A stretch of DNA of 37,277 nucleotides from Waterburya agarophytonicola KI4. Lineage in GTDB: Bacteria; Cyanobacteriota; Cyanobacteriia; Cyanobacteriales; Xenococcaceae. The DNA is taken from assembly GCF_020640915.1 (NCBI RefSeq), contig NZ_JADWDC010000006.1, positions 97,163-134,439 of the forward strand. The letters run 5' to 3'. The notes under the pieces were generated by a model that did no database searches, had not been told where the DNA came from, and saw only the letters and a program-made list of their open reading frames with translations. A program made the position numbers and the translations under genes. Shown one piece after another: positions 1 to 37,277 of the stretch (the first letter of the stretch is position 1; each line of letters begins with the position of its first letter).

Positions 1-131
1 AATTAATTCAAACTCAACAACAGCTACAATCCAAAGATGCAGAATTAATTCAAAAAGATGCAAACTTAACCAAAATCCAGTACAAGCTACAGTCCAAAGA
101 TACAGAATTAATTCAAACTCAACAACAGCTA
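1..131 (+). repeat. In-frame direct repeats encoding coiled-coil heptads
   Basis: Bases 1-26 recur exactly at 106-131 (offset 105 nt, 35 codons or five heptads). Bases 22-54 recur nearly exactly at 85-117 (offset 63 nt, 21 codons or three heptads). Both offsets are multiples of 21 nt, so the repeats keep the heptad register of the encoded coiled coil. The repeat presumably continues beyond the window edge. Confidence 0.85.
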
Positions 132-2087
132 GAATACATCAAACATCAACTACACGAGGCTGAAAAACAAACCAAAGTCGTGCAAATGCAAGCCGATCAA
201 TATAAGCTTTTGATTGTGGCAATGGAAACTAGTAAGTTTTGGAAGCTGAGAAAATGGTGGCTCAATTTAAAACAAAAGAACAAGATCGCAACTCGGGATC
301 TTCTCTATCAAAACTATTTAGTCTCCCGTAATTCCCCGCCTGTAGTGGAAAATATTCCCGATGCTAAGACCAAGTCCTCAGGAATAGTAGCAGATACCCC
401 AGAATACCAGCAATGGCTCGATCGCAACTATCCCCAGGCAAAGGAGTTAAAAAAAATCAAATTAAACTGCACAACCCTGCCCTATCGCCCCCTAATTAGC
501 ATCATCGTACCTATATATAATGCCGATGAGAACTTTTTACGTCAGGCGATCGCATCTGTTATCGAACAAGCATACGACTGTTGGGAATTATGTTTGGCTG
601 ATGACTGTTCTACCAAACCTCACGTCAAAGAAATTTTAGCAGAATACGCCCAGCAAGACGAACGAATCAAAGTCGTTTATCGCTCGGAAAATGGGCATAT
701 TTGTCGCGCTTCCAATTCTGCTTTAGAGATTGCCACGGGAGAATATATCGCCTTGTTAGACCATGATGATCTCTTAGCACCCCACGCTTTAGCCAAAGTA
801 GTCGAGTTACTCAATCAACATCCCGAAGCAGACTTTATTTATTCCGACGAAGATAAAGTAAACGAGGAGAATATTCACAGCGGTCATTTCTTCAAACCTG
901 ATTGGTGTCCCGATTCATTGTTATCGCGGATGTATACCTGTCATTTGGGGGTCTATCGGCGATCGCTAGTCAATCAAGTGGGTAATTTTCGAGTTGGCTT
1001 TGAAGGCAGCCAAGATTATGATTTAGTACTGCGTTTAAGCGAGAAAACTGACAAAATATTTCACATTCCCGATATTCTCTATCATTGGCGCATTCATTTA
1101 GAATCTACAGCAGCAGATTCTGATGCCAAACCTTATGCAGCCAATGCAGCCCAAAAAGCCCTCTCAGAAGCGATCGCTCGCCGAAAAGAACCAGGAGAGG
1201 TTTTGCTCAATCCTGACTTTCCTGGGGTTTATACAGTGCGCTATCAGATCGAAAATCCCCAACTGGTTAGCATTATTATTCCCACCAAAGATTTAGCTGA
1301 TGTTTTGGATGTGTGCTTAAAATCGATTTTCAGTCAAACAACTTATCCCAATTATGAAATAATTTTGATTGATAATGGCAGCACCGAAGCCAAGACTCAC
1401 GAATGTTTTGCTTATTGGCAACAGCAACAACCAGAACGTTTTAAGTGCTATCCCTATGATGTCCCCTTCAACTATTCTCAAATCAACAACTATGCAGTAA
1501 CCAAAGCCCAGGGAAAATATTTACTCTTTCTCAACAACGATACAGAAGTCTTGACTCCAGATTGGCTCGAAGCCATGGTGGAACAAGCTCAAAGAGCATC
1601 TATTGGGGCAGTAGGCAGCCTATTGCTTTATCCCGACGACACCGTCCAACATGGGGGCGTAATTCTGGGAATTGGGGGAGTAGCAGGACACAGCCACAAA
1701 CATTTTCGGGTGACTCAAGCAGGATATGTTTCTCAAATCGTTTCGACTAACAATTATTCTGCGGTTACGGCAGCTTGTATGATGTGTCGGAGAGAAGTAT
1801 TCGAGGAGATTGGCGGATTTGAAGAAAAACTGGCGATCGCATTTAACGATGTCGACTTCTGCCTGAAAATTATTGCTCGCGGCTATCGCAATATTTATTT
1901 ACCTCATGTAGCTTTGTATCACTACGAATCTAAAAGTAGAGGCCATGAAGACACCCCCGAAAAACAAACTCGCTTTGCTCAAGAAGTTGGCTATATGAGA
2001 CAAAAATGGCAAGAAATCTGTAGTGCAGATCCTTGTTACAATCCTAACCTCAGTAAAAATCATGAAGACTATAGCCTAAACATTTAG
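3..2087 (+). CDS. Tandem GT2 glycosyltransferase with coiled-coil N-terminus (5' end outside window)
   Basis: The frame is open to the left edge, so the start lies upstream; the first in-frame GTG (180) falls inside the coiled coil and is not a credible start. The 694 visible residues begin with about 60 residues of Gln/Lys/Glu/Leu-rich heptad-like coiled coil. Two GT-A (GT2, Pfam Glycos_transf_2) domains follow. The first starts at PLISIIVPIYN, with the DxD-like stretch LLDHDD and a later YSDEDK. The second starts at LVSIIIPTKD, with DNGST and LNNDTE. This doubled GT2 layout is common in bacterial O-antigen and polysaccharide synthesis, often as rhamnosyltransferase-like enzymes, but the sugar cannot be read from sequence. 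The enzyme should be cytoplasmic or peripheral to the membrane. The next gene begins 11 bp downstream, so the two are probably co-transcribed. Confidence 0.9.
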   Translation, partial: LIQTQQQLQSKDAELIQKDANLTKIQYKLQSKDTELIQTQQQLEYIKHQLHEAEKQTKVVQMQADQYKLLIVAMETSKFWKLRKWWLNLKQKNKIATRDLLYQNYLVSRNSPPVVENIPDAKTKSSGIVADTPEYQQWLDRNYPQAKELKKIKLNCTTLPYRPLISIIVPIYNADENFLRQAIASVIEQAYDCWELCLADDCSTKPHVKEILAEYAQQDERIKVVYRSENGHICRASNSALEIATGEYIALLDHDDLLAPHALAKVVELLNQHPEADFIYSDEDKVNEENIHSGHFFKPDWCPDSLLSRMYTCHLGVYRRSLVNQVGNFRVGFEGSQDYDLVLRLSEKTDKIFHIPDILYHWRIHLESTAADSDAKPYAANAAQKALSEAIARRKEPGEVLLNPDFPGVYTVRYQIENPQLVSIIIPTKDLADVLDVCLKSIFSQTTYPNYEIILIDNGSTEAKTHECFAYWQQQQPERFKCYPYDVPFNYSQINNYAVTKAQGKYLLFLNNDTEVLTPDWLEAMVEQAQRASIGAVGSLLLYPDDTVQHGGVILGIGGVAGHSHKHFRVTQAGYVSQIVSTNNYSAVTAACMMCRREVFEEIGGFEEKLAIAFNDVDFCLKIIARGYRNIYLPHVALYHYESKSRGHEDTPEKQTRFAQEVGYMRQKWQEICSADPCYNPNLSKNHEDYSLNI

Positions 2088-2098
2088 CCCTTAGCCCT

Positions 2099-4507
2099 AT
2101 GAGAATGCTCAAAAATAACCGATATGCAACCAATAGAGTCATTATCCTGCTCGTTGGCTTGCTCTTTTTAGGCTATTGTTTATTAACCGTTTTGCCCTGG
2201 AATCCTACTGGTTATAAGTTTGATTTAGATTCTTCTTGGGCAACTGCTCTCCACGTAGCCTTCGCCAATAGAATTCAATTTGGTCGAGATTTTGTTTATA
2301 CCTATGGCCCTTATGGATTTTTACAGGTAGATCTATTCTTTAAGGAAACTTATGGGTTTACTTTTAGCTTTCGTTGCTTAATTGCGATCGCAGTATGGGC
2401 GGGATTATTCAGAATAGGCAGACACTGCGCCAGTCGTCGAGATGGATCGATATTCTTTTTAATCCCCGTCCTATTTTTTTTCCCCAATGACCCGATCTGG
2501 ATGGATTTTTTTCAATTCACTGTGATTACTTTGCCTCTGGTGCTATATTTCTACCTGGGCAAGGGGATGACTCCATCCTTAGTTTTGACTATAATGACGG
2601 TTGCTCTTGCTAGTCTAGTAAAATCGACCTATTTAGTAATTTGCATTTTCTTTATTGGTGCGATCGCAATTGATGAAATAGGTAGGTTAAAAAGAATTCC
2701 TCAAGTTGCATCAGTCTACTTAGCCTTTATGTGGGTTTTTTGGGGAATAGCTGCCCAAGATTTTGCTAATATCCCCAAATATGTAGTTAATAGCTTAGAG
2801 ATAATTAGTGGTTTTAGTTCAACTATGGGACTCGGGGGAAGTAACTCAGAAATATTTCTCTACGCACTTTCCACGGGGATTTTTTTTGTTTTAGTTGCAT
2901 TCCTGAGATGGAAAAAAGATCGTTGGTGGGGTATCTTACCCAGCTTGAGTTTGGCAGTACTTTTTTTTGTGACTTTCAAGGGTGCATTTACTCGCCATGA
3001 TGCCCACGCTTTACAGGCTTTTTTTGATATTATTCCTGTCGTTTCAATTTTTACTGCCCTGGAATGGTCTTCCATTAGCAAAACGGGTTGGTCTATTGGC
3101 AAAAAGCTTAAGTTTCCTGCAATGCTAGCTTGGGGAATGAGTCTCTTGTTGTTATCAATGATGGGTGCAACAGTATTAAATCGCTACTTAAATTACAGCT
3201 ATAAAGACTTTGGAGTCAAAATTGTACAAGAAATCAGTCGTAAAATTCCTCAAGCAGCCAAAGTAATCAGCGGCACAGCAAATTTGGCTGCAATTTCCGA
3301 ACAGAATAAAGACTATGTTAGAGGTGAAAATCCTTTACCCGCAATTGCAGGATCGGTAGATTTATATCCCAACGAAATAGGAAGCATTTTTGCTTACGAT
3401 TTCGATTATAAGCCCCGTCCTGTTTTTCAAAGTTTTTCTGCTTATACGAGTAAATTAGCTCGATTAAACGTAGAACATTTAAGACAAGCCGATGCAGCCA
3501 AAAATATTTTCTTTGACATTCGACCAATCGATCAACGTCTGGGTAGTTTTGAAGATGGTTTGTCTTGGCCAGAAATGTTAACTCTCTACGATATTACCCA
3601 AACTGAAGGTCGTTACTTACTTTTACAACGCAGCGATCGCCCCCGTCAATATGAGTTAGAAACCATAGGAGAAAAATTGGCAACTTTGGGGGAATGGATT
3701 AACCTTGACGATGCTAACTCTGTTTGGGGGGAAGTAAAATTGAAACCTAATTTCTGGGGCAAATTAGCCAAGACGGCTTTGAGGTTGCCTCACTTATATT
3801 TAGAGGTAGAAACGGCTAATGGCAATCGCACACAATATACTATGCTTACTGATGTAATGAGCGAAGGTTTTTTACTATCTCCTATATTGTCCAATCGCTG
3901 GGATTTTTTAGAATTTGCTATTCCTAACTGGCAGCAAACATTGGCTCGAAAAAAAGTAAAAAAGTTTAGAATTATTGCCCCAGGTAATAATTCTTGGTTT
4001 TATCCATCAACATATCAATTACAACTCAGTCAGCTACAGTTTCCTCGACAAGATCGAAGCCGAATTACGGGATGGCAAGAAGCAAGTAACCGAATAATAC
4101 CCGAAGCTTTAAATGGTGTAATAATCAGGACTGCGATTGATGGTGAAAATACAGCTGGTTGGATGGCTCATGCTCCAAACAAACTTACTATCGAGGTAGG
4201 AAAAAAACAACAAAATTTATCATTTAGCTTTGGTATTTTGCCCAAGGGAGTAGACCAGTCATTACAAGAAAACGCAGGTGATGGAGTAGAATTTAGAATC
4301 ATTACTTTAGAGTCTAAGAATCGCCAGAAAATACTTTTTTCTCGTCAACTGCAACCGAGAACTAACCCAGAAGATCGGGGTATACATCGAGCAACTATTG
4401 ATTTGAGTCAAATTGATACCCAAAAATTGATCTTAGAAACTATCTCGGGTAAGAATAGCCGCTGGGATTGGTCGTATTGGTCAAATATCACTGCTGGGCG
4501 TTGGTGA
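2099..4507 (+). CDS. Large GT-C-like multi-spanning membrane protein, function unknown
   Basis: This 802-residue protein has about ten hydrophobic segments in residues 13-365, followed by a soluble C-terminal half of about 430 residues. After the first membrane segment comes an acidic loop with DLDSSW and then GRDFVYTYGPYGF. This acidic first loop followed by a YGP motif resembles polyprenyl-phosphate-sugar-dependent GT-C glycosyltransferases (PMT/ArnT-like), in which first-loop acidic residues are catalytic. That resemblance is from memory and not proven. The C-terminal half has no motif I recognise and is probably extracytoplasmic. The ATG is 11 bp after the tandem GT2 stop, which suggests co-transcription and a role in glycan transfer or surface polysaccharide assembly. 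No frameshift is visible. Confidence 0.75.
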   Translation: MRMLKNNRYATNRVIILLVGLLFLGYCLLTVLPWNPTGYKFDLDSSWATALHVAFANRIQFGRDFVYTYGPYGFLQVDLFFKETYGFTFSFRCLIAIAVWAGLFRIGRHCASRRDGSIFFLIPVLFFFPNDPIWMDFFQFTVITLPLVLYFYLGKGMTPSLVLTIMTVALASLVKSTYLVICIFFIGAIAIDEIGRLKRIPQVASVYLAFMWVFWGIAAQDFANIPKYVVNSLEIISGFSSTMGLGGSNSEIFLYALSTGIFFVLVAFLRWKKDRWWGILPSLSLAVLFFVTFKGAFTRHDAHALQAFFDIIPVVSIFTALEWSSISKTGWSIGKKLKFPAMLAWGMSLLLLSMMGATVLNRYLNYSYKDFGVKIVQEISRKIPQAAKVISGTANLAAISEQNKDYVRGENPLPAIAGSVDLYPNEIGSIFAYDFDYKPRPVFQSFSAYTSKLARLNVEHLRQADAAKNIFFDIRPIDQRLGSFEDGLSWPEMLTLYDITQTEGRYLLLQRSDRPRQYELETIGEKLATLGEWINLDDANSVWGEVKLKPNFWGKLAKTALRLPHLYLEVETANGNRTQYTMLTDVMSEGFLLSPILSNRWDFLEFAIPNWQQTLARKKVKKFRIIAPGNNSWFYPSTYQLQLSQLQFPRQDRSRITGWQEASNRIIPEALNGVIIRTAIDGENTAGWMAHAPNKLTIEVGKKQQNLSFSFGILPKGVDQSLQENAGDGVEFRIITLESKNRQKILFSRQLQPRTNPEDRGIHRATIDLSQIDTQKLILETISGKNSRWDWSYWSNITAGRW

Positions 4508-4638
4508 TTTGCTGTTTGTCCAAAGTCCAAAACCAGAAAATAGCTAAAAGTAATATTCTCTTACTCAGTCATTCTCAATAATTATCAGTTAATGAAAATA
4601 AATTGAAATTAAAATATTTTGAGGTGCGGAAGGTGAGT

Positions 4639-7596
4639 TTAGAGGCGATCGCAATTTCTTGAACCTTCAGGAATACGTTCTCCTGAGTTATTGGTGCGAT
4701 ATGCAGTCAAGATTACTTCTCCAGATTCAGTTATTTCGACTCCTCTAGCTGGCTGAATTTTACCCTGACTGGTTTCTATAGATGCGGGAATAGTTGAAGT
4801 AGAATTATCTTTGCCATTGACTGTGACATTGAGAGAATTTAGAGGCGATCCTGGATCGGGAAAAATGCCGCCTTTGCCAGTAATATAAAGACCATTTTGG
4901 GCTGCTAATTTACGATCGGCTTGACAGGCTTGTTCCCTAGTTTCTTCTGGTACTATTACATCTGTGGATAACTCTGTTGCGCCTTGAATCAAACTATTAT
5001 CTGGAGTATTAATCCTAATATTGCCATCTAGATTAAAGCGAGAACTGGCATCAATATCGTTACTACCATTGTTTTCTGTCGCTGAATTTTCTTGGATTCC
5101 TAATAGTGTAGAGTTTATTTGAATATTTCCTCCCACTCCATCTTCTGCATTAGCAATAATATCATTTCCATTGCCATCGCTAGGAAAAGCAATGGTGAAT
5201 CTAGAATCTATATTTATATTACCTCCATCAGCGTTATTACGAGCTTGGGCAGAGATAAAACTGTTGTTTTGCAGAATAATATTTTCGGCTACTTGTAAAT
5301 CGATAATGCCACTTTCTCCTCCAGCAAATTGAGTAGCTGTCTCAATTCTGGCATTGTCAGTAAGCTGTATAGTATCGGCTGTGATGCTTATACTTCCTGG
5401 TCTTCCCGTACCTGGATTCTCTCCTAGACTATCGAAGTTTGTTGCTTCGACAGAACCACCATTAGTAATAAACAGGTTTCCCGTATCGATAAATACACCA
5501 CCTCCATTACCATCCAAATTAACAGCATTTGCAGAGATATTACTAAATCTACCTGTTGAACTTTGCCCATCAATAGTAATATCTCCTGTCGCTGTAACAG
5601 TCACTGCACCCGCATCGCCTTGACCCTCAGTAGTAGCAGAAACTTGACCCCCATTAGTCAAGTTGAGATTGTTAGTAGAGACTGTTATACCTCCTGCATC
5701 CCCTGTTGAATTCTCAGTAATCCTACTGGTAATTCCACTGGGAACGGGAGTTAATAATTGTCGTTCCCCATCTATATTAATATCTCCTGTGGCTGTAACA
5801 ATTATCTCACCTGCATTTCCCTGACCTCCAACACTAGCATCAACTCGTCCACCAGCAGTCAGGTTGAGATTGTTAGTGGAGACAATTACCCCTCCTGCAT
5901 CCCCTTCTCCCCCTGGACCAACCCTACTGGTAATTCCACTAGGAACGCGACCACTATTTCCACTTTGTAGTTCTTCAGGACGAGGTCGTACACCATCTGC
6001 TGTAATATCTCCTGTGGCGGTAACAGTTACTAACCCTGCATTGCCTTCACCATTAGTACTAGCATCAACTCGACCCCCATTAGTTAGAGTGAGATTGTTA
6101 GTCAAGACAGTCACTGCGCCTGCATCCCCTACCGTATCCCGTTCAACCCTACTGGCAATTCTACTAGCACCACCATTTGAACCTTCTCTATCAGCAATGA
6201 TATTTCCTGTGGCGGTAACAGTTACCACCCCTGCATTGCCTATACCATTAGTACTAGCATCAACTTGACCACCATTAGTCAGAGTGAGATTGTTAGTCAA
6301 GACAGTCACTTCGCCTGAATTTCCTACCGCACCTTCTTCAATCCTACTTGTAATCCCACTAACTCTAACATCTAAATCTTCCCCATCAGCAATAATCTCT
6401 CTTTCCCCATCAATAGTAATATCTCCTGTGGCTGTAACGTTTACTGCACCTGCATTGCCTTGCCCCAAAGTATTACTAGCAACTAAACTACCATTTAATA
6501 GAGAAAGAGAACCTGTAGTTATAAACACATTGCCACTATTACCAAATCCTTCTTGATTATTGGTGATTTCCCCTTCGTTGAGAGAGAGATTTCCCGTAGC
6601 ATTAATAGTAATATCTCCTGCTTGTGCTTCGATAGCAGTAGATTCTGCTCTTATTCCCGCTCTAATACTGCTGACTCCAAGCTCTCCCCCTTCCAGGTTT
6701 AGATTCCGAACATCTATTTTGATATTTCCTCCCCCAGAACCTCTAACATCTATTACTGAGCCATTATTAAGGGTTATATCTCCTCTGAATATATCTTCGG
6801 CAAAACTTCCACTACCATTGTCATTAATTTCTACCGTTCCTGACTCTGATATAGCACCAAGATATATGTCACCACCACTGGCAGTTAAACTCCCACCTTC
6901 AAAGTTAAGATTACTTGCCACAAAGGTAAGATTATTACCAGGATTCACTTCTAAGCCGATTACTTCTTCAGCATTATCTCGAACAGTTGAACGATTTACT
7001 ATATCCCCTGGATTATCCCTAAAACTCAATCCAATAGGGGCATTAACCGTTAACAAAGGAGGATTATCCAAGTCTGATGCGCTAAACTCCCCATCCTCAA
7101 ACAAAATACTACTGGCACTACTGCCATAGAAAGAACCACCAATATCTAACCTGGCATTCTCACCAAAGATAATTCCTGCGGGGTTAATCAAAAACAAGCT
7201 GGCACTGCCATTAGCTCGAATCAGACCATCAATGTTGGAAATATTTCCGCCTGTTACGCGAGAAAAGATATTAGAGATGTCTGAAGCATTATTGAAAAAA
7301 GCTTCGTTGCCCGTACCAACTGAAAAGTCCTGAAAGCTATGAAATAGATTACCGCTTCTCGTTTCTCCTCCCGTTATTTCGGCTACATTACCATTCTGAT
7401 TGACTTGAGTATTAACTGTGCCGTCAGAAGTGACTTGAGCGAGGGTACTCTCTACAGTTCCTACAACGGGGCGAACCCCCGCAATATGCGGAGCGGTATC
7501 CTTTAGGACGGACTGTTTCGCAACACTACTTGAAGCGTAAAGACAACCGACGGTGCAAAGGCTTATCTGAAATGGGAATAAGAGAGTTTTTTTCAT
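4639..7596 (-). CDS. FHA-type (two-partner secretion) exoprotein
   Basis: The protein is about 985 residues when started at the ATG at 7596, whose product opens with MKKTLLFPF and a hydrophobic signal peptide; an upstream in-frame start at 7695 would bury that signal. A haemagglutination-activity (TPS) domain follows, shown by FHSFQDFSVGTGNEAFFNN, NIFSRVTGGNISNIDGLI and FLINPAGIIFGENARL. The middle is a Gly/Asn/Thr-rich beta-helix with five units of the type VTATGDI...TNNLTLTNGG. The last ~100 residues form the cyanobacterial C-terminal block (QACQADRKLAAQNGL, GKGGIFPDP, ILTAYRTNNSGERI). Proteins of this family are exported by a TpsB/Omp85 partner and act as surface adhesins or matrix proteins; no TpsB gene is present here. 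A paralogue lies at the right end of the window. Confidence 0.9.
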   Translation of the reverse strand: MKKTLLFPFQISLCTVGCLYASSSVAKQSVLKDTAPHIAGVRPVVGTVESTLAQVTSDGTVNTQVNQNGNVAEITGGETRSGNLFHSFQDFSVGTGNEAFFNNASDISNIFSRVTGGNISNIDGLIRANGSASLFLINPAGIIFGENARLDIGGSFYGSSASSILFEDGEFSASDLDNPPLLTVNAPIGLSFRDNPGDIVNRSTVRDNAEEVIGLEVNPGNNLTFVASNLNFEGGSLTASGGDIYLGAISESGTVEINDNGSGSFAEDIFRGDITLNNGSVIDVRGSGGGNIKIDVRNLNLEGGELGVSSIRAGIRAESTAIEAQAGDITINATGNLSLNEGEITNNQEGFGNSGNVFITTGSLSLLNGSLVASNTLGQGNAGAVNVTATGDITIDGEREIIADGEDLDVRVSGITSRIEEGAVGNSGEVTVLTNNLTLTNGGQVDASTNGIGNAGVVTVTATGNIIADREGSNGGASRIASRVERDTVGDAGAVTVLTNNLTLTNGGRVDASTNGEGNAGLVTVTATGDITADGVRPRPEELQSGNSGRVPSGITSRVGPGGEGDAGGVIVSTNNLNLTAGGRVDASVGGQGNAGEIIVTATGDINIDGERQLLTPVPSGITSRITENSTGDAGGITVSTNNLNLTNGGQVSATTEGQGDAGAVTVTATGDITIDGQSSTGRFSNISANAVNLDGNGGGVFIDTGNLFITNGGSVEATNFDSLGENPGTGRPGSISITADTIQLTDNARIETATQFAGGESGIIDLQVAENIILQNNSFISAQARNNADGGNINIDSRFTIAFPSDGNGNDIIANAEDGVGGNIQINSTLLGIQENSATENNGSNDIDASSRFNLDGNIRINTPDNSLIQGATELSTDVIVPEETREQACQADRKLAAQNGLYITGKGGIFPDPGSPLNSLNVTVNGKDNSTSTIPASIETSQGKIQPARGVEITESGEVILTAYRTNNSGERIPEGSRNCDRL
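5560..6500 (-). repeat. Tandem repeats inside the FHA exoprotein gene
   Basis: Five imperfect units of roughly 65-80 codons encode the beta-helix turns (VTATGDI or VTATGNI five times, TNNL four times). At the DNA level the 30 bases at 6086-6115 recur exactly at 6281-6310, an offset of 195 nt or 65 codons. In-frame units this similar can expand or contract by recombination. Confidence 0.8.
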
Positions 7597-7812
7597 GAAA
7601 ATACGTGATATAGGGAAGCTTAAAATTACATCTAAATGACATGCTATCAGCAAAAGTACTACAAACATAGTAAATACTTTACAAAAGTCAATCAAAGTGA
7701 CTTAATCGGGCGTTTGTTCAATTCTACTTGCTGTTTCCAAAATGTAGATCTGGCTAACTTTAGACGTAACAAATATCATCTTCTTTGCGTTTTGGCGTAT
7801 TTGGAAAAAAAA

Positions 7813-10215
7813 CTACTCCCACCCACACAAAACACCATAAATCCCCCAGATCGCCATCGCTCTTAAATAATGACTTGCCCTAAAAGTACCCACCGCAGTA
7901 ATCGCTTCAGGAGTCCTAAACTGCAAACCATTTTCATACACCTGATTAACCACAGTTTCCGTTACTCTAAACCCCTCTTTCTTCATTCCCATTTGAATCA
8001 TAAAAGCAGCTATACCAAAATTAATTCCCGTCCATACTTCCAAGGGATGAGTGTCATCGGGATTAACTGGACTACCATCGGGTAATACGCCGTTAGCGAT
8101 GCCATATTTACCATCATGGAATTTCAGGAAACAGGCATCATAGATTTTGTTTAAAGTAGCTTTAGTATATTTTTCTTCCACTACGTCGGGCAAACCCAAT
8201 AGACGAGCGTAAAATTGCCCGCACAGTTGATCCGCCATAACTGCATTCGAGCCACTTTCCGTATCCAGGCGATAGTATTCTCCATTCCAAAGAGTATCGT
8301 GATAAAGCGATCGCGATTGGTGCAGCCAGCTATTATAAGTATCAATCTGAGTTTCTATAACTTCTGGGAAATTTTCTGGTTGCAGATTAGGATTCATGGG
8401 AGGATTGGCAATTAAAATTTTACCAATTTGCACTGCTGCTTCGAGTGCTGCGATCCACAAGCCACCACAATAGGTACTTACTCCTTTTAATCTCCAGTCG
8501 TCAAAGGTTTGATCGGGTGCGCCAGAGTTTTCGGGGATGCCATCGTTGTCGCGGTCGAATTTCTTGAGATATGCCAAAGTAAGAGTAATACTGTCCCAAC
8601 ATTCCCAAAGAAAGTTATTATCCTCCCCTGGGGTAAGTAAATAGTCGCGATATATTTGCAAGACAAAATCGCTGGGTAAGTCTTTCCACTGATTGCAATC
8701 TTGATAGGAAGTATAGTTAGTTTCCTCCCAAGGATGTTCGTTAGGCGCGCCGAGATCGTGGGGAGTTGCACCACCTTCTTTGCGAATAGCACTAGAGCGA
8801 TCGTATCCTACTATGCGGGGAGTATCATCGTGATGGGGAATAGCACGAGCAAAAGCTTCCAAGACGGACTTGTCTAACTTTGACCACAAGATCATTAAAC
8901 CAAAAGAGCCGTATAAGCGCACGTCTAGACTTTCATACCAACGATAGTCCATACACTCCAATACCCCAAACTGTCCTACGGGGTCATCTTCTGTCGCAGC
9001 CGTCCATAAAGTCCCACCGTCGGTTAGCAGATATAGCTCATTAAATAACGCCATCTTAAACCAGTCGGGTAAGTCTTCCTTTTGCAATATAGGATTTTGC
9101 CAAGCCTCTATTTTTTCGCGCCACCAGTCACCGTGTTTGAGAGCAGTCCGCACCATTGACCAGCTATTGTTAGCATTACGCCCAAAAAAATCGGTATAGC
9201 GTCGATAATAGTTGATTCCTTGCTTAAATTCTGTAATAGGGAAATCCCAAGCTAGGGTAAAAGGAATTTCTTTAGTTTGTCCTGGTTTAATTGTAAATCG
9301 TACTGCGATCGCGCAAGCAATTTGTTCTCCAGGATCGGCAGGGGTTTCGTCTTGCTTGTCGGATAACGAACCATCTGCTGCAAAACTATCCCATACTTCC
9401 GCGCCATCACCATCGGGATTCCAGCGACTTTGATAAAATACTTCGACACTAGGATTGGCTACTGTCGCGATCGCAATTTGTCCGTCTCCTTCCTGCACTT
9501 GTTCGTGGGGTTGAATTCGGTTTAAGATACAACCCACTCGAAAATGGTCTTGTATCCATTCATTATAGTTACCCGTACTATCGCGCCACTTGGGTTGATA
9601 TTCATATTCTGGACTACCATCATCCCTTACCTTTATCGTCGGGGATTTTATGGCATTGGTAAACCAACCGACAATATTTTGCCAAGTCAGCATAATGCTT
9701 AGAGTAATTGGTTTATCCGTCGGGTTGCGGATCTTCCAGTTAAAATTGACTATCGGATAGCTTGCTTCCATATAGCTTTCCGACCAAATCGGCGAAAATT
9801 GCTCGCAGGTAATACTGGTTGCAAATACTCCCTGATATTCATACCAACTGCGGGGAAACAACGCGCTATACATTCCCTTTTCCTTCGGATACCAAGACCA
9901 ACGAGAGAGAGTATTATCTTCAGGTGCTTCTGTAGATAAGGCATAAGCCTGAGTGCCATCTTCTGTATGCTCGAAGACACTAAACTGACAAGGGGCAAGG
10001 GACTTAAAAATATGTTCCCCTCCATCTAAATGCCAAAGATTAAAATCTCCCTTAGTCGATCTGCCAATACATCCCGCACCCATACCCCCCAAAGGCATAC
10101 CGTGCCAAGCACCATCATCCAAATTACTCGCGTAGCGTACAGTATAGGGTTTGTCCCATCCTTTACCAATAGGACGTTTCCAAGCGCAATAAGGAATCTC
10201 TGGGTTAGGTGTCAT
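7813..10215 (-). CDS. GH116 beta-glucosidase (GBA2-like)
   Basis: The 800-residue protein starts at the ATG at 10215 (MTPNPEIPYCAWKRP); a GTG at 10272 would add 19 unlikely residues. The N-terminal beta-sandwich carries GMPLGGMGAGCIGR, typical of the GBA2/non-lysosomal glucosylceramidase N-domain. The (alpha/alpha)6 catalytic domain has VLECMDYRWYESLDVR, where Glu420 matches the family nucleophile; PHDLGAP; and PDQTFDDWRLKG followed by YCGGLWIAAL, where Asp572 matches the acid/base. Alignment to the catalytic residues is from memory of the family. GH116 enzymes hydrolyse beta-glucosides or beta-xylosides, including glucosylceramide in animals. No signal peptide is seen, so it is probably cytoplasmic. 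The natural substrate is unknown; its place between an exoprotein gene and a polysaccharide operon may reflect glycan or glycolipid turnover. Confidence 0.92.
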   Translation of the reverse strand: MTPNPEIPYCAWKRPIGKGWDKPYTVRYASNLDDGAWHGMPLGGMGAGCIGRSTKGDFNLWHLDGGEHIFKSLAPCQFSVFEHTEDGTQAYALSTEAPEDNTLSRWSWYPKEKGMYSALFPRSWYEYQGVFATSITCEQFSPIWSESYMEASYPIVNFNWKIRNPTDKPITLSIMLTWQNIVGWFTNAIKSPTIKVRDDGSPEYEYQPKWRDSTGNYNEWIQDHFRVGCILNRIQPHEQVQEGDGQIAIATVANPSVEVFYQSRWNPDGDGAEVWDSFAADGSLSDKQDETPADPGEQIACAIAVRFTIKPGQTKEIPFTLAWDFPITEFKQGINYYRRYTDFFGRNANNSWSMVRTALKHGDWWREKIEAWQNPILQKEDLPDWFKMALFNELYLLTDGGTLWTAATEDDPVGQFGVLECMDYRWYESLDVRLYGSFGLMILWSKLDKSVLEAFARAIPHHDDTPRIVGYDRSSAIRKEGGATPHDLGAPNEHPWEETNYTSYQDCNQWKDLPSDFVLQIYRDYLLTPGEDNNFLWECWDSITLTLAYLKKFDRDNDGIPENSGAPDQTFDDWRLKGVSTYCGGLWIAALEAAVQIGKILIANPPMNPNLQPENFPEVIETQIDTYNSWLHQSRSLYHDTLWNGEYYRLDTESGSNAVMADQLCGQFYARLLGLPDVVEEKYTKATLNKIYDACFLKFHDGKYGIANGVLPDGSPVNPDDTHPLEVWTGINFGIAAFMIQMGMKKEGFRVTETVVNQVYENGLQFRTPEAITAVGTFRASHYLRAMAIWGIYGVLCGWE

Positions 10216-10386
10216 TTGCTTTAATTGAGCGATCGAGCAGCATTCAGGATAACAGCTAAATTGGCGATGCACCAGAATATCCTCAAGAGTTTTAATTTTT
10301 ATACTTGTTTGGTAACTCTGTTTATACTCGACTATTGTGATTTGGATTGGCGATCGCTCGGATAAATGTTAGTCACTTTTCCATCA

Positions 10387-12540
10387 TCAAGTTGGTAATA
10401 TTGCAATTATGCCCAAGTTATTTAATTGAAATTTTTCTATTTGTTCTGAAGTTTTTCTCACTAAAGATTTTGAAGTTTTACCGACTTCTAGAATTGTCAT
10501 AATTCCATCTGTATGAGTCGCCAAAAAACTCGTATCCATACAGTTTAATAAAGCTGGTGCATCGTAAATTACTAAATCGAATGCTGACTCAAGTTCTTGA
10601 TTCAGATTTTTCATTTGATTGGAGGCTAACATCCTAGTAGAGTTTGGTAATATTTGTCCAGAAGTTATCATAAAAAGATTTTCTTTTCGAGCAGACTTTT
10701 GGACAACATCATGAAAATCTAGATCTGCTTGTTCTACAAGTAAATCGCAAAGTCCCTTTTCATTATCTAAATACAATCTCGAATGGAGAGTCGGCAAACG
10801 CAGATTAGCATCGACTAACAAAACTTTATATCCCATTGCTGCTACTGTTTCAGCTAAATGTAGAGCAATGGAATTTATTTTATTTTCTTCGCTAATTGAG
10901 GAAACTACTACCGATCGCAAAGTTGCTTCACTAAAGCGGAACTTAATATTTCCATACAGAGCATCAAAAGCATCCAAGAATTCGGGATTATTTTGTTCTA
11001 GATCGTCATTTGGAGGAATAGTTCCTAGCAGGGGTATCTGTAGCTGTTGTTCAATGTCTTTGGCAGCATAAAAAACATTGCGCGACTTTTCAAAAACGAC
11101 AACTGTGCCAATACCAATTATTAAGCTGCCGAACAAAGATAGCATTAATTGTTTTTCAGAATTTTGAGGCAGAGGTGTCGGAAATCCAACTGAATCTTTT
11201 AACAGTTGAGGTGAAGAAATAATTTCCCAAGGAATTTGGCTTTGTGCTAGCTCAATGCGTAAAGCATCTCTTTGAGTAGTTAGCTGATCTAAGGTTTGGT
11301 TGGCAATAGCTAATTCTTTGGTAACTCCTGCATATTGACGAGAAACATTAGGTAACTGTTGTGCCTGCTGCTCAAATTGATTTTGATTGGTTTTGAGAGA
11401 ATTAAGCTGAATTTCTAAAAGCTCAATTTTGTTAGTGGTTTCAACTAGCTGTTGTGTCATTTCTGAGCTAAGAGAATTTTTTGATTTGAACAGAGCAGAA
11501 TTTACCGTTTCTGGCTGATATTTATTACCTAAAATTCTTCTCGATTCTTGAGTTAGCAAACTCATCAGGTTTTGCTGTTCATAATAAAGTGCCTGCACTT
11601 GAGGACTATTGTTTGTAAACTTTGCTGTTTGAATAGAAATTTGGCTATCTAATAATTTTGATTGTTCTAATAATTTTTGATAGTTAGCATCCTCTCCTAA
11701 AGCTAAGGCTAAAATTGCCTCCTCTGGATTCATGTTAAGCTGCTGTTCTAAATTTTGTTTGAGTGCTTTTAACTTTTTGAGTTCGCCTTTGGTTTCTAAC
11801 TGTTGAATGTTAATTTGCTCGACCTGTTTTAATAAGCTTTCGCCCTTTAGTTCTGGGTCGATGAACTGATTTTTTTCTCGCAAATTTTGTAGTTTTATTT
11901 GTAAACCCACTACTTTTCGATTGAGTTCTGGTAGTTGAGCTTCAATAAATTCAATTCCCTGACCAATTTGAGTTTTACGATCTTCTAGGGAATATCTTAA
12001 ATATTTTTCAGCCGTTTTTTCTAAAACTAAATCCACCAAATCTGGATCGGATTCCTGATAGCTGACTTCGATAATTTTAGTTTGATTAGACAGATCGAAT
12101 TCATCTAAATTAAGTCTGGAAATTTTTAAATTATCTCTCAATTGCTTTTGAGTAAACTCAGGATATTTGACTTGAACTTGCTCGACAATTGAAGCTAGCA
12201 TCCCAGGACTTTTTAAGATAGTAATAATCGTTGAATAGTCCATTTCTAAAGAGCCAGGGTAGCCGCCTTTACTAGAGCTAGTAAGAGTGCTTGGTTCAGA
12301 AAATTTTGCTTCTGATGTCACTGGTTCGACTAAAAGTTGAAAGTCACCTGTATAAATTGGTGTATAAGAGTTGGTCAGAGAAAATACGATCGCTGCCACG
12401 CTGGAAATACCAATAATCGGTAAAATATTTCTTTTAACAGTTTCCCATGTGCCTGTCAGATTTAATCCTTGTTGAGTTGGATTAACTTGTTGAATCGAAT
12501 TAGATGACTGTACTACTATTTCTCCAGGAAAGTCTTGCAT
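10387..12540 (-). CDS. Wzc-like polysaccharide co-polymerase with degenerate BY-kinase domain
   Basis: The 717 residues form a PCP-2a/Wzz-type protein. A cytoplasmic N-tail is followed by a first membrane segment at about 38-57, a periplasmic region with long coiled coils (about 185-435), a second membrane segment at about 465-484, and a C-terminal MinD/BY-kinase-like ATPase fold (about 520-717). Such proteins set chain length and, by tyrosine autophosphorylation, control Wzy-dependent export. Here the Walker A site, normally like PGEGKS, reads SEENKI (550-555). The A' motif reads VLLVDANLR, with Asn in place of the second Asp of DxD. The Walker B-like LVIYDAP is kept, and there is no C-terminal Tyr cluster. 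Kinase activity is therefore doubtful, while the structural role may remain. It is the last gene of a minus-strand set with the pentapeptide gene and the GT2. Confidence 0.88.
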   Translation of the reverse strand: MQDFPGEIVVQSSNSIQQVNPTQQGLNLTGTWETVKRNILPIIGISSVAAIVFSLTNSYTPIYTGDFQLLVEPVTSEAKFSEPSTLTSSSKGGYPGSLEMDYSTIITILKSPGMLASIVEQVQVKYPEFTQKQLRDNLKISRLNLDEFDLSNQTKIIEVSYQESDPDLVDLVLEKTAEKYLRYSLEDRKTQIGQGIEFIEAQLPELNRKVVGLQIKLQNLREKNQFIDPELKGESLLKQVEQINIQQLETKGELKKLKALKQNLEQQLNMNPEEAILALALGEDANYQKLLEQSKLLDSQISIQTAKFTNNSPQVQALYYEQQNLMSLLTQESRRILGNKYQPETVNSALFKSKNSLSSEMTQQLVETTNKIELLEIQLNSLKTNQNQFEQQAQQLPNVSRQYAGVTKELAIANQTLDQLTTQRDALRIELAQSQIPWEIISSPQLLKDSVGFPTPLPQNSEKQLMLSLFGSLIIGIGTVVVFEKSRNVFYAAKDIEQQLQIPLLGTIPPNDDLEQNNPEFLDAFDALYGNIKFRFSEATLRSVVVSSISEENKINSIALHLAETVAAMGYKVLLVDANLRLPTLHSRLYLDNEKGLCDLLVEQADLDFHDVVQKSARKENLFMITSGQILPNSTRMLASNQMKNLNQELESAFDLVIYDAPALLNCMDTSFLATHTDGIMTILEVGKTSKSLVRKTSEQIEKFQLNNLGIIAILPT

Positions 12541-12602
12541 TTTAAAATAATATTTTTTAAATTACGGTTGTATAAATTAAATATAAATATCAAGATCAAC
12601 AA

Positions 12603-13148
12603 TTATTCGCTGATAAAAATCATTCCCGATTTAACAGGATCGAAGTCTTCGGGAAAAAGAGTGTCTTTATCGTATTTTGCCCGATCAATACGAACTGCTT
12701 TTAGAGTTGCTCCTGTTAAATTAGCTCCTCTTAGATTGGCATTCTTTAAATTGGCTCGCCAAAAGTTAGCTTGCACTAAATTAGCATCCTTAAGATATAC
12801 TTTTTGTAGATTAGCTAAAGAAAAATTAGCTCGCCATAAATAAGCATTTTTCAAGTTGGCATTTTCTAAGTTTGCTTCTTCTAAATTAGCTTGTCCTAAA
12901 TCTACAAACCATAGTTCTGCTCCTGTTAAATTGGCTCTTTTGAGGTTGGTATTACCTAGATTGGCTTTATATAAGTAGGCTGAGGTTAAGTCTGCTCCTG
13001 TTAAATTAGCTCCTCTTAAATTGGCTTCTTCTAAGTCTTCTTCCACCAGAATTATTCCTCTGAGGTCGTTGGCACGTAAGAATAATTCGCGAAATTTGTT
13101 ATCACCTACTTTGTGTTTTTTGAATAGCTGTTGAGTGTGCTTTTTCAT
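12603..13148 (-). CDS. Pentapeptide-repeat protein
   Basis: The protein has 181 residues. After a charged N-terminus, residues ~28-160 consist of A(D/N)LxX pentapeptide repeats (for example ANLRG, ANLTG, ADLTS, ANLEE, ANFWR), which fold as a right-handed quadrilateral beta-helix. The C-terminus ends with LFPEDFDPVKSGMIFISE, a tail often seen in cyanobacterial members. No signal peptide or membrane segment is seen, so it is probably cytoplasmic. It lies between the GT2 gene (43 bp gap) and the Wzc-like gene (62 bp gap) on the same strand and is probably in their operon. The biochemical role of most cyanobacterial pentapeptide proteins is unknown; a scaffold or regulator of the polysaccharide machinery is only inference. 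Confidence 0.92.
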   Translation of the reverse strand: MKKHTQQLFKKHKVGDNKFRELFLRANDLRGIILVEEDLEEANLRGANLTGADLTSAYLYKANLGNTNLKRANLTGAELWFVDLGQANLEEANLENANLKNAYLWRANFSLANLQKVYLKDANLVQANFWRANLKNANLRGANLTGATLKAVRIDRAKYDKDTLFPEDFDPVKSGMIFISE

Positions 13149-13191
13149 TTATAATCCAATAGTTAACTTATAGTTAAACTCAAAAAACAAC

Positions 13192-14466
13192 TTATTCTTT
13201 GTAGGATAATTCTGCAATTTGTGTTCTTGGTTGAACACTTGATTGAGTACTAACAATATCTCGTTCTGTTCTGATCCATTTTTGTTGAGGCTTGATTAAA
13301 AACTGAAAATAAATTGGCAATTTCCACATAATATATAAAGGTACATTTACCAATGATTTGAAAGGAATAATCTTACGTCCAAATTTCCCCCAAGCTAGGA
13401 AAATAGCCAAGAACAAAAGTAATCCTTCAATAGTTATCCAGCAAATTGCTGAGTTGAGCTTTCCTTCTGCAACTACGACGGTTAATCCGATCGTTGCAAC
13501 TATAGACCAAAGAATAACTAAAAAAGATAAGGGTGGAACACACAAGTCAAAAGCAATAGCAAGTAAATCCATCCGTTTTTGTCTCCATGATTCTTTGATT
13601 AAACGAGGAACTTGAGTCTGCAAAGTAGAGAGATGACCATGTTCCCATCTGGTTCGTTGAGTAGTCGCTGCCCGATCTTTTAATGGCAAAACTCCTGTAA
13701 CTTTGGCATCCGAACAAAATAGAGGTGGATTCCCTGCAATGGCAAGGTCTATACCAAGCTGCATATCTTCAACCAGATTACCGCTAGCCAAAGGAACTTG
13801 ATTAATCACTGACCAAGGATATGCCGTTCCCATCGTCACGAGACAGGGAAGATTTAGTTTAGCTAAACCTTGGGGGCGGACTAAGTTTTTCACGACAAAG
13901 GCTAGTTCGGAAATGGCACTTTTGAGATCGGAGTTGTTAGCTCTATAAAGTAGGTTTATGGGCTGTACGGGCCTACCTGAAGCCATTGCTTTATATGCTA
14001 GAGATTCAATATAGTTGGGCTGTATGTGGCAGTCAGCATCTAATATAATGACTACATCACTAGGATTTTGCTGCATACTCCATAAGCCATAATCTAAAGC
14101 ATACCCTTTACCCTGGTGCAGTGAATTTCTTCTTTCGAGTAAGGTCACATCAAAGTTTTTGACGATGGATGCAGTGCGATCGCTACAGTTATCTGCAATT
14201 ACAATTAAGCGATCGCGATCGCTTAATTGAGGCAATATATTGGCAATAGTGTTGCCAATCACAACTTCTTCATCATGGGCTGCAATTAATACGGCAACGG
14301 TTGGTCGACTAGAACTTGTAATTGCTTGATTTTTATTAATCTTTTTCTTGGGTAATAGTGCCGCGATACACTCAACAAATAAAACAGCAATTGGCAGAAA
14401 CAGAATTAATGTGAAGCAAAGTATAACACTATCAATTGATAGCATCTCTTCGAGATTAATGTTCAT
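13192..14466 (-). CDS. Membrane GT2 glycosyltransferase
   Basis: The start is taken as the ATG at 14466 (MNINLEEMLS), giving 424 residues. A TTG at 14544 would add 26 residues and looks less likely. A membrane segment at about 12-34 precedes a GT-A domain with VAVLIAAHDEE, the DxD motif ILDADCH (Asp143, Asp145), EDMQLG (233-238) and QRTRW (270-274). More membrane helices follow at about 305-332 and 338-360. The D-DxD-ED-QxxRW pattern is that of the cellulose synthase/NodC-like branch of GT2, which can be processive. Here it may instead be a single-step transferase, because the membrane part is small. It heads the minus-strand set of three genes and faces the divergent plus-strand polysaccharide genes across a 799-bp spacer. 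Confidence 0.88.
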   Translation of the reverse strand: MNINLEEMLSIDSVILCFTLILFLPIAVLFVECIAALLPKKKINKNQAITSSSRPTVAVLIAAHDEEVVIGNTIANILPQLSDRDRLIVIADNCSDRTASIVKNFDVTLLERRNSLHQGKGYALDYGLWSMQQNPSDVVIILDADCHIQPNYIESLAYKAMASGRPVQPINLLYRANNSDLKSAISELAFVVKNLVRPQGLAKLNLPCLVTMGTAYPWSVINQVPLASGNLVEDMQLGIDLAIAGNPPLFCSDAKVTGVLPLKDRAATTQRTRWEHGHLSTLQTQVPRLIKESWRQKRMDLLAIAFDLCVPPLSFLVILWSIVATIGLTVVVAEGKLNSAICWITIEGLLLFLAIFLAWGKFGRKIIPFKSLVNVPLYIMWKLPIYFQFLIKPQQKWIRTERDIVSTQSSVQPRTQIAELSYKE

Positions 14467-15265
14467 GAGTATGTAGAGGTAAGTGCTAATTTTGGAAAGT
14501 GATTTTCTACTGTCAAAATGAATTATTTTTTTATTTAGAACCAATTCAATAGCTCAGTTCATAATTTTTGGTAAGACAAAAGAAAATAGATTACCTCTAA
14601 GCTCAATTAGGTACAGAGTTGAATGCTTGGAGATAACAATAATAGATAAAGTAAGAACAATTGAGTCGTTGATAATTGACGGCGCGGTATTAAGATAGAA
14701 AAATTGCGCATTATTATTTGTTAGAGCAAATCTATGCTTTTGGCATTTTATTTAGTTTTTTTTGAAAAATGGTATTTTGGGTCATAAGTTATATATTATC
14801 TAAATAATTCAAAAAGTATACGTAAAAATGACTAGTAAGTCAAAACTTTTAAATCGCTTTGAATATTCTTCATACTTTAGATATAATTCTCGTTTTTCAA
14901 AGTAAGTTAATCCCTTGTTAAAGCTAGGTATTTTAATTGAAGTATTTTTGATGCTAATCATTCTAAAAAAGCAGTACTACAAAAAAATAAATAAAGATTC
15001 AATAAAGATCTAACCGATTATATTAACCACAAAGATTTTTTAAAACTCTCAAATATTGGCTAGCAATACATTTTTCAGTCGCTGCTAGATGACAAGTGGA
15101 AAACATAAAAACTTTATATAGCAATAATCACAAAAATATGTCAGTTATTATTTGCGTATAAATCACCATTTTAAGAGCATAAATATTACTTGGTTTTTTA
15201 CGCAGTATTCAAATTTGTCAGAGATATATCCTTAATATCTTCCATTATTTCTTCCTGGTTGTGAT
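14467..15265 (+). other. Long AT-rich divergent intergenic region
   Basis: This 799-bp stretch separates the minus-strand GT2 operon from the plus-strand polysaccharide operon. It is much more AT-rich than the flanking genes and lacks the GCGATCGC motif that is common elsewhere. I see no credible gene, tRNA or strong hairpin. By position it should hold the promoters and regulatory sites of both operons, but no individual site can be assigned. Confidence 0.6.
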
Positions 15266-16552
15266 ATGAAAATAGCCTATTTAATCAATCAATATCCCGC
15301 AGTTAGCCACAGTTTTATTCGCCGAGAAATCCAAGCATTGTCAGACGAAGGTTTAGAAATCTGGCGTTTTTCGATTCGTCCTGCTGCCAAACTAGTTGAT
15401 CGCGCTGACCAATTAGAACTAGAGAAGACAAAGTTTATTCTGGGGGTAGGTATATTCGGCTTACTATGGGCTTTATTCCGCACTGCGATCGCTAGACCAA
15501 GACGTTTTTTGATGGCACTTAGGCTAACAATTAAAATTGGCTGGCATAAAGATAAAGGAATTTTGGTTTATCTAGCTTATCTAGCCGAAGCTTGCGTACT
15601 TCTTGATTGGGTAATCAGTGCAGACATCGAACATATTCACGCTCATTTTGCCTTTAACCCTACTGCTGTAGCGATGCTATGTAATGTTTTGGGTGATATT
15701 CCCTATAGCTTTACGGTTCATGGTCCAGAAAGCATAGACCGTGCCGTCGTCCTGTCTCTAGAAGAGAAAATTAAACGAGCAAGTTTTGTCGCAGCCATTA
15801 GTTTCTATTGCCAGAGTCAGCTTTATCGCTGGTGCGATCGCGCTTACTGGTCAAAAATACACATCGTTCACTGTGGTTTGGACAAGCCTTTCTTTGAGCA
15901 GCCAATCACTCCCGTACCAGAAACGAATCAGCTAGTCTGCGTGGGTAGACTAAACGAACAAAAGGGGCATTTAATCTTACTCGAAACTGCTCGTAAATTA
16001 GCCTTATTAGGAATAGATTTCCAACTAGTTTTAGTGGGAGATGGGGAACTGCGATCGCAAGTAGAAAGTCTAATTATCCAGTTTGATCTACAGGATCGCA
16101 TTACGATTACGGGTTGGGCGGACAGCGAACAGGTACGGCAACACATAATTAACTCGCGAGGGATGGTGTTACCTAGTTTTGCCGAAGGTTTACCCGTAGT
16201 AATTATGGAAGCATTGGCTTTAGGTCGTCCCGTGATTAGTACCTATATCGCAGGAATACCCGAATTAGTTGAATCAGATTGTGGCTGGTTAGTTCCGTCA
16301 GGTTCGGTAGAAGCATTAGCCAAAACAATGAGCCAAGTTCTGCAATTGCCAACGGATAAATTGAGCCAAATGGGGCAAGTGGGAGCAAAAAAAGTTGCGC
16401 TTCAGCATAATGTGGCGATCGAAGCTCGTAAATTAGCCGACCTTTTCCGACAAACTCAAGGGAAACAACTAATTACGGAAATAGTTATTCAGGAAACACC
16501 CATAAGCGTCAAGACAAACTGTCGTTTGCCCCTACGGGAATCTAACAATTAA
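15266..16552 (+). CDS. GT4 glycosyltransferase
   Basis: This 428-residue GT-B protein opens with KIAYLINQYPAVSHSFIRRE, a start typical of exopolysaccharide GT4 enzymes. A HIHAHFAF/FTVHGPE segment (124-154) forms part of the acceptor-domain cleft. The donor domain has VCVGRLNEQKGH (224-235), LVLVGDGELR and the EX7E motif from Glu307 to Glu315. It transfers a sugar from a nucleotide donor to a growing lipid-linked repeat unit on the cytoplasmic side; donor and linkage cannot be predicted. It is the first gene of the eleven-gene plus-strand run, and the flippase gene follows after 11 bp. Confidence 0.92.
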   Translation: MKIAYLINQYPAVSHSFIRREIQALSDEGLEIWRFSIRPAAKLVDRADQLELEKTKFILGVGIFGLLWALFRTAIARPRRFLMALRLTIKIGWHKDKGILVYLAYLAEACVLLDWVISADIEHIHAHFAFNPTAVAMLCNVLGDIPYSFTVHGPESIDRAVVLSLEEKIKRASFVAAISFYCQSQLYRWCDRAYWSKIHIVHCGLDKPFFEQPITPVPETNQLVCVGRLNEQKGHLILLETARKLALLGIDFQLVLVGDGELRSQVESLIIQFDLQDRITITGWADSEQVRQHIINSRGMVLPSFAEGLPVVIMEALALGRPVISTYIAGIPELVESDCGWLVPSGSVEALAKTMSQVLQLPTDKLSQMGQVGAKKVALQHNVAIEARKLADLFRQTQGKQLITEIVIQETPISVKTNCRLPLRESNN

Positions 16553-16563
16553 TAAAACTATTT

Positions 16564-17910
16564 ATGTCATCAGCAACTATTAAAAAACAGGCAATCTCGG
16601 GAACGGCTTGGACTATTCTTGGTTATGGAACTAGTCAAAGTTTACGACTGGGAAGCAATCTTATTTTAACTAGACTCCTCGTTCCAGAGTTATTCGGTTT
16701 AATGGCTTTGGTCAGTGTTTTCCTGATGGGTTTAAATCTCTTTTCCGATGTGGGGATTTATCCCAGCATTATTCAAAATAAAAGAGGTGAAGATCCTGTA
16801 TTCCTTAATACCGCCTGGACAGTTCAGGTAATAAGAGGTTTTGCATTATGGATTGGCTGTTTGTTAATCGCTTTTCCTGTGGCGCAGTTTTATGAAGAAC
16901 CCAGACTGCAATTACTATTACCCATTGTAGGTTTAAACTCGATTATCAACGGCTTCAATTCTACCAATCTACCTATTCTTCAGCGTCGTATGGAGATTGG
17001 AAAGCTAATTCGATTTGAGCTAGGAATACAAATTATTAGCTTGATAGTAATGATTACCTGGGCATGGTTTAGTCCGAGTATTTGGGCTTTAGTGGTGGGG
17101 AACTTGGTATCAACAACTGTCGAAATGATTTGGAGTCATCGCCTATTGAAAAATTCTGTTCAAAGTTTTGCCTGGGATCGTGAAGTAGTCAAAGAACTAA
17201 CTTCCTTTGGCAAATGGATCTTTATCTCTACTGCCATGACGTTTCTAGCTTCGGAGATAGATCGGCTGATGCTGGGGAAACTCTTCTCTTTGGAAATGTT
17301 GAGTTTTTATATTATTGCTTTTACCTTTGCTGATATCCCCCGACAAATAGTAAGCAAGCTGAGTTTTCAAGTTTTATATCCCGTAATTGTTAAATATGCC
17401 AGTCTTCCCCGCAAAGTATTAAAGGAAAAAATGATGAAACCAAGGTGGATAATGCTGTTGGGACAGGCGATCGCCTTAACCATGTTAATCAGCTTTGGCG
17501 ACTATCTTATTACTATCCTATATGACGCGAGATATGTTCAAGCTACTTGGATTTTGCCTATTTTAGCTTTGGGTTTATGGCCTTTGATGCTTTCTATTAC
17601 TAGCGATAAAGCATTGCTAGCGATCGGTAGTCCCAACTACGCAGCCTGGGGTAATTTATGGAAATTTATCTATATGGCGATCGCCCTACCCCTAGGATTT
17701 CATTTCTACGGTATCTTAGGGGCGGTAATCGTGATTGCCTTCAACGATCTGCCTTTTTATGGGTTAATTTCCTATGGCTTGTGTTGCGAAAAGCTATCTA
17801 CCGTCAGACAAGATATCGAAGCAACTCTAATACTGATGGCACTATTAGGCGCAGTCTTAGCCATTCGCTACAACATCGGTTTGGGGCTTCCTATCGACGC
17901 AATTTTATAA
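16564..17910 (+). CDS. Wzx-like polysaccharide flippase (MOP superfamily)
   Basis: The 448 residues form about twelve hydrophobic segments. The N-terminus reads IKKQAISGTAWTILGYG and then ILTRLLVPELFGLMAL, the pattern of the WzxC/Polysacc_synt lipid-linked oligosaccharide exporters. These flip undecaprenyl-linked repeat units across the inner membrane. The gene sits 11 bp behind a GT4 gene and 68 bp ahead of a polymerase-like gene, the expected company for a Wzx. Length is normal and no break is seen. Whether it is selective for the unit made here cannot be told from sequence. Confidence 0.92.
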   Translation: MSSATIKKQAISGTAWTILGYGTSQSLRLGSNLILTRLLVPELFGLMALVSVFLMGLNLFSDVGIYPSIIQNKRGEDPVFLNTAWTVQVIRGFALWIGCLLIAFPVAQFYEEPRLQLLLPIVGLNSIINGFNSTNLPILQRRMEIGKLIRFELGIQIISLIVMITWAWFSPSIWALVVGNLVSTTVEMIWSHRLLKNSVQSFAWDREVVKELTSFGKWIFISTAMTFLASEIDRLMLGKLFSLEMLSFYIIAFTFADIPRQIVSKLSFQVLYPVIVKYASLPRKVLKEKMMKPRWIMLLGQAIALTMLISFGDYLITILYDARYVQATWILPILALGLWPLMLSITSDKALLAIGSPNYAAWGNLWKFIYMAIALPLGFHFYGILGAVIVIAFNDLPFYGLISYGLCCEKLSTVRQDIEATLILMALLGAVLAIRYNIGLGLPIDAIL

Positions 17911-17978
17911 GTTATTTGTCAAAGATAAGCCATAGCTTTGTTCTATTGTCATTGTCCATTGTCCATTGTTTATTATTT

Positions 17979-19364
17979 ATGTTTTTCCTAATCTACCTCG
18001 TGATGTTCGGCTGGATTCCAGTCGTCTTCCATCTCTTTAATCGTTTTCCCGCCCGTCAAGCTGTAATTATTGGCTTTATTGTGGCATGGTTATTTTTACC
18101 TCAAAAAGAATTTCCCCTACCTGGTTTGCCTGACTATACGAAGGTTTCCGCTACTTGCTATGGTATTGCGATCGCGACAATTGTTTATGATATTGGTCGT
18201 TTTCGATCTTTTAAATTTAGCTGGGTCGATCTGCCAATGCTGGTATGGTGTTTGTGTCCCATCCCATCATCAATAAGTAATGGCTTGGGTACTTATGACG
18301 GTTTATCTTCAGCACTTTTGCAAATAATAACCTGGGGCGCACCGTACTTTTTAGGTCGCATATATCTTAATAGTCTGGCGGGATTGGGTCAATTAGCCAC
18401 GGGTATTTTTTTGGGGGGACTGGTTTATGTTCCTCTTTGTTTGTTTGAGATTAAAATGAGTCCCCAGTTACACCGCATAGTTTATGGCTTTAGTCCTTTT
18501 TCCTTTGCCCAGACTATTCGTTATGGAGGTTATCGACCATCGGTATTTATGCAGCATGGTTTGGAAGTAGGGATGTGGATGATGGCAGCAACCTTGATTG
18601 GCATGTGTTTTTGGAAAACTGGTGTTATTCGTCAGGTATACAACATTCCTATCTCTTGGCTGGTATCGGCATTATTAATAACTTTCATTTTAATTAAGTC
18701 TACTGGAGCATATTTTTTGTTGTTTTTAGGCATAGGTATATTGCTCTTTGCTTGGCAGTTTCGTTCGTCCTTAATTGTTTTATTGTTGATAGCATTTATT
18801 TATATTTATTTTGGTCAAAATACTTTAAGCGAAACTTATGTTTCCGATCAGATAGTTACTTCTCTTTCAGGAATTGTGCCAAAAGATAGAATACAATCTT
18901 TGGAATTTAGATTTAACAATGAAGAAATGCTCACCGACAAAGCTAGAGAAAAGATAGTTTTTGGTTGGGGTGGCTGGGGCAGAAATAGAGTTTATCAATA
19001 TACTTGGGACGGTAAATTAATTGATGTTTCGATCACCGATAGTTTGTGGATTATTGCCTTCGGTCAAAATGGTTTAGTTGGTTTGATGAGCGTGTTTTCA
19101 GCATTTTTCTTTCCTGCGATCGCTTTTATCAAACGTTATCCTGCAAGTTACTGGTTTAAGCCTCAAGTTGCCCCCGCAGCAGTAATTACCATAATTTTAG
19201 TTTTATATATGGTTGATAGTTTATTTAATGCCATGATTAATCCTATCTTCATATTAGCCTGTGGAGGAGTAGCGGGAACGGCAGTAGCTCAAACTGTTAC
19301 AAATAAGCCTCAGCATAATTTCAATCATTTAAAACATAGACAATTTTACTCTACTGAAAATTAA
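17979..19364 (+). CDS. Wzy/O-antigen ligase-like membrane protein
   Basis: I start this gene at the ATG at 17979 (MFFLIYLVMFGW; 461 residues), because the longer open frame from 17658 overlaps the flippase gene and reads as non-natural sequence there. The protein has roughly ten to twelve hydrophobic segments. A large hydrophilic loop in the C-terminal third contains IVFGWGGWGRNRVY followed by DSLWIIAFGQNGL, matching the periplasmic loop of Wzy_C/O-antigen ligase proteins. It would polymerise flipped repeat units in the periplasm or ligate them. Placement directly after Wzx supports the polymerase reading. The upstream spacer holds a short TTGTCCA-type repeat, common between cyanobacterial genes. 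Confidence 0.85.
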   Translation: MFFLIYLVMFGWIPVVFHLFNRFPARQAVIIGFIVAWLFLPQKEFPLPGLPDYTKVSATCYGIAIATIVYDIGRFRSFKFSWVDLPMLVWCLCPIPSSISNGLGTYDGLSSALLQIITWGAPYFLGRIYLNSLAGLGQLATGIFLGGLVYVPLCLFEIKMSPQLHRIVYGFSPFSFAQTIRYGGYRPSVFMQHGLEVGMWMMAATLIGMCFWKTGVIRQVYNIPISWLVSALLITFILIKSTGAYFLLFLGIGILLFAWQFRSSLIVLLLIAFIYIYFGQNTLSETYVSDQIVTSLSGIVPKDRIQSLEFRFNNEEMLTDKAREKIVFGWGGWGRNRVYQYTWDGKLIDVSITDSLWIIAFGQNGLVGLMSVFSAFFFPAIAFIKRYPASYWFKPQVAPAAVITIILVLYMVDSLFNAMINPIFILACGGVAGTAVAQTVTNKPQHNFNHLKHRQFYSTEN

Positions 19365-19473
19365 AGACTTGGTAAACATATCAGTATTATTACTATTTTT
19401 TTAAAAAGCCATATTAGGATCGATAAATAATATAAAAGATTTTTTATTTAATCAATTCAATTAGAGAACTAAT

Positions 19474-22400
19474 ATGATTGAGCAGACACAAAATATGACT
19501 GAGGTAACATCCAAAACAGTCGATTATGCTCATTGGGAACAATGGTTGCAAAGCGATGAATATACTAATCAAATTAATTATTGGCAAGGACAATTAGCCA
19601 ATGCTGTACCCTTATTAGAATTACCTACTGACAGATCTCGACCATCAGTACAGACCTATAAAAGCGATCGCTTTTCTTTTAAGCTTGCTCAAAATTTAGT
19701 TCAATCTCTTGAATCTTTAAGTGTCGGAAAAGGTGTTAGTTTGTATGTAACTCTCTTAACGGCTTTTAAAATTTTACTGTATCGTTATACAGAACAGTCT
19801 GATATTCTTGTTGGTTCGACTTTTAACATAGATTCAAAAGAGTCTAATTTTTTATTTAATACTTTAGTTTTGCGGACTAATGTAGCCGATGAATTGAGTG
19901 TGTCAGAATTATTAAACCGCGTTCAAACAGTAACTTCGGAGGCTCAAAATAATGGCAAACTACCCTTTGCTAAGTTAGTTGAAGAACTCCACTTCGAACA
20001 GGACAACAGCTATAATCCTCTATTTCAGGTCATGTTTACTCTACAAAAAGAACATGAACTCTCAAAATTAGGCGATCGCACTAACAGACTAAACCGTCAC
20101 TGTTCGATGCTAGATTTGACTTTAGATCTACAAGAAGCCAAAGCAGGAATACAAGGAAATTTAGAATACAACACCGATTTATTCGACTGCGAAACTATTA
20201 GTAGAATGGTCGGTCACTGGCAAACATTACTAGAAGGAATTGTTGCCAATCCCGAAGCAAAAATTATTCATCTGCCTCTATTAACTACCGCTGAAAAACA
20301 AACTTTTATCGAATGGAATCAAGCTGTAGAAGGTAGTGAAAATAGCAATAATTTCAATATCCAGCAGCTATTTGAGGCACAGGTAGAACTTACTCCTGAT
20401 GCAGTGGCGGTTGAGTTTAATAGTCAACAGCTAACCTATCAACAGCTTAATCAACAGGCTAACCAGCTAGCCCATCACTTGCAGTCTTTGGGAATTACAG
20501 CAGAATCTTTAGTTGGTATCTGTATTGAAAGATCCTTAGAAATGATCGTCGGTCTACTGGGCATTTTAAAGGCTGGCGGTGCTTATGTACCCCTTGACCC
20601 TAATTATCCCCAAGAACGTTTGGCTTATATGGTCAAAGATGCCAATATCTCCGTATTGCTAACTCAGACTAAATGGCAGAATGCAATACCAGAAAACCAA
20701 GCCCAAACTGTTAACTTAGATTCAGATTGGTCGCAGATTACTACCAACAGTACCAAAAATCCAGGTGTAAGCATTGTAGATAAAAATCTTGCTTACGTAA
20801 TCTATACCTCTGGTTCGACAGGAAATCCCAAGGGTGTGATGATTACCCATCAAGGATTGACCAGCTTTACTAAATCGGCGACTCAAGTTTATAACATCAG
20901 TCAAAGCGATCGCATTTTGCAGTTTGCTTCAATTAATTTTGATGCTGCGGTAGAGGAAATATTTCCCTGTCTCTGTGTTGGAGCAACTTTAGTGCTACGC
21001 ACCGATGCAATGGTGAGCAACTTAAAGACTTTTTTCCAAACTTGTGCAGATTTAGAACTAACCGTATTGGGTTTACCAACTGCTTACTGGCATCAACTAA
21101 CGGCAGAATTAAAAACTAAAGACGTTCCCTGTCCAGACTCTCTCAGATTAGTCATGATCGGAGGGGAAGCTGCAATGCCCGAACCAGTAAGGCACTGGCA
21201 AAAATATGTCGAGAAATCGGGGAAAAGCGATCGCTTACAGCTAATAAATTCCTATGGTCCGACAGAAATCACTGTTGTTGCGACCACATATCCAGTTTCT
21301 CCAACTGTTCCTTTGGTGGGAGAAGTACCTATTGGTAAACCTTTACCTCATTTACAGAGTCATATTCTTGACCGACATCAACAGCCTGTACCGATTGGTG
21401 TACCAGGAGAACTATATGTTGGTGGAGATAGTTTAGCAAGGGGATATCTCAACCGTCCAGAATTAACCCAAGAGAAATTTATTGTTCATTCCTTTAACCA
21501 AGAAGTATCGCGTCTTTATAAAACAGGAGATTTAGCACGATATTTACCTGATGGAGAAATCGAATATTTAGGTCGTATTGATAACCAAGTAAAAATAAGA
21601 GGCTTTCGGATTGAGTTGGGTGAAGTAGAAGCCGTATTAACCCAGCATCCAGAGATCAGTGAAGTGGCGGTAACTGTCAACGAAGATGGTTCGGGCGACA
21701 AACGTCTGATTGCATATATCGTTAGTTCTTCGGAAATACTGCAAACTCAGGAGGTGCGTTCTTTTCTCCAAGAGCGACTGCCCAACTACATGATGCCCAG
21801 TGCCTTCGTATTTCTTAAAGCGATGCCGTTAACTCCCAACGGTAAGCTAGATCGTCGAGCATTGCCCGTACCAGATATCAACTCCAGACAAACTAATACC
21901 GATCTAGTCTTACCTACTAATGATGTAGAGCAAAAACTAGTAGAAATTTGGTCAGAGGTTTTGGGAATTGACTCTATTAGTATTCAAGACAACTTTTTTG
22001 AACTAGGCGGACATTCTTTACTAGCCGTGAAGCTATTTGGGGAAATTGAAAGTCACTTCGATCGCAAGTTTCCTTTGACTGTTTTATTTGAAGCCCCGAC
22101 AATCGAGCAGTTAGCGATTACTTTGCAGACATCTCAACAGGGAGATTTTGATTCGATAGTCAAGCTCAAAGCAGGAAATTCCCAGACACCTTTATTTCTC
22201 GTCCACGATGCCGATGGTGAAACCATCCTCTATTCCCAGTTGGCAAATCATCTTAACCCAGAACAGACGGTTTATGGGATTAGACCCCGTTATCATGCAG
22301 ATTCGAGTACGCCCCTGCTACCAACTAGAATCAGTCAAATGGCAGAGAATTATGTCAAGGAAATGCGTCGAGTCCAACCCCAAGGTCCTTATTTAATTGG

Positions 22401-23058
22401 TGGTTTGTGTGCGGGGGGAGTATTAGCCTTTGAAATGGCTTGTCAACTTCAGGCGCAAGGGAAAGAAGTTCCTTTAGTAGCGATTTTTGATGCCATTAGT
22501 CCCCAGGGAATTGGCGATAATCATCAAGTTCCTGTCAATCAAAACCGTCAAGAAAGCTTCGCTAAAGCTTTAAAAGGGAAAAAGACCAGTTTTAAATCTT
22601 GGGCTAATGTTCTTAAAATGGCATTTACTAAAGCTTCTAACCTAATTAGTTACGAAGTCAGCACCAGAACCAAAAAACTGACAAACAACCTGCGGATTAA
22701 GCTTTTAAGATACTGTAGCGATCGCAATATTACCATTCCCAAGCTTTGTCAAAACATTCCTCTAAGAAACATCTATATCTACGCCGAAGATGAATATGCT
22801 CGAAGCAAACCATCGGTGTATCGAGGTCAACTAACCCTGTGGCGGGCTACAGAAAAAATAGATTTTGACAACCCAGCGATCGATGACACCCCTGTAATTT
22901 GGGAAGTCCAAGACCCCCTATTCGGCTGGAACAAACAAGCCACAGAAGGAGTGGTGGCACATGATATCCCTGGAGGTCATTCTAGTATGCTTCAGGCACC
23001 CCATGTTGAAGTAATGGCACAGCAATTGCAACCATACATCGATGCAATTAACCTTTAA
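19474..23058 (+). CDS. Single-module NRPS: half condensation, adenylation, carrier, thioesterase
   Basis: The protein has 1194 residues. Residues 17-270 match only the C-terminal half of a condensation domain (INYWQGQL, ELPTDRSRP, NTLVLR, LPFAKLVEEL, NPLFQVMF); the HHxxxDG half is absent. Adenylation spans about 295-800, with LAYVIYTSGSTGNPKG, NSYGPTE, YKTGDLARY and PLTPNGKLDRRAL. My hand reading of the ten specificity positions is D-A-E-G-M-G-S-V-V-K, which I cannot match to a substrate. The carrier has FFELGGHSLL (Ser848). The thioesterase (about 900-1194) has GLCAG with Cys979 in the nucleophile position, Asp1006 and the GGHS His1169. It should activate one amino acid and release or transfer it by the TE. 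It lies amid Wzx, Wzy and glycosyltransferase genes, so an amino-acyl decoration of the polysaccharide is possible; an independent small metabolite is the alternative. Confidence 0.9.
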   Translation: MIEQTQNMTEVTSKTVDYAHWEQWLQSDEYTNQINYWQGQLANAVPLLELPTDRSRPSVQTYKSDRFSFKLAQNLVQSLESLSVGKGVSLYVTLLTAFKILLYRYTEQSDILVGSTFNIDSKESNFLFNTLVLRTNVADELSVSELLNRVQTVTSEAQNNGKLPFAKLVEELHFEQDNSYNPLFQVMFTLQKEHELSKLGDRTNRLNRHCSMLDLTLDLQEAKAGIQGNLEYNTDLFDCETISRMVGHWQTLLEGIVANPEAKIIHLPLLTTAEKQTFIEWNQAVEGSENSNNFNIQQLFEAQVELTPDAVAVEFNSQQLTYQQLNQQANQLAHHLQSLGITAESLVGICIERSLEMIVGLLGILKAGGAYVPLDPNYPQERLAYMVKDANISVLLTQTKWQNAIPENQAQTVNLDSDWSQITTNSTKNPGVSIVDKNLAYVIYTSGSTGNPKGVMITHQGLTSFTKSATQVYNISQSDRILQFASINFDAAVEEIFPCLCVGATLVLRTDAMVSNLKTFFQTCADLELTVLGLPTAYWHQLTAELKTKDVPCPDSLRLVMIGGEAAMPEPVRHWQKYVEKSGKSDRLQLINSYGPTEITVVATTYPVSPTVPLVGEVPIGKPLPHLQSHILDRHQQPVPIGVPGELYVGGDSLARGYLNRPELTQEKFIVHSFNQEVSRLYKTGDLARYLPDGEIEYLGRIDNQVKIRGFRIELGEVEAVLTQHPEISEVAVTVNEDGSGDKRLIAYIVSSSEILQTQEVRSFLQERLPNYMMPSAFVFLKAMPLTPNGKLDRRALPVPDINSRQTNTDLVLPTNDVEQKLVEIWSEVLGIDSISIQDNFFELGGHSLLAVKLFGEIESHFDRKFPLTVLFEAPTIEQLAITLQTSQQGDFDSIVKLKAGNSQTPLFLVHDADGETILYSQLANHLNPEQTVYGIRPRYHADSSTPLLPTRISQMAENYVKEMRRVQPQGPYLIGGLCAGGVLAFEMACQLQAQGKEVPLVAIFDAISPQGIGDNHQVPVNQNRQESFAKALKGKKTSFKSWANVLKMAFTKASNLISYEVSTRTKKLTNNLRIKLLRYCSDRNITIPKLCQNIPLRNIYIYAEDEYARSKPSVYRGQLTLWRATEKIDFDNPAIDDTPVIWEVQDPLFGWNKQATEGVVAHDIPGGHSSMLQAPHVEVMAQQLQPYIDAINL

Positions 23059-23120
23059 CCTTTGCCCCTTTCCCAACCCTTACAAATCAATTAGTGCGTA
23101 AGATTAACCACTATAAAATC

Positions 23121-24107
23121 ATGTTCCACACCATTCAATTTCCCCATGAAAAAGTACTAGTAGTCATCGTCAACTACCGTACCGCCGATCTAACCATTAA
23201 CTGTTTACGCTCCCTCGTCCCTGAAATGCTTTTAGTACGAGGAATTCAGGTAACAGTGGTCGATAATGCGTCGGGAGATGATTCCGTTCCTAAAATTCAG
23301 CAGGCGATCGACGCTCAAGGCTGGGGAGATTGGGTCAATCTAGTTGCTTCGCCACACAACGGAGGTTTTGCTGCTGGCAACAATTTTGCCATTCGTCCCG
23401 CATTAGAATCCGATTGTCCCCCTGACTATTTTTTATTGCTCAATCCCGATACAGAAGTTCGTCCAGGAGCAATTAGAACCCTAGTCAATTTTATGGCAGA
23501 ACGCCCCAAGGTAGGCATTGCTGGCAGTAGCTTTGAATTGGCTGATGGCACACCCTGGCAAATAACCTTGCGCTTCCCCACCCTATTAAGTGAGCTAGAT
23601 TCAGGCTTGCGTTTGGGAATAGTTTCTAAGCTTCTAAGCAAATGGGTTGCGGCTCGACCAAGCGGGAATAAAATCTGTCAAGCTGACTGGCTACCAGGGG
23701 CTTGTATGTTGATTCGCCGTGAAGTTTTTGAATCAGTAGGCTTGATGGACGAAGGGTATTTTCTGTATTACGAAGAAACCGATTATTGCTTGCAGGCAAA
23801 GCGGGGGGGTTGGTCTTGTTGGTATGTGCCTGAAAGTGTAGTGATGCACATTGGAGGACAAAGTACGGGGGTGGAAGTACCCAATGAACCCCCCGAAAGG
23901 TTGCCGAAATACTGTTTTGATTCCCGTCGTCGCTATTTTATCAAAAATCATGGCCTAGTATATGCTGCGATCGCCGATTTGTTCTACATCTCTGGTTTGA
24001 TTCTTTGGAAAATCAGACAGGCAATTCAACGAAAACCAAGTTTCGATCCGCCAAATTATCTGGGAGATTTGATTCAAAATAGCGTATGGCTCAAGGGAGC
24101 GAGATAA
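23121..24107 (+). CDS. GT2 glycosyltransferase (rhamnosyltransferase-like)
   Basis: The protein is 328 residues from the ATG at 23121; a GTG at 23094 would add nine residues and cannot be excluded. It is a single GT-A domain with VLVVIVNYRTADLT, VVDNASGDDS, NNFAIRPALE and LLLNPDTEVRPGA (the DxD-like site). The acceptor half has WLPGACMLIRRE and GYFLYYEETDYCLQAKRGGW. This is the WbbL/rhamnosyltransferase-like branch of GT2, but the donor is not provable. It follows the NRPS stop by 62 bp and precedes the next GT4 by 5 bp, so it belongs to the polysaccharide run. Confidence 0.9.
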   Translation: MFHTIQFPHEKVLVVIVNYRTADLTINCLRSLVPEMLLVRGIQVTVVDNASGDDSVPKIQQAIDAQGWGDWVNLVASPHNGGFAAGNNFAIRPALESDCPPDYFLLLNPDTEVRPGAIRTLVNFMAERPKVGIAGSSFELADGTPWQITLRFPTLLSELDSGLRLGIVSKLLSKWVAARPSGNKICQADWLPGACMLIRREVFESVGLMDEGYFLYYEETDYCLQAKRGGWSCWYVPESVVMHIGGQSTGVEVPNEPPERLPKYCFDSRRRYFIKNHGLVYAAIADLFYISGLILWKIRQAIQRKPSFDPPNYLGDLIQNSVWLKGAR

Positions 24108-24112
24108 AAAAT

Positions 24113-25327
24113 ATGAATACTAAGCTTGGATATTTACTACCAGAATTTCCTGGACAAACTCACACTTTCTTCTGGCGAGAAATTAAAGCCTTAGAAAGCA
24201 AAAACATTGAGGTAGATATTGTTTCAACCAAACGTCCCTCATCTGAGATTATGTCTCATACTTGGTCATCAGAAGCTGAGAGCAGAACTACTTATTTATT
24301 TCCCCCAACTACTACACTTTTGATTAAAGCTGTTTTAGAACTATTCAATTCTGGTTTACCAGCATGGTTGCGTTGTTTTAAAGCGATCGCTCAAGCCAAA
24401 GATGTTTCATTGTTGGGTAAACTTCGTCTTCTGCTTTTAATGTTGGCAGGAGCAGAATTAGCTTATCTAGCAAAAAGTAAAGGCTGGCAACACCTCCACG
24501 TTCATTCTTGTGCCGATGGTGCGAATATCGCTATGTTTGCCCACTTAATTTCGGCAATTCCCTATTCCATCACTTTACATGGTCCATTGAGGGACTATGG
24601 GGCTAATCAACGGCAAAAATGGCACTTTGCTAAGTTTGCCACAGTGATTACCCAAAAACTGTATGATGAAGTTGCCGATGAATTACAAGGTTGTTTGCCA
24701 GATAAAATAGCCATCGCACCGATGGGGGTAGACACATCTGTATATCGACGCAACCATAACTATTCCCCTTGGCAAAAAGATACTCCCTGCTACATATTTA
24801 GCTGTGGTCGTTTGAATCCTGTCAAAGGACATGAAGATTTAATCAGATCGATACCCTTGCTTCTCAATCAAGGTGTGGATGCTTATTTAACCATTGCAGG
24901 GGATGGAGAGCAGGGTAAAAATCAATATCGTCAAAAACTAGAAGAAATTATCCAAACCCTAGGACTAGAAAGGCGAGTTTCCCTCATCGGAGCTGTATCC
25001 GAAGATGTTCTCCTCCAGTATTTAGAAAAGGCTCATGTTTTTTCCTTGGCTAGCTGGGAAGAGCCATTAGGAGTAGCCATTATGGAAGCAATGTCGATGC
25101 AACTTCCTGTTGTAGTGACAAAAGCTGGAGGAGTAGGGGAATTAGTAGAAGACAACATCAGCGGAATTTTTGTCGAACCGCGATCGCCAGAACGATTGGC
25201 AGCAGCAATATTACAGGTTAATTCTGACCCCCAAAAAGCCATAAATATAGGAGAAGCTGCGCGAGAAAGAGTCTGTAAGTCTTTTAATAGCATCCGTGGG
25301 GCGGAAGTATTAATAGAAAGTATTTAA
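24113..25327 (+). CDS. GT4 glycosyltransferase
   Basis: I chose the ATG at 24113 (MNTKLGYLLPEFPGQTHTF; 404 residues). An ATG at 24086 overlaps the previous gene and adds nine untypical residues. The GT-B protein has HLHVHSCADG and ITLHGPLRDYG in the N-domain. The donor domain has IFSCGRLNPVKGHEDL, LTIAGDGEQG and the EX7E motif in SWEEPLGVAIMEAM. The N-terminal pattern GYLLPEFPGQTHTFFWRE is close to that of the first GT4 gene of the run (INQYPAVSHSFIRRE), so the two are likely distant paralogues. It adds a sugar to the lipid-linked unit in the cytoplasm. Confidence 0.9.
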   Translation: MNTKLGYLLPEFPGQTHTFFWREIKALESKNIEVDIVSTKRPSSEIMSHTWSSEAESRTTYLFPPTTTLLIKAVLELFNSGLPAWLRCFKAIAQAKDVSLLGKLRLLLLMLAGAELAYLAKSKGWQHLHVHSCADGANIAMFAHLISAIPYSITLHGPLRDYGANQRQKWHFAKFATVITQKLYDEVADELQGCLPDKIAIAPMGVDTSVYRRNHNYSPWQKDTPCYIFSCGRLNPVKGHEDLIRSIPLLLNQGVDAYLTIAGDGEQGKNQYRQKLEEIIQTLGLERRVSLIGAVSEDVLLQYLEKAHVFSLASWEEPLGVAIMEAMSMQLPVVVTKAGGVGELVEDNISGIFVEPRSPERLAAAILQVNSDPQKAINIGEAARERVCKSFNSIRGAEVLIESI

Positions 25328-25361
25328 CCAATTAAACAATTTTTTTAGATAAGTATTAACC

Positions 25362-26675
25362 ATGAATTACCGAAAACTTAAAGTTCTTCTTATTGTCGAA
25401 CAATGTAATCCTGAATGGGCATCTGTCCCCTTAGAAGGCTACAACTATTATCATGAAATTAGCCAGAGAGCAGATGTAACTTTAGTTACTCATGAAAGAA
25501 ATAAATCGGCTTTAGAAAAGACAGCAAACAACGAAAATATTATCTATATAACTGAAGCTAAATGGGTAGAGCATTATTATAATATTGTTAGCAAAATAAC
25601 CGCTAGCGGCAGAATAAATTGGCCCTTACAACACGCTCTAACCTATCCAATTTATGCCCAGTTTAATCACCGTGTTTATCAGCAGTTTAAGCAACAGGTT
25701 AAAGAGCAACACTATGATGTTGTTCATGCCATTACTCCGATGATGCCCAGATATCCAGCTAAAATTGTTCGAGCTTGTCAAAATACGCCCTTTATTTTAG
25801 GTCCAGTAAATGGAGGAGTTCCTTTTCCTGCTGGATTTAAAACAATAGCTAAACAAGAGTTTGTTCAATACAATTTTCTTAAAAAGATTGGTAGAAATTT
25901 GATTCCAGGGTATGTAGAAACCTATCGTAAAGCAGACAAAATACTTGCAGGTTCTAGCTATACTTTAAAAATGCTACAAAAGATTTTCAATCTTCCCAAA
26001 CATAAGATTGATTTGTTCTATGAAAATGGTATTACTGCTAATTTTTTAACTAAATATCCCAAAGAAATTAGTAAAAATGACAAAGTAAATTTACTTTTTG
26101 TGGGGAGATTAGTTCCCTATAAAGGAGCAGATATGTTGATAGAAGCAATTGCTCAATTAAAAGAAAGTGATCGCGCCAAAATACGGTTAAATATTGTTGG
26201 TGATGGTTCGGAAAAAAGCGATCTTCAACAAAGAGTAGAGAAATTTAATTTAAGCAATATAGTCAATTTTGTCGGCTGGGTACAACAGGGAGAAACTTTA
26301 GAATATTACCGCAGATCCGACATATTTTGTTTTCCTTCAATCAGAGAGTTTGGTGGTGCGGTGGTGCTGGAAGCTATGGCTAGCGGTTTACCCTGTATTG
26401 TGGTCAACAATGGCGGTATTGGAGAGTATGTTACCGAAACAAATGGCTTTAAAATTGAACCAATTTCAAGGGAACATATAGTTCGAGAGTTGGGCAATAA
26501 GATCGAGTATCTATTAGAAAATAAAGACATACTGAAGCAAATGTCTTCTGAATCGATCGCCAGGGCTAAAGAATTTGAATGGGGAGTTAAAGCAGAGAAG
26601 ATCGCTGCTATCTACCAGGATGTGATCGCAGAAAAACAGCACTTGAAAGTAATTGAACAGCCCAGCTTTGCCTAA
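25362..26675 (+). CDS. GT4 glycosyltransferase
   Basis: This 437-residue GT-B protein differs from its neighbours: the N-domain opens KVLLIVEQCNPEWASVPLEG and includes HAITPMMPRYP and ILGPVNGG. The donor domain has LLFVGRLVPYKGAD, LNIVGDGSEK and the EX7E motif in REFGGAVVLEAM. The GPVNGG segment occurs in several GT4 enzymes whose acceptors are lipid-linked sugars (from memory). It lies 34 bp after the previous GT4 and 63 bp before the next gene on the same strand. Donor sugar unknown. Confidence 0.9.
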   Translation: MNYRKLKVLLIVEQCNPEWASVPLEGYNYYHEISQRADVTLVTHERNKSALEKTANNENIIYITEAKWVEHYYNIVSKITASGRINWPLQHALTYPIYAQFNHRVYQQFKQQVKEQHYDVVHAITPMMPRYPAKIVRACQNTPFILGPVNGGVPFPAGFKTIAKQEFVQYNFLKKIGRNLIPGYVETYRKADKILAGSSYTLKMLQKIFNLPKHKIDLFYENGITANFLTKYPKEISKNDKVNLLFVGRLVPYKGADMLIEAIAQLKESDRAKIRLNIVGDGSEKSDLQQRVEKFNLSNIVNFVGWVQQGETLEYYRRSDIFCFPSIREFGGAVVLEAMASGLPCIVVNNGGIGEYVTETNGFKIEPISREHIVRELGNKIEYLLENKDILKQMSSESIARAKEFEWGVKAEKIAAIYQDVIAEKQHLKVIEQPSFA

Positions 26676-26738
26676 TAAATACCGACACTAATAATGTATT
26701 TAAACTAATACTTTTAAAGAAAAATATAAGTAATTAAA

Positions 26739-27890
26739 ATGAACAATCATACTGCTTTAAATTACCAAGAAGGAAGAATTGCTATCTTATCGGAAAGAGC
26801 AATCAACGATCATGTAGCGTCTTGCTGTCTCTATGAATTTGAAGATGCGATCGCTCAAGTAGATCGAGTTGACTTTTTTACTCCAAAACGCTCTTACAAA
26901 TCTGCCTATAGAAACTATACATGGGCAAAAAGATTGACTAGATCGTCAAAACTTGCCAATCATTTAAAGCTCGATCCCAATTCATTTACTTTAGAACATG
27001 ATTACGATATGTTCTTTATGATTCTCGATAATCCTGGTAAGTTTATTGCTCTAAATACTCTTAGAAATTGGCGTAAAAAATGCCAGAAAGCTGTCTGCTA
27101 TATTATCGAAATTTGGGAAGAACAAATACCTCAATGGAAACCAATTCTTGAACTATTTCAAGACTTCGATCATATTTATTTAGGACATAAAAATTCGGTG
27201 GAAGCAGTAGCAGAAATTACTGGTGTTCCCTGTACCTATTTACCCTTTGGTACAGACGCGATTAGATTTAGTCCCAACTCCATCACTTCCCCTCGCGGTA
27301 TCGATGTAACTAATATCGGTCGTCGTTCGGTAGTCACCCATCAGGCTTTGCTAGATCGAATGGAGTTGGGCGACTTTTTCTACTACTACGATACTCCTAA
27401 AAATTTTCATATTCAAAACCCTCAAGAACACCGCAATCTTTTGGCTAACTTAGCTAAAAATAGTCGTTACTGGATTACCAATAATCCCAACTTCAATGAC
27501 GATCCTCGTTCTAAAAAAGGTATTCAAAAAGAAATAGGCTACCGCATTTTTGAAGGCACTGCGGGAGGAGCGATCGCCATTGGCAATCAAACCGCCACCG
27601 AGGAATTTAATAAACATTTTGACTGGAAAGATTCTTTAATTTCCATCCCCGCCGATGCCAGCAACATCGCCGACATTATCGAAGAACTAGACGGTCAAAG
27701 CGATCGCATCGAACAAATTCGCCGTCATAATATTTCTAACTCACTCCTCAGACATGACTGGGTATACCGCTGGCGACATATCTTAGAAACTGCTGGGTTA
27801 GAAATTACTCCCGAAATACTGACGAGAGAACTTCAACTAAAGCAACTTGCCGAAAGGTTTTCTCCTATTCCTACTCTCTCCAAAAGTTAA
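26739..27890 (+). CDS. GT-B glycosyltransferase-like protein (CgeB/Glyco_trans_1_2 type)
   Basis: The protein has 383 residues. The C-terminal half contains IQKEIGYRIFEGTAGGAIAI followed by an acidic stretch. This matches the UDP-sugar binding end of the Glyco_trans_1_2 (CgeB/YkvP-like) family, in which the R-x-FE-x3-GG pattern is conserved. TYLPFGTDAIRF marks the domain junction. The N-terminal half is poorly conserved and gives no acceptor clue. Its position within the operon, 4 bp before an acetyltransferase gene, supports a role in building the repeat unit. The glycosyltransferase call rests mainly on the C-terminal motif. Confidence 0.75.
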   Translation: MNNHTALNYQEGRIAILSERAINDHVASCCLYEFEDAIAQVDRVDFFTPKRSYKSAYRNYTWAKRLTRSSKLANHLKLDPNSFTLEHDYDMFFMILDNPGKFIALNTLRNWRKKCQKAVCYIIEIWEEQIPQWKPILELFQDFDHIYLGHKNSVEAVAEITGVPCTYLPFGTDAIRFSPNSITSPRGIDVTNIGRRSVVTHQALLDRMELGDFFYYYDTPKNFHIQNPQEHRNLLANLAKNSRYWITNNPNFNDDPRSKKGIQKEIGYRIFEGTAGGAIAIGNQTATEEFNKHFDWKDSLISIPADASNIADIIEELDGQSDRIEQIRRHNISNSLLRHDWVYRWRHILETAGLEITPEILTRELQLKQLAERFSPIPTLSKS

Positions 27891-27894
27891 TCCG

Positions 27895-28392
27895 ATGAAA
27901 GCACTTAAAACCGTAACCAAATCTAATTCAACTGTCGAACCAGATTGGTCAAGAGAAAAAATATCTCGCTGGTGGAGTCCTTCCGAACAGCTACTTAAAT
28001 CGATTCGTAGTTATCAAAGTTGGCAACAAAGAAAAATTCTAGGATTTGCTTTTTCTAAAATCAACGTACTCGAACATCGGTTTTGGAGTGTGGTTACTGC
28101 TGCCGATATTCCGATTAATTCCCACCTTGGAGGAGGATTACTGTTGATTCACCCCAACGGCATTATTATCCATCCCGAAGCAACTATCGGCGTAAACTGC
28201 CTCATTTTTCAACAGGTAACAATTGTAGGTGGAGTCAAAATTGGCAGTCATGTAGATATAGGTGCAGGGGCAAAAATTATTCGTCCTGTAACTATTGGAG
28301 ACTATGCCCAAATTGGTGCTAATGCCGTAGTAGTTAATGATGTTCCAATGGGGGCAACCGTGGTTGGAATACCTGCAAAAATAGTGGTTTAG
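27895..28392 (+). CDS. Hexapeptide-repeat O-acetyltransferase (serine acetyltransferase-like)
   Basis: The ATG at 27895 is used, 4 bp after the previous stop, giving 165 residues; an earlier in-frame ATG at 27847 lies inside the upstream gene. A short helical N-domain (1-70) is followed by left-handed beta-helix hexapeptide repeats (about 74-165). These include LLLIHPNGIIIHPEATIG, QQVTIVGGVKIG, GAKIIRPVTIG and GANAVVVNDVP. His86 in the IHPNG motif matches the catalytic His of CysE-like enzymes. In this setting it probably acetylates a sugar of the repeat unit using acetyl-CoA instead of making O-acetylserine. The next gene starts 2 bp after its stop. Confidence 0.85.
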   Translation: MKALKTVTKSNSTVEPDWSREKISRWWSPSEQLLKSIRSYQSWQQRKILGFAFSKINVLEHRFWSVVTAADIPINSHLGGGLLLIHPNGIIIHPEATIGVNCLIFQQVTIVGGVKIGSHVDIGAGAKIIRPVTIGDYAQIGANAVVVNDVPMGATVVGIPAKIVV

Positions 28393-28394
28393 TC

Positions 28395-29402
28395 ATGACA
28401 ATACTCAACAAAAGAGAACTCGGTTTGGTAGTTATTGGGCGCAACGAAGGAGATTTACTGCGTCAATGCTTATTATCTGCGATCGCCGTCGTGCCTTATA
28501 TTGTCTATGTTGACTCTGGTTCGACTGACAACAGTGTTACCATGGCTCGATCTTTAGGGGTAGAAATAGTCGAACTCGATCTATCCCGACCCTTTACCGC
28601 AGGTCGTGCCAGGAATGAAGGTTTCTTTTATTTAACTGCCCAATATCCCCAAATTGAATTAGTTCAGTTTGTAGATGGAGACTGTGAAATTGTCGATGGG
28701 TGGCTAACAACTGCCCAAGAAACTCTAGAAGCTGAACCAAATATTGCGATCGCCTGTGGTCGTCGTCGGGAACGTTATCCAGATAAATTTATTTATAATC
28801 GACTGTGCGACCTTGAATGGGATACTCCTGTAGGTGAAATCAAAGCCTGTGGTGGCGATTTTATGGTGCGCGTAACGGCATTCCAATGGGTGGGGGGATT
28901 TAATCCTACTTTAATCGCTGGAGAAGAACCAGAACTATGTATCAGACTACGTCAACAGCATCGGCAAATTCTCCGTATCGACGCAGACATGACTCTACAT
29001 GATGCTTGCATGACTACTATTGGTCAATGGTGGCAAAGAGCTGTGCGCGGTGGCTATGCTTATGCTGAAGGTTCTTGGCTTTATGGCAAAACTGCCGAAC
29101 GTCATTGGGTAAAAGAAAGTCGTAGTATCTGGTTTTGGGGTTTAATTTTGCCCCTATTAATCGTAGTTTTGCTGCTACCCACTAACAATTTTAGTTTACT
29201 TTTGCTGGGCTTATATCCTCTGGTGATTTATCGCGTTTATCAGAGTTTAGATCGACAAATTGCTCGTAAAGATGCTTGGTCTTATGCTATCCACTGTATT
29301 TTGAGTAAATTTCCCCAAATCCAGGGACAAATTCGTTTTCATTGGGCAAGATTACAAGGAAAACGCAGTAACTTAATTGAATATAAAAGTACTATATATT
29401 AG
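28395..29402 (+). CDS. GT2 glycosyltransferase with C-terminal membrane helices
   Basis: The 335-residue protein has a GT-A domain with LGLVVIGRNEGDLLRQCL, YVDSGSTDNS, the AGRARNEGF acceptor motif, the DxD motif FVDGDCE, and GGDFMVR/GGFNPTLIAGEEPELC. One or two hydrophobic helices at about 245-285 (FWGLILPLLIVVLLLP, LLLLGLYPLVIY) anchor it to the membrane. The start lies 2 bp after the acetyltransferase stop, a clear sign of co-transcription. It transfers a sugar in repeat-unit assembly; the donor is unknown. Confidence 0.9.
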   Translation: MTILNKRELGLVVIGRNEGDLLRQCLLSAIAVVPYIVYVDSGSTDNSVTMARSLGVEIVELDLSRPFTAGRARNEGFFYLTAQYPQIELVQFVDGDCEIVDGWLTTAQETLEAEPNIAIACGRRRERYPDKFIYNRLCDLEWDTPVGEIKACGGDFMVRVTAFQWVGGFNPTLIAGEEPELCIRLRQQHRQILRIDADMTLHDACMTTIGQWWQRAVRGGYAYAEGSWLYGKTAERHWVKESRSIWFWGLILPLLIVVLLLPTNNFSLLLLGLYPLVIYRVYQSLDRQIARKDAWSYAIHCILSKFPQIQGQIRFHWARLQGKRSNLIEYKSTIY

Positions 29403-29542
29403 TTTTATTGAGTTTTTCAAAATTTTTTTGAAAATAATTAATCTCTTTTTAAATAACGTCACAATTAGAAATGTTGTATATCACAGTATTGGACAGAGGG
29501 CATTGTTAGGGTGTGGGCGTTATAAGTAAAAGTAGAAAATAT

Positions 29543-30373
29543 ATGATTATTGCAGATAAGAAAAAAGCTATTTTTATTCACATAGAAAAAACTGGGGGTC
29601 GTAGTATAACTAAACTTTTAGCTCCTTATATTTCTGAAAAATATAGACAAAAAAACTCAAGAATGCCTGGTTCTGGAAGAGGTTGGGGCCCAACTTGGCA
29701 TATTAATCCACAACATTCTAGATTCTCAGAATCTTTACCAATTCTAGACAATTTCAATATTAAACCCCAAGAATATTTTAAATTTGCGATAGTCAGAAAT
29801 CCCTATAGTCGGTTATTATCAGTTTGGTTGAATAAGTACAGATCGCCAATGGACGTACACCAAACTATAACCAATAAATTAAGATTTCAAATTGCCAAAC
29901 ATACTGGGATTAAAAAGTTTCCTTCTCAGCATTTTTACGAAATTTATCCTGATGGTAGTTTTAAAAATTTTGTTCTTTTTATCGACTATATTGTAACTAA
30001 TTACTCAACAGAAATTGCCAGAAGATATATCGGTGCAACTGATCAATATAGTTATATTGAAAACGATCGCAATCTTGAATTTGATTTGATTGGTAAATTA
30101 GAAAATATAAACTTAGATTTAGCAGCAATCAACGATCAATTGCAGTTAACTAAAGGTTATGAAATTCCCCATTTAAACAAAAATGACCAATCTAAAAACA
30201 AGAAAAAATTCTTAGAATTTTATGACGATGAATCAATTGAAATAGTCAACAGACTCTTTGTTAGAGACTTCAAGACTTTTGGTTACGAACGATTATCATC
30301 GGTTGCTGAATCTCAAGAAAGCCAACCCAAAATAGGAGAAAATATATCTTCGAGGGAAGAAAGTTTCCGTTAG
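29543..30373 (+). CDS. Sulfotransferase-family protein
   Basis: The ATG at 29543 gives 276 residues; a GTG at 29513 would add ten. Near the N-terminus IFIHIEKTGGRSITKLL (10-26) resembles the 5'-phosphosulfate loop of PAPS-dependent sulfotransferases. FAIVRNPYSRLLSVWLNK (81-98) matches the 3'-phosphate site (RNPYSR...S). This is the Sulfotransfer_2/carbohydrate sulfotransferase pattern. It would sulfate a sugar of the polysaccharide with PAPS; sulfated exopolysaccharides are well known in cyanobacteria. It lies 140 bp after the last GT2 on the same strand and is followed by a hairpin, so it is probably the last gene of the run. Its higher Lys/Asn content is unlike its neighbours. Confidence 0.8.
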   Translation: MIIADKKKAIFIHIEKTGGRSITKLLAPYISEKYRQKNSRMPGSGRGWGPTWHINPQHSRFSESLPILDNFNIKPQEYFKFAIVRNPYSRLLSVWLNKYRSPMDVHQTITNKLRFQIAKHTGIKKFPSQHFYEIYPDGSFKNFVLFIDYIVTNYSTEIARRYIGATDQYSYIENDRNLEFDLIGKLENINLDLAAINDQLQLTKGYEIPHLNKNDQSKNKKKFLEFYDDESIEIVNRLFVRDFKTFGYERLSSVAESQESQPKIGENISSREESFR

Positions 30374-30407
30374 GTTGCTTAATCTGTTTTTCTACAATAC
30401 GACAATA

Positions 30408-30439
30408 AACCAGTTAAATTGGCATTAATTTAGCTGGTT
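30408..30439 (+). terminator. Hairpin after the polysaccharide operon, possible terminator
   Basis: The arms 30408-30419 and 30428-30439 form a 12-bp stem with one G-U pair and an 8-base loop. The hairpin lies 34 bp after the sulfotransferase stop. The downstream bases are T-rich (AGTTATTATTTG) but not a clean T-run, so termination is plausible and not certain. Confidence 0.45.
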
Positions 30440-30517
30440 AGTTATTATTTGTGTTCAAATAGTCAAAACTAAGGATTTTTTTCTATTATTAACGATGTTT
30501 ATTGCCCATCCTTGGAA

Positions 30518-30589
<72 letters not shown>

Positions 30590-30731
30590 TTGCTTAACTA
30601 ACCTTTGTAATAATAACCAAAACCAAAACAATTAGCAAGTATTTTGAAAAATATTTTTCCCCCCTGCCAATTCACTAGATACTAAGGATATCCTAGAGAT
30701 AAAGTGAACCTTAGGTGGGACATTTCTCCTC

Positions 30732-31202
30732 ATGCTTGTTAACCGCTATCAAACCGTCTATCTTTCCTTCATTTCTACAGACTTACCAGTCTGGAATGTA
30801 ATTGAAGCCAAAGCATCTCTGTATCAAAAAGATCGAGAAAAATTCCATTTATTACTCAATCAGCAAAACTTACCTCGTTCGATATGTCCCGATCTTGCGG
30901 AAAAATGCGATCGCGGACTATTTTGGCTGGAAATTACGCCTTACCGAGTAATGATGACGATGCAAAGTAATAATCAACTCAGTTATCGACACTTTTGGGA
31001 AAGGGGAATATATGGAGTAAGTCGATATTGTCTTAACACTGCACCCGATCTTCCTAGTCAATCTTTACGATTTCGCAATTTTACGCGCTATCTCAAAGTA
31101 GAACAAGATATTATCCCGCGAAATGTCCGTATTGAGTATGAGATGTGGTCGCATAATGTTCAGTTGGGATCTTATATCCTTCATTTAGATATTGATACTT
31201 AA
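30732..31202 (+). CDS. Conserved hypothetical protein (156 aa)
   Basis: I do not recognise a named family. The product starts MLVNRYQTVYLSFISTDLPVW and has no signal peptide, membrane segment or repeat. It contains several Trp and aromatic-rich stretches (GLFWLEITPYRVMM, HFWERGIYGVSRY) and ends in a mixed beta-like pattern (VRIEYEMWSHNVQLGSYI), suggesting a compact cytoplasmic alpha/beta fold. Codon use and clean boundaries look like a real gene. It lies on the same strand 147 bp upstream of the NO synthase gene, but a possible promoter lies between them, so a functional link is uncertain. Confidence 0.7.
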   Translation: MLVNRYQTVYLSFISTDLPVWNVIEAKASLYQKDREKFHLLLNQQNLPRSICPDLAEKCDRGLFWLEITPYRVMMTMQSNNQLSYRHFWERGIYGVSRYCLNTAPDLPSQSLRFRNFTRYLKVEQDIIPRNVRIEYEMWSHNVQLGSYILHLDIDT

Positions 31203-31233
31203 GTTGATCCCAAAATTGATAATTCTTCTTGGT

Positions 31234-31260
31234 TTGGCTTTTCTAAAAATTATCTATACT
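31234..31260 (+). promoter_or_regulatory. Possible -35/-10 promoter upstream of NO synthase
   Basis: TATACT at 31255-31260 resembles a -10 box, and TTGGCT at 31234-31239 could be a -35 box with a short 15-bp spacer. The -10 lies 89 bp before the ATG. Matches of this quality are frequent in AT-rich DNA, so this is a weak call. No GTA-N8-TAC NtcA site was found here by eye. Confidence 0.25.
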
Positions 31261-31307
31261 TTGGGGGTAAACTACAGTCGAAAGCATTTACAATCAAAAA
31301 TTAAATA

Positions 31308-31346
31308 TCTTTAAAATCAATCTTTAAAATCAATCTTTAAAACCGC
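31308..31346 (+). repeat. Three tandem 13-bp repeats just before the NO synthase start
   Basis: The unit TCTTTAAAATCAA occurs at 31308-31320 and exactly again at 31321-31333, followed by a third copy at 31334-31346 that matches in its first 10 bases. The array ends 3 bp before the ATG at 31350, so it lies in the 5' leader of the gene. It could be a protein-binding array, a slippage-prone leader or chance. Confidence 0.85.
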
Positions 31347-31349
31347 GCT

Positions 31350-34300
31350 ATGGATACTCAGCTAATAGTAGAGAAAAAAGTAGTTGTTTTTGTTTCTCAA
31401 CCTAATTACGAACCAGCACAACGGCTTATCGATCTACTTCAAGCTGATATTGGTTTGTTTAAAGTAGTTGAGATAGACGACCTAGATAATAGCAAAGCTG
31501 ATTTTGAAGATAGTTATACGGCGGTGATGTTTATCACTCCCGCTGACTTTCCTAAAGCACTGTATCTTAGCAATGCTGCGGTTGAAATTGTACGGGAATT
31601 TAATCTAAAACAACTAATCTGGATTGCGCCCAGTGCAGAAAGAAGCAGTGGTTTAGAGCAAGCATTGTCTAGAGCAGCAGAAATCATCAAAAACTCTGGC
31701 TTGGAAACGATAATTCTGCGTCATGCGCCTATATTCTCAGATTTGCTAAATTTTCAAAAAGAAATCAAATTTCGTCGCACCCTTTCCTTACCCCTAGAAA
31801 ATAATTCTCTTCCCTGGGTTGCCCCAGAAGATATTGCAGAGGGAATATATAAGTGGCTTGCGGGAACTAATCGAGCTAAACCTCCCAAAGTATTGACGGG
31901 TAGAAGTCAGTTAGGGGGAATCGATCTGGCTCAAGAAATCTCTACGGTATTAGAACGCAATTTAGATGGAATTGGTTTTGCCAGACGTTGTTTTAAGGCG
32001 ATCGATACTAACAATAGTGGCGATCTCGATCGCGATGAGATGTTTGCTTATTTAGAACAGCTAGCCTATAGCCAAGAAGAAGCAGAAGAGTTGATCGAAC
32101 AAGCAGATACTAACCAAGACGGTTCGATTGATTTTGATGAATTTGTGGCGGGTTTGGGACGGCATTTAGACAAAATTTTGGCAGATTTGCCCCGACAAGT
32201 GCAATATGTTAACGTTCCTCCCTCTACCGTACTCTACGACCTACAAACTAGGGGATTGGACGAACAAAGTGTACGAGCTTGGTTGGCTTTAATTCATAGC
32301 TATCACAATGCAGAATTGGCGATCGATAAATCTTGTACAGAATGGTTGGGAAGAGGTTCTACTTCTTTTGGTAGTTGGCTGGAAAATCATGTTTTAAATT
32401 TCGTTAATGTCTATATTCTTCCTTCGAGGGGGATTTTAACCATTAGCGAGGGAACTTTAGCAGGAAAACCCGCTTTAACTACCCGCATGTTGCAAAGCGA
32501 CGATCGCCTTTTAGTGGGAGTACGAACTTTAGATAATCGCTCTGTAGAGTGGAAATGGGAAAATAGGGATACCAATGATATTGAGTTGGTGAAATATGAA
32601 ACAGATCGGGGAGGACAGCGTACTCTTCGGTTTAAAGACGACCAATTAGTGGGGATGTCGGTACAGGGTACGTGGTTGGGCAGAAAGTTGGCTAACAATT
32701 TGATGTTTAAGCAAGAATCTCTCCCTCGCTGGCAGATTAACCTCTTTCGAGAGTTAGGAGAATTACAAATTGAAGAGGTAAACAATCTTGTCGATCCAGA
32801 TAGTATTGTTTGTAACTGTACCCAAACTACTTGCGGTCAATTACAAGAAATGATTGCAGGAGGGTTGGATACCCTAGAGAAAATTGCCGAAGCGACCCAA
32901 ATTACCATGATCTGTGGCGGTTGTCAGCCTTTGGTAGAAGAAATGTTGGGTTCGGCTAATCTGGATGTAGCAGAGATGATGTTCAAGCAAGATCTGGGAC
33001 GGGGTATTTTCCGCTTCCAATTTCGTCCCGTCAACGAACCTGTGATCTCTTATCTACCAGGACAGCATCTTTTGATTCAAGGGCGAGTTGATGGAGTGTG
33101 GGTAACTAGAGCCTATACTTTATCTTCTAACGCGGATCAAAATAGAATTTATGAAATTACCGTCAAGCGGGAAGAAATGGGGTTATTTTCCCGTTGGCTG
33201 TGCGATCGCGCGGACAAACATGCTCTATTTCGTATTTCCCAACCTCGCGGAGAATATATCCTCGAAAACGAGCCAGAAGTTTACTTTTTTGCAGGGGGAA
33301 TTGGCGTTACTCCCGCTATATCGATGATGCGTACTCTAGCTAGCAGAAAAGATCAGCGTCCTTTTTATTTAGATTGGTCTGCACCCCAACCCCAAGACTT
33401 TGTTTTTCAGAAGGAACTAAATTTTATTCAAAGGAAATTTCCTAACTTTAAGGTTAAGTTGACTTCTACTCGTACTGAGGGAAGATTAACCACCGAAAAA
33501 ATACAAGAGAATTATAGCTATAAAGAAGGTGCGGTAGCCTTTCTCTGTGGTCCTCAAGTCTATATGGATGCAGTGCGATCGCATTTATTAGAAGCGGGAT
33601 GGGCTGACGATGCTATTCGCCAGGAATTGTTCTCTTCCAAACTAGATGAAGAAGGAAATGCAGAACCTCCCAAACGAGCTGCGGTACAGGTAGCAGGAGG
33701 AATCAAGGGTATTGAAAGCTATAGCTTTGATGTCCAGCCTGTAGGAGAAGTTGCTAAGGAAGCAGAAGCCTATCTCAAGCAGTGTTATGTCGAGAGGGGA
33801 CTACCTGAAGTCTTTTTACCCCGTTGGCAGGAAGTACGAGAAGAAATTGCCAAAACAGGCAAATACGAACATACTCTAGACGAATTGAGTTATGGTGCGC
33901 GGTTAGCTTGGCGCAATAGCAGTCGTTGTGTCGGGCGATATTTTTGGCAAAGTCTCCAGATCAGAGATATGCGTCATTTGGAGACGGAAGAAGAGATGTA
34001 TGGTGCAATAGTCGATCATATTAAGATCGCAACTAATAAAGGGGATTTGCGAGCGTTGATGACGGCATTTAAACCCGATGGTAGAAGATTGTGGAACGCT
34101 CAATTATTGCGCTATGCAGGATATAAACAAGAAGATGGAATGGTTTTGGGCGACCCTGCTAACGTCGAATTTACCGAACAAGCTTTAGAATTAGGGTGGA
34201 AACCCCCCGCTAACCCTACTCCGTTTGATTATTTACCTTTAGTAATTCAGCTACCAGGAAAAGAGCCTAAATGGTTCGATATTCCTCCAGAAATTATTCT

Positions 34301-34868
34301 AGATGTCAAGATCGTTCATCCTGATTATGAATGGTTTGAGGAATTAGGCTTAAAATGGTATGCTCTCCCCGCAGTATGTAATATGTCCCTAGATTTGGGT
34401 GGGGTGCAATATACCTGTACGCCCTTTAATGGTTTTTATATGGGTACGGAAATAGGCGGGCGCAACTTTAGCGATACCTATCGTTATAATAAACTACCCG
34501 CGATCGCGAAGAAGATGGGTTTAGACTGTAGCAGCAACGATACTCTATGGAAAGATCGAGCTTTAATTGAATTGAATGTTGCCGTGTTGCACTCTTTTAA
34601 AGAACAAGGTGTAAGATTGATCGACCATCACTCCATGACTGACTATTTCATGGAATTTATGGCAGACGAACAAAAATGTCAGCGTCCCATTCATGCAGAC
34701 TGGGGTTGGATCGTACCCCCTATATCTGGCTCTTTGACTCCCGTCTATCCTCTTGAATTTGAAAACCGCATTCTCAAGCCGAATTATTTTTATATGTCTG
34801 ATGCTTGGAAATCGGGGGAAACATCGAAAGGGAAATGTCCTTTCGCTCCCTCGGGGAATGATGACTAA
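31350..34868 (+). CDS. nos: Multidomain nitric oxide synthase with SDR-like, EF-hand, [2Fe-2S] and FNR modules
   Basis: The 1172-residue protein would make NO and citrulline from L-arginine, O2 and NAD(P)H. Residues ~8-175 look like an NmrA/SDR-type nucleotide-binding fold. Two canonical EF-hand loops follow at 219-230 (DTNNSGDLDRDE) and 253-264 (DTNQDGSIDFDE). Residues ~280-475 match nothing I know. A BFD-type [2Fe-2S] domain has Cys488, Cys490, Cys522 and Cys525. An FNR-like reductase (~548-765) has RAYTLSS (587-593), FAGGIGVTPA (647-656) and FLCGPQVYMD (731-740). The NOS oxygenase (~795-1150) has WRNSSRCVGR with heme-ligand Cys860, MGTE with substrate-binding Glu1034, DHHSMTDYFMEFM and WIVPPISGSLTPV. 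Animal NOS places oxygenase first and uses FMN; here reductase precedes oxygenase and FMN is absent, somewhat like the Sorangium enzyme. Ca2+ control through the EF-hands is inferred. Confidence 0.93.
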   Translation: MDTQLIVEKKVVVFVSQPNYEPAQRLIDLLQADIGLFKVVEIDDLDNSKADFEDSYTAVMFITPADFPKALYLSNAAVEIVREFNLKQLIWIAPSAERSSGLEQALSRAAEIIKNSGLETIILRHAPIFSDLLNFQKEIKFRRTLSLPLENNSLPWVAPEDIAEGIYKWLAGTNRAKPPKVLTGRSQLGGIDLAQEISTVLERNLDGIGFARRCFKAIDTNNSGDLDRDEMFAYLEQLAYSQEEAEELIEQADTNQDGSIDFDEFVAGLGRHLDKILADLPRQVQYVNVPPSTVLYDLQTRGLDEQSVRAWLALIHSYHNAELAIDKSCTEWLGRGSTSFGSWLENHVLNFVNVYILPSRGILTISEGTLAGKPALTTRMLQSDDRLLVGVRTLDNRSVEWKWENRDTNDIELVKYETDRGGQRTLRFKDDQLVGMSVQGTWLGRKLANNLMFKQESLPRWQINLFRELGELQIEEVNNLVDPDSIVCNCTQTTCGQLQEMIAGGLDTLEKIAEATQITMICGGCQPLVEEMLGSANLDVAEMMFKQDLGRGIFRFQFRPVNEPVISYLPGQHLLIQGRVDGVWVTRAYTLSSNADQNRIYEITVKREEMGLFSRWLCDRADKHALFRISQPRGEYILENEPEVYFFAGGIGVTPAISMMRTLASRKDQRPFYLDWSAPQPQDFVFQKELNFIQRKFPNFKVKLTSTRTEGRLTTEKIQENYSYKEGAVAFLCGPQVYMDAVRSHLLEAGWADDAIRQELFSSKLDEEGNAEPPKRAAVQVAGGIKGIESYSFDVQPVGEVAKEAEAYLKQCYVERGLPEVFLPRWQEVREEIAKTGKYEHTLDELSYGARLAWRNSSRCVGRYFWQSLQIRDMRHLETEEEMYGAIVDHIKIATNKGDLRALMTAFKPDGRRLWNAQLLRYAGYKQEDGMVLGDPANVEFTEQALELGWKPPANPTPFDYLPLVIQLPGKEPKWFDIPPEIILDVKIVHPDYEWFEELGLKWYALPAVCNMSLDLGGVQYTCTPFNGFYMGTEIGGRNFSDTYRYNKLPAIAKKMGLDCSSNDTLWKDRALIELNVAVLHSFKEQGVRLIDHHSMTDYFMEFMADEQKCQRPIHADWGWIVPPISGSLTPVYPLEFENRILKPNYFYMSDAWKSGETSKGKCPFAPSGNDD

Positions 34869-34969
34869 TCAAACTTTTCTTTAATATTTAACGAAAATGT
34901 TGAAGTTTAAGTCCCGTTAGGGGGAAGGTAAGATAACTTGAGCGACGAACCGAACCACATTGCGATCGC

Positions 34970-37249
34970 CTAACTTCCTCCACAATTTCTCGAACCTTCA
35001 ACAATTCTTTCCCCTGTATTATTGGTACGATATGCCGTGAGAATGATATTCCCCGATTTAGCTACCCGAACTCCTCTGGCTGGTTGTATTTTACCTTGGG
35101 CTGTTTCTATGGGTGCGGGAATGGCTGTAGTAGGATGGTTTTTCCCGTTAACGGAAACATTGAGAGAATTCAAAGGTAATGCAGGATCGGGTAGAATTCC
35201 GCCTTTGCCATTAATATTCAGTCCATTTTTGGCTGCTGCTTCTCGATTTGCTTCGCAAGCTTGTTGTGTTGTAGATTCTGGAACGACTATATCGCTAGGC
35301 AATTCTGTAGTTCCCCTAATTGGATCGACATTATTGGTATTAATCGCAATGTTCCCTGCCACATCCCCACTAACATCAATATCGTTGCTATTATTAACCA
35401 GAAAATTATTCCCTCCATCAATGGCATTTCTGGGTTGCAAGCCAAAAATTTGCTCGACATCCAGATTAATATTACCTCCAGATCCCGCCTCCGCAGTAGC
35501 TATCAAATCGTTACCATTACCACTACTAGGAAATGCCACCACAAACCGCGCATCAATATTTAAGTTCCCGCCATCGGCGTTATTAAAAGCCCTAGCAGAA
35601 ATAAAGCTATTGTTTCTTAAAGTAATATCTTCGGCAACTTGTAGATCTATATTTGCACCTTCTCCAAGTTCTGATTGAGTAGCAGCCTCGATCCTGCCTT
35701 CTGTGTCTAGATTGATTGAATTGGCTTGTATATTTATATTTCCAGGTTGTCCTGTTCCTGGTGAAAAGCTGGAATTTTCAGAAGTGGGGAAATTACTAGC
35801 TGAAATTGCTGCTCCATCTTGAATATTTAATTCGTTAGTATTTATACTGATCGCCCCACCATCACCACTTCCTACAGCAATAGCTGCTAAACCTCCAACA
35901 TTATCTTCTGTAGCACCGCTTAGTTCTATTGATTCTTGAGCATTGATAGTTAAATTACCTGCATTACCAATACTTGCAGTATTAGCAGTGATCTGAGAGG
36001 CTTCGCTAAGAACTAATCTATTAGTTTCAATAGTTATATCTCCTCCTTGTCCTGATGGCTCAGAACCAAGAAATGGGCGCACTTGAGCATCGATGAAACT
36101 TCCTTCTCTAATTTCGATTAAATCCGCAGTAATGTTAATATCTCCAGCATCACCATCACCACTTAAATTAGATGTATCAATAGCAACCCCACTATCAATA
36201 ATCGACAATGAAGAGGTATTGATTTCAATATTCCCTCCAGTTCCATTTCCACTGAAGATAGATGTAGAAATATTAGATCCACTATTTATAATCGACAAAG
36301 AAGTGGTATTGATTTCAATATCTCCTCCAGTTCCATTTCCCCCCAAGTCTATTTCCGCGAGGATTTTTCCTCCTGAATCTAGTAAAACTTGGTCTTGCGC
36401 CTCGATCATAATATTACCTGCGTTTCCAGTACCAAAAGTAGAAGTACTTACCCTACCTAGATTAGTTAAAGATAAAGAATCAGTGGTAATATTCACTTGA
36501 CCTGCATTCCCTTGGGCAAAAAGGACTTCATTAGATATTTGGCTAAAAAAGCCATCTACAGTGATATTTCCTGCGGTAATATTTATATCTCCTGAATTTC
36601 CTGTAATTTCGAGATTCTCTACACCAAAATTACCTGGAGAGCCAACATTAGCAGAAATTTGCCCTCCTTCAGACAGAAAAAGATTTTGAGTTGCGATATT
36701 TATATCACCTGTGTCCCCTTCACCGACTGCTTCAGTAATAATTGAACTAGGAAACCTATCACTTCTTTCAATAGAGATGGAATCGCTAACATTAATATTT
36801 ATGTCTCCACTGTTTCCTTGTCCAAATACTCTTCCAGTTATACTTGCTCCATCTGTGATAAAAAGATTTTGAGCCGTAAGATTTATATTTCCAGTGTTAC
36901 CAACTGCTTCAGGATTAATTGCACTTAAAATACCACTTTGTCTGGAATCTCTAATGCCGTCAAAAGTAATATTTTCTGTAGCGGTTAAGGTTATATCCCC
37001 AGTCTCACCTTGATTTGCAATTGCACTAAAGATTCCACCACCATTAAGAAAAGAAATATTCTTTGCTGTAATTTCTATCTTGCTCGCATTTCCAACAGCT
37101 TCGGCAAAAACAGCAGTACTAATAGAAGCGTTATCACTATTAGTACCATCTAAAACAACATTATCTGTGGCATCTATAACTACGTCTCCACCTTGAACAT
37201 TAATAGAATCACTACTAGTACCACTAAGCTTAGACGCACCTAGTTTAGG
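34970..37249 (-). pseudogene. 5'-truncated FHA-type exoprotein gene
   Basis: A continuous minus-strand frame runs from 37249 to the TAG at 34970-34972 and encodes about 760 residues of FHA beta-helix repeats plus the cyanobacterial C-terminal block (QQACEANREAAAKNGL, GKGGILPDP, ILTAYRTNNTGERI). The C-terminal part is clearly paralogous to the FHA exoprotein at 4639-7596. A GTG at 36496 is the first possible start, but the 750 bp before it encode the same kind of repeats in frame (for example GDINITAGNITVDG), so it is not the true start. The frame is closed at 37250-37252 by a stop, with no ATG, GTG or TTG between, and neither a signal peptide nor a TPS domain is present. The gene is therefore broken, displaced by an insertion, or cut at an assembly edge. 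Confidence 0.75.
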
Positions 37250-37250
37250 T
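37224..37250. repeat. Two adjacent palindromes at the broken end of the FHA gene
   Basis: CTAAGCTTAG (37224-37233) is a perfect 10-bp palindrome. ACCTAGTTTAGGT (37238-37250) forms a 5-bp hairpin with a 3-base loop. They coincide with the place where FHA-like coding ends and directly precede the in-frame stop. Subterminal hairpins of this kind occur at the ends of IS200/IS605-type elements, but no transposase is in view. Confidence 0.5.
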
Positions 37251-37277
37251 TATAATCAGGGAAAAAAAAGAGCGATC

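Follow-up and report, generated by a model that had tools for sequence, protein, structure and literature searches.

The gene at positions 31350..34868 of the window (the whole 37,277-nucleotide stretch of DNA analysed here) lies on the + strand, as do all features given below, and probably encodes a self-sufficient nitric oxide synthase (NOS) of the Sorangium/Microcoleus kind, in which the reductase precedes the oxygenase and which would carry its own Ca2+ switch. Judged from its sequence, we give this reading a probability of roughly two in three. The gene is a single unbroken frame that starts with ATG and encodes 1172 amino acids with no internal stops, and its product is ordered as an NmrA-like domain, an EF-hand pair, an unnamed domain, a BFD domain, an FNR domain and a NOS oxygenase domain.

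A preliminary description of the gene had read BFD and FNR motifs followed by a complete NOS oxygenase, and a Pfam scan, which returned five domain matches that were all over their gathering cut-offs, agreed with it. The BFD [2Fe-2S] domain (Fer2_BFD, PF04324, E 4.6e-9) occupies residues 486-533 (32805..32948). The FNR part, residues 549-743, comprises an FAD-binding domain (FAD_binding_6, PF00970, E 1.5e-8; residues 549-635, 32994..33254) and an NAD(P)-binding domain (NAD_binding_1, PF00175, E 2.5e-11; residues 647-743, 33288..33578). The NOS oxygenase domain (NO_synthase, PF02898, E 8e-158; residues 800-1154, 33747..34811) spans profile positions 4-362 and is thus full-length; the preliminary description would have been abandoned had this match been missing at residues 795-1150. 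These are the four families it had proposed for checking, and BFD, FAD_binding_6, NAD_binding_1 and NO_synthase follow one another in one chain, as in the NOS of Sorangium cellulosum (scNOS). The residues it had numbered (C488, C490, C522, C525, heme C860 and E1034) were exact. The top PDB matches of the window protein were NOS oxygenases (2flq, E 6.8e-120; nNOS, approximately 2e-117), among the best 60 of 369 matches. Fourteen plasmid records also matched the protein, best over its oxygenase domain (query 779-1166), and none of the 14 reached 80% coverage of the query. A promoter scan gave 13 sites against 11.3 expected, and a terminator scan gave 6 against 4.5, neither result being informative. 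The whole-protein structure predicted from the window protein and the L021 pieces was unusable (mean pLDDT 33.2).

The interpretation placed on this domain order, that of a cyanobacterial NOS resembling the described Sorangium enzyme, holds for the order, the cofactor domains and the resemblance, but the order was already known in cyanobacteria. A reductase-first NOS was reported from Microcoleus vaginatus and Crinalium epipsammum (PMC3701330, 2013), and the Microcoleus and Sorangium enzymes were later described with reversed order and two EF-hand motifs (PMC7400543, 2020); EF-hand/NOS fusions have also been published (PMC7016017, 2020). A Crinalium NOS appears in an alignment in PMC4648414, in the consulted passages of which EF-hands are unmentioned. 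Compared by description, the Microcoleus and Crinalium proteins are, like the window protein, cyanobacterial with the reductase before the oxygenase, and the Microcoleus protein has EF-hand motifs in common with it (PMC7400543). By the same kind of comparison, scNOS, to which an N-terminal 2Fe2S ferredoxin subdomain with FAD and NAD motifs (PMC3701330) and a BFD domain (PMC7400543) have been ascribed, resembles the window protein in its N-terminal 2Fe2S (BFD)/FAD/NAD part, its C-terminal oxygenase and its two EF-hand motifs (PMC7400543); scNOS is myxobacterial, whereas the window protein is cyanobacterial. The window protein itself combines two EF-hand motifs with a reversed-order NOS. Reductase-first NOS with EF-hands in cyanobacteria is therefore already published, and the window protein adds another example.

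A second cyanobacterial NOS, SyNOS of Synechococcus PCC 7335, has been described as globin-type (PMC6104048) and is, like the window protein, a multidomain enzyme with its own reductase. Its order, however, is globin-oxygenase-reductase with a flavodoxin-type FMN/FAD reductase (PMC6104048), whereas the window protein is reductase-first. Globin, Flavodoxin_1 and FAD_binding_1 had no Pfam match in the window protein, which is thus not of the SyNOS type, and the oxygenase domains of SyNOS-type rows, 43-47% identical to that of the window protein, form a separate clade.

The cofactor residues are strongly conserved. The four-Cys pattern of the BFD domain is kept in all ten proteins with a readable region, the window protein included, and the heme-ligand Cys860 (33927..33929), the Trp six residues earlier (W854) and the substrate Glu1034 (34449..34451), the anchor of the substrate arginine in NOS, are invariant across the 36 aligned oxygenase rows. 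Near the C-terminus, the window protein has a Lys-Cys-Pro-Phe sequence (residues 1162-1165, 34833..34844) that resembles a heme regulatory motif; C-P-[F/Y] is found there in 10/10 readable EF-type proteins, preceded by Lys in seven. The window protein has Val1009 (34374..34376) at the Val/Ile switch position, which is Ile in many bacterial NOS and Val in the animal enzymes. Val was found there in 11/11 reductase-first rows, Ile in 16/16 oxygenase-first rows, and a mixture (4 Val, 2 Ile, 1 Ala) in the seven oxygenase-only rows.

These residues bear on what the oxygenase releases. It might serve mainly to move arginine nitrogen to nitrate or otherwise mobilise nitrogen, be coupled to NO scavenging, or reduce O2 wastefully, with NO not being a released signal. 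The globin-type cyanobacterial NOS is reported, in the title of PMC6104048, to mobilise arginine N into nitrate, and H-NOX, a possible downstream NO sensor, had no match in 8 of the 10 genomes with the reductase-first type, the window's included. We nevertheless regard such a role as improbable, given that the window protein lacks a Pfam globin domain and shares with the animal enzymes a Val at the switch position; in mammalian NOS, this Val has been tied to the efficient release of NO (PMC9500659).

While the preliminary description gave the BFD, FNR and NOS domains correctly, it overlooked the N-terminal 480 residues, which hold the NmrA-like part, the EF-hand pair and the unnamed domain; of these, the EF-hand pair is the part bearing most on enzyme control. 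Residues 1-208 (31350..31973) match the NmrA-like subfamily TIGR03649 (E 1.2e-6) at 31 bits against a cut-off of 256, and all six aligned members match it below cut-off. NAD_binding_10 (Pfam) matches three of the six, the N-terminus of the window protein not being one of them. The glycine motif GxxGxxG of NAD(P)-binding members is absent from all eight proteins with an N-terminus in the rows read, the window protein included, so ordinary nucleotide binding is not expected in this part. A profile of the N-terminal domain had no match in PDB.

The unnamed domain (residues 345-482, 32382..32795) had no match over the cut-off in Pfam or NCBIfam, and the PDB matches of its profile were confined to the BFD part of that profile. 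A NirB match (TIGR02374) at 412-535 was lost when the unnamed domain was used alone and was taken to be mainly BFD-derived. The structure predicted for the domain alone was unusable (mean pLDDT 37.9). A search of 120 genomes related to the window's, a sample evidently without genome G018 (see below), found the domain in seven places in six genomes, and all seven lay inside reductase-first NOS genes. We propose it as a candidate coupler between sensor and engine.

The EF-hand pair (PF13499, E 1.8e-11) occupies residues 212-267 (31983..32150), and both its Ca2+ loops, at residues 219-230 (32004..32039) and 253-264 (32106..32141), have the canonical pattern. Two canonical loops are present in eight of the nine proteins with a readable EF region, the window protein among them; a pattern that is too strict at position 7, the backbone ligand, finds the pair only in the window protein and in 1 of 20000 shuffles. 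With the corrected pattern, shuffling the window protein 20000 times never gave a loop pair at the same spacing, and it gave one loop 49 times. The ninth protein, L053, has a single canonical loop, its loop 2 lacking the first ligand.

Beyond the domain content, ligand residues and conservation observed in the window protein, we infer NO formation, an electron path and Ca2+ gating. An electron path is proposed because the Sorangium enzyme is described in this way and the domains are present: NAD(P)H would reduce FAD in the FNR domain, single electrons would pass from FAD to the BFD [2Fe-2S] cluster and on to the heme-thiolate of the NOS domain, and the NOS domain would convert L-arginine and O2 to citrulline and NO. 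Ca2+ bound by the EF-hand pair may open or close the reductase-to-heme step, its signal being relayed through the linker and the unnamed domain (276-482), so that an EF-hand pair in the same chain would do the job of the separate calmodulin of animal NOS. The switch is suggested because the EF ligands are conserved and because the sensor is exchanged in a relative.

The EF-hand pair might instead be a structural or docking element of an always-on, self-sufficient NOS and have no part in gating electron transfer. L053, a close relative, does without the first ligand of loop 2; SyNOS, which has no calmodulin site, is still reported to require high Ca2+ (PMC9500659), so Ca2+ effects need not act through EF-hands; and the consulted passages of the literature describe no Ca2+ gating of any reductase-first NOS. 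We consider this explanation unlikely in view of the two canonical loops kept in 8/9 proteins and of a relative that has another type of sensor in the same slot.

That relative, L045 (1088 aa), comes from G018, a genome of the window's phylum that is 94% complete. The reaction-centre family PF00124 had no match in G018 and was matched in the other four of five genomes tested. L045 has NO_synthase, BFD, FAD and NAD domains together with two cNMP_binding stretches (E 2.1e-45), and a Pfam scan found no EF-hand match in it. Both cyclic-nucleotide pockets (residues 81 and 209) fit a phosphate-binding cassette pattern. Profiles built without L045 recovered it with the unnamed domain (57.5 bits, E 3.9e-17), the BFD domain (24.5 bits, E 7.6e-7) and the FNR domain (171.7 bits, E 4.6e-52), whereas it was absent from the NmrA-like profile's matches at E values to 10 and matched the EF profile only at noise level (E 6.8). 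The engine is therefore common to both proteins and the front end different, and the EF slot is probably regulatory, since L045 places another second-messenger sensor there with the engine unchanged. This exchange is known from one protein in one genome, and any NOS was found in 1 of 18 genomes of G018's class. The oxygenase tree places L045, on a long branch, as the sister of the EF clade with weak support (86/64), and its grouping with oxygenase-only NOS was not rejected (p-AU 0.319). That L045 is probably reductase-first kin is argued more strongly by the unnamed, BFD and FNR domains it shares than by the tree.

NOS genes are patchily distributed. PF02898 was matched in 17 of the 386 genomes of the phylum sample, 13 of them over the cut-off, and in 42 of the 388 genomes of the order sample. 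Among the loci read in the order sample, the reductase-first type accounts for at least 10 genes in at least nine genomes (the window's, G099, G127, G408, G417, G436, G548, G558 with two genes, and G619, where the gene runs to the contig end and its N-terminus lies outside the sequence). The remaining loci read were oxygenase-only, oxygenase-first or fragments, and a broken NOS of G131 was left without type assignment. Three of 27 genomes in the window's family have any NOS, two of them reductase-first, and 2 of 13 genomes searched in its genus have the reductase-first type. EF-type relatives from the same order share 55-62% identity with the window protein; a Pleurocapsa metagenome contig matches it at 79% identity in its best segment, and two pieces of L021 match at 71-82%.

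The tree of 36 oxygenase-domain rows, for which 34 of 45 domains (>300 profile positions) were used after 11 same-gene duplicates had been removed, joins the 10 EF-type rows, L054 being counted among them by its visible part, in one clade with support of 100/100. This clade stands apart from 7 oxygenase-only and 16 oxygenase-first cyanobacterial rows, the latter label being assigned by exclusion, with five of the 16 Pfam-scanned. Rows left unused were L010, L018 and L020 (an interrupted gene), L011-L013 and L019 (fragments), and L014-L017 (weak, 18-19 bits).

Several related genes are interrupted: L049 and L053/L021 each contain an in-frame stop, and L050 lies in two frames. Three interrupted relatives, one broken one and a patchy spread could mean that the window gene, too, is decaying or non-functional; we think this very improbable, because the window's copy reads through all 1172 codons and has every cofactor and Ca2+ residue tested. 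Points that count against the Ca2+-switched, reductase-first reading we prefer are the possibly structural nature of the EF-hands, the decayed look of related genes, the patchy spread within the genus and the mostly absent H-NOX.

EF-hands were also found in oxygenase-first NOS. L064, L065, L066 and L067 (from G354, G525, G618 and G647, which share a genus code) are oxygenase-first proteins with two canonical EF loops, and Pfam called an EF-hand pair in all three of those scanned (L008, L040 and L044, the genes of L064-L066). EF loops occur in 3 of the 16 oxygenase-first tree rows. Aligned by eye, the pair interrupts globin-like sequence that runs unbroken in L068. We read it as an insertion because the longer L064 translation, set beside L068, has globin-like sequence on either side; this flanking sequence speaks against replacement of the globin by the EF pair in L008, L040 and L044, which the lack of a Pfam globin call in these three had suggested. 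Neither a bacterial NOS with a cyclic-nucleotide sensor (titles and abstracts) nor an EF-hand pair within the globin-like region of a NOS was found reported in the open-licence literature, which is weak evidence that both layouts are absent from print.

Taken more broadly, and more tentatively, with odds we would place somewhat below even, the sequences could describe a modular NO generator gated by second messengers. One engine (unnamed, BFD, FNR and NOS domains) would be fitted with Ca2+ sensors in photosynthetic cyanobacteria and with paired cyclic-nucleotide sensors in G018, the unnamed domain acting as transducer to the [2Fe-2S]-to-heme step; together with the EF insertion in oxygenase-first NOS, cyanobacteria would then have evolved Ca2+ control of NO synthesis two or more times, separately from animal calmodulin. 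The logic proposed to be shared with animal NOS and calmodulin is Ca2+ control of electron flow from reductase to heme; animal NOS differs in its separate calmodulin, in having FMN in place of [2Fe-2S] and in placing the oxygenase first (PMC3701330). The cyclic-nucleotide version, L045, makes the question of sensor and engine testable. If the EF-hands do gate electron flow, the window protein would be a bacterial, single-chain, calcium-switched NOS that parallels the NOS-calmodulin pair of animals but uses a different electron path, and it would allow a test of whether signalling from Ca2+ to NO had more than one origin.

Among the EF-type NOS proteins, C-P-[F/Y] lies close to the C-terminus in all of those that are readable there (10/10). 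In the window NOS it takes the form Lys-Cys-Pro-Phe (window 34833-34844), which resembles a heme regulatory motif. C-P-[F/Y] was also looked for at the C-terminus of L045, a reductase-first NOS from genome G018 (L045:5358-8624, + strand), and was absent. In this protein two cyclic-nucleotide-binding domains, both with a phosphate-cassette pattern, stand where EF-type proteins have their NmrA-like and EF-hand regions. G018 belongs to the same phylum as the window genome, and the reaction-centre family (PF00124) gave no match in it.

EF loops also occur in oxygenase-first FMN/FAD-type NOS, where they are present in three of the 16 rows of this layout in the tree. In four loci, all from one genus (L064:1274-5893, +; L065:2397-7016, -; L066:1523-6166, +; and L067:139-3867, +), two canonical EF loops sit within the globin-like region as an insertion. 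Matches to NO_synthase below the cut-off (18-19 bits, profile positions 69-140) were seen in L014-L017, from four genomes sharing one genus code (G184, G287, G216 and G079), and fall within reading frames some 990 aa long; the genomes concerned are small.

Several NOS genes are interrupted or broken as read. Reductase-first genes are interrupted by an in-frame TAA (L049:4806-8369), by an in-frame TAG (L053:1666-5187) or by a split over two different frames (L050:5366-8667), and these interruptions may reflect decay or sequencing error. The NOS gene of genome G131 is broken by internal stops, with pieces at contig positions 1225-2460; the adjoining ORF (L069:2763-4211, - strand) has several EF-hands and, by eye, a hemerythrin-like N-terminus.

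Three of the nine loci listed carry a bestrophin-family gene after the NOS gene and in the same orientation (L046:8982-9893 and L051:5955-6887, by Pfam; L047:8518-9495, by likeness), and the NOS proteins of these three form a single subclade in the oxygenase-domain tree. Upstream of the NOS gene, L051 has an MHYT-domain gene with a SpoIIE phosphatase (12442-14022, - strand, by Pfam) and L047 an MHYT-domain gene recognized by likeness only (1729-2193, + strand). The MHYT domain is a presumed sensor of O2, CO or NO.

In the window, two head-to-tail copies of a 13-base direct repeat, tttaaaatcaatc, found by eye, lie shortly before the NOS start codon (31310-31335). The ORF immediately upstream of the gene (30732-31202, 156 aa) gave no Pfam match at E 0.001. 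Farther upstream lies a block of glycosyltransferase-like genes with a flippase-like protein (15266-30373), enclosing a one-module NRPS with a thioesterase (19474-23058) and a sulfotransferase (29513-30373). This block, in which three ORFs were tested against Pfam and the remaining ones named by eye, probably serves an exported polysaccharide.
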